Shown here: positions 1-64,000 of the stretch, piece by piece | Layout: each line of letters starts with the position of its first letter | How positions within the stretch are numbered: the stretch's first letter is position 1 | Assembly (NCBI GenBank): GCA_025355965.1 | Contig: JANXYR010000082.1 | Coordinates: 62,001 to 126,000, forward strand | Direction of reading: 5' to 3' | DNA length: 64,000 bases | Source: Geobacteraceae bacterium | GTDB taxonomy: Bacteria; Desulfobacterota; Desulfuromonadia; Geobacterales; Pseudopelobacteraceae | Translations under genes and position numbers: made by a program | The notes under the pieces: model-generated | What the model was told of the DNA's origin: nothing | The model's database searches: none | Seen by the model: only the letters and a program-made list of their open reading frames with translations

Positions 1-25
1 ATCACCTCGTTGTGACTTAAATATC

Positions 26-124
26 CCCTCTCCCTGAGGGAGAGGGCCAGGGTGAGGGGAAAGAGTGGCTAATAAGCGCTGCCCCCTCATCCGGCCTTCG
101 GCCACCTTCTCCCTTAGGTAGAAG
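26..124. repeat. REP-like intergenic repeat, low-complexity palindromes
   Basis: Two imperfect palindromic blocks: one around 26-60 (CCTCTCCCTGAGGGAGAGG followed by a GGGTGAGGGG run) and a roughly mirrored block at 84-124 (CCCCTCATCCGG, CCGGCCTTCGGCC, CTTCTCCC). This type of CCCTCTCCC/GGGAGAGGG element is a common intergenic repeat in many proteobacteria. It lies just downstream of the last gene of the nifX operon and may act as a terminator or RNA-stabilising structure; that role is inferred. Confidence 0.5.
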
Positions 125-168
125 GGATCGGCAGATGATCAGAGCTAATACAGTTTCTATTTTACCAT

Positions 169-498
169 TTACAGAATTTTTGCCAGTTCCAGCAGAGTCT
201 GCTTGATCGGGCCGTTGATCACAAACGGTTCGACACCGAGTTTTTCCAGCTCACCTTTCGGATGTTCGCCCATCTGGGCGGTCACAACCGCACGGCATCC
301 GGCAAGAGCAGCAGCGATACTCCGCAGTAGATGTCCCCGTAATGGATGTTCAGGATCAAAACTACAATAGCGCTCGACCATCCGCTCATCAACCAGTTTG
401 ACGTCGCTATCCTCGATATCGTAGATCAGAAAGCGCTCAGCATGACCGAAGTGCTGATTGATCTCCTTGCCATCTTTTGATGCGACCGCGATCAACAT
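169..498 (-). CDS. NifX/NafY-family FeMo-cofactor-binding protein
   Basis: A 109-residue single-domain protein of the dinitrogenase iron-molybdenum cofactor family (Nitro_FeMo-Co, PF02579), which binds or shuttles FeMo-co or its precursor NifB-co in the cytoplasm. The hallmark QHFGHAERF near residues 15-23 matches the NQHFGH-type signature, and the conserved core ends with an EPF...I segment. It lacks the C-terminal extension of the true nifX upstream. Start at 498 has a strong GGGAGG Shine-Dalgarno. It is the third gene of the unit nifX, ferredoxin, this gene, separated from the ferredoxin by a dispersed palindromic repeat. Exact role (carrier versus nitrogenase maturation chaperone) cannot be told from sequence. 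Confidence 0.85.
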   Translation of the reverse strand: MLIAVASKDGKEINQHFGHAERFLIYDIEDSDVKLVDERMVERYCSFDPEHPLRGHLLRSIAAALAGCRAVVTAQMGEHPKGELEKLGVEPFVINGPIKQTLLELAKIL

Positions 499-513
499 GA
501 CAGCACCTCCCTC

Positions 514-591
514 TTAGTAAGCTAGAAATAATTTCTGCTGTATTTGATTACAGAAATAATTTCGTGAGCGCACTTATTCGGTTTATCCGGG
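514..591 (+). repeat. Dispersed ~75-bp palindromic repeat, copy 1
   Basis: Starts TTAGTAAGCTAGAAAT, has arms GAAATAATTTCTG and CAGAAATAATTTC around a short spacer, and continues TTTCGTGAGCGCACTTATTC then GTTTATC. The same ordered blocks recur at 47236-47313 (+ strand) and 61895-61968 (- strand). It sits in the leader between the ferredoxin gene and the downstream NifX-like gene, in antisense orientation to them. No ORF inside; looks like a MITE-type or regulatory hairpin element. Confidence 0.8.
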
Positions 592-855
592 TCAGGCAAC
601 AACAGGCTCAAACGCAAAGCACTTCTTCGAGCAGGTCCGATCGCATGCCTGACAGCCGATGCAATTACCTGCATTGGCAACCCGCATGTACATCTTGGCG
701 GAATCATCACCATCCAGCTCTTCAAACGCCAGGACATCGTGTGCACAGACCTTGTAGCATCGACCACATCCGATGCAGAGTTCTTCGTCAATGGAGGTGA
801 TAAACTGCGGGGTCCACTCCTGTTTGTCTCGTGTTAATCCGGTAATGTAAGCCAT
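592..855 (-). CDS. fdxB: nif-specific ferredoxin III (2[4Fe-4S])
   Basis: An 87-residue ferredoxin with two cysteine clusters, CIGCGRCYKVC (about residues 27-37) and CIGCQACDRTC (about 65-75), each able to hold a 4Fe-4S cluster, with an acidic insert between them. The N-terminus ITGLTRDKQEWTPQF is characteristic of the nif-specific ferredoxin III family (FdxB type), usually encoded beside nifX and thought to donate electrons in nitrogenase or cofactor assembly. Strong GAGGAG ribosome site upstream of the ATG at 855. Second gene of the nifX unit. Confidence 0.92.
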   Translation of the reverse strand: MAYITGLTRDKQEWTPQFITSIDEELCIGCGRCYKVCAHDVLAFEELDGDDSAKMYMRVANAGNCIGCQACDRTCSKKCFAFEPVVA

Positions 856-903
856 GATCTTTCTCCTCGTTTTTGATTTTTGGTTTTGAATTCAATTCAA
901 CAT

Positions 904-1284
904 TCATAATTCAAAATGGCCTTTTTCGCCTCTCATCGCTTTCCTCAACCAAGGTGGCGGATTACCCCGTAGCACCTCCTGAAATCGCTCCAAGGTTTCC
1001 TTCAGGCTGACCTCTGTGTTTGTTTTCATGGGATGAATTTTCTGTGCCACCAGCTTGGCCGCTGCCGGGCCACCAATCTGCATCGTATAAACTATGGCAC
1101 AATCCGAAAGCAGCTGCGCCCGGGCCGAGATGCGATCCTCTTCATCAGCACCATGTTCACCAACGCTGACAGCCTCCAGAAACAGGGCCTCATCCGGACC
1201 TACTTCCCAGATATGGAAGCTTTGACACTGGCCGAAGTGCTGGTCGATAATTTCGCCGGTTGATGTAGTAAATGCAATTTTCAT
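904..1284 (-). CDS. nifX: FeMo-cofactor carrier NifX
   Basis: A 126-residue protein with the Nitro_FeMo-Co fold: DQHFGQCQSF near residues 14-23, a conserved MQIGGPAAAKL segment, and a C-terminal NPPPWLRKAMRG tail that is typical of NifX proper and absent from the shorter paralog at 169-498. NifX binds NifB-co and the VK precursor and passes them to the NifEN scaffold. First gene of its operon; ATG at 1284 follows AGAAAGGATGG. A sigma54 promoter and a leader attenuator lie directly upstream, so it belongs to the nitrogen-fixation regulon. Confidence 0.92.
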   Translation of the reverse strand: MKIAFTTSTGEIIDQHFGQCQSFHIWEVGPDEALFLEAVSVGEHGADEEDRISARAQLLSDCAIVYTMQIGGPAAAKLVAQKIHPMKTNTEVSLKETLERFQEVLRGNPPPWLRKAMRGEKGHFEL

Positions 1285-1311
1285 TTGTCACCATCCTTTC
1301 TAAAATAAACA

Positions 1312-1349
1312 GGCGCCACCATTTAATTTTATATGGTGGCGCCTTTGCC
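1312..1349 (-). promoter_or_regulatory. Leader attenuator of nifX operon: hexaloop hairpin overlapping terminator
   Basis: Read on the - strand, GGC-AAAGGC-GCC (1338-1349) can form a three-pair stem with a six-base loop having A at position 1 and G at position 4, the ANTAR-binding pattern. Its last six bases are also the 5' arm of an 11-bp hairpin, GGCGCCACCAT with ATGGTGGCGCC (1312-1343), followed by TGTTTATTTT, an intrinsic terminator. The two folds are mutually exclusive. Only one hexaloop is evident, whereas known ANTAR targets often have two. The gap 1285-1642 otherwise holds the sigma54 promoter, a 31-bp inverted repeat and the promoter of the divergent gene. Confidence 0.75.
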
Positions 1350-1387
1350 GGTTTAGCTGTTTATTTTACTTTATCTGTCTCAAATTT

Positions 1388-1404
1388 AGCACATAGCATG
1401 CCAA
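1388..1404 (-). promoter_or_regulatory. Sigma54 promoter of nifX operon
   Basis: On the - strand TTGGCATGCTATGTGCT, i.e. GG-N10-GC with TTGGCA at -24 and TGCT at -12. Predicted start near 1377, about 92 nt before the nifX ATG. Confidence 0.8.
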
Positions 1405-1460
1405 TAGCTAATGTGCCGAAATTACAGAATAATATTTTATGGTTGCTTTTTATAAGACCT

Positions 1461-1491
1461 GCGCATCTGCATATATTTTATGCAGATGCGC
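1461..1491. repeat. Perfect 13-bp inverted repeat upstream of nifX promoter
   Basis: Arms GCGCATCTGCATA and TATGCAGATGCGC (read on the - strand) around a 5-nt loop. It lies about 60-90 bp upstream of the nifX -24 element and about 70 bp upstream of the divergent -35. No T-run on either side, so more likely a protein-binding site than a terminator. Confidence 0.6.
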
Positions 1492-1557
1492 AGTGATGCG
1501 TCGATGCTACCCAAATCTATCATGCAATAACAAATATTGTATTTATCCACTCCCAAC

Positions 1558-1585
1558 TGGACAAACATTAAAAACACAGTATAAT
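1558..1585 (+). promoter_or_regulatory. Sigma70-type promoter for the PhnD-like/kinase operon
   Basis: TGGACA (1558-1563), 16-nt spacer, consensus TATAAT (1580-1585), about 57 bp before the GTG start at 1643. Confidence 0.7.
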
Positions 1586-1642
1586 CCGTCATAATTTCTG
1601 GCCGTAGACTGTCTATGCCCTCTATGATTGGAGTGATTTGTC

Positions 1643-2491
1643 GTGAAAACAGCCATTGTCCGCATCGCCATCTGCCTCACCTTGCTTGTCGCACCATTAA
1701 CCAGTAGCGCCGAATTTGCGACCACCCAAGAGCCTTACATCATGGGGGTGTTCCCATTTGTACCGACCGCCACCATTGAGGGGATTTTCGCTCCACTGTC
1801 AGCCGAACTTTCCCAGGCACTGGGAAGGCCGGTCAAACTCAGAAGCGCTCCCTCCTATGATAAATTCACTGAGGAACTGAAAAGTCGCGACTTTGACATC
1901 GCCTTTATTCAGCCCACTGATTACGCCAGCTTGGCAAAATCTGTAGAGTTCCTGCCGCTGGCGTGCCGTTACGAAATCTTAAGCAGCCATATTGTCGTAA
2001 AAAATGACAGTCTGGTCCATGACCTGAAAGATCTTAAGGGGAAAAGCATGGGCATGCCCCCCAAGCTGTCCACGGTCAGCTTTCTGAACCGACTGGCCCT
2101 TAGAAAATCCGGTCTGACACTGGACACGGATGTAAAGTTTGTTTACCTGGCTTCGCACTTGGCCTGCCTGCAACAGTTGATGATCGGCAACGTGGCGGCC
2201 TGCGGCGTATCACCTGCCGCTGTCCGCCTGGCGGAAATGCAGTTCAAGACGACCTTCCGCTTGATCCATGAATCTCCTGAGATCCCCCCACCGCTGTTTG
2301 TAGTCAAAAAGGAACTGCCGCAAAAAGATCGGGACACAATGCTCAGGGTGCTGACAACCACTGACTTGGCCGGCGTCAAGGCCGAACTGCGCAGCATGTT
2401 TGTTGAGGGCCAAAAAAAACCATTCCGCAAAGTAACTGACAAGGAATATGACGTTGTCCGCACCATGATGAAAACCTACGGCATCAAATAA
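1643..2491 (+). CDS. PhnD-like periplasmic substrate-binding protein
   Basis: A 282-residue secreted protein: lysine/arginine then a hydrophobic signal peptide (about residues 1-23, [15 protein letters not shown]), followed by a phosphate/phosphite/phosphonate-binding fold (PhnD/SsuA/TAXI-like) with [19 protein letters not shown] and a [11 protein letters not shown] segment. The start is GTG at 1643 with GGAG 9 nt upstream. The next gene, 2 nt downstream, is a membrane hybrid kinase; no ABC permease or ATPase is nearby, so the protein is inferred to act as the periplasmic ligand sensor for that kinase rather than in uptake. The ligand is unknown; PhnD-like proteins bind oxyanions or small acids. 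Confidence 0.85.
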
Positions 2492-2493
2492 AC

Positions 2494-5400
2494 ATGTTCA
2501 CCTCCCTCAAATACCGGATAGCCGTAATCATTTCCCTGATCGCGGGTACACTTCTGGCCATAGTTATCTGGCAAAACATAGCCATGTCCCACGATATGGC
2601 GCAAAAACAGCTGGCTACAAAAGAAGAGGTATTTGTCTCCTTTCTGGAAGATATCAGCCGTAGCGCCATCTTGAACAGCGAATACGAAGTTCTGCAACTG
2701 TATCTGGACAAGTTGCGCCAGGATCCGGAGATCCTTCATATCAGGGCTGCTGATTACCGTGGGATGGTGGTCTCCAGCACCGACCCATCGGAACTGGGGA
2801 TGCCGATTAACAACCTGCCTGTTCCAGGAGGGGCTGAATGGCGGCAAAAGAAGCTTGTCAATGCTGAAGGAGAGCTGGGAACTATTGCCATCCGTTTTTC
2901 CCACGCCAATGTTAACAGACGACATGACCGGGTAATGAGAGTCAGCCTGTTGTCCGCTATCGCCGGGCTTGGCCTGCTACTCGTATCCGGATACTTTATC
3001 GGCCACCTGCTGACCAAACGACTGAACAGATTGACACTGGCGTCACAGGCTATTGCTGGCGGAGACCTGACAGCTGCGGTAAATGATGACACTAACGATG
3101 AAATCGGCCACCTGAGCAGATCCTTCAACACGATGGCGCGCCGTCTGGAAGGCATGATCACCGAAACACAGCGGCTGAACGAGGAGCTGGAGCAACGGGT
3201 GATCGAACGTACGACAGAACTTCAAACCGCCAACATCCAGCTAGCCCAGGCCCGGGATGCCGCCGAATCGGCCAACCTGGCCAAAGGGAGTTTTCTGGCC
3301 AATATGAGCCACGAGATTCGCACACCCATGAATGCCATCATCGGCATGACACATTTGGCCAAGCAAACCGATCTGACCCCTAAACAGCGGGACTACATAA
3401 GCAAGGTCGGCTTTGCCGCCGAATCGCTGTTGGGGATCATCAACGACGTTCTGGATTTCTCCAAGATTGAGGCGGGTCGGCTGGAAATAGAGCATAGCGA
3501 TTTTCTGATCGAGGAGGTACTGGGTAAACTTAATTCTATCGTTTCCCCACTCGCCCAGGAAAAGAAACTGGACTTTTTGATCGAGGTTTCACCTGAACTG
3601 CCGCCAGCCCTGGTGGGGGATGCGCTCAGACTGGGGCAAGTTCTGCTCAACCTGGTCACCAATGCCGTGAAATTTACCGAGTCTGGTGGAATAGTTCTTT
3701 CCTTGCGCCAACTGCAAAGGGATAGCAAGCGCGTTACCATCAGTTTCAGTGTTAAAGACAGCGGCATCGGCATGACAAAAGACGAACAATCCCGGCTTTT
3801 CAAACCCTTTACGCAGGCCGATGTCAGCGCGACTCGCAAATACGGCGGGACTGGACTGGGGCTTGCCATCTGTCACCAGCTGGTGCGAATGATGGGTGGA
3901 GAAATAGGTGTTTCAAGCGAGCCAGACAATGGGAGTGAGTTCACCTTCGTAATTGAGTACACCATCAGCTCGCTACTGCCACAGCAAATTGTACCAAGAG
4001 AGTCTGGCGTGGGAAACAAACGGGTATTGGTGATTGACGACAGTCACAGCTCCCGAGAAATTTTTTCCGCACAGCTTTTGTCTCTCAATTACAGGGTGAC
4101 TACGGTTGGAAACGCCAGCCAAGGGATCACGGAGTTGAAGCTGGCTTGCGCAGACAACCCATTCGATCTGGTGATTATGGACTGGGCCATGCCAGAGATC
4201 GATGGATTTGAGGCGGTTCGGATGATCAAAACCGATCCGGCCATCGCGCCTAAGCCAAAGATCATCATGACCACAGCCTACGGTTCAGACGAAGTGAAGG
4301 AGCATGCACGTCTAGCGGGGCTGGACGGTTATATCTGCAAGCCGGTTAATATTTCGATGCTATTCGACAGCATCATGGGTGCGCTCGGCAAGGACACGCA
4401 AACTTCGCATAAAACCAAAGAAACCATAGACGTCTCCGGCAACCTCGCTGCAATTCATGGGGCGCGGGTGCTGCTGGTAGAGGATAACGAATTCAACCAA
4501 CAGGTAGCCACCGAGATGCTGAAGTCAATGGGACTTTCTGTCACACTTGCGGTTGACGGAGAACAAGCACTCGAAAAGCTCCGGAACGAAACTTTTGATG
4601 CCGTGTTAATGGATGTACAGATGCCGGTATTGGACGGGCTGGAAGCCACACGGCGACTGCGGCGCATGGCGGGGCTTGATACAATTCCGGTTATTGCCGT
4701 AACCGCCCACGCAATGGTTCAAGATCGCCAGCGTTGCCTGGATGCAGGTATGAACGACTATATGTCAAAACCGATCAACTCGAGTGAACTGAAGCGGCTG
4801 CTGGTCAAGTGGATCACTCCCCGGCAGGATATCCCCCACTGCCCACCACCTCCTACGAACGACAAAGTATCCCTGCCGCATTCCCTGCCCGGTATCAACC
4901 TCGAAACCGGCCTGCAAATGTGCAACTGCAACCGTTCATTATACCTGGATATGCTGCATAAATTTCATCTGTCCAAACGTAATGACCCGGACGAAATCCG
5001 CGCATTCCTTGCGGCCGGAGACCGGGAAACTGCCGGCAGGATGGCACACAGCATGAAGTCAGTGGCTGCAATCCTTGGTGCCAACGATCTTTCAGCCGCC
5101 GCCAGAGTGCTGGAGGAAGTTATCTCTAAAAATTTGGATGACCAACTGGAAACACAAATGGCCAGGTACGCCCAAACCCTGAAACTCATTATCAGCGGCA
5201 TGGATGCCGCGTTCGTCGCAGCTGAACCGGCAGCCGCCAAACCTCAGCCCTCACTCTCCAGAGAGGGAGGGCGCGAACGCCTGCTGGAGCTGGTTCGCGG
5301 TTTGGATTCATCCCTTGACACCGACATGTCCCGCGCCATAGATCTCAACAGGAAACTTGGGGAGCAGATCAGTGGCGTCGAACTTTGGCAACTGTACGAA

Positions 5401-5904
5401 ATGATGCAGCAACAGCTTGCCTGTTTTGATATTGATGCCGTACGGTCAAAACTGAGTGAACTTTCAGAAAAACTCACGGAATCAGATGCCATGCGAGCTA
5501 AAGAGACAATTCTTCTGGCGGAAGATGATCGCATACAGATGGAATTGGCTACAAACATTTTAGAATCAAATGGATACAAGGTTATCAAGGCCCATGACGG
5601 AGCCGAGGCGGTGGAACTTTTTACGAAGTATAAAGACCAGATAGATTTGGTAATTATGGATGCCCTCATGCCGAAGATGACAGGAAAGCGGGCCTGGGAC
5701 GAGATCAGCACCATCCGGCCAGGAATGAAGGCCTGCTTTGTCAGCGGCTACACTGATGAAATCAGGGGTGGTAAACTGGCTGTTGACTACAGCCTCCCGT
5801 TCATAAGTAAACCGGTCATGCCTGCCACCCTTCTTCGCACCGTGCGTGATATTTTGGATGACACATCAACAACACAAACAGGGACCGATCATGTCGAACA
5901 GTGA
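2494..5904 (+). CDS. Hybrid histidine kinase: HAMP-HisKA-HATPase-REC-REC-HPt-REC
   Basis: A 1136-residue inner-membrane phosphorelay protein. Transmembrane helix at about 7-27, a periplasmic domain to about 150, a second helix at about 156-176, HAMP to about 230, coiled coil, HisKA with phospho-acceptor His273 ([10 protein letters not shown]), HATPase with DSGIGM and GGTGLGLAI, a receiver with Asp563 (IMDWAMP), a second with Asp707 (LMDVQMP), an HPt domain with His852 ([14 protein letters not shown]), and a third receiver at the C-terminus with Asp1056 (IMDALMP). Co-transcribed with the PhnD-like gene 2 nt upstream and overlapping the HD-GYP regulator downstream by 14 nt, so a sensor, kinase and c-di-GMP output chain is likely. 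Very similar to BarA/TorS-like architectures. Confidence 0.9.
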
Positions 5905-6976
5905 TAAAGCCCGGCAGACTATTCTGATCGTTGACGATACCCCTGAAAACATCATGATCCTGATGGATCTTCTGCGCAATCAGTATACCATTACCGTCGC
6001 CACCAATGGCAAGCGGGCACTGCAGCTTGCCAGCAGCGGCACACCCCCTGATCTGATTTTGCTAGACGTGCTCATGCCGGAGATGAACGGCTACGAGGTT
6101 TGTTCCCAATTAAAAGCTGACCCCCGCACTTCCGACATCCCGGTCATCTTCGTCACCGGGCTTTCAGATGAATCGGACGAACAGAAGGGATTCGATCTCG
6201 GAGCAGTGGATTTTATACTGAAACCGTTTAGCCCTTCGCTGGTAAAGGCGAGGGTGCGAATTCATCTGGAGCTGAAAAAACACCGCGACAACCTGGAGGA
6301 GATCGTCCACGAGCGGACCCGTGAACTTGTTCTTACCCAGGACGCCGCCATCTTCGGACTGGGCGTGCTTGCCGAATACCGGGATATTGAAACCGGCCAG
6401 CACATAATGAGAACCCGAAAATATGTGCAGCTGATGGCTGAGCAACTAAAGGACCATTCCCGCTTCAAGGGTTATTTTAGTGATGCGACAATGCATCTGC
6501 TGATAAATTCAACACCACTCCATGATATTGGCAAGGTGGCCATTCCGGACGTTATTTTACAAAAGCCGGGGCCTCTTACGGAGTTGGAATTCCAAACTAT
6601 TAAGCAGCACACAATCTTCGGCAAGGAAATTATAAATCGCATTGAGGCAGGAATGAGCGACAAATCGGCATCATCATTTCTCCGTTTTGCAGAAGAGTTG
6701 GCCTATACACACCACGAGCATTGGGACGGCAGTGGCTACCACGGCCTCAAAGGTGATGAAATCCCTGTATCAGGACGTCTTATGGCTATGGCAGACATCT
6801 ATGATGCCCTGACAAGCGTCCGTGTCTACAAGTCAGCATACTCGCACGAAGAAGCTCTGAAAACCATCACAGAGGGTAATGGTCGCACCAGGCCGGAACA
6901 CTTTGACCCAGTGGTACTCCAAGCCTTTGTGGATTTGTGCGACACCTTCCGGCAGGTGTCAAGCGGGAGAAGCTGA
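5891..6976 (+). CDS. Response regulator with HD-GYP domain (c-di-GMP phosphodiesterase)
   Basis: A 361-residue two-domain regulator. Receiver at about 9-130 with phospho-acceptor in [11 protein letters not shown], a short helix, then HD-GYP with the HD pair in [25 protein letters not shown] and the QAF tail. The last residue of the GYP signature is His here (GYH), a variation found in active members. It would lower c-di-GMP when phosphorylated. The ATG at 5891 lies inside the end of the kinase gene; an upstream in-frame ATG at 5846 would add 15 residues not expected for the family. The overlap supports translational coupling to the kinase. Confidence 0.88.
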
Positions 6977-7042
6977 TCGGCCTCACTGAATATACCATTT
7001 ACAGACCCCTTTTTAAATCATTGACCGGAGCATAGAATCACC

Positions 7043-9331
7043 ATGCATCCTCCCCGCATGAATCAATATAATATACTTTGGGGCGTACTCCTTGGACTGC
7101 TCGGCTTTGCCGGTAACTGTTTCAAGCTTGAGCTATTCTTCAACGTCGATTTTATTTTCGGCACAATCTTTGTGCTCCTGGCAACTGCACGCTACGGAGC
7201 AATTCCCGGCATAGTGACAAGTTTAATGGCTGGTTCCTGCACCTGGCTGCTCTGGCACCACCCTTGGGCATTGATTATTTGTGTAGCAGAGGCTGCAGTA
7301 GTTGGAATTATTATTCGTCGCCGCACCGTTTCACTGCTGGCTGCGGACACCCTCTTCTGGCTCTGCTGCGGTACTCCGCTGGTTTGGCTTTTCTATCATC
7401 ATATCATGGGAATCCCCGGACAGTTGTCTCTGTTGATAGTGCTCAAACAGTCACTGAACGGAATCAGTAATGCCGTTCTGGCGCAGGTTATACTACTGGC
7501 TCTTCAATCATACCACGCAGAATCGGATCAGCTTCCGCGCTTTAGGCAGATCAATTTTACCGTCATGGTATCCTTGGTACTGTCTATAGGAATGACCGTT
7601 CTTGTCACAGACTTGCGGGGCATCATGAAGCGTCAGTTGCAGGATCTGGTGGATAATGCGGAGCACACATCACTTATTGCCTCCACATCAATCTATGCCA
7701 CTTTGCAACAGCAGCTGCAGTCGGTCATCGCCCTGGCACAACTTGTCGGCGATCCTTCCGGAAAATCCACTGATGAGCTCCAGAAACTCGTGACATTAGT
7801 AAACTTTGTTGTTCCGGCTTATCACAAGATGGGTATACTGGATCGCACCTCCAGAACAATTGCCTATAACCCTCCAATAGATGAGAACGGCCACTCCAAC
7901 GTAGGAGTTGACTTCTCGGATCGCTATTTTATTCCGATACTTAAAGAAAACCTAAAGCCGTACATACCTGATATAGTCATGGGAAGGCTTGGCAATAACA
8001 TTCCACGTGCGATCATGCTCGCACCGATCATTGTAAACGGCCAGTATGGTGGCTTCTGTGTCGGCGTGATCGACCTTGACATGATTCAGAATCTGCTGAA
8101 AACCCAGGCCGGCAGTCATTCGATGCATATTACGCTGGTTGACCGCAAGGAGCAGGTCGTCACTTCGACAAGAAGCGATCTTAAGACCATGTCACACTTT
8201 GAATTTGGCGACGGAGAAAAAAGACAGGTCAGGCCTGGTGTGATCCAATGGATTCCGCGGATGCCGCCAGGCAGCAGCGTAATGGAGCGCTGGAGACATT
8301 CCGGAATTATTGCGGAACGGCAACTTGACAAGGAACTCCCATGGAAGATCGTGGTCGAGATGTCCCCCGTGAAGCTGATGGAAATACTTACAAATAAATC
8401 CATATTTGATATGTCGCTGCTTCTGGCGGTTTTTCTTTTATCGGCATTGATCGCAGCCGTGCTGAGTCGAATCTTCCTGAAACCGCTGGAAAATCTGCAG
8501 AAAATCGCCGAAGAGCTTCCCGGACTGATTCCGGATATCCCGCCGAAAACGCGGTGGCCGGTCAGCAGGATGTTTGAACTTGACTCGCTCACAACTAATT
8601 TCCGCAAGATGGCAGCCATGCTTGCCGATAAATTTATTCAGCTGGAAAGTACCTACCGGGAACTTGCCCAGGAAACGGAAAAACACCGACAGTTGGAACT
8701 TCAGATTGAGCAAATCAGAGAACAGGTTGAGCAGGATGAGAGGAGACGTATTTCACGGGATCTCCATGACGGCCTCGGCCAAAGTCTTCAAGCCGTCAAG
8801 CTTAACTTGCAGATCATGAAGACCCGCTGCAACAAAGGCTGCGGGTACGATGGCCAAATGATCGACGATGCAATTTTCGAGATTGGAGCGACCTCGGAAG
8901 AGCTGCGCGATATAATTGCAATGCTCAGGCCACCTGTTCCCGCAGACCGGAGCCTGTCCGAGGCGCTTGAATGGCTGGCAGACCGTCTCTCCAGGCGAAG
9001 CGGAGTTAATATAAAGATAATCCGCAAGGACGTACCGGAGGAACTGACTGAAGAGTTGAAGAGCGGGCTGTTCCGTATTTGCCAGGAAGCACTCTCCAAC
9101 GCCCTTCGGCATGGTAATCCGACTGCCGTAGAGGTCAACATTTCCTGCTCCGGCAATAGGTTATCCCTAACTGTTCACGATGACGGTTGCGGATTTGATC
9201 CCTACTCCTGCAGTTCCGGCTTCGGAATCGGGATCATGAAGGAACGGGCATCACTGATGGGAGGGGTTTTCAAGCTGAAGTCATACCCTGGCCAAGGGAC
9301 TGGAATCGATCTGGAGGTCACATTGTCATGA
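7043..9331 (+). CDS. Membrane sensor histidine kinase, Cache plus HisKA_3 (NarX/DesK type)
   Basis: A 762-residue kinase. The first ~165 residues carry about five or six hydrophobic helices; a long extracytoplasmic region (about 200-450) resembles a double Cache sensor, with a further helix near 455-475. The cytoplasmic part has a HAMP-like stretch, a HisKA_3 dimerisation domain with acceptor His575 in ISRDLHDGLGQSL, and a HATPase with HDDGCGFD and GFGIGIM. The stop overlaps the ATG of the LuxR-type regulator (ATGA), its obvious partner. Signal is unknown. Start at 7043 is plausible; MNQ at 7058 is an alternative. Confidence 0.87.
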   Translation: MHPPRMNQYNILWGVLLGLLGFAGNCFKLELFFNVDFIFGTIFVLLATARYGAIPGIVTSLMAGSCTWLLWHHPWALIICVAEAAVVGIIIRRRTVSLLAADTLFWLCCGTPLVWLFYHHIMGIPGQLSLLIVLKQSLNGISNAVLAQVILLALQSYHAESDQLPRFRQINFTVMVSLVLSIGMTVLVTDLRGIMKRQLQDLVDNAEHTSLIASTSIYATLQQQLQSVIALAQLVGDPSGKSTDELQKLVTLVNFVVPAYHKMGILDRTSRTIAYNPPIDENGHSNVGVDFSDRYFIPILKENLKPYIPDIVMGRLGNNIPRAIMLAPIIVNGQYGGFCVGVIDLDMIQNLLKTQAGSHSMHITLVDRKEQVVTSTRSDLKTMSHFEFGDGEKRQVRPGVIQWIPRMPPGSSVMERWRHSGIIAERQLDKELPWKIVVEMSPVKLMEILTNKSIFDMSLLLAVFLLSALIAAVLSRIFLKPLENLQKIAEELPGLIPDIPPKTRWPVSRMFELDSLTTNFRKMAAMLADKFIQLESTYRELAQETEKHRQLELQIEQIREQVEQDERRRISRDLHDGLGQSLQAVKLNLQIMKTRCNKGCGYDGQMIDDAIFEIGATSEELRDIIAMLRPPVPADRSLSEALEWLADRLSRRSGVNIKIIRKDVPEELTEELKSGLFRICQEALSNALRHGNPTAVEVNISCSGNRLSLTVHDDGCGFDPYSCSSGFGIGIMKERASLMGGVFKLKSYPGQGTGIDLEVTLS

Positions 9332-9927
9332 TTCGCATCATACTTGCCGACGATCATGCAATGTTTCGTCAGGGGTTAATCAATCTGCTGTCCGGGGAAG
9401 ACGATATCGAGATCGTTGCACAGTGCGCCAACGGCATCGAGGCCATTGCTGCCATCGTAAAGCATCTGCCTGATGTAGCGGTTTTTGATGTAACGATGCC
9501 GGAAATGGATGGCCTCACGGCGGTCCGGCAGATGAAACGCCGGAACCTCCCCACCAAAGTTGTGATTCTGACCATGCACGATGATCCCGGTGTGCGCCAA
9601 AAAGCTGCGGCATCAGGGGCACATGCCTTTGTGCTCAAGGATAATGCTTTTGAACATCTGCTGAGTGCAATCCGGAGCGTAGCCAATTCCAGCGAAATCA
9701 TGCCATTTGCCATCCCGCAGACCGATTTTGGGGCTCTCGAATTAACCCAAAGGGAACAGCAAGTGATGCGCCTTGTAGCTCGTGGTCTCACTAACCGGTC
9801 AATTTCCGAACAGCTCGGCATCAGCATCAAAACTATCGACTCTCACCGTACAAACCTGATGAGAAAGCTGAATATCCATTCAACCGCCGAACTTGTTCGC
9901 CACGCCATAGCCACCGATATTATCTAA
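9328..9927 (+). CDS. NarL/FixJ-family response regulator
   Basis: A 199-residue DNA-binding regulator: receiver at about 2-118 with acidic pocket ADDH and phospho-acceptor in VFDVTMPEMDG, then a LuxR-type helix-turn-helix at about 135-195 (LTQREQQVMRLVARGLTNRSI, followed by SIKTIDSHRTNLMRKL). Overlaps the HisKA_3 kinase by 4 nt, forming a standard two-component pair. Targets are not visible in the window. Confidence 0.92.
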   Translation: MIRIILADDHAMFRQGLINLLSGEDDIEIVAQCANGIEAIAAIVKHLPDVAVFDVTMPEMDGLTAVRQMKRRNLPTKVVILTMHDDPGVRQKAAASGAHAFVLKDNAFEHLLSAIRSVANSSEIMPFAIPQTDFGALELTQREQQVMRLVARGLTNRSISEQLGISIKTIDSHRTNLMRKLNIHSTAELVRHAIATDII

Positions 9928-9984
9928 GAAACAACATCCCGGCTAAAATTCCCACAATTAAATAGTTAATAAAACCTCTATCTA

Positions 9985-10026
9985 GGGTGATCACCTGATT
10001 GACAGAAAATATTTTCTAATTAGAGT
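9985..10026 (+). promoter_or_regulatory. Candidate promoter with two palindromes before the chemoreceptor
   Basis: Perfect palindromes GGTGATCACC (9985-9994) and AGAAAATATTTTCT (10004-10017) flank TTGACA (9999-10004); TAGAGT sits 16 nt downstream of that hexamer. The palindromes overlap or abut the -35, as expected for an operator. The -10 match is only moderate. Confidence 0.4.
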
Positions 10027-10073
10027 GGAACCGTTGCAATCTATCTAAACTAGACCGTAAGGAGTCAAACTTC

Positions 10074-11687
10074 ATGGCCACCATCAGATCAAAGATTATT
10101 GTCAACGTCATCATCATCCTGCTTGCCATCGTCGCCATCGTTTCTCTGAATTATGTCAATCTCCACAAGTTGAAGCGTCTTCAGGACGAAGCCGGTAACA
10201 ATTATACGGACGCGGTGCTGGCGGAAAACGCAGCCAATATAGGACCCCGCCTTTCCTCGATAATCGGCAATGCCGAGGTCAATCGCGAATTGGACCAAAC
10301 CGCCAAGGAGTTGACCAATGCCAAAGAAAAGGAAGGCAAGTTGCTAGATGAAGTGGGTAAGAGGGTGCAGACCAAAGAAGAGAAGGAGTGGTTTGCTGCC
10401 GCAAAGAAGGCGTACGAGGAAGAAATTGCTCTCTTCGAAGGAAAGCTGCTGCCACTGTTTAAGACTACGAACGGAATTACGGATGAGATAAAGCAATTGG
10501 ATAAGGAACTGGACAAGTCTAGTAATGTTATCAGCGAAAACATGGAGAAGCTGTCCGACTCCATGAAAAAAGACGCCAAGAAGTCTGACGATGAGTTTGA
10601 CTCGACCATTTCCAAGACCATAACCGAGGGCGTTATCATCGGGCTTCTCGCGATCCTGCTACAGGCCGGCCTTGCCACATGGCTGATGCGCACCATCATG
10701 AAGCCGGTCAATGCCCTGCGCACTATGCTTATGGACATATCTCAGGGCGAGGGTGATTTGACAAGACGGCTTGACGATACAACCAAAGACGAACTGGCCG
10801 AGATCAGTAAATATTTCAACTTGTTCATCGAGAAACTGCACGGTATTATCAGCAAGATATCCAGCACATCTACTCAGGTAGCGGCTGCTTCCAGCCAGCT
10901 CCAAGCTACCGCCGAACATATTGCCACCGGCGCCGAAGAAGTTGCCGCCCAGGCTGGAACGGTTGCTACAGCCGGTGAGGAAATGTCAGCCACATCAGGC
11001 GATATTGCCCAGAACTGTCAGATGGCCGCGGAAGGCGCGCAACGCGCTTCAAAAACTGCCAGCATCGGCGCAGAAGTGGTTGAAAGAACCGTTGCTGTCA
11101 TGGGACAGATTGCCGAGAAAGTGCAGGAATCAGCCAAGACGGTGGAGAGCCTGGGAGCCAGGAGCGACCAGATCGGCGCCATCATCGGCACTATTGAAGA
11201 TATCGCAGACCAGACCAACTTACTGGCGCTTAATGCTGCAATCGAAGCCGCCAGAGCCGGTGAGCAGGGACGCGGTTTTGCTGTTGTCGCCGATGAAGTC
11301 CGCGCCCTGGCCGAGCGCACCACCCGCGCCACCAAAGAGATTGGTGAGATGATAAAAGCTATCCAGAGAGAGACCAAGGGTGCCGTTATCGCTATGGAGC
11401 AGGGAGTTCAACAGGTCGAAACCGGTACAATTGAGGCGGGAAAATCAGGGCAGGCGCTTCAGGATATTCTGCAACAGATCAACGATGTCGCCATGCAGGT
11501 AAACCAGATCGCCACCGCAGCCGAAGAGCAAACCGCCACGACCAGCGAAATATCCAGCAACATGATGCAGATCACCGAGGTCGTTCAGCAGACTTCGCAA
11601 GGTGCACATGAATCAGCAACGGCAGCCACCCAGTTGAACGGCAATGCCGAGGAGTTGCAGCGGTTGGTACGGCAGTTTAAACTGTAA
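10074..11687 (+). CDS. Methyl-accepting chemotaxis protein
   Basis: A 537-residue chemoreceptor. N-terminal helix at about 8-28, a helical periplasmic four-helix-bundle-type domain rich in Lys and Glu (about 30-185), second transmembrane helix at about 187-210, HAMP (about 211-265), then the long cytoplasmic signalling hairpin with the highly conserved tip around [20 protein letters not shown] and RVxALAERT-type VRALAERT. No C-terminal CheR/CheB-binding pentapeptide is seen. Followed after 20 nt by cheW, so it likely works with a CheA encoded elsewhere. AAGGAG precedes the ATG. Confidence 0.93.
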
Positions 11688-11707
11688 GCACATAAAAGGA
11701 GACACCT

Positions 11708-12211
11708 ATGTCCACAAATGCGCTTGTAAAAACAGACGATGTTTCAAAAAACGATGAACTGATCCAACTGGTAAGCTTCATGCTGGCTGATGAAGAGTAT
11801 GGAGTCGAAGTCCTCAAGGTGCGCGAGATCATCCGCATGCCTACCATCACAAAGATGCCCAACGTACCACAACATGTAGAGGGTATCATCAACCTGCGCG
11901 GTAAGGTCATCCCTATCATCTCCATGCGCAAACGTTTCAACCTGATGGAGAGTGAAAACAACAGCCAGACCCGAATCATCATCATGGACGTAGTTGGCAG
12001 CCTGACCGGATTCATTGTCGATTCTGTCTCAGAAGTCATCCGCATACACGGCAGTGAAATCCAGCCGCCGCCGTCTATGGTACTCTCCAGCGGCGTTAAC
12101 CAGGAGTTTATCACCGGCGTTTATAACCATGCCGAACGATTGCTGATCATTATGGATATTGACCGGATGTTTTCGGAAGATGAACGGGAAAGTTTTGGGG
12201 AGATTGGATAG
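11708..12211 (+). CDS. cheW: Chemotaxis adaptor CheW
   Basis: A 167-residue CheW-like protein: LVSFMLADEEYGVEVLKVREI at the start of the fold, NLRGKVIPIISMRKRF in the middle, and IMDIDRMF at the end. It would bridge the adjacent receptor to CheA. AAAAGGAG precedes the ATG. A clear intrinsic terminator follows, closing the receptor-cheW unit. Confidence 0.92.
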   Translation: MSTNALVKTDDVSKNDELIQLVSFMLADEEYGVEVLKVREIIRMPTITKMPNVPQHVEGIINLRGKVIPIISMRKRFNLMESENNSQTRIIIMDVVGSLTGFIVDSVSEVIRIHGSEIQPPPSMVLSSGVNQEFITGVYNHAERLLIIMDIDRMFSEDERESFGEIG

Positions 12212-12270
12212 GATTACCAATATAAGGCCATCATCTAACCCTGATGAACAGGATTTCCAACTTACTAAAG

Positions 12271-12305
12271 GACCGGTACCAGCACAAGGCACCGGTCTTT
12301 TTTTG
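12271..12305 (+). terminator. Intrinsic terminator after cheW
   Basis: GACCGGTACC (12271-12280) pairs with GGCACCGGTC (12288-12297), one mismatch, followed by TTTTTTTG. The rest of the 12212-12505 gap shows no convincing gene; a 69-codon open frame there overlaps this terminator and has no family features. Confidence 0.85.
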
Positions 12306-12505
12306 TTTTAAATTACCCCGTATGTCTTTTGCGGACAAACTTGCATTACCTCCTAACTACGCTAGACTTATTTCTATTCGAAAACCATCCAAACTCTTTG
12401 TCGGGAAAAAACTGCATATGATAGAGCTGAAGAGGTCGATCAGAGCGCTCTAAAAACACGACTAAAAAGCCGTAAAAAAGGTCTGCTTAAGGCTGGAGGG
12501 TAGCA

Positions 12506-13132
12506 ATGGGAATTGCCAAAAACAAGATTCTGCCTGTAGAGACACAAAAAAACACAGCGCCGCGCAGCCAGGCGGAAGAGCAGTTGCGCACGAAAATAGC
12601 GGGATTGAATCCACCTCGTACCAAGGAGGAGACTCAGCGACTTGTCCATGAGCTTGAGGTCCGCCAGATCGAACTGGAGATGCAAAACGAAGAGCTGTCG
12701 AGGGCAAACAAGGAATTAGACGAACACAAGCGGACAGAAGAGGCACTGTGGGAGAGTGATAGCCAGCCTCACTCGATGATGGAGGCCGTTTTCGACAGGG
12801 ACGTTTTTGTACGGCGAAATCTGGGTGATCTTGTTCTGTCGCGTAATGTGGCTACCATATTTATTGACAGTGTCCCGGAATATATCAAATCAATACGCAA
12901 TGCAGTAGCAGCAAAAGATGCCGTAGCCCTCCGTCATGCAGCACATAAACTGAAAGGGTCGGCAGCTAATCTTGCACTGCCGCAATTGTCCGAAATAGCC
13001 CGAATGATCGAATCAGCCGCCGAGGCGGGTGATCTTGAAAAGGGCAGAGATCTGTTGCAGGAGTTGGAGTTACAATTTGGGCAGGCCGAAGATGCGCTCA
13101 GAGAAGCACTGATCACACCACAAAGGAGATGA
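12506..13132 (+). CDS. Orphan HPt-domain protein with coiled-coil N-terminus
   Basis: A 208-residue protein. Residues 30-80 are a helical stretch (RLVHELEVRQIELEMQNEEL) identical in type to the segment that precedes PAS domains in large Geobacter kinases. Residues about 95-200 form a histidine phosphotransfer domain with acceptor His in LRHAAHKLKGSAANLAL. The order is that of the two ends of a hybrid kinase with everything between them missing, which suggests origin by internal deletion, though the frame is intact and GGAGG precedes the ATG. It could shuttle phosphate between the window's kinases and regulators. Confidence 0.82.
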   Translation: MGIAKNKILPVETQKNTAPRSQAEEQLRTKIAGLNPPRTKEETQRLVHELEVRQIELEMQNEELSRANKELDEHKRTEEALWESDSQPHSMMEAVFDRDVFVRRNLGDLVLSRNVATIFIDSVPEYIKSIRNAVAAKDAVALRHAAHKLKGSAANLALPQLSEIARMIESAAEAGDLEKGRDLLQELELQFGQAEDALREALITPQRR

Positions 13133-13219
13133 CAGAAAGGATGAAAAAGCCCGTTGACCGCTCCCGGTAGTTATTTATACTTTTAATCGCCTGGAGTAGA
13201 TAGGCTATAATCTTGATGT

Positions 13220-13894
13220 TTATGGCTCCACTTTAAATATATATCCCTTGCCTCTTACCGTTTCGAAAAACTTATGAGAGAAATCGCTGTCTACTTTCTT
13301 TCGCAGGTAATTGATATATACGTCGATTATGTTTGAAAAAGTTCCTACTTCTTCGTCCCAGCAATTCGCGGCGATTTCGTGCCGCGACAGTAGCTTTCCG
13401 GCGTTCTTCACAAAGTAAATTAAAACCTGATACTCTTTCGTCGTAAAAACAATCTCAGTATCAGCTCTCCAAACTCTATGATTGACTGGATCGATCAGTA
13501 GGTCCGCAACACGGATACTTGCGCCTTTGTTTTGCTTATTATGTCTTGATATTACTCTTATTCTTGCTTGTAGCTCAGGTAGATCTACTGGTTTTGCAAG
13601 ATAAGCATCTGCGCCAGCATTGAGTCCAGCGACTATATCTGAGATCTCGTAATTAGCCGAGACTATAAAAACAGGGGCCTGGTTACCGGCGTTGCGGAGT
13701 TCCAATACAACTTCTAACCCGTTTTTCTCTGGTAATTTCTGGTCAATAATAATTAGATCATATAAACCGGTAATTGTTTGGGTAAGGGCGTCAATACCGT
13801 TGTTGCATTGAGTTGCTGTGTATCCGTTAGACTCTATTGACCGTTTGATAGAGTTGGAAAGTTTCTTTTCTCCGACTGCGATAAGTATGTTCAA
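13220..13894 (-). CDS. OmpR/PhoB-family response regulator
   Basis: A 224-residue regulator: receiver at about 1-115 (LIIIDQKLPEKNG with the phospho-acceptor; ANYEISD) and a winged-helix DNA-binding domain at about 128-222 ending in DVYINYLRKKVD and ETVRGKGYIFKVEP. I chose a TTG start at 13892-13894 because AAAGGAG sits 7 nt upstream and the receiver begins there (NILIAVGEKK); the longer frame from 13984 adds 30 residues without family support. No kinase lies next to it. A palindrome upstream (13944-13963) may be its own operator. Confidence 0.85.
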   Translation of the reverse strand: MNILIAVGEKKLSNSIKRSIESNGYTATQCNNGIDALTQTITGLYDLIIIDQKLPEKNGLEVVLELRNAGNQAPVFIVSANYEISDIVAGLNAGADAYLAKPVDLPELQARIRVISRHNKQNKGASIRVADLLIDPVNHRVWRADTEIVFTTKEYQVLIYFVKNAGKLLSRHEIAANCWDEEVGTFSNIIDVYINYLRKKVDSDFSHKFFETVRGKGYIFKVEP

Positions 13895-13943
13895 TTTGGG
13901 CTCCTTTTTGTTTTGAGCTGTTGGATTTATATCCCCCTTGTTG

Positions 13944-13963
13944 GTAGTATGAAAACATACTAC
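13944..13963. promoter_or_regulatory. Palindromic operator candidate upstream of OmpR-type regulator
   Basis: GTAGTATG-AAAA-CATACTAC, a perfect 8-bp inverted repeat 50-70 bp before the TTG start. On the - strand it overlaps a possible TAGTAT -10 that is 16 nt from TTGTAC. Autoregulation is inferred. Confidence 0.5.
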
Positions 13964-14010
13964 ACGAATAGGGAATTTGTACAATAAGAAGAACCAACTG
14001 GAGTGTCGAT

Positions 14011-14130
14011 TTATGCGTAAGATAACTGGTACTTCACCAGTTCAACCAGGTTTTTCAGTTTGAGCTTTGTCAGGATACGCGTCTTGTAGGTACTGACGGT
14101 TTTTACGTTGATCGCCAGAACACCGGTTCG
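14011..14130 (-). pseudogene. Remnant of a NarL/LuxR-type response regulator (C-terminal end)
   Basis: On the - strand a frame reads VKTVSTYKTRILTKLKLKN followed by LVELVKYQLSYA and a TAA stop at 14011-14013. This is the recognition helix and C-terminus of a LuxR-family helix-turn-helix. Upstream the similarity ends near 14120-14130 with no start codon or receiver domain, so the 5' four fifths of the gene has been lost. It sits directly before the corrinoid operon on the opposite strand, marking a recombination junction. Confidence 0.75.
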
Positions 14131-14164
14131 CCGGGAGAGTGACGACAAACTTCGAGTAGTGCCC

Positions 14165-14192
14165 TTGACATCCAATAAATGAACGTTATCAT
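14165..14192 (+). promoter_or_regulatory. Sigma70-type promoter of the corrinoid/signalling operon
   Basis: Consensus TTGACA (14165-14170), 16-nt spacer, TATCAT (14187-14192), about 30 bp before the ATG at 14223. Confidence 0.65.
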
Positions 14193-14222
14193 TTTGCTAA
14201 ACTGGCGCCGACAGGGGGACAC

Positions 14223-14888
14223 ATGCTTGAACAGGTCATGAACCAGTATAACGAAGCAATCATGGATACAGATCGGGACAGAGCGCTGCATGTTGTGCGC
14301 GACGCCTTGGGTCTGGAGATTTCTCCGGAAGAGGTGGTGTTCAAAATTGTCGTGCCGGCCATCGAACTGATGATGAAATCGATCAGCGAAAACCAGGGGG
14401 TCAGTCTGGCCCAGCACTTCATGGCCGCCCAGATCGCCTCTGAAGTGGTCGATGAGATGGTGCCCCAATTTAAAAAAGCTCCCGAAATTGTCGGCAAGGT
14501 TGTCATCGGCACTTCCCGGGGGGATTTCCACGGCCTCGGCAAAAGAATCGTCAGTGGTTGCTTGAAAGCCATGATGATCGAAGTGACCGATCTCGGCCTC
14601 AATGTCGCGCCGGAGCGATTTGTAGATGAGGCGCTTGCACAGGATGCTCAGGTCATCGCCATTTCGTCCATGATGGTTCACACGGCAAAAGGGGAGAATG
14701 GCTGCCTCCGGGTTAGGCAACTCCTTAAGGAACAGGAACTTGAGAAGCGAATCCGGATCGCTGTGGGGGGGGCGCCGTACCGCTTCGACCCGGAATTGTA
14801 CAAGAGTGTGGGGGCCGATGCCTGGGCCGAGAACGGCATTACAGCGGGCAGGGTTATCACCGATCTGATCCGGGAGGTGCGCAAATGA
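14223..14888 (+). CDS. Corrinoid (B12-binding) methyltransferase-type protein
   Basis: A 221-residue protein with the two-part architecture of MtaC/MtbC/MttC corrinoid proteins: a helical cap at about 1-88 and a Rossmann-like B12-binding domain at about 90-215. The cobalt-ligand motif DxHxxG is present as DFHGLGKRIV (family norm DxHDIGKNIV), with the later conserved SSMM and GGAP segments that contact the nucleotide tail. It would carry a methyl group on cobalt between a substrate-specific methyltransferase and an acceptor. First gene of a long operon; the URO-D gene overlaps by ATGA. No substrate-specific partner (MtaB, MtbB, MttB) is in the window. Confidence 0.9.
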   Translation: MLEQVMNQYNEAIMDTDRDRALHVVRDALGLEISPEEVVFKIVVPAIELMMKSISENQGVSLAQHFMAAQIASEVVDEMVPQFKKAPEIVGKVVIGTSRGDFHGLGKRIVSGCLKAMMIEVTDLGLNVAPERFVDEALAQDAQVIAISSMMVHTAKGENGCLRVRQLLKEQELEKRIRIAVGGAPYRFDPELYKSVGADAWAENGITAGRVITDLIREVRK

Positions 14889-15922
14889 TGACGGGCATGG
14901 AACGACTCAGCGCTGCAATCAACGGCACACCGGCCGACCGGATCCCGGTTTTCTGTAACCTGCTGGACCAGGGGGCAAAGGAGTTGGGGCTCTCCATTGA
15001 GGAGTATTACAAAAGCGGCGAGAATGTTGCTGAGGCGCAACTGAAAATGCGGGCTAAATACGGCTACGATTGCCTCTGGAGCCTCTTCTACGTCGGCAAG
15101 GAGGCCGAACTGCTTGGGTGCAGCAAGATGATCTATGCCAAGGACGGCCCCCCCAATGTAGGTGAGATGATCATCAAGAAATACGACGATATCGCCAAGC
15201 TGCAGGTTCCTGACGATATAACCTCACATCCGGCTTTTGCAGAAGAGCTGAAGTGCCTCCGGATCCTAAAAGCCGAAGCGGGGGGGAAGTACCCTATCTG
15301 CGCCTACCTGACCGCCTCAATGACCATGCCGGCCCTCCTGATGGGGATAGAAAAATGGATGCAGATGCTCATGATGGGACCGAACGACCTGCGTGACGAA
15401 CTGCTAGCAAAATGCTCGGACTTTTTTCAGAAACAGATCGCCGCCTACCGCGCTGCCGGCGCCGATGTCCTCGTGTATTCCAATCCATTCGGCTCGACCG
15501 ACTTCATCCCGCGCAAATTTTTTAACGAGCTTTCACTCCCCTGGATGGAACGCGATCTCAGTCCGGGCGGGACAAATGGGATAGTTTATTATTGCGGCAG
15601 CGCCCGCTTCAACAATGTTATAGAAGCGGTCATCAACCGCCTGGGGATCGGAGTATTCTACCTGAGCCCTATGGACGATATCGCCGAGGGGAAGCGGCTG
15701 GTTGCCGGGCGGGGACTGACCTGCGGCGTTATCAACGACATCATGCTCCTCGAATGGTCGAAAGAGCAGATCAGGTCCGAAGTCAAGCGGATGATCGAAG
15801 CCGGTAAACCAGGGGGCAAATTCCTGTTCGGCACACTGGTCATGCCGTATAACATCCCTGAAGAGAACATCCGGACAATGCTGGAAGCGGCTTACGAATA
15901 CGGGAGATTTGATACGCCATGA
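14885..15922 (+). CDS. URO-D family (MtaA/MtbA-like) cobamide methyltransferase
   Basis: A 345-residue TIM-barrel protein of the uroporphyrinogen decarboxylase superfamily, in the branch that moves methyl groups from corrinoid proteins to thiols such as coenzyme M. It starts MERLSAAINGTPADRIPVF, typical of the branch. The zinc-site motif, usually HxCG, reads YYCGSA at about residues 238-243, so the His ligand appears replaced by Tyr. Coupled by ATGA overlaps to the corrinoid gene before and the DUF1638 gene after. It may be a methyltransferase with an altered metal site or a non-catalytic sensor; haem synthesis is unlikely given the context. Confidence 0.85.
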   Translation: MMTGMERLSAAINGTPADRIPVFCNLLDQGAKELGLSIEEYYKSGENVAEAQLKMRAKYGYDCLWSLFYVGKEAELLGCSKMIYAKDGPPNVGEMIIKKYDDIAKLQVPDDITSHPAFAEELKCLRILKAEAGGKYPICAYLTASMTMPALLMGIEKWMQMLMMGPNDLRDELLAKCSDFFQKQIAAYRAAGADVLVYSNPFGSTDFIPRKFFNELSLPWMERDLSPGGTNGIVYYCGSARFNNVIEAVINRLGIGVFYLSPMDDIAEGKRLVAGRGLTCGVINDIMLLEWSKEQIRSEVKRMIEAGKPGGKFLFGTLVMPYNIPEENIRTMLEAAYEYGRFDTP

Positions 15923-16509
15923 CAATGTCCCCTCCCCTGCTCCTCCTGGGGTGCGGCATTCTGCAGAAGGAGATCCGTTTTCTGATGAAGAAAAACGGCT
16001 GGCCGCTTGAGACGCACTTTCTCGACTCGGCGCTGCACATCGATTTCGACAAACTCTCCCTGGCGCTGACTACTGCACTTGACCGCCATGAGGAGCGAGA
16101 GATCATCGTTTTCTATGGCGCCTGCCATCCGCAGATGGATAAAATTCTCGATTCTGCAGGAACGTTCCGTACCGAGGGGCAGAACTGTGTGGAGATGCTT
16201 CTGGGACCTGAACAATTCACCGCTGAACTGGAACAGGGCGCTTTTTTTCTCCTTGAAGAGTGGGCGCACCGCTGGGAGCGGATCGTGACCACCACCATGG
16301 GAACAAAACGGGAGGTCATACGGGAGATGTATCAGGGGGACAGGAACTATCTACTCTGCATCACAACCCCCTGTTCCGGCGATTTCAGGGCCAAGGCAGA
16401 GGAGGCTGGCAGGCTGGTGGGACTGCCGCTCCGCTGGATGGACGTTTCCCTGGATCATCTGGAGTCGGTTATTTCTGCAGTACTAGCGCGTAAACGGGGT
16501 GAGGTCTAA
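15919..16509 (+). CDS. DUF1638 protein
   Basis: A 196-residue protein of the DUF1638 family (PF07796), recognisable from LLGCGILQKEI at the N-terminus, the middle YGACHPQMD and LLLGPEQF-type LLGPEQF, and CITTPCSGDF near the C-terminus. Several conserved Cys and His residues (GCG, ACH, TPCSGDF) could bind metal. The family has no proven function but is often encoded beside corrinoid proteins and their methyltransferases, as here, where start and stop overlap both neighbours (ATGA; TAATG). Confidence 0.85.
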   Translation: MTMSPPLLLLGCGILQKEIRFLMKKNGWPLETHFLDSALHIDFDKLSLALTTALDRHEEREIIVFYGACHPQMDKILDSAGTFRTEGQNCVEMLLGPEQFTAELEQGAFFLLEEWAHRWERIVTTTMGTKREVIREMYQGDRNYLLCITTPCSGDFRAKAEEAGRLVGLPLRWMDVSLDHLESVISAVLARKRGEV

Positions 16510-18560
16510 TGTCAGAGACTGTAACCATACTCTCGGGCGAATTTGCCTATTTGGAAGAGCGCTCCAAAAAACTGGCCCGGGACAAGTCGTACCTCCAATT
16601 GGTCATCCGCCTGATGAACAAGGTTAGCGCCGCCTCGGGGCTGGAGGATACAGTTAGCTGCATACTGCACAACATCCTCGATGTGGTGGGGGGCACCAAT
16701 ATCATGCTCTACTACTGGGTCGACAACACTATTTTCTCTGCTGATGTCTACTGCAATAAGATGCAGCTCGACGCCATTGACGACATCCAGGTACAAAAGG
16801 CTCTCACAACTCGCAAGCCCATCGAGATTGAACACGACTTCAGCGACACTCAGATGACAACCCCGGAGTTCACCAGCGCCTACACCTGGGTCTATCCGCT
16901 CTTGGTGGGCCATGACCTCGTCGGAGTCCTCAAGATGGAGAGCCTCCATATCGGCATGCGTGAGTTGTCCGAACATCTGCCGACCTTTTTTAATTACACC
17001 GCCCTGGTACTGAAGAACGAGATCCTTGGGTACACCAGACTTAAGCAGGCCTATGATCAATTGAGCGAGATGAACGAAGAACTGAAGATGGAGATCAAGG
17101 AACGGGAGCGTGCCGAAGAAGAGCTTGTTCTCGCCAAGCAGGATTGGGAGCGGACCTTTGATGCCGTCCCTGATCTAATCGCGCTGATCGATACAAACCA
17201 CCGCATTCTTCGGATGAACCGGGCAATGTCGGAGCGATTAGAGTGTCCGCCCGGGCAGGTGCCGGACTGTCACTGTTATGAGGCCATACATGGCTTGTAT
17301 GAGCCCATCAATGGATGCCCGCATGCAAGAATGTTGATCAGCGGGAAAGAGGAACATTCGGAAGTCGTGGAGCCGCGACTGGGCGGCACTTTCGATGTCT
17401 GCACGATCCCACTGCAAAACAACACCGGACAGATTGTCGGCAGTGTCCATGTCGCTCACGACATAACCGCACGCAAAAGCGCCGAAGAAGAACTCCGCAA
17501 GAGCAGGGACGAGCTGGAAGCGCGAGTAGTGGCGCGGACTGTGGAGTTGCAAAACGCCAACGAGCAGTTGCAGCATGAACTTACCGAGCGGAAACAATCG
17601 CAGGAGGCGTTGTGCAGATACTCCGAAGAGATTCACGACCTTTATAACCACGCCCCGTGCGGCTACCACTCCTTGGACAGGGACGGTGTCTACATCCGGA
17701 TTAATGACACCGAACTGCAATGGCTGGGTTACAGTCGTGAAGAAATGATCGGGAAAATGAAGTTTTCCGACCTCATTACAGAAAGTAGCTTACAACAGAC
17801 CTTTCGGAACACTTTTCCCCAGCTCAAGAAGCGGGGATGGATAAGAGACTTGGAGTTCGAGATGGTGCGCAAAGACGGCACAATCCTCCCCGTGCTCTTG
17901 AACGCTACCGCCGCCACCGATAAAGACGGCAATTTTCTGATGAGCCGCTCGACCATCTACGACATCACCGAACGAAAAAAAGAGGAAGAGAGACTAATTC
18001 TGGCAAAAGCGGCCAGCCCCCTCACAGGACTGCCGGGAAACGTAAGCGTCCAGCTTGTAATCAACAAGATGCTCTCCACGGGCACCCCCTTTGAGATCGC
18101 CTATATAGACATCGACAACTTCAAGCCGTACAACGACTTTTACGGATTTGAGAAGGGAGACCTGGTCATCAAGAGCTTGGCCGAGATCATTGTTTCGGTG
18201 GTCAACCGTTCGGATGCCAAGGAATCAAGCTTTTGCGGGCATATCGGCGGAGACGACTTTATCCTGATCACCCCTCCCTATAGAGCCGAGCAGATGGCTT
18301 CCGAAATCATTCGGGGGTTCGAGTCTCATCTGGAGCTTTTTCATGGCGAGTGCGACTTTCAGGCGGGCTGTTATACCGCCGTAAACCGCAAGGGAGCAGA
18401 AGAAGCTTTCAGGCTTCTTTCTCTCTCTTTCGGCATCCTGAACACGCTGCTGACACAAGTCGACTCTTATGCGCAACTGGCATCAATCGCCACCGAGGTT
18501 AAAAAGTCAGCCAAGAGAATACCGGGCTCTTCCATCATCATCAACAAAAGATCACAGTAG
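16509..18560 (+). CDS. GAF-PAS-PAS-GGDEF sensor protein
   Basis: A 683-residue cytoplasmic protein (no signal or membrane helix). Residues 1-190 form a GAF-type sensor almost repeated in the next gene; two PAS domains follow at about 210-330 (with several Cys/His: CPPGQVPDCHCYEAIHG, CPHAR) and about 375-495, then a GGDEF domain at about 505-675 with DNFKPYNDFYGFEKGD and active-site motif GGDDF. Likely a diguanylate cyclase. The Cys-rich first PAS could hold a cofactor. The ATG shares a base with the DUF1638 stop, tying this sensor to the corrinoid genes. Confidence 0.87.
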   Translation: MSETVTILSGEFAYLEERSKKLARDKSYLQLVIRLMNKVSAASGLEDTVSCILHNILDVVGGTNIMLYYWVDNTIFSADVYCNKMQLDAIDDIQVQKALTTRKPIEIEHDFSDTQMTTPEFTSAYTWVYPLLVGHDLVGVLKMESLHIGMRELSEHLPTFFNYTALVLKNEILGYTRLKQAYDQLSEMNEELKMEIKERERAEEELVLAKQDWERTFDAVPDLIALIDTNHRILRMNRAMSERLECPPGQVPDCHCYEAIHGLYEPINGCPHARMLISGKEEHSEVVEPRLGGTFDVCTIPLQNNTGQIVGSVHVAHDITARKSAEEELRKSRDELEARVVARTVELQNANEQLQHELTERKQSQEALCRYSEEIHDLYNHAPCGYHSLDRDGVYIRINDTELQWLGYSREEMIGKMKFSDLITESSLQQTFRNTFPQLKKRGWIRDLEFEMVRKDGTILPVLLNATAATDKDGNFLMSRSTIYDITERKKEEERLILAKAASPLTGLPGNVSVQLVINKMLSTGTPFEIAYIDIDNFKPYNDFYGFEKGDLVIKSLAEIIVSVVNRSDAKESSFCGHIGGDDFILITPPYRAEQMASEIIRGFESHLELFHGECDFQAGCYTAVNRKGAEEAFRLLSLSFGILNTLLTQVDSYAQLASIATEVKKSAKRIPGSSIIINKRSQ

Positions 18561-18707
18561 GCAGAAAACGCGAGTATCCTCATCTCCGAGATGACAACCA
18601 TAGACACTGAAGCACAAGGCAACCATGACCAAGAAGTATTGGCGGCTGCCAAGCGATGATAACATCAGCAACTGCCTAGAGAAATAATGTAGGGAGAAAG
18701 AGACCAC

Positions 18708-20297
18708 ATGTCGGAAACCGTAACCATACCCACTGGCAAACTGGCATATCTGGAGGAGCGCGCCAGAAAGCTGGCCAGGGAGAAGTCATACCTTCAGCTG
18801 GTCATGCGCCTGATAAACCGAGTGAGCGCCGCCTCGGGGTTGGAGGATACGGTAGATTGCATGATGCGCAACATCCTTGACGTCCTGGGGGGGACCAATA
18901 TCGTCCTCTACTATTGGATTGACGACGACATCTTCTCCGCCGATGTCTACGGCACAAAGTCAAAGCTGGATGCCATCAACGACGAACTGGTGCAAAAGGC
19001 GGAGACAACTCGCGAGCCGATCGAGGTTGAGCACGACTTTGGCGATACGCAAATGACACCCCCGGAGTTTGGCAAGGCCTATACCTGGGTCTATCCGCTC
19101 TTGGTGGGCAACGATCTCGTCGGCATCCTCAAGATGGAGAGCCTCCATATCGGCATGCGCGAGCTGTATGGACAACTGCCGACTTTTTTCAATTACACCG
19201 CCCTGGTACTGAAAAACGAGATCCTCGGGCACACCAGGCTGAAGCAGGCCTATGATCAATTGAACGAGATAAACAAAGAGCTGGAGGTGGAGATCGGCAA
19301 GCGCGAACAGCTCGAGGAGGAACTTCGGGAGGCCCAGGTTGGACTGGAAAAACAGGTGATGGAGCGGACAGCCGAATTGAAGTTGCAGCGCGATCACCAG
19401 GGAGAGCTGATCCATCTACGCACTGAAGAGTTACAGGAAAGAAGCCGGGAGCTTCAGGATAACCAGCAGGCCCTGATGAACATCGTAGAGGATCTCAACC
19501 AGAAGACCGAAGAGCTGGAAAAAGCAAACTCCAAATTGCAGGATCTGGACCGGCTGAAGTCGATGTTCATTGCATCGATGAGCCACGAGTTGCGGACGCC
19601 GCTTAATTCGATCATCGGTTTTTCCAGCATCATCCGCGATGAATGGCTCGGCACGGTCAACCCGGAACAGAAGGAAAACCTTGAAACCATCCAGCGTTCC
19701 GGAAAACACCTGCTCAGCCTGATTAACGACGTGATTGACGTTTCCAAGATCGAGGCGGGCAGGATCGAAACCCGCCTTGAAGAGTTCGACCTGTACGACC
19801 TGCTGACGGAAGCGGTTCAGTATGTGGAGAAGGATCTCCGCGACAAGGGGCTGGAGCTGCATCTAAAGATGGAGCATCACCCACTCTGCAGTGATAGACG
19901 TCGGCTTTTGCAGTGCGTCATAAATCTGCTGAGCAATGCGGTGAAGTTTACCGAACATGGGGAGGTCACCCTATCCTGGGCGGTTGCCGACATTGAGCAG
20001 GGCGCTGGAGAGCAGCGTCCATCCGGGTCACTATCACAACAGATCGATATTTCAGTGGTAGACAGCGGCATAGGCATCGCCGAGGAGGACATCGAACGGC
20101 TCTTCCAGCCGTTCGAACGGCTGGAATCACACCTGAGAACCACCGCGCCCGGAACCGGACTTGGACTTTATCTGACCAGGAAGTTGGTTGTGGAAGTTCT
20201 GCGTGGTGATATAATGTGCAGAAGCGATGTAGGTGTTGGAAGCACCTTCACTTTGAGAATTCCGGAGCGAATTTATGAGACAAGTACTGGTAGTTGA
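18708..20297 (+). CDS. GAF-domain histidine kinase
   Basis: A 529-residue soluble kinase. Residues 1-185 are a close paralog of the GAF-type N-terminus of the preceding gene (both start MSETVTI, LEER, LARxKSYLQLV). A coiled coil (190-285) leads to HisKA with acceptor His in ASMSHELRTPLNSI (about 290-300) and HATPase with DSGIGI and GTGLGLYL. Overlaps the single-domain receiver gene by 23 nt. AGGGAG precedes the ATG. The duplicated input with two outputs (cyclase and kinase) suggests that both read the same signal. Confidence 0.9.
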   Translation: MSETVTIPTGKLAYLEERARKLAREKSYLQLVMRLINRVSAASGLEDTVDCMMRNILDVLGGTNIVLYYWIDDDIFSADVYGTKSKLDAINDELVQKAETTREPIEVEHDFGDTQMTPPEFGKAYTWVYPLLVGNDLVGILKMESLHIGMRELYGQLPTFFNYTALVLKNEILGHTRLKQAYDQLNEINKELEVEIGKREQLEEELREAQVGLEKQVMERTAELKLQRDHQGELIHLRTEELQERSRELQDNQQALMNIVEDLNQKTEELEKANSKLQDLDRLKSMFIASMSHELRTPLNSIIGFSSIIRDEWLGTVNPEQKENLETIQRSGKHLLSLINDVIDVSKIEAGRIETRLEEFDLYDLLTEAVQYVEKDLRDKGLELHLKMEHHPLCSDRRRLLQCVINLLSNAVKFTEHGEVTLSWAVADIEQGAGEQRPSGSLSQQIDISVVDSGIGIAEEDIERLFQPFERLESHLRTTAPGTGLGLYLTRKLVVEVLRGDIMCRSDVGVGSTFTLRIPERIYETSTGS

Positions 20298-20664
20298 GGA
20301 TAACAGCGACAACTTGCGGCTCATCACCTATGCCCTGCGGCGCTACGGCTACGAGGTAATTGCCGCCGAGACCGGGATGAAGGGGGTGGAGATGGCCATA
20401 GGAGAGCATCCCGACTTCATCATCATGGACATCAACCTGCCCGACATCGATGGTCTTGAAGCAACCAGACGCATTCGTCAGAGCAGCGCGGATGGGGATA
20501 TCCCGATCATAGCCATCACCTCCAATGCGATGGCCGGAGACATGGACCGGGTTCTGGCTGCCGGATGCACCGGTTATTTTGAAAAACCGATCGACCCGTT
20601 GACCATCATGGACAAGATCCATGCCTTGCTTGGGCAAGGCGAGACTCATCTAACCGACCACTGA
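20275..20664 (+). CDS. Single-domain response regulator (DivK-like)
   Basis: A 129-residue receiver with no output domain: acidic pocket VEDNSDN, phospho-acceptor in IIMDINLPDIDG, switch Thr in AITSNAMAGD and Lys in FEKPI. Resembles DivK/CpdR-type receivers that relay phosphate or act by protein contact. GGAGCG precedes the ATG, inside the end of the GAF kinase gene, its probable donor. Confidence 0.9.
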   Translation: MRQVLVVEDNSDNLRLITYALRRYGYEVIAAETGMKGVEMAIGEHPDFIIMDINLPDIDGLEATRRIRQSSADGDIPIIAITSNAMAGDMDRVLAAGCTGYFEKPIDPLTIMDKIHALLGQGETHLTDH

Positions 20665-20703
20665 TAAACAGATAATCTTAACGTACTCCTATTAGGAGCT
20701 TCC

Positions 20704-22014
20704 ATGAAAGTCTTGATCGTTGAAGACAGTAGCAGCGCCAGAAAACTGCTGAGCATAACCTTTGAGCACTACGGTTGTACGGTCATTGAGGCAAAAGATG
20801 GAGTGGAAGGGCTCGACCTGGCATTCCGTCATAAGCCGGACGTCATCATCTCAGACGCGCTTATGCCCCGCATGGACGGTTTCCAACTGCTTAGGGGGCT
20901 AAAGAGCAATCCAGTGCTCAAATCAATCCCATTCATTTTTTACTCATCCACCTACACCGGCGAAAAGGAAGCAGAGCTGGCTATCTCACTCGGAGCGGAG
21001 GCATTTGTCGCCAAGCCGGTAGAACCGGCAAAACTCTGGGAGATAACCCGCACGATCATGAATGAGTGGGAAGCGCGTAAAAGAATACCGGCCCATGCGC
21101 CGATAGACGAGAGTGACGAGCAGTACCTGCGGGAATACAGCCATGTTGTTGCGGCCAAGCTGGAAGAAAAGGTAGCTGAACTGGAAGATGCGCTGACACT
21201 GCGCAAACAGGCCGAAGAGCAGCTGCGCACTCTTAATGCCGATCTGGAGCAGCGGATAGCCATTGAGGTGGAGAAAAATCGGGAAAAAGATCACGTCATG
21301 GCACATCAGGCACGCATGGCGGCCATGGGCGAGATGCTCGGCAATATCGCCCATCAGTGGCGGCAGCCGCTTAACAACACCGCGCTTATCGTGCAAAATC
21401 TCCAACTCGAGTTCGAAGATGGAGTTCTCACACCCCACTCATGCAACGAATATGTGCAAGAGTGCCTAAAATCCCTGACGTACATGTCCCGCACTATAGA
21501 TAACTTTAGTGCATTTTATCAGCCTGATTGCAGCAGACAACTATTCGATCTGTATCACACCGTCACCGAAGCTATTTCACTGGTAAGGGAAGAGCTGGAA
21601 TCCCATGCTATTACCGTTAAGCTGGTCAAAGAGTACGATTCGAGTGTAAACGGCTATAAGAAAGAATTCTCCCAAACACTTTTAAATATCATCCAGAACG
21701 CCAAAGAAGCGATTCTGTCCCGGCAGCCACCTACGCCTTTTGTTGAGATTGTCTGCTCACAAAAGGGTACATCAGCACTGGTTACTGTCAGTGACAATGG
21801 CGGGGGGATCTCCTCAGAACTTATGGACAAAATTTTTGACCCGTATTTCACCACCAAGTTCATGTCCCAGGGGACTGGAGTGGGGCTTTATATGTCCAAG
21901 ATGATCATCGAAAGACATATGGGCGGAACGATCTCGATTACCAATAATGCGGCCGGTGCGGAAGTAACCATTGAACTCCCGCTGGAACAGCAAGCGGCTA
22001 CCGACAACCAATAA
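20704..22014 (+). CDS. Receiver-histidine kinase (REC-HisKA-HATPase)
   Basis: A 436-residue soluble kinase. Receiver at about 1-122 ([31 protein letters not shown]), coiled coil at 140-205, then a kinase core whose acceptor lies in GNIAHQWRQPLNN, a subtype frequent in Geobacter, and HATPase with SDNGGGI and GTGVGLYM. Input is therefore phosphorylation rather than a ligand. AGGAG precedes the ATG. Its receiver is closely related to that of the next gene. Confidence 0.88.
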   Translation: MKVLIVEDSSSARKLLSITFEHYGCTVIEAKDGVEGLDLAFRHKPDVIISDALMPRMDGFQLLRGLKSNPVLKSIPFIFYSSTYTGEKEAELAISLGAEAFVAKPVEPAKLWEITRTIMNEWEARKRIPAHAPIDESDEQYLREYSHVVAAKLEEKVAELEDALTLRKQAEEQLRTLNADLEQRIAIEVEKNREKDHVMAHQARMAAMGEMLGNIAHQWRQPLNNTALIVQNLQLEFEDGVLTPHSCNEYVQECLKSLTYMSRTIDNFSAFYQPDCSRQLFDLYHTVTEAISLVREELESHAITVKLVKEYDSSVNGYKKEFSQTLLNIIQNAKEAILSRQPPTPFVEIVCSQKGTSALVTVSDNGGGISSELMDKIFDPYFTTKFMSQGTGVGLYMSKMIIERHMGGTISITNNAAGAEVTIELPLEQQAATDNQ

Positions 22015-22048
22015 ATGTATAGATCAACGTTACAATTAAGAGGCAGCC

Positions 22049-24199
22049 ATGAATGTGTTAATAGTTGAAGACAATTCCAATGACCGGAGACTGCTGCGTT
22101 ACACACTGGAACACCATGGCTGTACCGTCAGCGAGGCTCAGGACGGAGAGGAAGGACTTGAGCTGGCCACGCGTATCCAACCGGATATCATCATCTCCGA
22201 CGCACTCATGCCGCGCATGGACGGTTTCAATTTACTGCGCGCCCTAAAAGCGAATCCTGAGCTTTCGTCTATTCCCTTCCTGTTCTATTCGGCAACCTAT
22301 ACCGGAGAGCCTGAAGAAAGACTGGCCCTTTCGCTTGGAGCAACGGCCTTTGTCGTCAAACCGACGGAACCCGAAAATCTTTGGAAAAAAATCTGCGCAA
22401 TCATGGAGTCACAGAAAGCGCAACAAGGCGTGATTTCACAGCCGGCAATGGATGAGAATGAAGAACATTTCCTCAGGGAATATAACCGGATTGTTGCCAC
22501 CAAGCTGGAAGAGAAGGTCGCGGAGCTGGAAGAGGCCATTATTCAACGCAAACAGGACGAAGATGAGCTGCGCAGAGTCAATGCGGAACTGACATTAGAG
22601 GTCGACGAGCGCAAGCGGGCCGAGAATGCTCTTAAAGAGCAGGAACAGGAGTTGGCAACGATCTTCGAGAATGCCCCGTTCGTGATGCTGCTCCTTGATG
22701 GAGAGCGAAAGGTCCACAGGGTAAATGCACAGGCATGTTCATTCGCCGGTTCATCGGTCAGCGACATGATTGGACGACGAAGCGGCGAAGCACTACGCTG
22801 CCTTTATGCCCTCGATACCCCAGAGGGGTGCGGCTTTGGCCCGCATTGCCCTGACTGTATCGTTCGGCTCACCGTTCTGGACACATTTGAAACCGGGCAG
22901 AGTCATCATCAGGTGGAAACGAGACTGCCGTTTTTACTCCAAGGGAAAGAGCAGACCATAACATTTCTCTTTTCAACCACAAAAGTAATGGTTGCTCATC
23001 AGGCAATGGTTCTCCTCAGTCTTCAGGACATCAGCAACTACAAGAAACTTGAATCGCAGCTGCACCATGCACAAAAAATGGAATCGATCGGCACCCTGGC
23101 CGGCGGCATTGCCCATGATTTCAATAACATCCTGACGGTAATTATCGGTTACGGTGATATTTCCCTCATGAGTATGGATGCTGACGATCCCCTGCGGCAT
23201 AATATAGAATTTATGCTGCAAGCGTCTCGCCGGGCGGCATCCCTGGCGCAGGACATCCTCCTTTTCAGCAGGAAACAGATCTGTGACAAAAAAAGTGTTG
23301 ATCTGAACGAGATTGTGAGGTCAGTGGACAAGTTCATGCGGCGGATTATCGGCGAGGATATTACCTGCACAATCACACTGGATGACGGAACGTTGTCAAT
23401 CCTCGCCGATGCACATCAGCTTGAGCAGGTTCTGATGAACTTTGCAACCAATGCACGTGATGCCATGCCAAATGGCGGTTCCTTATCGATTACCACCAAA
23501 CAGATCAAGCTTGACGAGGAGTTTATTGCCGCCCATGGCTTTGGCAGTAACGTCATGTATGCCGTCCTTACCGTGACAGACAACGGTATTGGTATGAATG
23601 AGGAGACGCGGCTGAAAATCTTTGATCCATTTTTTACGACAAAAGAAATCGGCAAAGGGACAGGGCTCGGCCTGGCGGTCGTCTACGGTATTATCAAGCA
23701 GCATGACGGACAGATAACGGTCGTCAGCAAACCGGGCCATGGAACGACATTCCGGATATTTCTTCCCTTAACATTATCTACTGATAATGAAATTAAAGTG
23801 AACTCAACATATGACAAACCGGACAGGGGAACAGAGACAATACTTTTGGCAGAAGACGACGAGTCATTACGAAACATGGTTCTGTCGCTGCTCGAGAGTT
23901 TCGGCTATAAGGTCATCATTGCAGTTGACGGAGAGGACGCCGTGCAAAAATATCGGAAGAACATGAAACAGATCCAGCTTCTTCTGTTCGACGTGGTCAT
24001 GCCGAAGAAAAACGGAATAGATGCCTATAATGAAATCAGAGATATTAAACCGGGCATCAAGGTACTATTTGCAAGCGGCTACGCAACTGATGCTGTTCAG
24101 CTGAAAACCCTTGCCGACGACAATGCCATGTTTATATCCAAACCGTATTTACCATCAAATCTGCTGGCAATCGTGCGAAGCATGCTTGACAAATCGTGA
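22049..24199 (+). CDS. Hybrid kinase REC-PAS-HisKA-HATPase-REC
   Basis: A 716-residue soluble hybrid kinase. N-terminal receiver at about 1-122 ([19 protein letters not shown]), coiled coil, PAS at about 205-330 with a Cys-rich stretch ([11 protein letters not shown]), kinase core with acceptor in [17 protein letters not shown], HATPase with DNGIGM and [10 protein letters not shown], and a C-terminal receiver with [11 protein letters not shown] at about 595-715. Last gene of the corrinoid-led operon, converging on nifEN with 22 nt between stops. Its core is the nearest relative in the window of the truncated kinase at 47490-48605. Confidence 0.88.
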
Positions 24200-24221
24200 C
24201 GTTGGCGTCAAAAGCAAGCCA

Positions 24222-26981
24222 CTAGTTATGCGCCAGCTTCTGCGCCTCCTTGGCATTTGCCTGGAACAGGTTGGCAGTTTCGAACACCAGGTTCAGCGTA
24301 CCACGATAACCCACCCACACCTTCTGGTGGGCACCTAAACGGTCAAACACCGGCAGGCCGGCCCGCAGATGTGCACCGATCTTGAGCTTACCAGCCGCCT
24401 GCCGACCATTGGAGTTGGCCACGATCAGATCGGCACCTTTGGCAGCCTCCTCCAGATCCTCCAGATCCCCGACAAAAACATTGTCGCACGGCAGGGCGTC
24501 CAGCCCGCGTGTACGGGTAGCAGAAAGTGCCGCCTGAATTTCGCACCCCATCCCGGCTAGAAAACCTGTCAATGTTTTTAGATTATCCGACTCCAGTGCG
24601 ATCGCCACCTTCTTGTTGCCGAACTGGTAATGACTGTCCACCATAGCATCCATCAGACGGCTGCGCCATCGACGATGCTTTTCCGGAATAGGACGAGAGC
24701 TGATTTCGGAAAGGGCCTCCATAAAACAGTCAGTTTCGGCCAGACCGGTCAGTGAGGTAAAACCGTAGACCGGAATGGCAAAATTTTCTTTCAGCTTTAA
24801 AGCTGCCTTGGCAAGACTATCTCCGACATATAACGTCGCAATACTGCGGCCGGCTTTTCGGATATCTTCAACCGCTATGCCACCGGTTGAAAGTGGAGAT
24901 ACGACCTCGTCTATATGACCATCCATGGCGTTGGAAATATCGGGGATGCAGAGTACCGTCAGGCCGAATGACTCAACCAGTTCCTTCAGCTCTTCCACAT
25001 CAGCCGGGGTCAGGTGCGCGCCTGGGAGCAGGTTGACCTGATCCTTTACGACATCGCCACCTTCCGGCAGGCTGGTAACAATCGCCTCCACCGCAGCAGC
25101 ATACCCTTCCTGCATCGAACCGCAGTAATCAGGCGTGGAGGCCCATATGATCGGGACACAGCCGTGTTCAGGATGTTCTTCCCGAAACTGCTTTATAGCG
25201 CTGCTTACATCATCACCCATGGTCTCAGTCAATCCGGTTGTCATCACACCAACTACTTCAGGATGGAACTTCTCTATTACCCGCCCGATACCCTTTTTCA
25301 GGTTCTCCCAGCCACCAAAGATCGCGCTGTCCTCGCTCATGGCAGTAGCATTAAGGGCAATCGATTCCTTGTAATGCCGTGACAACTGCAGCCGGATAAA
25401 GGTTGTGCACCCCTGGGCGCCATGCAGCAGGCCAAGCATGTTGTTGATACCCAGATAGGCCATGGTGGCCCCAAGAGCAGGCGAGTTCTTCTGCGGGTTG
25501 ACCGTAGCCGCTTTGCTTGAAACCTTGACTCGGGAGACCGAGATATCCTCTGCCATAAATGTCTCGGCATGTCCAGCCATGGCCGTTAGATCGACATTCA
25601 GCTCCTCATCACTCTTCTCCCACGGTGCCGGAGTGTTCAGGGTCGGCCAGATCGGGTTATTAACGGTCATATCCAGCTGTTTTGAAAAGGTAACCATCCC
25701 TTCATACCCGGCATACGGATGTGAACGACCATGATTGATATCCATAAAAGGAGTTTTGGTCTTCAGTGCCAGAAACTTGGTCTTGCCACCGGCCACGATC
25801 AAGTCTGGCCTCTTCTCGCGCATGACTGCCAAAAGACCGGCCGTCGAGGTGTCCTCAATAATCTGGGCATCCTTATGCATCAGTCCCTTCATGCGGTAAA
25901 AATCCTCCAGGGTTGAATTCTGCGTCCCGGCCGCCAGAACCTCCACCCCCAACTCGCGCAGGGAATTGACCATCGACCATGTTTTGACACCACCGGTGAA
26001 CAGCACCGCCGTCTTCCCCTCCAGCCTCTTCCGGTAGGGTGCGATGGCGGTGCGGCATTTTTCCTCTTCCTCCTCGATCAGCCGCTCTACACGATCCTGC
26101 ATGACCCGCTTTTCCAGGCCGCCTACAATATCATCAAGTTCGCGGGCTATGTCACGCAGAGCCTTGGCGGTATCGGTCATGCCGTAGAAAGATTCCTCCA
26201 GGTAGGGCATGCCATAGGTTTTCTGCATTTTCTTGGCAAGGTTGGTCAGCGATTTGGAACAGATAATGATATTGAGCTTGGCCCGGTGAGCATAGCGCAG
26301 CTCCTCGAACTTCGAATCACCGCTGAAGCAGGATAGGACCTGGATTCCCAGTCTGTCAAAAAGCGGCAGCATCCCCCACAGGTCACCGGCGATGTTGTAC
26401 TCACCGATCAGATTTATCGGGTATTGACCCAGCATTGGTGGCTCAGTCGTGCCGATCACATATTTGAAGAGGATCTCGCCAGCCAGGCGGTTGCCGATAT
26501 TCTTGTCGCCGATGAAACCGGGAGTGTTGACAGGGATAATCGGAATTGCGACTTTTTCTGACGCAGCCGTGCAGACAGCTTCCACATCGTCACCGGTCAT
26601 GGCGGTCACACAGGTGGCATAGACGAAGATCGCCCTTGCCTGGTCCTTGTAGCGCTCGGCAAGATCAAGGATGGCCCGGTAAAGCTTCTTCTCGCCGCCG
26701 AAGATGACGTCGTTTTCCAGCATCTCGGTTGTAAAACCACGCCGATATAGCTGAGAATCGGATGAGCGGGCACCACGGTTATCCCACGAGTTACCGGCAC
26801 AGCCGATCGGACCATGCACCAGATGAATGGCATCGGTGATCGGCATCAACACGACGCGTGCCCCGTCATAGGCACAGGAACGCTCGGTCCCCTCGCCCGG
26901 CTCCGATTTCTTGCAGAATTTTGGCGCACCCTTGTCGTTGGTTTCGCAGTCGGTTACATCGTAATAATCGGGCTTTGCCAT
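24222..26981 (-). CDS. nifEN: Fused NifE-NifN, FeMo-cofactor assembly scaffold
   Basis: A 919-residue single polypeptide combining both scaffold subunits that convert NifB-co to FeMo-co. The NifE half (about 1-455) has the cluster cysteines in SCAYDGAR, GPIGCAGNSWDNRG and YATCVTAMTGDD. After a linker of about 30 residues the NifN half (about 485-919) has LLHGAQGCTTF, a SEDSAIFGG segment and TGLTETMGDD. Separate nifE and nifN genes are the norm; a fusion is known in Geobacter-type genomes. The ATG at 26981 follows GGAGACC. It has its own sigma54 promoter and leader attenuator and is monocistronic. Confidence 0.95.
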   Translation of the reverse strand: MAKPDYYDVTDCETNDKGAPKFCKKSEPGEGTERSCAYDGARVVLMPITDAIHLVHGPIGCAGNSWDNRGARSSDSQLYRRGFTTEMLENDVIFGGEKKLYRAILDLAERYKDQARAIFVYATCVTAMTGDDVEAVCTAASEKVAIPIIPVNTPGFIGDKNIGNRLAGEILFKYVIGTTEPPMLGQYPINLIGEYNIAGDLWGMLPLFDRLGIQVLSCFSGDSKFEELRYAHRAKLNIIICSKSLTNLAKKMQKTYGMPYLEESFYGMTDTAKALRDIARELDDIVGGLEKRVMQDRVERLIEEEEEKCRTAIAPYRKRLEGKTAVLFTGGVKTWSMVNSLRELGVEVLAAGTQNSTLEDFYRMKGLMHKDAQIIEDTSTAGLLAVMREKRPDLIVAGGKTKFLALKTKTPFMDINHGRSHPYAGYEGMVTFSKQLDMTVNNPIWPTLNTPAPWEKSDEELNVDLTAMAGHAETFMAEDISVSRVKVSSKAATVNPQKNSPALGATMAYLGINNMLGLLHGAQGCTTFIRLQLSRHYKESIALNATAMSEDSAIFGGWENLKKGIGRVIEKFHPEVVGVMTTGLTETMGDDVSSAIKQFREEHPEHGCVPIIWASTPDYCGSMQEGYAAAVEAIVTSLPEGGDVVKDQVNLLPGAHLTPADVEELKELVESFGLTVLCIPDISNAMDGHIDEVVSPLSTGGIAVEDIRKAGRSIATLYVGDSLAKAALKLKENFAIPVYGFTSLTGLAETDCFMEALSEISSRPIPEKHRRWRSRLMDAMVDSHYQFGNKKVAIALESDNLKTLTGFLAGMGCEIQAALSATRTRGLDALPCDNVFVGDLEDLEEAAKGADLIVANSNGRQAAGKLKIGAHLRAGLPVFDRLGAHQKVWVGYRGTLNLVFETANLFQANAKEAQKLAHN

Positions 26982-27019
26982 AATAGGTCTCCAGATCTGT
27001 CAACCGCAGAATAAAAAAA

Positions 27020-27069
27020 GACGCTAACCTTCTATGTTCATGGAACATACACTGGTTGGCGCCGTTGCC
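27020..27069 (-). promoter_or_regulatory. Leader attenuator of nifEN: hexaloop hairpin overlapping terminator
   Basis: On the - strand GGC-AACGGC-GCC (27058-27069) forms a stem with a hexaloop having A1 and G4. It overlaps the 5' arm of a long hairpin: GGCGCCAACC with GGTTAGCGTC, plus an inner stem TATGTTC/GAACATA (27020-27063), followed by TTTTTTTATT. The remaining part of the 26982-27315 gap holds the sigma54 promoter and nothing else I can support. Confidence 0.78.
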
Positions 27070-27104
27070 ATTGTTCGCTGTGGTAAATGTTCTTACGGGT
27101 TTAC

Positions 27105-27123
27105 TTAGCACTTGCTGTGCCAA
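27105..27123 (-). promoter_or_regulatory. Sigma54 promoter of nifEN
   Basis: On the - strand TTGGCACAGCAAGTGCTAA, a near-consensus GG-N10-GC element. Predicted start near 27096, about 115 nt before the ATG. Confidence 0.88.
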
Positions 27124-27315
27124 TTCATATCAATCCTGCAACTAGCCATACTTACTTATACTTTCGCTGTTGTGCATCACATTTTATTGCCTAATTTATG
27201 TGCACATTATCGCCGCATACATAATCACGAAGCTCTTGCAACTTATAACCAAATAAAGTAACCTTCGCACCCATATTGGTTTATCAATCTATCTGAATAC
27301 ATAAAGGACTGTACA

Positions 27316-28167
27316 GTGTCGAAATTCACACATCTGCTTTTGGCAGTTCTTATTTTGACATGCAGCATTGCATACACCAGTATCTGCCATGCTTCAGACA
27401 CAATACGCATAAACGGCTCCGGCAATGCCATCGATATGATGAATCCGCTGATGAATGCTTACTCAAAGACCCATCCTGATATTCGCATCATGATGGGAAA
27501 ACCGCTGGGAAGTTCCGGTGCAGTCAAGGCGTTGCTGGCAGATGCTTTGGATGTGGCAGTAGTTAGCAGGGATCTTAAGCCGGAAGAAGCGGCACAAGGA
27601 GCACAACTGAGGAAGTACGGCAAAACTCCACTGGCCATTGTCACGGGAAAAAATGTTCGCAGGTCCGGCATCAGTACAAAGGAACTTGAAGAGATCTATA
27701 TCGGCAAAACCAGCACGTGGCAAAACGGCGAAAAGATCAGGCTTATTCTGCGTCCGCTGGCAGAGACTGACACCCATATACTGCGCACACTTTCTCCCGG
27801 CATGAACGACGCCATCACAGCCGCACACGCCCGCACCGGAATGATTGTCGCCATCACGGATCCGGATTCATACTCCACCATTTCTAAAACTCCTGGCAGC
27901 ATCGGGACGACAACCATGGTCAGCATTATCAGCGAAAAGCTGCCCCTCACCATACTTTCACTCAACGGTGTCAGCCCCTCGCTTAAGAGCTTGGCCAGCG
28001 GTGCGTACCCGCTGGCCAAGGAGATCAATTTCGTTACCACCGCCAAGACTCCGCAAGCCACCCTGGATTTTATCAGCTTTATCTTCTCAGCCCAGGGCCG
28101 CGCTATTGCCGAAAAGACAGGGGTGCTCGTTACTACCGACGTTGCCAAGGGGAGCAAACCACATTGA
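27316..28167 (+). CDS. PstS-like periplasmic substrate-binding protein
   Basis: A 283-residue secreted protein: signal peptide at about 1-26 (LLLAVLILTCSIAYTSICHA), then a phosphate-binding-protein-like fold with IRINGSGNAIDMMNPLMNAY, a GSSGAVKAL anion-binding segment and DVAVVSRDLKPEE. Start is GTG at 27316. No pstCAB transporter is nearby; the next gene, overlapping by TTGA, is a membrane GGDEF-EAL protein. The pair probably forms a sensor for an extracellular anion that controls c-di-GMP. Phosphate, molybdate or tungstate are all possible ligands. Confidence 0.83.
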   Translation: MSKFTHLLLAVLILTCSIAYTSICHASDTIRINGSGNAIDMMNPLMNAYSKTHPDIRIMMGKPLGSSGAVKALLADALDVAVVSRDLKPEEAAQGAQLRKYGKTPLAIVTGKNVRRSGISTKELEEIYIGKTSTWQNGEKIRLILRPLAETDTHILRTLSPGMNDAITAAHARTGMIVAITDPDSYSTISKTPGSIGTTTMVSIISEKLPLTILSLNGVSPSLKSLASGAYPLAKEINFVTTAKTPQATLDFISFIFSAQGRAIAEKTGVLVTTDVAKGSKPH

Positions 28168-30365
28168 ATCAGACTGAACTCTCCATACATCGCTTTACCC
28201 TGGCCGTTGCCTGGAGCATCTCCATACTGATCACAATATTGGTTCCCGCCGCCTATTTTTTTATATCGTACCAACACCTGCGCAGTGAGCTCATTGTCCA
28301 GAGCGCATTGAGTGCCAATGACGTGACCGATCTGGTCAAGTCCAATTCGGCCTTGTGGCGATATGAAGAACTCAGACTCTCTGAAATGCTGGAGCAGCGC
28401 TCTAAAAGTTCTGTCGCCGAAAGCAGAATTATCTACGATACCAACAGAGCTGTAATTGCCAGTAATACTTCTGCCGTTCCGCTTGCGCACATCAGCCAGA
28501 CACATGACATTTACGACGCCGGCGTTGTTATAGCCAGCATCGAGATTTCCCGCACTTTGAAGCCGTTGCTGTTTGGCACGCTGTTGGTTGCACTCTGCTC
28601 AGCTGCTATCGCTGCAGTCATATTTTTCACCCTCCGCACTCTCCCGAGACGATCCATAAAAAAAGCGTTTCAGGCGCTGCGTGAAAAAAGAAAAAAGTAC
28701 CGCTCTCTGCACGAAACCATGAAGGAAGGAATGGCCGAGCACCGCGTCACGTTTGGCGATGATGGTGAGCTAAAATCTTTTATCATCATTGATGCCAATT
28801 CATCCTGTGCAGATATGTTCGGCTGCAGCCGGCAGGAGCTTATCGGCAGCAACAGCCTGACTCAGTTCGGTACGAGCTTCAGAGAGTACCTGCCTGAGCT
28901 GCTCCAGGTTTTTGAACATGGTAACTCTACCACATTTGAGCTTGCTTTGCCGGGTAAGGGTACGTTCTATATGACCACTGCGTATTCTCAAACCCCGGGG
29001 ATTATCACAACTCTTTTTGAGGACATTACCGAGCGGAAGAAATCAGAGTTGCAGATCAGAAGAATGGCCTATTCGGATCAGCTCACGACACTCCCCAATC
29101 GCACCCTGCTTCTCGATCGTCTCAATCAGGCCGTGGCCAATGCTACGCAAAACGGCATCACCCTGGCCGTTTTTTTCCTCGACCTGGATCGCTTCAAAAT
29201 CTTCAATGATACAATGGGGCGCGCCACTGGGGATCAACTTCTCATTGAGGTTGGTCGGAGACTGCAACGACAAATCCGCTGCAGTGATACTCTAGCCCGT
29301 ATGGGCGGAGATGAATTTTGCTTTGTTGCCACCAATCCCAGTAAAATACTGAATTCTACTTACATAGCACAGAAATTCATCGATTCAATGCTTACCCCGT
29401 TTTGGATCGGCAGCAATAAGCTGCATGTTTCAACCAGTATCGGAATTGCCGTTTTTCCGGATGACGGCATAGATGCGGAAACACTCATAAAGAATGCAGA
29501 GCTGGCAATGTATTCGGCCAAAGAAGCCGGACGCGATATGTATAACTACTATTCACCGGAAATGAACCAGAAGGCCCACATACGCATGGAGCTTGAAAAC
29601 GGATTGCGTAACGCTCTGGAGCGTGGGGAATTTTTCCTTGAATTCCAGCCAATCATGAATGCGGAGAACCGGACCGTTGCAGCCGCTGAGGCACTTGTCC
29701 GCTGGAATCACCCCACCCGCGGAAGGATTCCGCCAAACGAGTTCATACCCCTGGCAGAGGAAACCGGGCTGATTCTACCCCTTGGAGAATGGGTGTTACG
29801 TACTGTCTGCAGCAACATGAAAACCTGGAATGATGCCGGTCTCCCACAAATCAGGCTTTCTGTCAATGTTTCCAGCCGACAGGTCGAGCAGCAAAATTTT
29901 GCGCAAATTGTCAGGAATGTGCTCAATGCAACGGGCGCCAATGCCGCGCAACTTGAGATTGAACTTACCGAAAGTTGTCTGGTTAATCACACCAGTACTA
30001 ATCTCGCAGAAGTTTTCGATCTGCGGAATTTGGGGATTTCCATTGCCATTGACGACTTTGGCACCGGCTACTCGTCGCTGGGCTATATAAAGACACTACC
30101 TATCGACCACATCAAGATAGACCGATCATTTGTCACAGATATCAGTTCGAATATTCAGGATCAGGCGATTGTGGAAGCCATCATCACCATGTCGCAAAAA
30201 CTCGGCATACAGAATATTGCCGAGGGGGTCGAGACGCTTGAACAGCTGGAATTTCTGCAAGAACAGGGGTGCAACGAGATTCAGGGGTATTATTTCCACC
30301 GCCCACTTTCTGTAGATGCCTTAGAGACGTTATTGAGAACACAGGCGGAATTACAGGCTGGATAA
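28164..30365 (+). CDS. Membrane PAS-GGDEF-EAL protein (c-di-GMP turnover)
   Basis: A 733-residue inner-membrane protein with helices at about 13-35 and 140-160 around a small periplasmic domain, a PAS domain at about 180-290, a GGDEF domain at about 305-465 with intact RMGGDEF, and an EAL domain at about 480-725 with EALVRW, DDFGTGYSSL and EGVET. Both catalytic motifs look intact, so direction of activity cannot be assigned. TTG start at 28164 overlaps the stop of the PstS-like gene, its likely periplasmic partner. Confidence 0.9.
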   Translation: MNQTELSIHRFTLAVAWSISILITILVPAAYFFISYQHLRSELIVQSALSANDVTDLVKSNSALWRYEELRLSEMLEQRSKSSVAESRIIYDTNRAVIASNTSAVPLAHISQTHDIYDAGVVIASIEISRTLKPLLFGTLLVALCSAAIAAVIFFTLRTLPRRSIKKAFQALREKRKKYRSLHETMKEGMAEHRVTFGDDGELKSFIIIDANSSCADMFGCSRQELIGSNSLTQFGTSFREYLPELLQVFEHGNSTTFELALPGKGTFYMTTAYSQTPGIITTLFEDITERKKSELQIRRMAYSDQLTTLPNRTLLLDRLNQAVANATQNGITLAVFFLDLDRFKIFNDTMGRATGDQLLIEVGRRLQRQIRCSDTLARMGGDEFCFVATNPSKILNSTYIAQKFIDSMLTPFWIGSNKLHVSTSIGIAVFPDDGIDAETLIKNAELAMYSAKEAGRDMYNYYSPEMNQKAHIRMELENGLRNALERGEFFLEFQPIMNAENRTVAAAEALVRWNHPTRGRIPPNEFIPLAEETGLILPLGEWVLRTVCSNMKTWNDAGLPQIRLSVNVSSRQVEQQNFAQIVRNVLNATGANAAQLEIELTESCLVNHTSTNLAEVFDLRNLGISIAIDDFGTGYSSLGYIKTLPIDHIKIDRSFVTDISSNIQDQAIVEAIITMSQKLGIQNIAEGVETLEQLEFLQEQGCNEIQGYYFHRPLSVDALETLLRTQAELQAG

Positions 30366-30407
30366 TGTTTTATTTGCAACCGGAAGAAGTTGTTTTCATT
30401 CAGGATC

Positions 30408-33400
30408 TTATGGCAACACAGGATTCCACGCTATTCCCCGAATAACCTCCTGGAGTGTAGATAACCGGTACGGCTTCTGAATGAAACCGGCCAACCCCTT
30501 GCCAACGAACTTCTGTGTAACCTCCTGCTCGTTGTAGCCACTGGACATGATCACCTTGATATCCGGCTTCAGTTGCCTCAGCTCACGGAAGCACTGTTCA
30601 CCGTCCATATGCGGCATGGTGAGGTCAAGAATAACGAAGGCGATGTCAGGGGTGGACTTGAAGATCTCCAGCGCCTCCCGCCCGTCGTTGGCAGTTACCG
30701 TGGTAAAGCCCAACTCTTTCAACATTTCGACCCCGATGCCACGCACCGATTCTTCGTCATCGACCAGCAGAACGGTACCGCTCCCCTGCCATTCGTTTGT
30801 GTTGCTATCGCCGTTGAATATTTCGGCAGGTCGACTGGATGCAGGAAGCAAAATCTTAAAAGTTGTTCCCCTTTGCTTCTCGCTGTAAACCTTGATCGCC
30901 CCTCTGTGCCCCCTGACGATACCAAGAACCGCAGCCATACCCAAACCACGACCGGTGAACTTGGTGGTAAAAAATGGGTCAAACAATTTAGCCAGGGTAT
31001 TCCGATCCATGCCGCAACCGCTGTCGGCGATCTCCAGATATACATACAGGCCACCTTGCAGGTTTTCATCCAGCCAGACGTCCTTCAGATAACTCCTGTC
31101 GCAGTCCATGCAGCCGGTGGTAATCGCTATGACACCGCTTTTCTCCCCTATCGCCTCCGAGGCATTGATTACCAGGTTCATGACAATCTGGCGCATCTGT
31201 GTGATGTCGGCTTCCACAGTGGGAAGGTGTTGATGCGGGTTGAAACGCAACACCGCTTTTTTGGAGATGGAAACCTCCAGCATGTGCAGCATCTCCTCGA
31301 GCAAAATGTTCAGGTCGATGTTCTCAATTACGAACTTCCCTTTTCCGGAGTAGGCCAGCATCTGTTTAGCCAGGTCGGCGGCACGTGCGGCGGCCTGTTC
31401 GATACGGTGAAGGTTCTCCACAGCGGGAGACTCCTTATTGATCCGCATCAGCGCCAGATCCGCGTTGCCGATGATCGCCATCAGAATATTATTGAAGTCG
31501 TGGGCTATACCACCAGCCAGAACACCCAAGCTCTCCAGCTTCTGTGCGTGAAGCATCTGCTGCTCCAGATTCTGGCGCTCTTCTTCCGCTAGTTTGCGTT
31601 CGGTTATGTCGGTAGCGGCCCCGTACAGTATAAGCTCCCCTTCTCCTGCCCCGGCTTCGCAAAGGCTTCTCTCAGATATCCACCGAATAGCTCTCTGCTT
31701 TGTGACAAGTCTGAATTCTATCTGCTTTACATCTCCCGGAACCAGTCCGCTGAGGTAGCTGGACACCATCTGCTTGTCATCAGGATGGACAAGTTGAAGC
31801 CAGCAGCCCAATGCATACATTTCATCGATATTGTAGCCTGAAATAGTGCCGATCGCGCCACCCATCCACTGCAGACGAAACGGTTCAGACCCGGTTCTTG
31901 AACATTTGTGAATGTAGTCCGAAGTGAGTTCGGCAATGCAGCGGTAGTTTTCTTCGCTGGCTTTAAGCAATTCTTCGGCGTCTTTTCGCCCGGAAACATT
32001 CCTGGCTACGCCCATTACCGACGGCTGACCGTTAAAGTCAATCAACCGGACATTAAGCTCAACCGGCAGTTGCGAACCGTCTTTACGCCGGTGGGTGGTT
32101 TCAAAGGAAAGAGTTCCTGTTCCCGACAGCTTTTTGAAGCGTTCAGAGATGAGTTCCGGGGTTGTATCAGTAGCGTCAAGGTACATTATTCTCTTCGTAA
32201 GCAGCTCCTCATTGGAGTAGCCGAGTTCCAGGGAAGCCTGGGAATTGGCGGCAACAATGTTCCCTGCCATATCCGAGATGTAAACCGGATCGGAAAGATT
32301 CTGGAACAGATCACCGAAACGCTCTTCACTGGCCACGGCAGACCGTTCGGAGCGAATCCTTTCAGCCATTTCCTTTTCCAGATCTTCAGTCCGTTCTCTT
32401 ACCAAATCCTCCAACTGTTCGGAAAATTGTTTGAGTTTCAGCTCTGCCTTTTGGCGCTCTTCCAATTCCTGCTGCAAGGAGAGGGTCCGCTTGCGAACCT
32501 TATTTCGCAGTGTATAGCTCCATACTGCTACGATCAGCAGCAGGAGTCCAAGCGCAGACGCAACCAACCCGATAGCAAAAGCTTTGGTTGGCCGCCATCG
32601 TTGGTCTTCCATATGTATCCAGTGTTGGATAGCCTCGGTGCGCTCTTCCTCACTGATTGCCGCCAATCCCTTGTTGAGGATTCCCTGCAGCTCCGGCCAG
32701 TCCTTGCGGATGCCGATCCCCCAGCGATAATCGAATTCAGTTTTGCCGACCAGTTGGAGATTTGTGATCCCGGCCTCCTGCAGATAAAAAGTGGCATTGG
32801 CCATATTTTCTACATAGGCATCCACCATCCCCAGCGAAGCCTTAGCCAGACCGGTGGAGACATCCTGAACCACCTCCAGGTTGATCTCCGGATACTGGTT
32901 TTTGATGATATCGTGGGCAGCGTAGTTGGAAACTACCGCCACCTTTTTCCCCTTGAGTTCTTTCAGGGTCAGATTGAAAGAAGAGCCACCACTGCGGGAA
33001 AAAATCCCCCCAGGCACTGACACCAGGGTCTCGGTAAAGAGGGCAAACTTCTCCCGGTTTGGAGTTCTGACCATCGCCCCAAGAAGGTCGACTTCATGGT
33101 TTTTGAATTTGTCCATCGCTTCGTCCCAGTTTTTCGGGCGGGCAATGGTGATGGTGATTCCAAGTTTTTTTTCCAGAATCCGGATGATATCGGCTGCTGC
33201 GCCTTGATAGTTGCCGTTCTTGTCAAAGTACTCGATTGGTTTGAAGTCAGGATCGGGGGCAAGGGTAATGACGGGATGCGCTTTGAGCCATTGGCGCTCA
33301 GAATCTGTCAGCGTCACCGTACCGGTAGAGTTGTCGGCAGAAAATACAAATGTCGCCAAAAGCATCAGGGACAACATGCTTAGCAACAGTACAAATTTAT

Positions 33401-33410
33401 GTGTTCGCAT
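30408..33410 (-). CDS. Hybrid kinase with fused SBP_bac_3 sensor domain (copy B)
   Basis: About 1000 residues. Signal peptide, a periplasmic amino-acid-binding-protein-like domain (SBP_bac_3; AVVSNYAAHD, VDAYVEN), membrane helix at about 280-300, coiled coil, two PAS domains (about 365-480 and 490-610), kinase core with acceptor in [20 protein letters not shown], HATPase with DSGCGMD and GRGLGMAAV, and a C-terminal receiver (FVILDLTMPHMDG). I prefer ATG 33408-33410 (GAGGG about 9 nt upstream) over the GTG at 33425. Starts 1 nt after the stop of the similar kinase at 33412-36264; the pair is a tandem duplication, with the C-terminal halves most alike. Confidence 0.88.
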   Translation of the reverse strand: MRTHKFVLLLSMLSLMLLATFVFSADNSTGTVTLTDSERQWLKAHPVITLAPDPDFKPIEYFDKNGNYQGAAADIIRILEKKLGITITIARPKNWDEAMDKFKNHEVDLLGAMVRTPNREKFALFTETLVSVPGGIFSRSGGSSFNLTLKELKGKKVAVVSNYAAHDIIKNQYPEINLEVVQDVSTGLAKASLGMVDAYVENMANATFYLQEAGITNLQLVGKTEFDYRWGIGIRKDWPELQGILNKGLAAISEEERTEAIQHWIHMEDQRWRPTKAFAIGLVASALGLLLLIVAVWSYTLRNKVRKRTLSLQQELEERQKAELKLKQFSEQLEDLVRERTEDLEKEMAERIRSERSAVASEERFGDLFQNLSDPVYISDMAGNIVAANSQASLELGYSNEELLTKRIMYLDATDTTPELISERFKKLSGTGTLSFETTHRRKDGSQLPVELNVRLIDFNGQPSVMGVARNVSGRKDAEELLKASEENYRCIAELTSDYIHKCSRTGSEPFRLQWMGGAIGTISGYNIDEMYALGCWLQLVHPDDKQMVSSYLSGLVPGDVKQIEFRLVTKQRAIRWISERSLCEAGAGEGELILYGAATDITERKLAEEERQNLEQQMLHAQKLESLGVLAGGIAHDFNNILMAIIGNADLALMRINKESPAVENLHRIEQAAARAADLAKQMLAYSGKGKFVIENIDLNILLEEMLHMLEVSISKKAVLRFNPHQHLPTVEADITQMRQIVMNLVINASEAIGEKSGVIAITTGCMDCDRSYLKDVWLDENLQGGLYVYLEIADSGCGMDRNTLAKLFDPFFTTKFTGRGLGMAAVLGIVRGHRGAIKVYSEKQRGTTFKILLPASSRPAEIFNGDSNTNEWQGSGTVLLVDDEESVRGIGVEMLKELGFTTVTANDGREALEIFKSTPDIAFVILDLTMPHMDGEQCFRELRQLKPDIKVIMSSGYNEQEVTQKFVGKGLAGFIQKPYRLSTLQEVIRGIAWNPVLP

Positions 33411-33411
33411 A

Positions 33412-36264
33412 TTATTCACCCTCACATCTCATGAAAACCTCTCTAAGCGCACTCAAACGGTACGGTTTCTGGATGAAACCGGCCAGACCCTTGCCGATAA
33501 ACTTCTGCGCGACCTCCTGCTCGTTGTAGCCGCTTGATATGATGACTTTAACATCAGGGTCAAGCAGACGCAGCTCGCGGAAACACTGTTCACCATCCAT
33601 ATGCGGCATGGTCAGGTCAAGAATCACGAAGGCGATATCAGGCGTGTTCTTGAATACCTCCAAAGCCTCACGGCCATCATCGGCGGTAATCGCGGTGAAG
33701 CCCAACTCTTTCAACATTTCGGCTCCGACGCAGCGAATGGTCTCTTCGTCGTCCACCAAAAGTACTTTGCCGTTCCCCTGCCAATTATATTCGTGCCCTT
33801 CGCTGTTAGAAATCTCTGTCGATTTGCCAGATGCGGGGAGCAGTACCTTGAAAGTCGTGCCTCTCTTCGATTCGCTGTAAACCTTGATAGCCCCTTTGTG
33901 CCCACGGACTATTCCCAGCACAGCGGCCATCCCGAGCCCGCGACCGGTAAACTTTGTGGTAAAAAATGGGTCGAACAATTTGGCAAGGGTATCCCTATCC
34001 ATACCGCAGCCGGTGTCGGATATTTCCAGATAGACATACTGCCCATCTGGCAGATTTTCATCCAGCCAGACGTTTTTCAAGTAACTCCGATCGCACTCCA
34101 TACAGCCGGTAGTGATGGCGATGACACCGCTTCTGTCCCCTATTGCCTCGGAAGCGTTGATGACAAGATTCATGATGATCTGGCGTATCTGGGTGGCGTC
34201 AACCTCCACAAACGGGAGGTGTTTATGCAAATTTAGCCGCAATACCGCTTTTTTGGATATGGAGACCTCCAGCATGTGCAGCATCTCTTCCAGTAGACAG
34301 TTCAGATCTATGTTTTCGACAACGAATTTACCCTTGCCGGAGTAGGCGAGCATCTGTTTAGCCAGGTCAGCAGCCCGGAGAGCGGCCTGTTCAATACGGT
34401 GCAAGTTTTCTACTGCGGGTGATTCCGTGTTGATCCGCATGAGGGCCAAGTCAGCATTGCCAATGATGCTGGTAAGGATGTTGTTGAAGTCGTGGGCAAT
34501 GCCACCGGCCAGTATCCCAAGGCTCTCCAGTTTTTGGGCGTGAAGCATCTGCTGCTCCATATTCCGGCGCTCCTCCTCGGCAAGTTTACGTTCGGTGATA
34601 TCACGGGTTATTCCCAGCAGTGCAACGATTTCTCCCCGTTCATTGTAAAATGGCACTGCGTGAGTTTCAAGCCAGACATGGCGGCCTTTAAGACCGATAG
34701 TCTCAAATTCAAGTGTTCCGGGGATTCCCTGAAACACCTGTTTGGTAAGTGCGATAAAGGCATCCCTGAATGGGTCGGTTATCAATGGGCATACGCTTTG
34801 TCCTTTTACCTGCTCAAGTGAGTCAGCGTCTATCATCTCCAGCCCGGACCGGTTCATCATCAACAGGTTGCCGTCAATATCGAGCATCTTGATACACTCA
34901 GGTTCCGTGTCTATGATTGTCTTCAAGAACCGCTCGCTACTCGCCAGAGCGTCTTCAACCCGTTTGCGCTCGGTGATGTCGCGTGCCACCCCCATGATCG
35001 CCGGCTGACCATCAAAGGTTATGGCTTGAACATGGAGTTCGACCGGAAACACCGACCCGTCCTTACGCCGGTGCGCGGACTCAAAAGTTGTTGACCGCTC
35101 TTTCGGAAAGCCTGCAAGCTGCTCGCTAACCTTTTCTGACGAATTATTAACGGCATCCAGCTCGTTGATGGAACAGGCAAGCAGTTCAGCCTGGGAGTAG
35201 CCAAGCGTCCGATAAGCCTGCTCATTCGCGGCAAGTATCTTCCCCTTGCTATCCGAGATGTAAACCGGATCGACAATGTTCTGGAACAGTTCCCGAAAGC
35301 GCTCCTCGCTACGCTGCAAATCCCCCACAGCAACATCCAGTTTGGAGCGTTCCTCTTCCGTCTCCTTGAGTGAAAGCTTGAGCTTCCGGTTCAGGCGCGA
35401 GGTGGCGGCCCAGAACAACCACCCCAATAGTGCCACTATCGCTGCGAGTACCCCGGCGGATATAATTACAACCCGTTGCACGGTCCAGTACGGTTTCGGT
35501 TTCCCCCACCATTTTTCATAGAGTTCTATGTACTTTTCTGAACCCACAAATTCTTTAATTACGCCTTCCAGGCGATTATACAGCTCCTGATCGTCGGGAC
35601 GGAGTGCCATTCCCCGCTTGCCGTCTATAACCGCAGGTTCCAATACTGTGATCCTCTCTTCAACACCGATCTCCATGGCCAGCTTCTTGATGTTCGGTGT
35701 TGCCGTAAGGATCATGTCCAGCTGTCCTGCCAGAAGATCAAACAGCAGACTATGCAGGTTATCGTACAGCAGCAGGGTTATATCGCTACGCGTCTTCAGA
35801 TGGCTGTAGGCAATGCTCCCTTTCATGGCACCGACCTTCATGCCCGGTTTGAGCGCAGTACTCTTTTTGTCCTGCCTTCTCACCAGGTAATTGATCGGAA
35901 GGCTTTCGACCGAACTGGTGAAGATGAACAACTTTTTCCGGTCATCACTGATAGTCAGACTGGGTATTACGTCCGCCTTGCCAGAAAGCACCATCTGGTG
36001 AATGTCGTCCCACGGCTTGCCGAAAACGTAGTCAACCTCCAGTCCGGCCCGTTTGGCAATTTCGTCCATCACTTCAATCGCAAAACCGGCGGCCTTGCCG
36101 GTATTCTTGTCCTGGAAATAGGTGGGGGGAAAATCGGCTGGTACTGCGGCAATGATCTTTTTCCTCACCTCTTCCGCACAGACAGTGCCAGCAGCCAGTG
36201 CGAGAAGAAAACAAGTATTGATGATGGTTTGCAGTATTCGCATGATGACCGTTTTACATCGCAT
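33412..36264 (-). CDS. Hybrid kinase with fused SBP_bac_3 sensor domain (copy A)
   Basis: A 950-residue protein with signal peptide (about 1-30), periplasmic SBP_bac_3 domain (about 36-260; ADFPPTYFQDKNTGKAAGFA), membrane helix at about 265-290, two PAS domains (about 320-435 and 440-560), kinase core with acceptor in [20 protein letters not shown], HATPase (DTGCGMD, GRGLGMAAV) and receiver (FVILDLTMPHMDG). AAGGTG precedes the ATG at 36264. The periplasmic domain differs more from its neighbour than the cytoplasmic part, which suggests that the two copies sense different ligands but share downstream relay. BvgS/EvgS-like in logic. Confidence 0.88.
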   Translation of the reverse strand: MRCKTVIMRILQTIINTCFLLALAAGTVCAEEVRKKIIAAVPADFPPTYFQDKNTGKAAGFAIEVMDEIAKRAGLEVDYVFGKPWDDIHQMVLSGKADVIPSLTISDDRKKLFIFTSSVESLPINYLVRRQDKKSTALKPGMKVGAMKGSIAYSHLKTRSDITLLLYDNLHSLLFDLLAGQLDMILTATPNIKKLAMEIGVEERITVLEPAVIDGKRGMALRPDDQELYNRLEGVIKEFVGSEKYIELYEKWWGKPKPYWTVQRVVIISAGVLAAIVALLGWLFWAATSRLNRKLKLSLKETEEERSKLDVAVGDLQRSEERFRELFQNIVDPVYISDSKGKILAANEQAYRTLGYSQAELLACSINELDAVNNSSEKVSEQLAGFPKERSTTFESAHRRKDGSVFPVELHVQAITFDGQPAIMGVARDITERKRVEDALASSERFLKTIIDTEPECIKMLDIDGNLLMMNRSGLEMIDADSLEQVKGQSVCPLITDPFRDAFIALTKQVFQGIPGTLEFETIGLKGRHVWLETHAVPFYNERGEIVALLGITRDITERKLAEEERRNMEQQMLHAQKLESLGILAGGIAHDFNNILTSIIGNADLALMRINTESPAVENLHRIEQAALRAADLAKQMLAYSGKGKFVVENIDLNCLLEEMLHMLEVSISKKAVLRLNLHKHLPFVEVDATQIRQIIMNLVINASEAIGDRSGVIAITTGCMECDRSYLKNVWLDENLPDGQYVYLEISDTGCGMDRDTLAKLFDPFFTTKFTGRGLGMAAVLGIVRGHKGAIKVYSESKRGTTFKVLLPASGKSTEISNSEGHEYNWQGNGKVLLVDDEETIRCVGAEMLKELGFTAITADDGREALEVFKNTPDIAFVILDLTMPHMDGEQCFRELRLLDPDVKVIISSGYNEQEVAQKFIGKGLAGFIQKPYRLSALREVFMRCEGE

Positions 36265-36361
36265 GTAATTACACCTTCGGCCTACTTGGAATAAAACGGC
36301 TTGGTTTTCTTGTTAATGGGCTGATAACAAAGAGATAGTTTAAGAACTATACCTGATAATC

Positions 36362-37369
36362 ATGCCAATTCAAAAGATTACTTTTCATGCGGCATGGCAT
36401 TTCTCCACCTTAATGATTATAGTTGTGTCCATGGACTTTTCAGATAGACAACATGAATATAATGCCGACCCCTGGAGACCGGTTTTCACAGAAGCCAGTG
36501 CCTGCCTGACCAAGCAACAGGCACGCTTCTGGGCGCTCGTACTGGACTCCCGTTCCATCCCTTGTTGCATCGAATCCGATGGTTCTGCCTGGTATCTACT
36601 GGTACCTGAACATCATCTTGAAAGTGCCTGCAGGGAGTTGCAACTGTTTGAGAAAGCGAACCAAAGCTGGCCCCCCCCACTTCCGGCCGCCCGACAATTA
36701 ATAGAAAATACCCTGCCGACGATTTCGGTTCTGCTGCTCCTGGCAACATTTCACAACCTGACACTGGTCGGCCTCTCACTCCCTGAGCGAGGCATACTTG
36801 ACTTGTATGAGCTCGGTGCTGCCCATGCTGCGAACATCAGGGAAGGTCAATTGTGGCAATGCGTCACCGCTCTCACCCTCCATTCCGGCCCTGTACATCT
36901 GTTGGGTAATCTGACCATCGGCGGTACATTCATTATCCTCCTCTGCCGTGAGCTTGGTTCCGGATTGGCCTGGAGCATGCTGTTGGCTTCCGGCATGCTC
37001 GGCAACCTGCTTAACGCCTGGGTACAATCTCCGGAGCACCACTCGGTGGGGGCATCTACAGCTGTTTTTGGCGCAGTCGGTATCCTTGCCGCCATCAGCA
37101 CCGTGCGCTATCGCCACCACCTGCAGCGACGCTGGTTTATACCGGTCGCCGCAGGATTGGCGCTACTGGCGATTTTAGGCACAGAAGGAAAAAATACTGA
37201 TCTGGGTGCGCACCTGTTCGGCTTCTGTTTTGGGATGTTTTTCGGAACGGCTGCGGAGTTTATGGTGGGGAAATTTGGACGTCCTGGAGGGGTTTTGAAC
37301 TTCCTGCTGGCAGCTTTGAGTGGAGTCATGGTGGGAGTAGCGTGGTGGGCCGCGATAGTGTTGGGTTGA
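36362..37369 (+). CDS. Rhomboid-family intramembrane serine protease
   Basis: A membrane protein of up to 335 residues. A cytoplasmic N-terminal domain of about 115 residues precedes six or seven helices. Rhomboid signatures are present: HLLGN in the helix 2 region, catalytic serine in GASTAVFG and catalytic histidine in DLGAHLFGF. It should cleave membrane proteins within the bilayer. The start is uncertain: ATG 36362 and ATG 36431 (MDFSDRQ) both lack a strong ribosome site. Neighbours give no clue to the substrate. Confidence 0.87.
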   Translation: MPIQKITFHAAWHFSTLMIIVVSMDFSDRQHEYNADPWRPVFTEASACLTKQQARFWALVLDSRSIPCCIESDGSAWYLLVPEHHLESACRELQLFEKANQSWPPPLPAARQLIENTLPTISVLLLLATFHNLTLVGLSLPERGILDLYELGAAHAANIREGQLWQCVTALTLHSGPVHLLGNLTIGGTFIILLCRELGSGLAWSMLLASGMLGNLLNAWVQSPEHHSVGASTAVFGAVGILAAISTVRYRHHLQRRWFIPVAAGLALLAILGTEGKNTDLGAHLFGFCFGMFFGTAAEFMVGKFGRPGGVLNFLLAALSGVMVGVAWWAAIVLG

Positions 37370-37380
37370 CCCAATACCGT

Positions 37381-38658
37381 TTATCCGAAACGGTAGATCT
37401 GTGCGCCGTTCTCGTAGAGCTCGATCGGGCCATCCTGTGAAACCTTGATAACTTTGCCGAAATGTGACGCAGCGCAGGCAGCCGTGGTTCTCCCGCCACC
37501 GGCCACCATTTCGCGGGCGTGGGAAGTATCGATGATGAAACCGGTATCAACCAGCTTTCCCTTCGAGTTGAACACCGTGATGCCGTCCGAAGAAAGAATT
37601 CTGAGGAGTGTCCCGGTCTCCTTCAGTTCGCCAACACTTCTCTTTTTCACCCGTTCTATAAGCAGGCGCCCTATCGGATCAGCACCACCAACGGCCCCTT
37701 TTTTCAGTTCGGCCAGCTTTCGCCAGCTGCCTCCATACACCATGACAACAGTACCATAGCGCATCTTTGAGAGCGCATAAAGCGTCCAGATGAGATCTTC
37801 AGCCGCCTCCGCGTCAATGCAGTCTGACAGGAACGCCCGGAAGATGTTCGGATCAAACAAGCTCCACATTCCTTTTCTCCGAACCATTATCCGGGCTGGA
37901 CTGGAGAGTACCTCAATATCCGAAGCCTCGTTCACCGTAACGGCAAATGCACCCGCCCCGCTTCTCCTTATGATGGAAAAAAGTTCCCGCTGGGTCAGTC
38001 TCTCCACCTCATTCTGGAGGGCGGTGCCGGATATTGTTACAATGCCGTTTACCTGCATCTGGATACCGGCCAGGAAAAACAGGTTTGTGCCGTCGATAAA
38101 GCGATAGGTCAAGGGATTATCAAAAAAGCCGGGGCCAATATTTTGCGAACTTTTCAGAGGAACCAGGGTATGTTTTCGCTGTTTCATCAAGGAACGGAGC
38201 TCTGCCGGTGTCGTACGATGAATGATCACGCCGGTGGTAGCCGGTTTCCCTTCGTACTTCTGATAGGAAAGACTCTTTAATAGCTGAATAAGCTGCTGAA
38301 TGGGCCAGAAACCCTTGTTATGATCTCCGCGCAGGGAGCGGGCAACCGTGATGTCCATGATGGAGGCGACAAGAGCCGTCCTGAATTGCGCCGCATACCC
38401 CTCTTGTCTGAAACCGCCGTACAGCATGGCAAATGCGGTCAGCAGCTCACCGCAGAACAACTCTTCCAGACGTGTGAAGGGAATGTTTTTTCGCGTTGCA
38501 CTGAAAATAAGCTCTCTCCCGTCAGTCACAACCGGAAGGGAAATAGTGTGTCCCTCATGCTGCGGACGTTCGGCAACAGGGGTCAGGATAACCTCGGCAC
38601 CACCGAGAAAGGAGCTGATGTTACCGCTCATAGCCTCAAAAATTGTCATTGGCATCGG
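37381..38658 (-). CDS. DisA_N-like (diadenylate cyclase superfamily) protein, motif-degenerate
   Basis: About 425 residues. The C-terminal third (about 290-425) follows the DisA_N pattern: SSDGITVFNSKGKLVDTGFI, then GGGRTTAACAAS and KVIKVSQDGPIELYENG. In true diadenylate cyclases these are DGA and RHRAA; here Ala is Ile/Thr and RHR is RTT, so cyclase activity is doubtful and a nucleotide-binding or sensor role is more likely. The N-terminal two thirds match nothing I know. I chose the ATG at 38658 because AAGAGGT precedes it. Isolated between a rhomboid gene (convergent) and a flavodoxin gene. Confidence 0.68.
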   Translation of the reverse strand, partial: PMPMTIFEAMSGNISSFLGGAEVILTPVAERPQHEGHTISLPVVTDGRELIFSATRKNIPFTRLEELFCGELLTAFAMLYGGFRQEGYAAQFRTALVASIMDITVARSLRGDHNKGFWPIQQLIQLLKSLSYQKYEGKPATTGVIIHRTTPAELRSLMKQRKHTLVPLKSSQNIGPGFFDNPLTYRFIDGTNLFFLAGIQMQVNGIVTISGTALQNEVERLTQRELFSIIRRSGAGAFAVTVNEASDIEVLSSPARIMVRRKGMWSLFDPNIFRAFLSDCIDAEAAEDLIWTLYALSKMRYGTVVMVYGGSWRKLAELKKGAVGGADPIGRLLIERVKKRSVGELKETGTLLRILSSDGITVFNSKGKLVDTGFIIDTSHAREMVAGGGRTTAACAASHFGKVIKVSQDGPIELYENGAQIYRFG

Positions 38659-38752
38659 TTCGGACCTCTTGTGGATCAATGTAAGTTTTTCTCTACGATA
38701 GCGTTATGAAGAGTTATGTGATGCTCTTTCTTCTCAACAATATCAATGCGTT

Positions 38753-39280
38753 TTACATCTCACTGATAACTCGGCCAAATGAATCAACCTGATCCCAATT
38801 GGTGAATTCCACCACGGCCTTTGGATCGGTTGGCCCTTTGGTCATCCACATGATCAGCCGGATCATGAAACGATCAATAAATCGGTAGCTTGGATAATCA
38901 ATTTTCCCGGCAAAAACTGCCAGCTCTCTGGGCTTCCATGATATTCGTTTGAGAAATTTTTGTAGGTAGGGATTCTGTTCAGGCTTACTCTTTTCAGGTT
39001 TTCGCGCAACGACGTTGACTGAAAAAAAAGCATTGGGCTTTCTTTCCAAGAGTAGTCTGTTCTTTTCAATGAAGTTGACAATCTGCGGACTGTGTTTTCC
39101 GTAGCGGATACTTGCGCCGATGACTATTTTGTCAAAGGCTGCCACGTCAATTTGTGGTTCATCCTGAATGGAAACAGTTGTGACTTGATGCGCCTGCTGC
39201 TCAATAACCTGCTGCAGTCTATGGCATATCTTTCTTGTTTGCCCATCAGTGGTTGAATAGATAATGAGAATTTTAGACAT
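38753..39280 (-). CDS. hemG: HemG-like flavodoxin (menaquinone-dependent protoporphyrinogen oxidase family)
   Basis: A 175-residue flavodoxin-fold protein. FMN phosphate loop IYSTTDGQTRKI at residues 6-17, GASIRYGKHSP in the middle and a C-terminal FMIRLIMWMTKGPTDP segment that is characteristic of HemG. HemG oxidises protoporphyrinogen IX to protoporphyrin IX at the membrane with a quinone acceptor. ATG at 39280 preferred; the TTG four codons earlier lies too close to GGAAA. An alternative is a general quinone-linked flavodoxin. Confidence 0.82.
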   Translation of the reverse strand: MSKILIIYSTTDGQTRKICHRLQQVIEQQAHQVTTVSIQDEPQIDVAAFDKIVIGASIRYGKHSPQIVNFIEKNRLLLERKPNAFFSVNVVARKPEKSKPEQNPYLQKFLKRISWKPRELAVFAGKIDYPSYRFIDRFMIRLIMWMTKGPTDPKAVVEFTNWDQVDSFGRVISEM

Positions 39281-39635
39281 ATTCAGTATCAATTTCCTTT
39301 CGTGATTTTATTCACACGCCATCAGCCTGACCGGCAGTTTTTTGGCCGGTCTTGGCGCTAATTGGACATTTTCTTTTATTCTAACCTCTTCATTTGGTAC
39401 AACAATCATGTTAACATCGCTACGCTTGAAGAGATAGTTATAGCAATCAGCGGTGGACCCCAACTTCGCCGAACCAGAAGTGATGTTGGGTTTGGATGGA
39501 ACAAGGCGCCACTCGCGCTCCTTTGTAGTAAAGGTCGATTTCCTTTGTCCGGTCCCAATACGTGCTGCTTTTCAATATCACAGTCTCTGTTGACAATAAA
39601 CATATTTAATGGATCTCTGTTTACAAAGTGATGAA
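39281..39635. other. Intergenic region without a supported gene
   Basis: Contains a GACCGGC/GCCGGTC hairpin with a T-rich loop near 39328-39351 and scattered short open frames with no family signature. On the - strand a 65-codon frame (39406-39603) shows no recognisable motif. Together with the gene remnant that follows, this looks like decayed or rearranged sequence upstream of the SNF2 gene. Confidence 0.4.
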
Positions 39636-39745
39636 TTAGTTCGTAGTTAGCTCATCTAAGGTTTCAAGCAGATCAGCGGGGTTGAGAATGCCTTTGTAGT
39701 TGCGGATGACATCGAGGTCGGCTTCAAGAACAAGATGCCGCTATG
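39636..39745 (-). pseudogene. C-terminal remnant of an unrecognised gene
   Basis: On the - strand one frame reads LVLEADLDVIRNYKG then ILNPADLLETLDELTTN and stops with TAA at 39636-39638. The composition is that of a real protein end, but no start codon or upstream domain remains. Family not recognised. It marks a truncated gene next to the SNF2 helicase. Confidence 0.45.
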
Positions 39746-39879
39746 GATGTTCGGCTTCTTGTATTAAAATTCCGGAAGTGGCAGTTTGGTTTGCACCTAC
39801 CTCCCTCTCAGTCCTTATAAGGAGGAGGTTCATCAATTATAACGATTTGCCATATGCAGAAAAGCAGAGGAACAAAGCA

Positions 39880-42800
39880 ATGACTCAACCACCATCTACA
39901 ACAACCTCACATCTTCCGGAAAAAACCAAGGCGAACACCCCTAAATATCGTTTGCTGATAGAGCAAAGTGGATACGGCAATAGCATCCGTGGTGCTGTCA
40001 AGCGAGGTGATGACGCTGTGTACGGCTGGACAGCCAATGGTCTGCCAACAGATCTGACACGTTTTCTGGCGTCACACTATTTTTATGAATCTACCAAGCG
40101 TTATTTCGAGAGATTTCAGCAAATAACCGACGGTGCGTATCCGATCGTGTTTCGCGATGCGGACGGCCTTGAAACGATCCTTGCCTACAGAGGTGACCAA
40201 CCATGCACAGCCGGGATTACTTTCGACATTCGCGGCGATGAGGTCTATATCTCCCGTTCTTATGAGGATGGCACCCCTCTTCCGGCAAACGCTTTCGTAC
40301 ATGGGCAGATGTTGTTTGATGTTGCCGCCGGTGTTGCCAGACCGGTGGCAGACAATGATGCCTGGCAGAGCTGGGAAGCCGTTTTCGAGGAACTGGACGG
40401 AGCGCAGGATGATTTTGAAGATGAGGAAAAATGGGTTGATAATGAGTGGGATGACGAGGATTTTGCTGACGATGATGTTCAGGATTTGTCAGTCACCAAT
40501 CCGGAACTCCGCAGCCTACGCCACAGCGTCATCGTGCCGCTGGAGCTCTTTAACAGGGCTGCCATTCGGGTTTCAGCGGACACGCTCAATAATCCGGCCA
40601 TGCATCGCTACTTCCGGCTGAATGGTGTTTCCGCCCATGAATATCACACCAGCACCCAGGCATACCTGCTAGATATTCCGCTCGGCCTGAACGACTCAAC
40701 GGTATCCCTGGAACCGGTCAGCCAGTACGAAAATGAGATCTTTCCCTTCTCTCATTCATCCTTCTGGCTGTTCAACCCACATCACCGCTTTAAACTCTCG
40801 AACCCGATGAAGACCAAAAAACGGGTGCGGGCTGTAGTCGAAGCAGCCTTTGCACTGTTGGACGAGACCAAAACCACCGCTCGAAATGCCATCATACGGT
40901 CTGTTACCGGCTCCTCCGATTTTTTAAAAAGGGCGGTAAAACGAGAGGCCAAACAGCTTATCACCTTTATGGCCGCATCATGGGATACAGCGATGATTAT
41001 CGCTACGGCAACACCCTCCGGATGGCGTTTTTTAAAGGATGACCACCGCAACCAGGCAGGGCTGATACGGATTCTGTACGAAACCTTCGGGCTGGAATCT
41101 TTTGTCGATAATTTTGTGTCGGTGAAGGTGGAGGTTGCCACGGCCAAGCTGTTGAAGAAGTTGCCACATCTGACGGCACGTCTGCAGGCAGAAGGTTTTA
41201 CGCTCCGCATCGGCAGTGAACCATTAGCAGCAGCATCTTGGGCGTTTTCGCTTGATGCCACAAGCAGCAGTCAGGACTGGTTCGAGCTGAAGCCGGAGAT
41301 CCGTTGCAATGGTGAGATGTTGACGGATGAGGAGCTGCGTGGATTGATGGATGGCAGTGGCCTGCTGCGCCGTGACGGCAAGCTGATGCTGCTGGATGAT
41401 GTCAGCGCACAGGTGCTGGCGATGTTTGCCAGCGCTATGCCATTTGCCAAAAAGAAAAAAAAGGGGGAGCTGGATCTGGTACGCGTGCCGCGTCTGCAGA
41501 TTCTGGATTGGCTGCAACTGCGCAGCCATGGTGTTGAAGTCAGGCTGTCACCGGATGATGGACTGATACTGGAGAGCCTGCTCAATTTTTCATCAATACC
41601 GGTGCGATCGCTGCCACCGGGACTTAACGCCACTCTGCGCCATTATCAGGCCGATGCCTGGTACTGGCTGGCTTTTCTGTATGAACACCGTTTCGGCGCC
41701 TGCCTTGCCGATGACATGGGTTTGGGCAAGACCGTACAGGGGATAACTCTGCTGGCCGGTATCCTCTCCGGTGAGCTTGCCTCTGCTGCAGCGCCCGGAA
41801 CACCGCATCTGGTCGTTGCTCCACCATCGCTGCTTTTTAACTGGGAGGCGGAACTTGCCCGCTTTCTCCCAACCGCCAGGGCCATGCTCTACAGCGGTGC
41901 CGGACGCAGCACCGCCGAATTTGCCAATCACGATGTCATCATCACCAGCTACGGTATTATCCAGCGCGACTGCGATCTGCTGGCCGACCACCGTTTCAAT
42001 GTCATTATTTTCGACGAAACCCAGATGGTCAAAAATCTGCAGGCAGCCACAACAAATGCCGTCCGCAAGTTGAGAGGCTCCTTCACACTGGCGCTGACCG
42101 GTACGCCGATAGAAAATCATCTTGGAGAATATTTCGCAATCATGGATCTCTGTCTGCCGGGATTATTGGGGACACGCGAAAAGTTCAGCCGCAAACTCGG
42201 CAAAGACGGCCCTGCCGGCACCGCACGGTTGATCGGACGCACTCGTCCATTTGTGTTGCGGCGGACAAAACAGTTGATTGCAAGTGAGCTGCCGCCAAAG
42301 ATCGAGATGGATATCCCATTGGAGCTTACAACAAAACAGAGAATCTTTTACCAAAGAACCGTTGAGGAGGTGCGCGGACAGATCAAGGAGGCCTACGAAA
42401 GTCATGCGCCGTCACAGGCCCGCATCATCGCACTGACAGCTATCCTTCGCTTGCGCCAGATCTGCCTCGCCCCCGCTCTCGCCTCACCCGGTGCCAGCGA
42501 TACCTCACCAAAACTGGAGTTTCTGGCAGAACAGCTGAGCGAACTGCGTGATGAAGGGCATAGCGCCCTCGTCTTTTCTCAGTTCACCGGCTATCTGGAT
42601 ATTATCGAGAAAGGACTGCGGGAACAGGGCTTCGCCTGTCTTCGCCTGGACGGCTCAACTCCGGTCCCCCAACGGAAGAAACTTGTGCATGATTTTCAGA
42701 ATTCAGCGGAGCCGGCAGTGTTTCTGATCAGCCTCAAAGCGGGCGGCAAGGGGCTCAACCTGACCCGTGCCACCTACGTTTATCATATGGATCCGTGGTG

Positions 42801-43020
42801 GAATCCGGCTGTTGAAAATCAGGCTTCAGATCGTGCCCACCGCATCGGCCAGACCGAGCAGGTCACTATTACACGATTGATCATGCGACACACAATTGAG
42901 GAAAAGATGATGGCGTTGAAGGAGCAGAAAACCAAGCTCTACAAGGCTATCCTGGAGGATGGAGCAGACGGCGGTGGTGCGGGCTTGACGAGGGAGGATC
43001 TGGAGTTTTTGCTGGGGTAA
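39880..43020 (+). CDS. SNF2-family DNA-dependent ATPase/helicase
   Basis: A 1046-residue protein. N-terminal half (about 1-560) holds family-specific wing regions with a very acidic stretch near 180-215; the SNF2 ATPase spans about 580-1040 with Walker A in LADDMGLGKTVQ, motif II DETQ (DEAH-type variant), LTGTPIENH (motif III), and a C-terminal helicase lobe with LVFSQFTGYL, LKAGGKGLNLTRAT and DRAHRIGQ. It would translocate on DNA or displace RNA polymerase or other proteins. ATG at 39880 with AGAGGA upstream; the open frame extends 60 codons further 5' without coding character. A lone gene, so role (RapA-like or defence-type) is open. Confidence 0.88.
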   Translation: MTQPPSTTTSHLPEKTKANTPKYRLLIEQSGYGNSIRGAVKRGDDAVYGWTANGLPTDLTRFLASHYFYESTKRYFERFQQITDGAYPIVFRDADGLETILAYRGDQPCTAGITFDIRGDEVYISRSYEDGTPLPANAFVHGQMLFDVAAGVARPVADNDAWQSWEAVFEELDGAQDDFEDEEKWVDNEWDDEDFADDDVQDLSVTNPELRSLRHSVIVPLELFNRAAIRVSADTLNNPAMHRYFRLNGVSAHEYHTSTQAYLLDIPLGLNDSTVSLEPVSQYENEIFPFSHSSFWLFNPHHRFKLSNPMKTKKRVRAVVEAAFALLDETKTTARNAIIRSVTGSSDFLKRAVKREAKQLITFMAASWDTAMIIATATPSGWRFLKDDHRNQAGLIRILYETFGLESFVDNFVSVKVEVATAKLLKKLPHLTARLQAEGFTLRIGSEPLAAASWAFSLDATSSSQDWFELKPEIRCNGEMLTDEELRGLMDGSGLLRRDGKLMLLDDVSAQVLAMFASAMPFAKKKKKGELDLVRVPRLQILDWLQLRSHGVEVRLSPDDGLILESLLNFSSIPVRSLPPGLNATLRHYQADAWYWLAFLYEHRFGACLADDMGLGKTVQGITLLAGILSGELASAAAPGTPHLVVAPPSLLFNWEAELARFLPTARAMLYSGAGRSTAEFANHDVIITSYGIIQRDCDLLADHRFNVIIFDETQMVKNLQAATTNAVRKLRGSFTLALTGTPIENHLGEYFAIMDLCLPGLLGTREKFSRKLGKDGPAGTARLIGRTRPFVLRRTKQLIASELPPKIEMDIPLELTTKQRIFYQRTVEEVRGQIKEAYESHAPSQARIIALTAILRLRQICLAPALASPGASDTSPKLEFLAEQLSELRDEGHSALVFSQFTGYLDIIEKGLREQGFACLRLDGSTPVPQRKKLVHDFQNSAEPAVFLISLKAGGKGLNLTRATYVYHMDPWWNPAVENQASDRAHRIGQTEQVTITRLIMRHTIEEKMMALKEQKTKLYKAILEDGADGGGAGLTREDLEFLLG

Positions 43021-43047
43021 ATCAAAGTCCATGCTAAAATTTTCAAA

Positions 43048-43079
43048 CAGAACGGGCGACCAACTGGCCGCCCGTTCTG
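43048..43079. terminator. Intrinsic terminator between SNF2 gene and nifK
   Basis: CAGAACGGGCG (43048-43058) pairs perfectly with CGCCCGTTCTG (43069-43079); followed by TTTATACTTCTTTTA on the + strand and a T-containing run on the - strand. Could serve both converging genes. Confidence 0.75.
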
Positions 43080-43105
43080 TTTATACTTCTTTTATTCCGG
43101 CAAAC

Positions 43106-44575
43106 CTACCGCATCATCTCAAAATGCCGATCATCACAGGTATCATCCGTAATATCGATAAACTTGTTGCAGATTGTGGAGAGCATATTGAGAACGCCCT
43201 GATAACCGATAAGCGGGATACGATGCAGGTTAACCCGGTCAAATACCGGGAAACCAAAACGGAACAGTGGAATTTTGGCGGTTCTGGCCTGAAGTTTCCC
43301 GTGGGTGTCGCCGATCATGGCATCTACCGGATCGGTCATCAGCAGGCTGTGCATGTGCCAGAGGTCCTTGTTAATGTAAATTTTCCCTTCCTTGCCGTAC
43401 ATTGAGGCATCGAGCAGGGCCTGGATCTCTTTCTCCAGCTTTTTGGTCCCTTTGGAGCAGAGGATGTGGTAGGGGACAGCACCCATCTCAAGCAGGAAGG
43501 AAACGTAACCGAGAAGATAATCCGGGTCACCGTAAACCGCAAACTTCTTGCCGTGGATATACTGGTGGGCGTCGGTCATAAGGTCCACTGCCCTTCCTCG
43601 CTCGGCCTTCAGGGAGTCGGGGATCGGCTTGCCAAAAAGTTCCGATATCTTCATCAGGAAGGCATCAGTCTTGGCAACTCCAAACGGTACCGGCATAGAG
43701 ACGTGCTTGCCGGAATAGTTGTCCTTGACCCAGCCGAAAGTCTTGGTTGTCGAATACGATCCCAAGGCGATGGTTGCTTTGCCGTTGATGGAGTCGGCCG
43801 CGTCATCCAGCTTGGTGCCGCCAGGATAGATGCGATAGTGCCCGTCAAGTGGTGAGTCGAACGTCTCGGATATATCGGCCAGCAACGTGTAGGGTACGCC
43901 GAATTCCTTCAGTATCCGCTTGTACTCCCGGTAGTTGCCGGTGTTGAAGTCGCATCCGGGGATCAGGTTTAGTTTGCCGGTGCAGCGTCCCTCGATCTGT
44001 TTTCCTTCAGTCAGGGTCTGGAGTATCGAAACCAGCATGGAGTCGTAGCCATGTATATGGCAACCGTTGAAGCTGGGCGTGTTGGCATAGGGGGTCGGCA
44101 GATCATTGGGAACACAACCCTTCTGTTTGGCGTTCTTGATGAAGGCTGTCAGGTCGTCACCGATGACCTCCGGCATGCAGGAGGTAAAGACCGCTATCAT
44201 CTTGGGCTTGTACAGGGCAACGGCATTCTCCAACCCCTCATGGAGGTTGTTCTGGCCACCGAACACGGCACCGTCCTCACTCATGGCCGAAGAGGCTGCC
44301 GGAGCCGGTTCACGGTAGTGGCGATTAAACGTAGAACGGAAGTAGGAGGTACACCCCTGCGAGCCGTGCACGAAGGGAAGCGTCCCCTCAAAACCGTGGG
44401 CAGCCAGCTCGGCGCCCAGAGGCTGGCAGGCGTGAGCCGGTGTTATTACCAGCGCCTGACGGGCGAAGTTCTTCTCTTTGTACTCTTCACTGTTGATCCA
44501 GTTTTTAACCCGTTCCACCTCTTCGGGGGGGGTCGGGGCAATCTTTTTAACTTCAAGTCCTAGTAAGTTTGACAT
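43106..44575 (-). CDS. nifK: Nitrogenase MoFe protein beta chain
   Basis: A 489-residue NifK. P-cluster cysteines are present in ITPAHACQPLGAEL (about residue 50), HGSQGCTSYF (about 75) and FTSCMPEVIGDD (about 133), with RSTFNRHYREP and SEDGAVFGG. It is shorter at the N-terminus than the ~520-residue Azotobacter/Klebsiella form, as in many anaerobes. Forms the alpha2-beta2 tetramer with NifD. Last gene of nifHDK; separated from nifD by 185 bp that contains a palindromic repeat. GGAG precedes the ATG. Confidence 0.97.
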   Translation of the reverse strand: MSNLLGLEVKKIAPTPPEEVERVKNWINSEEYKEKNFARQALVITPAHACQPLGAELAAHGFEGTLPFVHGSQGCTSYFRSTFNRHYREPAPAASSAMSEDGAVFGGQNNLHEGLENAVALYKPKMIAVFTSCMPEVIGDDLTAFIKNAKQKGCVPNDLPTPYANTPSFNGCHIHGYDSMLVSILQTLTEGKQIEGRCTGKLNLIPGCDFNTGNYREYKRILKEFGVPYTLLADISETFDSPLDGHYRIYPGGTKLDDAADSINGKATIALGSYSTTKTFGWVKDNYSGKHVSMPVPFGVAKTDAFLMKISELFGKPIPDSLKAERGRAVDLMTDAHQYIHGKKFAVYGDPDYLLGYVSFLLEMGAVPYHILCSKGTKKLEKEIQALLDASMYGKEGKIYINKDLWHMHSLLMTDPVDAMIGDTHGKLQARTAKIPLFRFGFPVFDRVNLHRIPLIGYQGVLNMLSTICNKFIDITDDTCDDRHFEMMR

Positions 44576-44639
44576 GATATATCTCCTTTGGCGGGAAACA
44601 AATCCGTTACACCACCATAATGTTTTTTGCTTTTCCTAT

Positions 44640-44760
44640 CGGCGTTCGATTTTGATGCAAGGTCGGTGGCGGGTGAGAATTTCGGCGGAGACGTAGCACC
44701 GCTACGTCGCACAACGATAATCCGAAACCCGCCGCCGAGATGGCGCAAAAGCGGGCGGCG
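44640..44760. repeat. Palindromic intergenic repeat between nifD and nifK
   Basis: Nested inverted repeats: GGCGGGT (44668-44674) with ACCCGCC (44727-44733), TTCGG with CCGAA, and a central ACGTAGC-ACC-GCTACGT (44691-44707). Such GC-rich nested palindromes are typical of dispersed non-coding repeats in Geobacter-type genomes. It sits inside the operon and would be transcribed as a stable hairpin between the nifD and nifK coding regions. Confidence 0.65.
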
Positions 44761-46206
44761 TTAAAACGGCGCTTTTACCAGTTCCCATGTCGGGCTATTA
44801 ATCGCCATGTCGATATCGCGGGCAAAGGTCGGGAATCCCAGGTAGCCGTGGTAAGGACCGGAGTAATCCCAACTGTGCATCTGCCTGAACGGTATTCCCA
44901 TCTTCTGGAACAGGTACTTCTCCTTGATTCCGCTTCCGATCAGGTCCGGCTTCAGGGCATCGGCAAACTCTTCAAACTCCAGTTCGGAGACGTCGTCGTA
45001 AACCACGGTGGCATCCGGCATTTCCGGAGCGGTACGGTCATAGTCATCGCCATGGGCGAACTCATACCCGGAACCGACGCAAGCCATCCCCAGGTCCTCG
45101 TAAGCATTGATGGTGTGACGGGGACGCAGGCCACCGACGTAGAGCATCACTTTCTTCCCTTCCAGGCGCGGCCGGTACTGTTCAATTACAGCCTGCATCT
45201 GCGGGTCATACTTGGCGATAACCGCCTCAACCTTTTCCTTGATCGAGTCGTCAAATAGTTCGGCAAGTTTGCGCAGACTCTGCTTGATCTTGGTCGGACC
45301 AAAGAAGTTGAGCTCGATCCAGGGGATGCCGTACTTCTCTTCCATGACCTTGCACATATAGTTCATGGAACGGTAGCAGTGGATAACGTTGAGCTTGACC
45401 GTGTGGGTGGCGGCAATCTTTTCTATCTCGCCGTCGCCGGTCCAGACAGCCTTGACGTTCAGGCCACACTCCTCAAGGAGCGGCTTGGTAGACCATGCGT
45501 CGCCGCCGATGTTGTATTCGCCGATAAGAGCGATGTCATAGGGGCTGGATGGTTCGGCAAACTCGCGGGTTCCGATAATGTAATCGCGGATGGTGTCATT
45601 GGAGATATGGTGTCCCAGAGACTGGGAAACACCGCGGAAGCCTTCGCAGCTGCAGGGGATGATCGGAAGACCCAGTTCCTTGGAAGACGCCTTGGCCACG
45701 GAGTTGATGTCGTCACCGATCAGGCCTACCGGGCATTCGGAGAGGACCGAAATCCCCTTGGCCAGCGGGAAGAGATCTTTTGCCTCTCTGAGCAGAACGG
45801 ATAATTTCTTGTCACCTCCATAGACGATGTCTTTTTCCTGAAAATCGGAGGTGAACTGCATGTCGAATTTGTCGACGCCGGTGACGCCAGTGACCAGATT
45901 ACGGCGCGTACCCCAGGAGTACCAACCGCAGCCAACCGGACCATGGGAAACGTGGACCATATCGCGAATCGGACCCCAGACAACCCCTTTGGCTCCCGCA
46001 TAGGCGCAGCCTCGGGCACTCATGACTCCAGGAACTGTTTTCTTGTTGGACTTGACGCAGGCGCTTCCTGAACTCTGGTCATTGGGAGCAAGGTGCGGCG
46101 CTCGTTTCTTTCTCCCCTTCTCGGGGTACACCGACAAGGACTTGTCGATCATTTCCTGGGTGGATTCCTTGGTAATGCCATCAATTGTTTTTATCTTGTC
46201 TGACAT
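44761..46206 (-). CDS. nifD: Nitrogenase MoFe protein alpha chain
   Basis: A 481-residue NifD. P-cluster ligands in [25 protein letters not shown] and the [11 protein letters not shown] region; the FeMo-cofactor cysteine lies in the alpha-chain [11 protein letters not shown] neighbourhood ([16 protein letters not shown]) and the histidine ligand in [15 protein letters not shown] near the C-terminus. [17 protein letters not shown] is also diagnostic. Catalytic subunit holding FeMo-co. Second gene of nifHDK; the 117-bp gap from nifH contains another repeat. Confidence 0.97.
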
Positions 46207-46236
46207 AATATGTCTCCTCTATAAATATATAAGGAC

Positions 46237-46312
46237 TGTAGGGGCGAATCTTGTATTCGCCCGATGTTGCTATTTGCCGCATTGTTGGGCGATCACAAGG
46301 GCCGCCCCTACA
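46237..46312. repeat. 76-bp inverted-repeat element between nifH and nifD
   Basis: Ends are perfect 10-bp inverted repeats TGTAGGGGCG (46237-46246) and CGCCCCTACA (46303-46312), with a second internal pair GGGCGATCACAAG / CTTGTATTCGCCC. This TGTAGGGGCG...CGCCCCTACA pattern is a known kind of dispersed non-coding element in many bacteria. No ORF. It forms a hairpin in the nifHDK message after nifH, where such structures often stabilise the upstream message. Confidence 0.75.
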
Positions 46313-46323
46313 TAAGCAATTCC

Positions 46324-47235
<912 letters not shown>

Positions 47236-47313
47236 TTAGTAAGTTGGAAAATAGTTCTGCGTCTCTTTGCAGAAACTATTTTCGTGAACGAACTATTTTG
47301 TTTTGGTGTGGGG
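47236..47313 (+). repeat. Dispersed ~75-bp palindromic repeat, copy 2 (nifH leader)
   Basis: Same ordered blocks as at 514-591: TTAGTAAGTTGGAAAA, arms GAAAATAGTTCTGC and GCAGAAACTATTTTC, then TTTCGTGAACGAACTATTTTG. It lies between the leader terminator and the nifH start, antisense to nifH. Confidence 0.75.
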
Positions 47314-47323
47314 CAAACAAAAA

Positions 47324-47359
47324 GGCGCCCCATTTTCTTAGAATGGAGGCGCCTTTGCC
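47324..47359 (-). promoter_or_regulatory. Leader attenuator of nifHDK: hexaloop hairpin overlapping terminator
   Basis: On the - strand GGC-AAAGGC-GCC (47348-47359), identical to the nifX leader, forms a hexaloop with A1 and G4; it overlaps the hairpin GGCGCC(T)CCATT / AATGG(G)GCGCC (47324-47353), followed by TTTTTGTTT. Mutually exclusive folds, the expected layout for ANTAR antitermination. Confidence 0.78.
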
Positions 47360-47401
47360 GAATCCTGTTATTTTTTGCATGTTTCAGTTACGCAAATGAT
47401 T

Positions 47402-47419
47402 TTGCACTGGTCGTGCCAA
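47402..47419 (-). promoter_or_regulatory. Sigma54 promoter of nifHDK
   Basis: On the - strand TTGGCACGACCAGTGCAA, consensus GG-N10-GC. Predicted start near 47392, giving a leader of about 200 nt. Confidence 0.92.
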
Positions 47420-47489
47420 ATCGTAACTACCTTGATTTACGTGATTTATTATTTTTATATCGTAAATTGTTGCGTTTAGATAGCAGCAG

Positions 47490-48605
47490 GTGCCTATATT
47501 ATGGGCAACCACGTCTATACTTACCACCATCATAGGTTATGCAGAGATTATTCTTTTAAAGATGCCGGAAGTAGATCCGCTGCACCAGTATGTCACACAG
47601 ATACGTGCGGCATCAGACCGGGCATCTCACCTCACGAAAGACCTCCTCCTGTTCAGCAGAAAACAGACCAGCGAGCGTAAGGCAATAGATCTGAATGAAT
47701 CAATTCGTAAGGTCGAAGTTTTCCTGAAAAGGATTATCCGGGCGGACATCACCTATAAAACCGATCTGCATAATGAAGCATTGCATCTTTTTGCTGACAG
47801 CTATCAGCTTGAACAGGTATTGATAAACTTGGCGACCAACGCCTGTGACGCGATGCCCGGCGGTGGCACCCTTACTGTGATCACAGACCGGGTCAATCTG
47901 GATGAACAGTTTGTTAAGACCAATTGTTTTGACAAACCAGGGCTGTACGCGAGCATAACCGTTTCCGACACCGGATATGGTATGGATGAAAAAACGAGGC
48001 TACGCGTTTTCGAGCCGTTCTTTACTACTAAGGAGATTGGCAAAGGAACGGGGCTTGGGCTGGCGGTCGCGTATGGCATCATCAAACAACATGAAGGGTT
48101 TGTGAACGTATCCAGCGAGGTGGGTAGCGGCACGACCTTCCATATATATCTGCCGCTTAGCACCGCTGAAACGTTGGATGTAGCTGAGATATCACCGTTG
48201 GAATTACCTATCGGCGGTTCAGAAACGATCCTGTTGGCAGAGGATGATGAAACTTTGTGCAAATTGATGACCAGAGTATTGAAAGAGTACGGTTACACGG
48301 TTATTACGGCTGTTGACGGTGCAGAAGCTGTGCGCAAATTCGCCGGGAACTCAGACAGCATTGATCTGGTCATACTCGACATTGTCATGCCGAACATGAA
48401 GGGGAATAAAGCTCTGGACGAAATCAGAAAAATACGACCTGCAGTGAATGCCATCTATGTCAGCGGCTATGCGGCTGATACTTTCCACGGGAAGACATCC
48501 CTCGAAGAGAGTGTGCCGATGTTGATCAAGCCGATGACTCCAACTGAGCTTTTGCTGGCCGTGCGCCGTCAGCTCAGCTTTAAGAAGGTATCGGACCACT
48601 TGTAA
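47490..48605 (+). pseudogene. 5'-truncated hybrid histidine kinase (HATPase-REC)
   Basis: A 371-codon open frame that begins in the middle of a HisKA domain: it reads SILTTIIGYAEIILL where relatives have [13 protein letters not shown], so the phospho-acceptor His and all upstream input domains are gone. The remainder is intact: HATPase with DTGYGMD and [10 protein letters not shown], and a receiver with VILDIVMPNMKG. The breakpoint lies near 47505-47515, about 90 bp from the nifH promoter. GTG at 47490 lacks a good ribosome site. It could still yield a receiver-bearing protein but not an autophosphorylating kinase. Closest relative here: 22049-24199. Confidence 0.75.
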
Positions 48606-48618
48606 CGATGAACAACAC

Positions 48619-48650
48619 AAAGCCGCAGAGCTCAAATATCTGCGGCTTTT
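48619..48650 (+). terminator. Intrinsic terminator after the truncated kinase
   Basis: AAAGCCGCAGA (48619-48629) pairs with TCTGCGGCTTT (48639-48649), followed by a short T-run. Also able to act for modC from the other strand (AAAGCCGCAGA...TTTGTGTTGTT). Confidence 0.8.
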
Positions 48651-48696
48651 GCACGTCACCACCCATTGTTGGTTCCTTTAGGGTCCTTATCTCTGG

Positions 48697-49755
48697 TCAA
48701 TTGGGGAGCATGCGAAAAGCAGATGCTTTGGCAGCGGCATAGATGGTGCTGCCCGGAGTGATGCACAATTCGTTGACCGCATCCTGGACAATCTCGGCAA
48801 TGAGTGTATTGCCGGCGCACTCCAGCTCTACGCCGATTTTGCCCCCCGAGTTGAAAAGGGAGCGGACGGTGCATTCCAGGAGGTTGCGGGCGCTGATGGC
48901 TTCCGGATGCTGCTTGAAGAGAATGATGTCCTTGGAAGAAAGCTCCGCCATGGATGCTTTACGGTCCGAGCCGACCGAAAGCAGGAGTTTTGAAGTGCCC
49001 CAGGGATAGGCAAAAAGCCCGGATTCAGCTGTCGGGCACCCCAGTTTCAGCAGGTTGATATAGCCGCTGAAGCTTTGCCCCATGCGATTACGCGCCAACT
49101 GTTCACTGCTGGTCTGCTCAACCAAGACACCCTTTTCAAATGCCAGTACCGTGTCGGCCATCAGACGCATCTCGACCAGAGAATGGGAGATGAACAGGTA
49201 CGGAATGCCAAACTGTTCGCTGACGCTCTTCAGATAAGGAATAATCTGGAAGCGAAGGGAATCGTCCAACGCCGAAAGAGGCTCGTCCATCAACAGCAGG
49301 CGCGGATTGGCCAGTATGGCACGTCCCAGGGCTACACGCTGTTTTTCCCCACCCGACAGGTTTGTGACCCCACGCTCCAGGAACCCATCCAGTTTAAGCA
49401 CTGCAACCAGTGTATCAAAGTCGATGGTGCGGTATTCCGCCGGGCAGCGTTTATATCCGTAGAGCAGGTTGTTCCTGACATTCAGGTGTGGGAAGAGGGA
49501 GTGCTGCTGGAAGACCATCGCGATACGCCGCTGTTCGGGACGACGATTGATCCCTTTCACGCTGCTGAAAAGGTTATCTCCATCCAACGCCACCTCGCCG
49601 CTGTCCGGTTTCACAAGTCCCGCCAATATACTCACCAAGGTCGACTTTCCACTGCCCGAAGTGCCGAATATGCCGATTCTGTCACCACTGACAGTAAAAT
49701 CGACTGACAGGGTAAATGCCCCAAAACTCTTGTCTATCTTCATGGAGAGTTGCAT
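48697..49755 (-). CDS. modC: Molybdate ABC transporter ATPase
   Basis: A 352-residue ABC ATPase: Walker A GTSGSGKSTL, signature LSGGEKQRVALGRA, Walker B LLLMDEPLSALD, then a C-terminal molybdate-binding TOBE/Mop domain at about 280-350 (ISARNLLECTVRSLF, AGNTLIAEIVQDAV). ATG at 49755 with GGAGGGGG upstream, 1 nt after the modB stop. Powers molybdate import, needed for FeMo-cofactor. Confidence 0.95.
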   Translation of the reverse strand: MQLSMKIDKSFGAFTLSVDFTVSGDRIGIFGTSGSGKSTLVSILAGLVKPDSGEVALDGDNLFSSVKGINRRPEQRRIAMVFQQHSLFPHLNVRNNLLYGYKRCPAEYRTIDFDTLVAVLKLDGFLERGVTNLSGGEKQRVALGRAILANPRLLLMDEPLSALDDSLRFQIIPYLKSVSEQFGIPYLFISHSLVEMRLMADTVLAFEKGVLVEQTSSEQLARNRMGQSFSGYINLLKLGCPTAESGLFAYPWGTSKLLLSVGSDRKASMAELSSKDIILFKQHPEAISARNLLECTVRSLFNSGGKIGVELECAGNTLIAEIVQDAVNELCITPGSTIYAAAKASAFRMLPN

Positions 49756-49756
49756 A

Positions 49757-50446
49757 TCACCCCCTCCGAAGCAAATTGCGGGCGTTAGGGCGCCAGGCGT
49801 AGAGTGCCAGAAGCACAATGAATGAAAATATCAGCATGACGGCGGCCATGCGGTGAGCCTGAGCGTACTCTAACGCCTCCACATGGTCGTAAATCTGAAC
49901 CGAGGCGACGCGGGTGGCACCGGGAATGTTGCCGCCGATCATCAGCACCACGCCAAACTCTCCAACTGTATGGGCAAAGGTCAAAATGGAGGCGGTAAGG
50001 TACCCGGGCAGAGCCATTGGAAGTGCAACGGTAAAAAAAGTATCCAGTGGCGAGGCGCCGAGGGTGGCAGCAACCTCCATCGGCCTATCGCCAATGGACT
50101 CAAAGGCATTCTGCAGCGGCTGCACCATAAACGGCAGGGAGTAGAAAACCGACGCGAGCACCAGCCCCCAGAAAGTGAACGGTAGTGCTCCGATGCCCAG
50201 AGCGCTGGTCAGGTGTCCCAGCGGACCGTTTGGTCCCATGGCAAGCAGCAGGTAGAAACCAAGCACCGACGGCGGCAGCACAAGTGGCAGAGCTACGGTT
50301 GCACTAATCGGCCCTTTCCAGCGCGAGCGACTACGGGCCAGCCACCAGGCGACCGGAGTGCCGACCACCAGCAGGATGGCGGTGACAATTGATGCGAGTC
50401 TGATTGTCAGCCAGATCGCCTGGATGTCGCTAGTGTCGAGGAACAT
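49757..50446 (-). CDS. modB: Molybdate ABC transporter permease
   Basis: A 229-residue inner-membrane permease with about five helices and the EAA loop [25 protein letters not shown]-type segment near residues 130-155, the docking site for ModC. Follows modA by 11 nt and precedes modC by 1 nt. Confidence 0.94.
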
Positions 50447-50457
50447 GTTAGTACCTG

Positions 50458-51243
<786 letters not shown>

Positions 51244-51250
51244 CTACTAA

Positions 51251-52066
51251 TCAGTTTACACCGATGATGACACTGGATGCCTTGAACAGGGTGCAGGCAT
51301 GGCTGCCAAACTTCAGTTCAAGCCGGATAGCGCTGTCATGGGTAATGACGGCGCTGACGGTGTTGCCACCGCCGATCTCGACATCCACCTCGGTATTGAC
51401 CGGTCCTTCGATGATCTTGGTAACGGTGCCGCAGAAGATGTTGCGGGCACTGAGTTTTGCATCGTGCAGGTCAGTGCCGATGATGACCGAGCTGGCCTTG
51501 ACAATTGCATAGGCCTCATTGCCTATGATGAGCCCAAGATTATCGATGGCGCCGTTGGTCACTACGGCTGTCAGTGGAACGCCCCCTTTAAGGGATAGGG
51601 TCACTTCAGCGTTGACAGCGCCCTTCGTAATGTTGGTTACTGTACCTGTAAATGTATTACGTGCGCTGACTTTCATGGATATCCTCCGTAAAAATTGGTA
51701 CAGGCTATCGGTATCACCGAGCCTGCTTTCCAGGTTGTCCAGAAATTTGCGGTGCTCTTCCTGGATGGTTTTGAACTGCTCTATTACCTTTTTCCCTTCG
51801 GCGGTGAGACTGGTGCCGCCCCCCCCCTTGCCGCCTGTCAGGCGGTCTACAAGGGGCTTTTCGGCCATGTTGTTGATCATATTGACCGTATCCCAGGCAT
51901 TCTTGTAGCTGATGCCGACAGCTTTCGCGGCTTTGGTGATCGACCCAAGTTCATCGATCTTTTCCAACAGGTTGATTCGCCCCCCCCCAAGGAATTTATC
52001 GTCAGCTCTTTTTAACCAAAGTGAGCCGGAAAGAGCAGTAGTTGATCTGCTTGGTACACACTTCAT
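51251..52066 (-). CDS. modE: Molybdate-responsive transcription regulator
   Basis: A 271-residue ModE with an N-terminal winged helix (about 20-110; GSITKAAKAVGISYKNAWDTV) and two C-terminal TOBE/Mop repeats (about 130-195 and 200-270; SARNTFTGTVTNI and SARNIFCGTVTKI) that bind molybdate. Mo-bound ModE usually represses modABC. ATG at 52066 chosen because AGAGAGGAAC precedes it; the frame extends 8 codons further. A well-matched ModE operator lies about 100 bp upstream, so the modE-modABC operon is probably autoregulated. Confidence 0.94.
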   Translation of the reverse strand: MKCVPSRSTTALSGSLWLKRADDKFLGGGRINLLEKIDELGSITKAAKAVGISYKNAWDTVNMINNMAEKPLVDRLTGGKGGGGTSLTAEGKKVIEQFKTIQEEHRKFLDNLESRLGDTDSLYQFLRRISMKVSARNTFTGTVTNITKGAVNAEVTLSLKGGVPLTAVVTNGAIDNLGLIIGNEAYAIVKASSVIIGTDLHDAKLSARNIFCGTVTKIIEGPVNTEVDVEIGGGNTVSAVITHDSAIRLELKFGSHACTLFKASSVIIGVN

Positions 52067-52167
52067 ATTTGTTCCTCTCTCCTTATCCATATATCAAGTG
52101 TCATGCCAATTAATAAAAAACAGATAAAGCCATATATATCAGAGGATTGACCCGACATCATCCCAAG

Positions 52168-52191
52168 CGTTATATCTCATATTACATAACG
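52168..52191. promoter_or_regulatory. ModE operator
   Basis: CGTTATAT-N7-TACATAACG, a near-perfect palindrome with the same half-sites and 24-bp length as the E. coli modA operator as I recall it. About 100 bp upstream of modE, on the 52067-52350 intergenic region. A 30-codon + strand frame with a GGGAGGAG ribosome site (52287-52379) lies further upstream; its coding status is doubtful. Confidence 0.8.
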
Positions 52192-52350
52192 CCTGGCCAA
52201 CAAATAATCAGTCGCCCAAAAATAGTGCAGAAGGTTGCAATACAAATCCGGCAACAAAGCTTTGATATCGTTCGGGAGGAGCACTTATGAAACCACTTGA
52301 CAGGGACACAGCAAAAAAACTGTTCGACCATTATAAGCCTAAGCAGATTT

Positions 52351-53643
52351 TCAAAACAAAATTTGGGCCTGAAACCTGATTTGCTGATCATCAGTTGGGT
52401 TCGCGCCGCTCGTTGATGCAATGGCCGCCTGTTTATGGACATTGGTATAATCAGCCTGAAGCTTCAGGTTATTGTTATTGATATACCACGAAACGGCAGC
52501 ACTGTTTTCGACCCAGTGGTCGTTAGCTACATCGCGATTCGGGTCCAGGTACGAATAGCGGTAGGCAAGCTCTACCTGCTTCGGAATTACGAAATATCCC
52601 GCCTGGGCATAAAACCCTTCGGCCCGCAGTTTATGATTTGTACTCTGTCCTTTGGCCTGAGCGCCAAAATACTCACCGGAGACGAAAAATCCTTGCCATT
52701 TTAATGCGCCGTCAATGCCGAACGTGTTGAAATCAAGTGGCTCGGAACTGCCAAATTTTTGCGCGGTCGGCATGATTGGACTGCCGATACCGTACCAACC
52801 TGAACTTTTGGTAAAGCCGATGTTATTAGGTTCTCCGACATAAATTGTATTTCTATAAAAGTTGGCTCCAACCGACAATAAAGGTTTTACACTGTTGTCA
52901 ATATCGGACTCTGAGTACTTTACATCCCCCAAGGGATTGGCTGTGATGCGTGCTGCAAAGGCATTATCTGTCGTGGTGCGATACGTATTCTGCCCGACGC
53001 CGCCAACTCCGGCGATGTTATAATTGACAAGCCCGTCGGCGATCTTGCCATGAATCATCAGGCCGGTATCATAGCCAGGGGCAAAGGCGCTTGTCACGAT
53101 CGACTGGTCAACAAACTGAAGAGCGGTAGAAGACGTTAAAAACTGACGGCCAAACGGAACCTTGTCCTGGCCGAAACGAAATTGCACTTCGTCACGCAGT
53201 CGGTAGTTCATCCAGGTTTCTTCCAATATCCCGCCGTTGCTGGTTGTGCCTCCGGCTATATTTGAAAAATTCAAGAACAGTCGATAGGTAAGATCCTTTG
53301 AATAGGCGTTGCCGTTAAACATCAGCTTGATGCCCTTCAACTCGAATTTACTGGAGTCCTGAGTCCGCTTGACGGCTGTGTCGTTGACACTGTCGAGATC
53401 CATCAGGGTATAGCGGATCTTGAATAAACCGACCATGGAGCTACTAAATCTCCCGTCGTCAGAGGTGAGGTTGAAACCTTCCCCCAACTTGTACTTTACC
53501 GGGCGACTCTTCACAATCTCCTTGTAGTCATCCTCCGTGATCACCCCTTTTTCTTTCAGCACATCTTCCAGACTCCTGGCAGAAGCACCACTGGCCAGTA
53601 CAGCAATCAATCCTAAAGCGGGCAATGCGATCATCCTTTTCAT
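52351..53643 (-). CDS. Outer-membrane porin (OprO/OprP phosphate-selective type)
   Basis: A 430-residue exported protein with signal peptide (about 1-22), a short helical segment (LEDVLKEKGVITEDDYKEI) and a beta-barrel of alternating aromatic strands ending in QIRFQAQILF with the C-terminal Phe needed for barrel assembly. EETWMNYRLRDEVQFRFGQDKVPFGRQF is typical of OprO/P-type porins, which favour oxyanions. Only 34 nt after the kinase gene at 53678-56317, in the same direction, so it may be the outer-membrane component of the same sensing or uptake unit. Confidence 0.86.
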   Translation of the reverse strand: MKRMIALPALGLIAVLASGASARSLEDVLKEKGVITEDDYKEIVKSRPVKYKLGEGFNLTSDDGRFSSSMVGLFKIRYTLMDLDSVNDTAVKRTQDSSKFELKGIKLMFNGNAYSKDLTYRLFLNFSNIAGGTTSNGGILEETWMNYRLRDEVQFRFGQDKVPFGRQFLTSSTALQFVDQSIVTSAFAPGYDTGLMIHGKIADGLVNYNIAGVGGVGQNTYRTTTDNAFAARITANPLGDVKYSESDIDNSVKPLLSVGANFYRNTIYVGEPNNIGFTKSSGWYGIGSPIMPTAQKFGSSEPLDFNTFGIDGALKWQGFFVSGEYFGAQAKGQSTNHKLRAEGFYAQAGYFVIPKQVELAYRYSYLDPNRDVANDHWVENSAAVSWYINNNNLKLQADYTNVHKQAAIASTSGANPTDDQQIRFQAQILF

Positions 53644-53677
53644 AGAGACCTCCTTGGGTCAACATGGTTACAGGTTT

Positions 53678-56317
53678 TCAGGAATCAATGACCTTCTTGA
53701 TAGCAAGTGCAAGGCTGGTAATGGTGTAGGGCTTTTGCAGAAAATCCTTTACTCCGAGGGTAAGAATCTCCTCCACCCGCTTATCCTTGCGAAATCCCGA
53801 GGCAAGGAGCACCTTTACGGCCGGATTGATTTTCTGCATCTCGATAAAGGCCTCCCGGCCGGACATGACCGGCATGGCCATGTCGAGCAACACCGCTTTG
53901 ATCCGGTCCTGATGCTGCCGGTAGAGATCAACCCCCTCCTGACCGTTGGCTGCTGTGAGCACTGAATAGCCAACAACCTGCAAGGCTTCTTCCGCCATGT
54001 CCCGAACGAGTTCATCGTCATCCACAACCAGGATCAGTCCCTCTCCCCCGACAATAGCGGGGGCCGGCACGGCAGAGAGAGAGTCGCCTGCGCGGATCAG
54101 CACAGGGAGATATACATTGAATGTGGAGCCGTGCCCAAGTTCTGAATAAACATCGATGAAGCCCTGCTGCTGACGGACGATGTTGTAGACCATAGCCAAG
54201 CCGAGGCCGGTGCCTTTGCCTTGCTCTTTGGTGGTGAAAAACGGGTCGAAAATCTTGGCTGCGGTTTTGGTATCCATGCCTACCCCGGTGTCGCTCACCG
54301 AGATCCGCCAGTAGGAGCTGCCGGTTGCCTCGGGGTGTTTTTTCTGGAACACCGGGTCCACCGTGATCTTATCGATAGAGACACTCAAGGTGCCACCCCA
54401 GGGCGGGGCTTCCCTCATGATGGTCATGGCGTGTACCGCGTTGATGCAGAGATTCAGCAGCACCTGCTCGATTTCGGTGGTGTCCGCAAGCACGTAGGCC
54501 GGCTCCGATGCCGGATATTCCACCATCTTCACGGACTTGTCGAAGGTGTTCTCCCCTATCTTGCGGACATGTTTGAGGGAGAGATTCACGTCCACAGGCG
54601 CCAGATCGGTTTGCTGCCTGCAAGACAGGGTGAGCAGCTGCCGTACCATGTCCACCGCCCGCTGCCCTGCGGTTTCCATACGCTCAAGTCGCTCCCCCAT
54701 CTCTGTGGCCGACAGACCCTGGGGGCTCTTGAGCTTGTATTGGACCAGAGAGAGATTGCCCATAATGGCAGCCAAAACGTTGTTAAAGTCATGGGCCAGA
54801 CCCCCGGCAAGGGTACCGATGGATTCCATCTTCTGGGCCTGCCGCAGCTGTTGTTCCTTGTTCTCAAGCTCTGTAATGTCATCGAAGCGGATGGCCACCC
54901 CGGCGATGCCGTTGGCAACCAGAGGGAAGAAGGTCATGTTATAGAGATGCGTGGTGTCCTGCCCCACCTGTTCACGATAAAGGGTCAGCGAATCCCGGCA
55001 GTGGTTGGTCTCATCGACCTGTTGGGCGTATTTATTGAAGATCGGAGCAATATCATAAATTTTTTGGCCGATTGCTTCATGGGAGGAGATGCCGGTAAGT
55101 TTGCAGGCCGCAGTATTCCATTGGGTAACCGTGGAATCGGCGTCCAGGGTAACGAGCATAGAGGGCATTGATTCGATGATGTTGTTCAGATAGTTTCGAA
55201 TCCGTGCAATCTCGCGTTCTGCGGTTTTCTGCTCGGTAATGTCACGGATCATTCCCTCATATTTGCTTACCGCCCCATCCAATTCAAGAACCACATGGCA
55301 GGTCAGGGAGGCGATGATTGGGGTGCTGTTGTTTGCAATCAGGGTCAGCGCGTAATCCTTGGCAAATCCCTGGGTATCTATCTGCTCCTTAAACCGGGAA
55401 AAAGATTCCTCGTTTTCAAAAATGCTGGCAAACAGGTTCCTGCCGAGCATGGTATCCCGCGAATCACCGCCGAGTATGGAGATGAATGCCGGATTCACGT
55501 CCAGCAGTTCCCCTTTTTCGTTGGCCACGAAGATCCCCTCCATGGCCCGCTCGAACAGATGGCGGAATTTTTGTTCCGAATTCTGGAGCGCCAGCTCCCT
55601 AGAGGCGATGGTGCTTGCCATAACTCGCAGGGCGTGGGAAAAATGCTCCAGCTCCAGTACCCATGTGGGCCTCGGAATCTCCACGTTGAAATTGCCCTTG
55701 GTGATGCTGTCGGTCGCCTGCATAAACCGCCGAACAGGTTCGCTCATACGCTGGGCCAGTAGCGAGCCAACAAAAATGGCTAAAAGCCAGAGACCAAGGC
55801 CGATAAGCGCAGCGTTTAGTTGTACCCTTTGCAGATGGGTAAGGATCAGTTTCGTGGATAGAAAAACCCGGGTTCTCCCCAACACCGTCTTGCCAACAAC
55901 AATGGGCGCGGTGATTATCAGCTGCTGCTTGTCGTCGATTTTGACGCAAAGATCCTGTTCCTTCTCCTTGGAAAGACAACTCCCCTGGGGATCTTCTACC
56001 ATATGGGTGCCCATCAGCTTCACCTCGGAAGCAGCCAGGATATTCCACTGGCTATCCGCGATCTGGATGGCATTAACATTGACCCTGGAAGAAAATTCCC
56101 GCACATACTCTTCGAGTGGGGCGTAGTTTTCCGTTATGAGGTGGTCGGCCACGGCAAAGGAGGTGTTGAGAGTGATGGTCTTGCCGTAATCCGTAAGACT
56201 TTTGATGGCATGATCCCTGAACAGTCCGGAATACAGAGCAATCAACGCGGCGGTCAGCAGCAGGGTGATGACCGTACAGTAGGCAATCAGATGGGTGCGG
56301 AAGCGGAAGGAAATCAT
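53678..56317 (-). CDS. Hybrid histidine kinase, periplasmic sensor-HAMP-PAS-PAS-kinase-REC
   Basis: An 879-residue inner-membrane kinase. Helices at about 11-31 and 165-187 bound a periplasmic domain; HAMP at about 188-240; PAS at about 245-370 and 372-490; kinase core with acceptor in [17 protein letters not shown]; HATPase with DTGVGMD and [11 protein letters not shown]-terminal receiver with [14 protein letters not shown] shares a base with the stop of the PhnD-like gene (TGATG), so the two are translationally coupled and the binding protein is the likely ligand sensor. Confidence 0.89.
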
Positions 56318-57186
56318 CAGTGCTGCCTGAAGAATTCGCTGTCTTTGATGATCTTGTAGAACTGGTCGTAGTCACCTTTGGTTGCGCCAACTATTTTGTT
56401 GATCTGCAGGCTCTTCAGAATTTCAAGATCCTCCGGCTTGCCTGGAGAAAGTGAGGTCAGTACCTCCCGGAAGGCGGCAACCGTGCGCTGGTCCATGCCG
56501 TTTTTGACCACAAAGGGAAACTGGGGGATTTCAGGGGAACGTGCAATTACCCGGAACTGGTCCTTGAGTGCAACAAAATCCGGTGTCTCAAGGATGTCAA
56601 GCCTGAGCAGTCCAGCATCGTATTTCTTATTGAGGACTCCGTAAATGACAGTATCAACCTTGCCAAGAAACTGGATGTCCAGATCCTTTGCGAAATCGAT
56701 CTTTTTTTTGGCAAGCAGATCCTTGAAGAACATGTAGCCGGCGAAAGAGTGTTCGCCGATGGCGGCAATTTTCTTCCCCTTGCACTGTTCGATGGTAGTG
56801 ATCCCGCTGTCCTTTCGTACGATGGCCCCGCCCCAGAAGGAGGGCACTCCCTTGGCGATCACCGTGTATCCAGCCGGCAGCATCTTGTAGTAGACGGTCG
56901 TCGAGGGAAAAGCCAGATCGTATTCTCCGGCCAACCCCTTGGCCAGAAAGGATGCGGCGTCCGGGGCCGAAACAAGCTGCACCTTTTTCCCCAGTTTTTT
57001 CTCAAGCCGGGCGACAATGGGGCCAAAGACCTCAATCACACTCTTGGGCGACTTGTAGGGGAACACAGCGAACTTGATGATGTTTGGCGCTTCATGCGCC
57101 GGAGAGGGATTTGGAATCACCACACCCCACAGGGTCAGAAGAAGAAAAACAAACATGGCTGTCGGTCTGATCAGTATCCCGAACAT
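56317..57186 (-). CDS. PhnD-like periplasmic substrate-binding protein
   Basis: A 289-residue secreted protein: signal peptide at about 1-30 (TAMFVFLLLTLWGVVIPNPSPAHA-type), then a PhnD fold with KFAVFPYKSPKSVIEVFGPIV, GEYDLAFPSTTVYYKML and CKGKKIAAIGEHSFAGYMFF. I chose the ATG at 57186 because GGGAGGAAA precedes it; the frame extends 25 codons further without a signal. Leads a unit with a hybrid kinase and a porin but no ABC permease, so sensing rather than uptake is inferred. Second PhnD-like/kinase pair in the window. Confidence 0.86.
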   Translation of the reverse strand: MFGILIRPTAMFVFLLLTLWGVVIPNPSPAHEAPNIIKFAVFPYKSPKSVIEVFGPIVARLEKKLGKKVQLVSAPDAASFLAKGLAGEYDLAFPSTTVYYKMLPAGYTVIAKGVPSFWGGAIVRKDSGITTIEQCKGKKIAAIGEHSFAGYMFFKDLLAKKKIDFAKDLDIQFLGKVDTVIYGVLNKKYDAGLLRLDILETPDFVALKDQFRVIARSPEIPQFPFVVKNGMDQRTVAAFREVLTSLSPGKPEDLEILKSLQINKIVGATKGDYDQFYKIIKDSEFFRQH

Positions 57187-57231
57187 CGTGTTTCCTCCCA
57201 GGGTGGCTATAATCGGAGTGTTGTTCTGTGA

Positions 57232-57261
57232 ACTATAGATGGTTCCGTGCTCTGCTGTCAA
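57232..57261 (-). promoter_or_regulatory. Sigma70-type promoter of PhnD-like/kinase/porin unit
   Basis: On the - strand TTGACA (57256-57261), 18-nt spacer, TATAGT (57232-57237), about 45 bp before the ATG at 57186. Confidence 0.6.
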
Positions 57262-57349
57262 TCAAACTACGGCACAGGCATTACGAAAGCAGATTAAATC
57301 AGAAAGCCGCTGATGGCAAAAACAAGAGGGTATGTGGCTTGGATATCTT

Positions 57350-58039
57350 TTATTGTAGCACTCTGACACTCTGAAGAAAATTGTGCAGAAACCGACAGGC
57401 AGTTGTACTATAATTTTCCTCTTCGCGGCAAAAGTCAGCCACGAGTTCCTCAGTTCTTTCAATAGTTGAACGATCCCAAGCGCACCAGTCCCGAATAATT
57501 TCTTCTGTCACCTCGGGATGAAACTGCAATCCCCACGCAGATTCCCCCACACGAAAAGCCTGGTGGGGACATACGTCTGATGATGCTAGCAGCACTCCGC
57601 CTGCTGGAATATCAAAACTGTCATGGTGCCACTGGAAGGTGCTGAACGTCTCTGAAATCCCCCTGAAAAGCCGGTCAGTTTTTCCTTCCTCTGTAAGCGC
57701 CACGTTCAAAACACCGAGCTCTTCCCAACGATTGGAGACAACCTGCGCGCCAAGGACAGCCGCCAGCAGCTGCGCGCCAAGACAGATCCCGAGATATGGA
57801 ATCCCGGTAGCCACTACTGCACGAATAAGGTTTTTAAGGTCGCCGAGAAACGGATGCCGACTGTCGTCATTGGCTCCCATGGCGCCCCCCATGACTATCA
57901 GCGCCGAAATCTGATCCTTTTCCGGGAGCAGCTCCCCGCGATAAGGGTTGTTGACAATATACGGGATGGTCAGGCCGTCAAGTATGTTTCCCGGAGGCAC
58001 TTCCGGATCATTCTGGATGATATGCAGCATGCCTTTCAT
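57350..58039 (-). CDS. Class I glutamine amidotransferase (GMP-synthase-like)
   Basis: A 229-residue protein with the nucleophile Cys in LGICLGAQLLAAVLGA (about residue 85) and the catalytic His/Glu in WGLQFHPEVTEE (about 170-180). It is of the GATase1 family often annotated as GMP synthase-like; no synthetase domain is fused. It would release ammonia from glutamine or act as a gamma-glutamyl hydrolase. Last gene of the nifB operon, overlapping the macro-domain gene by 4 nt, which links it to nitrogen metabolism. Substrate unknown. Confidence 0.82.
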   Translation of the reverse strand: MKGMLHIIQNDPEVPPGNILDGLTIPYIVNNPYRGELLPEKDQISALIVMGGAMGANDDSRHPFLGDLKNLIRAVVATGIPYLGICLGAQLLAAVLGAQVVSNRWEELGVLNVALTEEGKTDRLFRGISETFSTFQWHHDSFDIPAGGVLLASSDVCPHQAFRVGESAWGLQFHPEVTEEIIRDWCAWDRSTIERTEELVADFCREEENYSTTACRFLHNFLQSVRVLQ

Positions 58040-58476
58040 AAAGCCCCCTGATTATTGATGACAAGAAAACGGTGATCGAAACTGGATTCAAGTAGCGGCT
58101 TTACTTCCTTCCACAAGAGCCCGCCTCCACCACAGCCGGGACGAGGCACCACGATAAGATCCCAGCCGGCACGATCTGCCATCAGCCGCAACTCTTCCGC
58201 CGAACGGGTGATTATCCGTAGGTCAGGGAGAGACCAGGGGGTTTCTTCTACCGGAAACGTGACGATACCGTTACCAAGATCAAACACATGGTTGCCATGT
58301 TCCGCAAGCAGTCTGCCCAATTTTTCAGCAAGTCCGGGATAACGGAGTGCAGCCTGACGCGCCACACCACGCCCGAATATCGCCCGCCCCTTCGGAGTCA
58401 GCGACCCGTTGGTGGTGATGACGATAATACTACCCCGAGCGGCGTACTCCAATATATCACCTACTGCCTCAAACAT
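58036..58476 (-). CDS. Macro-domain (ADP-ribose-binding) protein, ALC1/TARG1-like
   Basis: A 146-residue single-domain protein. N-terminal strand IIVITTNGSLTPKGRAIFGRGVARQA, where macro domains have N and G residues that hold the distal ribose, and a C-terminal VVPRPGCGGGGLLWKEVKPLLE matching the ALC1/TARG1-type GCG..GL.W..V loop over the diphosphate. Members bind ADP-ribose or remove it from proteins or metabolites. Overlaps neighbours on both sides in the nifB operon; draG lies just beyond nifB. A link to NifH ADP-ribosylation is inferred, not shown. Confidence 0.72.
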   Translation of the reverse strand: MFEAVGDILEYAARGSIIVITTNGSLTPKGRAIFGRGVARQAALRYPGLAEKLGRLLAEHGNHVFDLGNGIVTFPVEETPWSLPDLRIITRSAEELRLMADRAGWDLIVVPRPGCGGGGLLWKEVKPLLESSFDHRFLVINNQGAL

Positions 58477-58751
58477 TCTTTGGCCGATCCCTGTAGATAA
58501 TCGAATACCTCCCCGCGGGTGATAATAAAACTCGGCATCTCGTTGAGGACATCCTCAACCAGATGCAGCACCTCGCCATCACTACTCTCCAACTCATTCA
58601 TAACGGCTGATAGCAACGGCAGGATCTCGTACAGGTCATGACGGTTGAAGGGTGCAAGATCAGGCAGACCGCTAAATTTGGGATTTTCACGATTGGCAAC
58701 GTCGCGCGGGTATCTGAATTTCAGGTCTGATGCTTTGACGATGATTGACAT
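58461..58751 (-). CDS. Uncharacterised nif-operon protein
   Basis: A 96-residue soluble, acidic, mostly helical protein (DLYEILPLLSAVMNELESSDGEVLHL). No signal, membrane segment or cysteine cluster (one Cys near the C-terminus). A strong AGGAGG precedes the ATG, and it overlaps the macro-domain gene by 16 nt. I do not recognise the family; conserved placement between the HTH and macro genes would suggest a shared process. Confidence 0.75.
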   Translation of the reverse strand: MSIIVKASDLKFRYPRDVANRENPKFSGLPDLAPFNRHDLYEILPLLSAVMNELESSDGEVLHLVEDVLNEMPSFIITRGEVFDYLQGSAKECLRQ

Positions 58752-58766
58752 GGGAAACCTCCTGTA

Positions 58767-59000
58767 TTAGTGCCCGCCGCAACCGCCACCACAGCCACCG
58801 CCACAGCCAGGCTTGACAATATCACTGGCCTTCGGCTTGTCGCACAGCTGCAGTGATGAACGATCAACATACCAGGCTTCATCCACCATTTTACCCTGCA
58901 GTTCGTTTTTCTTCAGCATCATCAGCACCCGCATCTCGGTCGTTTCCAAAAGCTGTGCTGCCTCGGCAATCGGTACAAAAGATGTTCCTGTTTCACACAT
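58767..59000 (-). CDS. Small helix-turn-helix protein with Cys/Gly-rich tail
   Basis: A 77-residue protein. Residues 7-52 look like a MerR/excisionase-type winged helix (FVPIAEAAQLLETTEMRVLMML, then WYVDRSSL), and residues 64-77 form a CGGGCGGGCGGH tail with three evenly spaced Cys and a terminal His, a plausible metal or Fe-S site. AAGGAGG precedes the ATG, 9 nt after the nifV stop. A redox- or metal-responsive regulator, or an assembly factor, is possible; no family name is claimed. Confidence 0.75.
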   Translation of the reverse strand: MCETGTSFVPIAEAAQLLETTEMRVLMMLKKNELQGKMVDEAWYVDRSSLQLCDKPKASDIVKPGCGGGCGGGCGGH

Positions 59001-59009
59001 GATTCCTCC

Positions 59010-60155
59010 TTACGCCGCCTTCAGCAGCGTTTCATTTTCAAGATAGATATTCATAAGTTCACGGTTGGAAAGATCGCGTTTGCGGCTGCAAGCCGTAGCT
59101 CTTGCCAGTTCCAGAAGCGTCTCCGCCAGCTTCCGGCCAACGGTGATTCCCAAGCCGCGATAGCGTTCGATCAGACCACCGGTGCCGGAATGTTTGCCGA
59201 TCACGATGCTACGAGTCAAGCCAACCTCTGCCGGGTCAAACCCCTCATAATTATGAGGGTCCTTGATAACACCATCGGCGTGCAGGCCTGACTCGTGGGC
59301 AAAGACACGTGAGCCGACCACCGGTTTGGATACAGAGAGGGGGCGATCAGAAGCCTTGGCGACAAAAAGGGACATCTCGCGGAAACGGTGGGTATCGATG
59401 CCGGTTTCAATTCCGCAGGCATGTTTTAATCCCATCACAACCTCCTCCAGCGCTGCATTACCGGCTCGCTCGCCAAGACCGTTGATCGTGGTGTTGACAA
59501 ACTTCGCCCCGGCACGGATGCCGGCAATGGCATTGGCGGTCGCCATACCAAGATCGTTGTGGGTATGTACCTCGATATCAACCTCCGGAACCGCCTGGCG
59601 GAGGAATGTCACCTTATCAAACATGGTGAACGGGTCCATGATGCCAAGAGTGTCGCAGAAGCGGAAACGGTCACCACCCAGCGAACGGGTTATCTCCATC
59701 AGCTCCACCAGAAAGGCCAGGTCGGCACGGCTCGCATCCTCACCACCGACCGATACGTAGAGATTGTGCTGTTTAGCAAAACCGAGCGCTACCTTTAACT
59801 GCTCCTTTACCGCTTCACGATTTTTACGCAGCTTGTGAATGATCATCTGATCGGACACCGAAAGGGAAATGTCTACCGCCTGCACACCACAGGCGATACT
59901 TGCCTCTATTTCAGGCACCAGCGCCCGGTTCCAGGTTATCAGACGAGCGTTTAAACCAAGATCAACGAGATTGCGGATGCTGGACTGTTCTTCCACACCC
60001 ATTGCCGGAATTCCACACTCGATCTCCCCGACACCGATGGAGTCCAGCATACGGGCGATGGCAATCTTTTCGCGTTTGCTGAAGACCACCCCGGCTGTCT
60101 GTTCGCCGTCGCGCAGGGTTGTATCGTCGATGATGATATCGTAGCTGTTATTCAT
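59010..60155 (-). CDS. nifV: Homocitrate synthase
   Basis: A 381-residue HMGL-like TIM-barrel enzyme that condenses acetyl-CoA with 2-oxoglutarate to homocitrate, the organic ligand of FeMo-co. Metal/catalytic motif DTTLRDGEQTAGVVF at residues 9-23, VHTHNDLGMATANA with the metal-binding histidines, and NGLGERAGNAALEE. The ATG at 60155 follows a perfect GGAGG; an upstream in-frame start would add 12 residues overlapping the acetyltransferase stop. Citramalate or isopropylmalate synthase is excluded mainly by length and context. Confidence 0.93.
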   Translation of the reverse strand: MNNSYDIIIDDTTLRDGEQTAGVVFSKREKIAIARMLDSIGVGEIECGIPAMGVEEQSSIRNLVDLGLNARLITWNRALVPEIEASIACGVQAVDISLSVSDQMIIHKLRKNREAVKEQLKVALGFAKQHNLYVSVGGEDASRADLAFLVELMEITRSLGGDRFRFCDTLGIMDPFTMFDKVTFLRQAVPEVDIEVHTHNDLGMATANAIAGIRAGAKFVNTTINGLGERAGNAALEEVVMGLKHACGIETGIDTHRFREMSLFVAKASDRPLSVSKPVVGSRVFAHESGLHADGVIKDPHNYEGFDPAEVGLTRSIVIGKHSGTGGLIERYRGLGITVGRKLAETLLELARATACSRKRDLSNRELMNIYLENETLLKAA

Positions 60156-60181
60156 GATCGCCTCCTGCCCATTTTCTCTTT

Positions 60182-61006
60182 TTACCCGCAACTTCCCATC
60201 GTAGCCAGCCCATACAACATATCCGCCCGGTAGTCAGGCCGCGTGCCGACATACATCAACTCGTTGCTGCCGCAGATATGCATCCCTCTGCGGCTTAAAA
60301 TCCTTACTGCGGCACGGTTCGATAGAGGTGCATCAAGAAAAATCTTTGTTCCAACAGCAACAGCTCCGACCGCTTCATCGAAAAGACGCACCGCACCAGT
60401 TGTATTCGACGACGAAAATGGCCCAAACTGCACGGCGTTTCCGCACGGTTGCCGTACGATAAAACCGGATTCATTCTGCAGGAGTTGCCCACGATGTGCT
60501 GTTGCTTCCAGCAGGACCTCCCGGTGGTCGCCCCAGGCACGGAAGTCAAGATCATGCGACGAGACCGCCAACGCATCTCGTTTCGATTTACCTAAATGAA
60601 CCCCATGCCGTTGACGTCCTGTCCCAATCCAGCGGATAATTGTATCAACACGCTTAAATCCGTGCTTTTCATAAAGCGGTGTGCCAGGCTTTGAGGCGGT
60701 CAGCCAGATCGTTTGCGCTCCTGCCGTATGCAGCGCCTCCAGAGCTTTTCTGAGCAGCGCCTTACCGATACCCCTGGCACGGAATTGCTGCGCAACAATC
60801 AGGTTACCGACCCAGCCGCTCCGCAGGAGGCATAGCGAGGTTACATATCCCGTGGTTTCTCCATCATCGCCGCGAGCAGCAAAACATCCTTGAGGAAATT
60901 CGCCCAGCAGGAATTCGAACTCCCAAGGCTCCGCCACCCACCCCTCCGCCGTTGCCAGCTTCAGAAAGGGCGCTATGTCATTCGCGCGGAAAGGCTCGAT
61001 TATCAT
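60182..61006 (-). CDS. GNAT acetyltransferase with second GNAT-like domain (YitH type)
   Basis: A 274-residue protein. N-terminal GNAT domain (about 1-130) with acetyl-CoA loop QQFRARGIGKALLRKALE, and a C-terminal domain (about 140-270) resembling Acetyltransf_18, with FGPFSSSNT, IFLDAPLSNRAAV and a final RGM...MYVG segment. Overlaps nifB by ATGA and precedes nifV by 26 nt. It may acetylate a small molecule or a nif protein; no substrate can be named. Conserved placement in nif operons of related genomes would support a nitrogenase role. Confidence 0.82.
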   Translation of the reverse strand: MIIEPFRANDIAPFLKLATAEGWVAEPWEFEFLLGEFPQGCFAARGDDGETTGYVTSLCLLRSGWVGNLIVAQQFRARGIGKALLRKALEALHTAGAQTIWLTASKPGTPLYEKHGFKRVDTIIRWIGTGRQRHGVHLGKSKRDALAVSSHDLDFRAWGDHREVLLEATAHRGQLLQNESGFIVRQPCGNAVQFGPFSSSNTTGAVRLFDEAVGAVAVGTKIFLDAPLSNRAAVRILSRRGMHICGSNELMYVGTRPDYRADMLYGLATMGSCG

Positions 61007-61872
61007 GCTGGCAGACAGGCTGGTTCAGCTATAGTCATGTTCAGGTCCTGACCGATCAGCCCTATGGCGTCAGCCCGGCACTGCTTGCAGTGGGCGAACT
61101 GACCGATGATCCCCTCGTTGGCTTTTCTGACTCCTGCCAGATATTCTTCGCTGGGTGGTAGAACATGAGCCAGTTCTGCCTGTGGAATAATCGGCATAAT
61201 GTTCATGACAAAAGCGCCAAGTGCCTTGATCCGCGCAGCTATCAAAGGTATCTGACCGTCATTGATCCCCGGCGTCAAAACGGTGTTGACCTTGATCGTC
61301 AGCCCCAATTCGCCGGCCCTCTTGAGCCCTTCAAGCTGGTTGGCAATCAGAATTCTGGCCCCTTCCACTCCGGTGTAGTGTATGCCGTGATAAATGACAT
61401 GACGGTAAATCCTGGCACCTATTTCCGGATCGATGGCATTAATCGTCACCGTCAAACTATGGAGACCAAGTTCATAAAGACGATCAATCGATTCGGGAAG
61501 CAACAGACCATTGGTGCTCATGCAGAGCATCAGGTGCGGAAACTCCTCCTTGACCATACGGAAGGTTTCGAATGTCTCTTCGTTTGCAAGCGGGTCGCCG
61601 GGACCAGCAATGCCTACTACCTTGATAATAGGCCCGACTATTGGACTGGCCATGACCTCGCGCACCTTGATGATAGCCTCATCAGGTGTCAGCAAACGGC
61701 TTGTTACACCGGGTCGGGACTCGTTGGCGCAGTCGTGCTTGCGGGAACAGTAGCCGCACTTGATGTTGCATTTTGGCGCCACGGCCAGATGCATACGACC
61801 GTTTTTATGGTGGTTGCCGCCAAAGCATGGATGCCCCTGGATCTTATTCTTCATTTCGCACGCAGTTGCCAT
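61003..61872 (-). CDS. nifB: FeMo-cofactor core synthase NifB (radical SAM)
   Basis: A 289-residue radical SAM enzyme making NifB-co, the 8Fe-9S-carbide precursor. HPCFGGNHHKNGRMHLAVAPKCNIKCGYC region near residues 14-45 includes the CxxxCxxC SAM-cluster motif (CNIKCGYC), and a late HCKQCRADAIG. It lacks the C-terminal NifX-like domain of many NifB proteins; stand-alone NifX proteins are encoded at the left edge. ATG at 61872 preferred (GGAAGGAG 8 nt upstream) over a TTG at 61890. Leads the operon nifB, GNAT, nifV, HTH, unknown, macro, amidotransferase. Confidence 0.96.
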   Translation of the reverse strand: MATACEMKNKIQGHPCFGGNHHKNGRMHLAVAPKCNIKCGYCSRKHDCANESRPGVTSRLLTPDEAIIKVREVMASPIVGPIIKVVGIAGPGDPLANEETFETFRMVKEEFPHLMLCMSTNGLLLPESIDRLYELGLHSLTVTINAIDPEIGARIYRHVIYHGIHYTGVEGARILIANQLEGLKRAGELGLTIKVNTVLTPGINDGQIPLIAARIKALGAFVMNIMPIIPQAELAHVLPPSEEYLAGVRKANEGIIGQFAHCKQCRADAIGLIGQDLNMTIAEPACLPA

Positions 61873-61894
61873 AGTATGTACTCCTTCCAAAATG

Positions 61895-61968
61895 CCCTGA
61901 TAAACAGAATAAGTGCGTTCACGAAATCATTTCTGCAAAAACCGCAGAAGCAATTTCTAACTTACTAA
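61895..61968 (-). repeat. Dispersed ~75-bp palindromic repeat, copy 3 (nifB leader)
   Basis: On the - strand TTAGTAAGTTAGAAAT, CTTCTGC, GCAGAAAT, TTTCGTGAACGCACTTATTC, GTTTATC, matching the copy at 514-591 nearly block for block. Here it lies in sense orientation between the leader terminator and nifB. Confidence 0.8.
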
Positions 61969-61971
61969 AAA

Positions 61972-62007
61972 ACGCCCGCAGGGTGTTATCCCACGGGCGT
62001 CGTTGCC
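61972..62007 (-). promoter_or_regulatory. Leader attenuator of nifB operon: hexaloop hairpin overlapping terminator
   Basis: On the - strand GGC-AACGAC-GCC (61996-62007) forms a stem with a hexaloop having A1 and G4. It overlaps the hairpin ACGCCCGTGGG / CCCTGCGGGCGT (61972-62000) followed by TTTTTT (61967-61972). The predicted transcript start is only about 7 nt before the hexaloop stem, so there is no room for a second hexaloop upstream. Confidence 0.78.
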
Positions 62008-62022
62008 GGTACTGAGCATGAT

Positions 62023-62041
62023 AAAGCATAGATTGTGCCAG
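62023..62041 (-). promoter_or_regulatory. Sigma54 promoter of nifB operon
   Basis: On the - strand CTGGCACAATCTATGCTTT, GG-N10-GC. Predicted start near 62014. The rest of the 61873-62265 gap (62042-62265) is A/T-rich and holds no other site I can defend. Confidence 0.9.
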
Positions 62042-62265
62042 CTTAAACCAACAATATGGCAAACCCTTTAAACACGGAGCAATAGAGCAACAGAGAGAGT
62101 CCAAAACAAACCAATCTCAAAACAATTAAAGCTAAAATCAGCTCACAAGCTTTTAATATCGCCGTATTTGCATACTTTTTTAGCACACAGGTTATAGGAT
62201 TATTCTTTGCATAGACTTTCTCAGTTGCTCATTTGCTCCGTGTTATTCAAAGATTGGAAGTGATC

Positions 62266-63168
62266 ATGTTCAACCAGTACAACCTCGAAGAAATCCGCGA
62301 CCGCGCCCGGGCCGCCTTTATCGGCATGGCAATCGGCGATGCTCTGGGTGCCACTGTAGAGTTCATGACTGCATCAGAAATTGCCTCAAAATACGGCACT
62401 TTCCGGGATATCATAGGTGGCGGCTGGTTGCGACTGAAACCGGGGCAGGTAACAGATGATACCGAGATGGCGCTATGTATAGCCAGGGCAATTGTAAAAA
62501 ATCAAGCCTGGTCGGTGGAGGCGGTTGCTGATAACTTTGCCGCCTGGCTCAAATCACGACCGGTAGACTGTGGCGATACCTGCCGCAAGGGAATCCGCGC
62601 TTATCTTCTGAACGGACAGCTGGAATCGCCGCCAAATGAATGGGATGCCGGGAACGGTGCAGCCATGCGCATACTGCCGGCTGTCCTGTTTTCACTCCCG
62701 GATGGAGAGCTGCTTAAGAAGTACGTGCTGGAGCAGGCACACATTACTCACAACAATCCGGTATCAGATGCCGCCTGCCTTTGCCTGGGTGAGCTCCTGC
62801 ACATGGCACTCTGCGGGGCAGGCAAAAACCGTATGAACCGCCACGTGGACGGATTGGTAGCCAGGTTTCCAACATTTACCTTTGTGCCGTATCGTGGTTT
62901 GGCCACCGGATATGTTGTGGATACCATGCAGACAGTGCTTCACTGGTTTTTCCGTGGGAGAAGTTTTGAAGAATGTTTGGTTGGGACTGTCAATCAGGGG
63001 GGCGATGCTGACACTACCGGTGCCATCTGCGGAATGATGGCCGGCGCCTATTATGGCATGGATGCGATCCCCAAGCGCTGGATGAAGAAGGTGGACGGCA
63101 AAGTAATTGCCGAAATCGAGATCATGGTTGAGAGGCTGATAACGGCAAGTCCGGTATGGAGAGGTTAA
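62266..63168 (+). CDS. draG: ADP-ribosyl-[dinitrogen reductase] hydrolase
   Basis: A 300-residue ADP-ribosylglycohydrolase. Early IGMAIGDALGATVEFM and the metal-site motif VTDDTEMALCIA (about 50-61), plus the late NQGGDADTTGAICGMMAGA, are the dinuclear metal ligands of DraG. It removes ADP-ribose from NifH Arg, reactivating nitrogenase. ATG at 62266 with GGAAG upstream; the frame extends 11 codons from a TTG. Encoded divergently from nifB. No draT is visible in the window. Confidence 0.9.
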   Translation: MFNQYNLEEIRDRARAAFIGMAIGDALGATVEFMTASEIASKYGTFRDIIGGGWLRLKPGQVTDDTEMALCIARAIVKNQAWSVEAVADNFAAWLKSRPVDCGDTCRKGIRAYLLNGQLESPPNEWDAGNGAAMRILPAVLFSLPDGELLKKYVLEQAHITHNNPVSDAACLCLGELLHMALCGAGKNRMNRHVDGLVARFPTFTFVPYRGLATGYVVDTMQTVLHWFFRGRSFEECLVGTVNQGGDADTTGAICGMMAGAYYGMDAIPKRWMKKVDGKVIAEIEIMVERLITASPVWRG

Positions 63169-63197
63169 TCTGTATTTGAGCGGTATCTACTTTTGGC

Positions 63198-63238
63198 GAG
63201 ACCTCCGAGGGTTATAACACCTCGGAGGTCTCTTTTTT
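63198..63238 (+). terminator. Intrinsic terminator after draG
   Basis: Perfect 13-bp stem GAGACCTCCGAGG (63198-63210) with CCTCGGAGGTCTC (63220-63232), 9-nt loop, then TTTTTT. Confidence 0.92.
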
Positions 63239-63804
63239 CAGTTCTCCTTCAAAATCCCGGCAGCTACCTGCAACAGCGTTTTACGTTTGTCCATCGCCCC
63301 CTTTTGCATGATGCGATATGCCTCAGCCTCTGAAACGTGATTCTTCTCCATCACCTTCCCTTTTGCTTTTTCAATGATTTTGCGGTTCTCGATGAGTTCG
63401 CGCAGGTCGTCGATTTTCTCTTTTAGATTTTCAACTTCTTCAACGTGCTGCAGAGCAATCTCTATGGCCGGCAGCAGATCCTGCTGCCGGAGCGGTTTGG
63501 TTAAAAAAGCGGCAATCCCGCTTGCCGATGCCCGTTTAACAGTCGCGCTATCACAGGCGCTAGTCAGCAGCATTATCGGTATTTTCAGCTTTTTTTTGAT
63601 CTCTACGGCAGCGCTTATCCCGTCCATACCAGGCATGGCAACGTCCATAATAGCCATGTCAGGAAAGCTCGCCAACGCCAGTTCCACAGCTTTTGCGCCG
63701 TCCCCGCACTCAAGTATTTCATCGAAGCCGAGATCGACCAGCATGCTCTTCAAGTTCAATCTGATGAGCGGTTCGTCATCACAAATCAGTATGGATTTAC
63801 TCAT
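63238..63804 (-). CDS. gnfR: ANTAR-domain response regulator, nif antiterminator (GnfR-like)
   Basis: A 188-residue regulator: receiver at about 1-122 (CDDEPLI, MAIMDVAMPGMDG, LLTSACD, TKPLR) and a C-terminal ANTAR RNA-binding domain at about 130-186 (IIEKAKGKVMEKNHVSEAEA, then YRIMQKGAMDKRKTLLQVAA). ANTAR proteins bind hexaloop hairpins and prevent leader termination; in Geobacter sulfurreducens GnfR is such a regulator of nitrogen-fixation genes. The four nif leaders here carry matching hexaloops. It has its own sigma54 promoter 27 bp upstream, so it should itself be induced under nitrogen limitation. Its kinase is not recognisable in the window. Confidence 0.87.
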   Translation of the reverse strand: MSKSILICDDEPLIRLNLKSMLVDLGFDEILECGDGAKAVELALASFPDMAIMDVAMPGMDGISAAVEIKKKLKIPIMLLTSACDSATVKRASASGIAAFLTKPLRQQDLLPAIEIALQHVEEVENLKEKIDDLRELIENRKIIEKAKGKVMEKNHVSEAEAYRIMQKGAMDKRKTLLQVAAGILKEN

Positions 63805-63830
63805 GGTTGTTTCCCCCTGTACCTAAGAAT

Positions 63831-63849
63831 TAGCATGAGGCGTGCCACT
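63831..63849 (-). promoter_or_regulatory. Sigma54 promoter of the ANTAR regulator gene
   Basis: On the - strand AGTGGCACGCCTCATGCTA, GG-N10-GC. Predicted start near 63821, giving a leader of only about 17 nt with no attenuator. Confidence 0.88.
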
Positions 63850-63913
63850 TGGGGAGAAAGACTGGTCAGGCAGGTAACAATAAGTGTTGGGGGGTTAAGC
63901 AGAGTGGATCTAT

Positions 63914-64000
63914 TTATACCGGTTCTTTCAATTTGTCTTCAAGGAGGGGGGTGATTACGACCTTGATCCTGCCCTTGCCCCACAGACCTATTTTCTTGGC
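63914..64000 (-). CDS. C-terminal end of an unrecognised gene (partial)
   Basis: The - strand frame entering from the window edge gives 28 residues, with IGLWGKGRIKVVITPLLED and a TAA stop at 63914-63916. Too short to assign. It lies about 65 bp upstream of the gnfR sigma54 promoter in the same direction; a cognate kinase or another nif regulator is possible but unproven. Confidence 0.5.
   Translation of the reverse strand, partial: AKKIGLWGKGRIKVVITPLLEDKLKEPV

Follow-up and report, generated by a model that had tools for sequence, protein, structure and literature searches.

A corrinoid protein, a URO-D protein and a DUF1638 protein as a candidate sensory module ahead of kinases and c-di-GMP enzymes

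Why should a corrinoid protein and a methyltransferase-like protein stand at the head of a run of signalling genes? This question is raised by a 64,000-nt stretch of Geobacteraceae DNA (the window; contig JANXYR010000082.1), for which an earlier note had proposed that the corrinoid/methyltransferase pair acts as a sensory input, with a DUF1638 protein as the link to the signalling proteins.

An eight-gene cluster in one direction

The eight genes run in one direction, as had been described, and all of their open reading frames (8/8) were recovered on the + strand with unchanged coordinates. The first encodes a corrinoid protein (COR, 14223..14888, 221 aa) with a B12-binding domain (PF02310, E 4.9e-21) and the base-off motif DFHGLG (DXHXXG). 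It is followed by a URO-D/MtaA-CmuA-like methyltransferase recognized by Pfam URO-D, which lacks the zinc triad of MtbA (14885..15922, 345 aa), and by a Pfam DUF1638 protein with conserved Cys12, Cys69 and Cys90 (15919..16509, 196 aa); we refer to these three genes as the triad. The remaining genes encode a GAF-PAS-PAS-GGDEF protein (16509..18560, 683 aa), a GAF histidine kinase with Pfam HisKA and HATPase_c domains (18708..20297, 529 aa), a single-domain response regulator (REC; 20275..20664, 129 aa), a REC-histidine kinase whose HisKA falls under its cut-off (20704..22014, 436 aa) and a REC-PAS-HisKA-HATPase-REC hybrid kinase (22049..24199, 716 aa). Their PAS, GGDEF, HisKA, HATPase_c and REC domains were assigned by Pfam, such that a HisKA-HATPase_c kinase and REC domains, the parts of two-component signalling, lie within one cluster. 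Genes 4 and 5 share an N-terminal GAF (77% identity over 195 aa) that Pfam scores below its threshold, with E 0.069 and 0.093, and the corresponding domain of a DUF1638-kinase fusion, L055, has a GAF fold in the predicted model.

The junctions from gene 1 to gene 8 are -4 (ATGA), -4 (ATGA), -1 (TAATG), +147, -23, +39 and +34, so that of the many ATGA-type overlaps reported earlier two are ATGA proper, beside one TAATG and one 23-nt overlap. The good promoter placed ahead of the genes was found again as a putative sigma-70-like site, TTGACA-16-TATCAT (14165..14192, + strand), which is a consensus match only (11/12) and ranks first among 13 promoter-like sites in 13100-24300, a region that yields 9.2 +/- 3.8 such sites when shuffled. 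As the note had also stated, the eight-gene stretch holds no catabolic gene. Genes for an MCP, CheW, an Hpt protein and an OmpR-type regulator lie upstream of the cluster, and nifEN lies downstream, convergent.

In another genome, G003, a block of GAF-HK, REC, REC-HK and REC-HK-REC adjoins nifEN (90% identical) with no triad beside it, and the triad of that genome, with its own GAF-kinase, sits elsewhere; the tree behind this comparison comes from a quick search and has long branches. Judged from sequence, the eight genes of the window are a composite of a triad part and a nifEN-side kinase block.

Triads and signalling genes in other genomes

That homologous triads might always lack kinases, the outcome that the note had named against its own proposal, was not what we found. 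Among 98 genomes of relatives, the window's own counted in, we found 47 DUF1638 loci, of which 42 are contiguous COR-URO-DUF1638 triads, and a signalling protein follows the triad or is fused to it in 42/42, with a histidine kinase next to or fused with 40 of the 42. A second set, the named loci, comprises the best 80 of 173 relatives matched by two peptide patterns and is biased to triad-like DUF1638, since these patterns were taken from triad DUF1638; here the next gene encodes a signalling protein in 74/76 testable loci when scored by open reading frame (64/76 by a simple distance test for a signalling domain). Because 18 of the 80 also belong to the relatives set, the two sets are not to be summed; without these 18 the count is 56/58. 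In a control of DUF1638 genes outside the triad order, a signalling gene came next in 2/78 loci with a gap limit of 150 nt (3/78 if the 230-nt gap to the kinase of L168 is accepted), L163 being scored as signalling by a Pfam scan, as the local HMM set had no HD-GYP model. Many source records are metagenome bins, possibly misbinned; the hosts of the named loci include Geobacter, Methylomonas, Gallionellales and Mariprofundus, and loci are found in the isolates Methylomonas sp. LW13, Methylomonas methanica, Mariprofundus sp. KV, Geobacter argillaceus, Citrifermentans bremense and Geobacter sp. OR-1. The layout of triad plus signalling gene is thus a widespread module, present in many unrelated bacteria. 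The earlier statement that no system of this layout had been described stands insofar as we found no publication among the open-access papers searched presenting a corrinoid-methyltransferase set as a sensory front end, but the layout is not unique to the window.

DUF1638 is fused to GAF-HK in L055, L196 and L250 (the last by local HMM only), to HK in L071 and to GAF-PAS-PAS-HD-GYP in L163, and the kinase fusions carry DUF1638 on the N-terminal side. In the slot after DUF1638 the GAF is constant and the outputs vary: HK, HK-REC, GGDEF (window), GGDEF-EAL (L257) and HD-GYP (L163). Matches to this GAF in the 98 genomes lie beside a triad in 28 of 33 cases, by nifEN in a triad-bearing genome once, and in genus g10 four times, in four genomes with no triad nearby (both of those scanned have a SpoIIE fusion); the GAF is thus not strictly exclusive to triads. 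The PocR domain was absent from the window kinases (Pfam, E 0.001) and from the two window N-termini and eight other proteins (Pfam, E 0.1). A further list of 147 matches (table sum), from which 75 regions were taken, mostly from its top, includes long open frames in its remainder, possibly fusions.

Over 53 loci, with shared ancestry uncorrected, the distances of COR, URO-D, DUF1638 and GAF correlate with r 0.83-0.89 for any pair, and those of the same four with the kinase catalytic domain with r 0.66-0.76. Coincidence, or read-through of unrelated genes, might account for the linkage in the window, given that the four-gene downstream block adjoins nifEN without a triad in G003; however, the conservation in both sets against the low count in the control, together with the fusions and the correlated distances, makes this very unlikely. 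As homologous triads keep their kinases and DUF1638 is fused to kinases, the proposal of a corrinoid/methyltransferase input with DUF1638 as its link is supported.

We also considered a link to nitrogenase. nifEN lies near the triads of L032, L035 and L036/L042 (one region of G014), and near those of L037 and L044 there are only proteins 28-32% similar to it. In the 80 named loci it matched only as edge fragments in L185 and L220, both of the window's group, a weak check because 6-kb flanks are too short for a window-like nifEN spacing. We treat nifEN as local neighborhood.

The triad proteins and the activase

The window COR has a trimethylamine corrinoid protein (7xcn) as its closest PDB match and combines the B12-binding domain with DXHXXG, as do methyltransferase corrinoid proteins; it scores 96.4 bits against TIGR02370, below the NCBIfam cut-off of 215.3, and 21.7 bits against the CarH model, whose cut-off is 400. 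The motif is kept in all triad CORs of the relatives set (42/42) and of the named loci (74/74). A RamA-like activase (RACE), with its identity confirmed by Pfam in two regions, occurs in 41/80 named loci versus 1/40 regions from relatives. In at least 29 of 42 RACE-holding regions it immediately precedes COR, a lower bound, as COR was not called by ORF picking in 7 of the 42; in L240, another of the 42, the RACE is a 404-aa frame on the opposite strand. In ten genomes hand-picked from the named loci, the operon RACE is the sole one detected in 6/7 of those whose operon has one, and RACE is wholly absent from 2/10 (L222 and L209).

The window URO-D protein belongs to the URO-D fold family (PF01208, 158.1 bits against a cut-off of 23.9) and falls short of the NCBIfam cut-off for MtaA/CmuA (TIGR01463, 101.5 against 235.4 bits). 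At the zinc ligands H-x-C ... C of MtbA (4ay7), which we take as reference for the triad columns, it carries Y and C at the first two positions and lacks Cys at the third. The complete zinc triad is found in 0/115 triad URO-D rows (98 type I, 17 type II), which are rows and not loci, as up to 18 loci were entered twice, and is absent also from L163 and L170; the third column is placed differently in two alignments, with Cys in no triad row either way. Among non-triad URO-Ds, 7/16 have it and 9/16 do not (n = 16, as the 18 "other" sequences include the triads L163 and L170). This loss is compatible with methyl transfer from non-thiol donors, which it does not exclude. It would also fit a redox or oxygen sensor, in which DUF1638 would read Co(I)/Co(II), URO-D would be a mere scaffold or cap and no methyl group would take part; RACE, where present, would then reset Co(II) to Co(I), and several hosts (Geobacter, Methylomonas, Gallionellales, Mariprofundus) live at oxic-anoxic borders. 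However, URO-D is kept in 74/75 testable named loci, with near-invariant clade-specific residues (e.g., Q52, Y198 and D285 in 98/98 type I rows), which suggests that it binds a specific ligand rather than serving as a bare scaffold, and we regard a redox sensor as rather unlikely.

The window DUF1638 protein scores 107.8 bits against PF07796 (gathering score 27), and the alignment of triad DUF1638 cores covers 41/42, one of two L053 copies being left out. Its AlphaFold2 model (pLDDT 96.3) retrieved nothing under E 0.001 with Foldseek (best 1.4e-3), and no sequence relative was found in the PDB (best E 0.75). A relationship to LacI/periplasmic-binding-protein-type folds, with VIA-align Z up to 9.1, was not taken as homology. 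Each of the ten examined genomes has exactly one DUF1638 copy, and plasmid carriage was seen only once, for a distant DUF1638 that an Azoarcus plasmid carries in a metabolic context.

The window's genome holds one HemE-like protein and two triad URO-Ds as its only URO-D family members (one HemE-like protein plus triad copies likewise in 9/10 other genomes examined), no MttB was found in it, and it has two pterin-binding proteins and 17 B12-binding matches, 15 above cut-off, a few of them identified. The triad might instead be a small metabolic demethylase operon, the output of neighboring kinases that sense something else: known methylotrophic pathways use COR/URO-D pairs in metabolism, the activase RACE is likewise known from metabolism, and the mec cassette joins corrinoid methyltransferases to a two-component system (PMC9768040). 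We find this improbable, since the putative window operon lacks a catabolic gene, its genome has neither MttB nor another URO-D methyltransferase, DUF1638 is fused N-terminally to kinases, and the arrangement outlasts the swap of a whole output domain.

MtaA/MtbA/CmuA-type systems consist of an MtaC/MtbC corrinoid protein, a URO-D methyltransferase and RamA. The triad resembles them in its URO-D fold, its methyltransferase-type corrinoid protein with DXHXXG and, at roughly half of the named loci, an adjoining RACE, but it has no visible acceptor step or substrate methyltransferase, lacks the zinc triad, stays under the NCBIfam cut-offs and, at almost every locus, is joined to kinases or c-di-GMP enzymes. 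The mec cassette of dichloromethane-degrading bacteria, with the PocR-containing kinase MecA, the corrinoid protein MecB and the methyltransferases MecC/E/F/I, likewise clusters a corrinoid protein, an MtaA/CmuA-family protein and a histidine kinase; in contrast to the triad it serves dichloromethane degradation, has several methyltransferases and carries PocR in place of the triad-type GAF, and the tabulated cassette genes considered here do not include DUF1638 (PMC9768040). DUF1638 and a RamA-like protein serve methionine synthesis in Phaeobacter inhibens and growth on glycine betaine in Ruegeria pomeroyi (PMC5764234, PMC12478193), and a role of DUF1638 as corrinoid reactivation factor has been proposed for other organisms (PMC5764234). 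These cases share with the triad the tie of DUF1638 to corrinoid-dependent methyl transfer and a RamA-like activase, and differ, by description only, in their metabolic role, no kinase being mentioned in the passages considered; the family is therefore not in itself a signalling family. B12 photoreceptors (CarH, photocobilins and related cobalamin-domain proteins) also use a corrinoid protein domain in signalling, but theirs is fused to output domains (PMC11796333), whereas the triad has a separate methyltransferase pair.

A proposed corrinoid-methyltransferase sensor

Taken together, these results point to the triad as probably a dedicated corrinoid-methyltransferase sensor that feeds a kinase or c-di-GMP enzyme. 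Its observed basis is the gene order, the conservation, the fusions, the exchange of effectors behind one GAF, the loss of the zinc triad, the kept base-off motif, and the absence of any other URO-D-type or MttB-type corrinoid methyltransferase from the window's genome. For such a sensor we infer the ligand, the direct contacts, the corrinoid state read, the direction of the signal and the output. A RACE/RamA-type activase would bring COR to Co(I), in the window organism at best in trans, and COR, together with a URO-D protein whose active site was rebuilt to a non-thiol form, would make up the receptor. A specific, probably methylated small molecule would bind the URO-D pocket and shift the corrinoid state (methyl-Co, Co(I), Co(II)); DUF1638, as a corrinoid-protein accessory, would read this state and relay it to the N-terminal GAF encoded by the following gene, and this would switch the histidine kinase or c-di-GMP enzyme, while further REC/kinase proteins may relay the signal onward. 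Several observations weigh against a sensor: the lack of the zinc triad in non-triad URO-Ds as well, the rarity of RACE in the relatives' regions and its absence from the genomes of L222 and L209, the G003 kinase block and g10 GAFs that appear to exist away from triads, the metabolic DUF1638 of Phaeobacter, and L224, which keeps RACE-COR-DUF1638 and has neither URO-D nor an adjoining kinase.

More tentatively, and with some doubt, we propose that a methyl group from an environmental or metabolic donor, captured on the protein-bound corrinoid, might be the signal itself. The methyl-cobalt bond would then be a covalent, RACE-resettable memory, which DUF1638 would read and hand to interchangeable GAF-kinases, diguanylate cyclases and c-di-GMP phosphodiesterases, in a new signalling class spread across many phyla. 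The sensor idea is testable in cultivable strains, among them Methylomonas sp. LW13, which has a complete genome and whose operon (L244) comprises RACE, COR, URO-D, DUF1638, GAF-HK and REC-PAS-GGDEF-EAL. If it is true, one DUF1638 branch would gain a function, there would be a reason why methanotrophs and iron bacteria, among them Methylomonas, Mariprofundus and Gallionellales, have their sole detected corrinoid-activase gene within a GAF signalling operon, and a whole enzyme chemistry, corrinoid methyl transfer with its ATP-driven reactivation, would serve as a sensory receptor.

The window operon and its surroundings

Eight co-directional genes are called at 14223-24199 of the window, as the earlier note had described, and their domains are supported by Pfam. 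The promoter it had proposed corresponds to a good sigma-70-like consensus match 30 nt 5′ of the first start codon, and of the many short overlaps it had claimed, those of genes 1, 2 and 3 with their respective next genes were seen (4, 4 and 1 nt). These three genes encode a methyltransferase-type corrinoid protein (COR), a protein of the URO-D family and a DUF1638 protein, a contiguous order that we call the triad. Genes 4 and 5 share an N-terminal domain of 195 residues (77% identity) that Pfam matches weakly to GAF and that has a GAF fold in the predicted structure of a relative. It leads into PAS-PAS-GGDEF in one and HisKA-HATPase in the other; a response regulator and two further kinases follow. 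The region 5′ of the operon (10074-13984) contains genes for an MCP, CheW and an Hpt protein as well as a minus-strand gene for an OmpR-type response regulator; the neighbourhood is signalling throughout. A fused nifEN gene (24222-26981, minus strand) is convergent with the operon.

In a related genome (G003, region L274), a homologous GAF-HK/REC/REC-HK/REC-HK-REC block stands beside nifEN without the triad, so the window operon is made up of two parts, a unit of triad plus GAF and a kinase block of the nifEN side. The nifEN 3′ of the L274 block is 90% identical to that of the window; upstream of the block, MCP-like and CheW-like genes were recognized by eye. The same GAF is also present in one genus (g10) distant from any triad, fused to PAS and a SpoIIE-type phosphatase (L275 7368-9113; L276 2561-4345), and in L276 a REC-GGDEF protein is next. 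Near a triad of another genome (G066), two nitrogenase-like ORFs (L037 1574-4668) match NifEN at 30-32%. The window's genome holds a second, distant triad (DUF1638 30% identical) in region L061 (C82:20000-39000), where it occupies 7160-9494 and is followed by a GAF-PAS-HK-REC hybrid kinase.

Signalling genes beside DUF1638 in other genomes

A search of 98 genomes, including the window's own, found DUF1638 in 34 of them at 47 loci, and the neighbourhoods of all 47 were covered. The triad order is contiguous in 42, and in every one of these a signalling protein is next to DUF1638 or fused with it. Histidine kinases account for 40 of these, two as fusions; the other two are the window, with its GAF-PAS-PAS-GGDEF protein, and L056, where a GAF-PAS protein is followed by a kinase two genes on. 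The remaining five loci (L102-L106) have neither the contiguous order nor a kinase next. Thus the association with signalling genes proposed in the earlier note recurs across genomes, and the contrary outcome it had named, triads always without kinases, was not observed.

DUF1638 is found in 101 of 394 genomes of the phylum. As a control, 75 regions fetched from the phylum matches were combined with L102-L106, giving 81 DUF1638 domains, 78 of which were usable (no contiguous triad order, enough sequence on the right); a signalling gene is next in two (L157, L174), or in three with a wider gap limit (L168). Two contiguous triads in the control set are both signalling: L170 has GAF-HK-REC next to the triad, and in L163 DUF1638 itself runs on into GAF-PAS-PAS-HD-GYP.

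When a triad DUF1638 profile was run against 84,980 species genomes, 173 relatives were found; the best 80 were kept, 18 of which are loci of the 98-genome set again. Among these 80, COR and URO-D lie upstream of DUF1638 in 74 of 75 testable loci (56 of 57 without the shared loci), and a signalling gene is next in 74 of 76 (56 of 58). The exceptions are L186, where a phosphonate-type binding protein stands between DUF1638 and the kinase, and L224 (3603-6588, Candidatus Methylobacter oryzae), a reduced or decaying copy that reads RamA-type activase (RACE)-COR-DUF1638, with no URO-D and no kinase next door. By record title, the hosts include Methylomonas, Methylobacter, Gallionellales, Rhodocyclaceae, Mariprofundus, Terasakiella, Bacteroidales, Verrucomicrobia, Planctomycetota, Hydrogenedentes and Nitrospirae, many records being metagenome bins. 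Two loci from bins labelled Bacteroidales (L198) and Alphaproteobacteria (L199) have domain tables that differ in a single frame boundary, which means that one or both bins may be mislabelled. Eleven of the 80 loci (L223, L227, L230, L242-L244, L247-L249, L251, L259), most with Methylomonas, Methylobacter or Methylococcaceae in their titles, have a REC-GGDEF protein after the GAF-kinase; in Methylomonas LW13 this protein is REC-PAS-GGDEF-EAL. Seven carry COR and URO-D as a single protein (L193, L194, L197, L201, L202, L212, L216; L201 confirmed by Pfam).

A quick tree of 102 rows places the 66 triad DUF1638 rows of type I together on one side of a single branch (95% SH-aLRT). Over 53 loci, uncorrected for shared ancestry, pairwise distances of COR, URO-D, DUF1638 and GAF correlate with one another (r 0.83-0.89), and those of the kinase catalytic domain correlate less with these four (r 0.66-0.76).

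Corrinoid chemistry and metabolic alternatives

The DXHXXG motif is kept in COR in all 42 triads of the 98 genomes and, in a further comparison, in 74 of 74. The triad URO-D protein can be aligned with MtbA, and the complete H-x-C...C zinc triad is present in none of the 42 nor in any of 115 rows (98 of type I and 17 of type II). This loss alone is not specific, because the zinc triad is missing from 9 of 16 URO-Ds of non-triad loci and present in the other 7. Type I triad URO-Ds have clade-specific polar residues that are nearly invariant, so the pocket looks re-made rather than decayed. DUF1638 cysteines 12, 69 and 90 are invariant in 33 triad sequences; over 102 sequences including non-triad ones, Cys69 and Cys90 are invariant and Cys12 is kept in at least 90%.

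A Fer2-Raco-type RACE occurs in 41 of the best 80 loci, versus 1 of 40 regions from relatives (L039), and immediately precedes COR in at least 29 of the 42 regions that carry it (Pfam confirmed it in L244 and L039). Matched by coordinates, RACE is inside the operon in 7 of 10 examined genomes and is the only one found in 6 of these, Geobacter sp. OR-1 having a second; of the other three, one has RACE elsewhere (L256) and two have none (L222, L209). In the window's genome a single RACE-type protein was found (L279 1686-2918, 411 aa); it is unlinked to either triad and, by eye, starts at the ASKHA part and seems to be without the ferredoxin domain.

The three URO-D proteins of the window's genome are one strong HemE-like protein (E 1.6e-143) and the two triad copies. 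No MttB was found there, and one of two pterin-binding proteins, an 808-residue frame on contig C28 with a B12 domain, was taken for MetH; only a few of the 17 B12-binding matches were identified. No metabolic alternative for the triad was thus found among the URO-D, MttB and pterin-binding families of this genome. Ten other genomes each have a single DUF1638 and a single triad copy of URO-D; in nine of them the URO-D family has one further member, which is HemE-like, and in the tenth it has none.

DUF1638 as the likely link to GAF

DUF1638 and a GAF-kinase form one protein in L055, L196 and L250, DUF1638 is fused to a histidine kinase in L071, and the output behind GAF is exchanged between HK, HK-REC, GGDEF (window), GGDEF-EAL (L257) and HD-GYP (L163), which makes DUF1638 to GAF the likely signal path. 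A structure model of 394 residues of the L055 fusion (pLDDT 93.6, pTM 0.73) has the order DUF1638, long helix, GAF fold, second long helix.

That the triad is a signalling input is well supported, and we consider it rather probable that it is a corrinoid-methyltransferase sensor. For the methyl level we infer a mechanism in which RACE, where present, would set the corrinoid to Co(I); the URO-D pocket would bind a specific ligand, upon which the corrinoid would be altered or methylated; and DUF1638 would read the corrinoid state and drive the GAF domain of a kinase or of an enzyme of c-di-GMP turnover. The main rival is that the triad senses redox state instead. The odds of the corrinoid-methyltransferase sensor are slightly lowered by two findings: RACE is absent from most of the relatives' regions and two of the ten genomes, and many non-triad URO-Ds likewise have no zinc triad. 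The triad-free kinase block of G003 and the GAF of g10 away from triads also count against it. No published description of such a triad-signalling module was found in the open-access literature searched; the nearest arrangement found, the mec cassette, is catabolic and uses PocR (PMC9768040).

In one locus, DUF1638 is fused to a hydantoinase/oxoprolinase-type protein (L119 6719-9673) beside URO-D and a corrinoid protein, and a fusion in L137 resembles it by eye. This domain is ASKHA-like, and the L119-type fusion is possibly a one-piece corrinoid activase. Methionine synthesis in Phaeobacter is reported to require DUF1638, with a RamA-like protein (PMC5764234). On the basis of the hydantoinase-type fusion and the Phaeobacter role, DUF1638 is most likely a handling factor for corrinoid proteins in general, joined here to a kinase.
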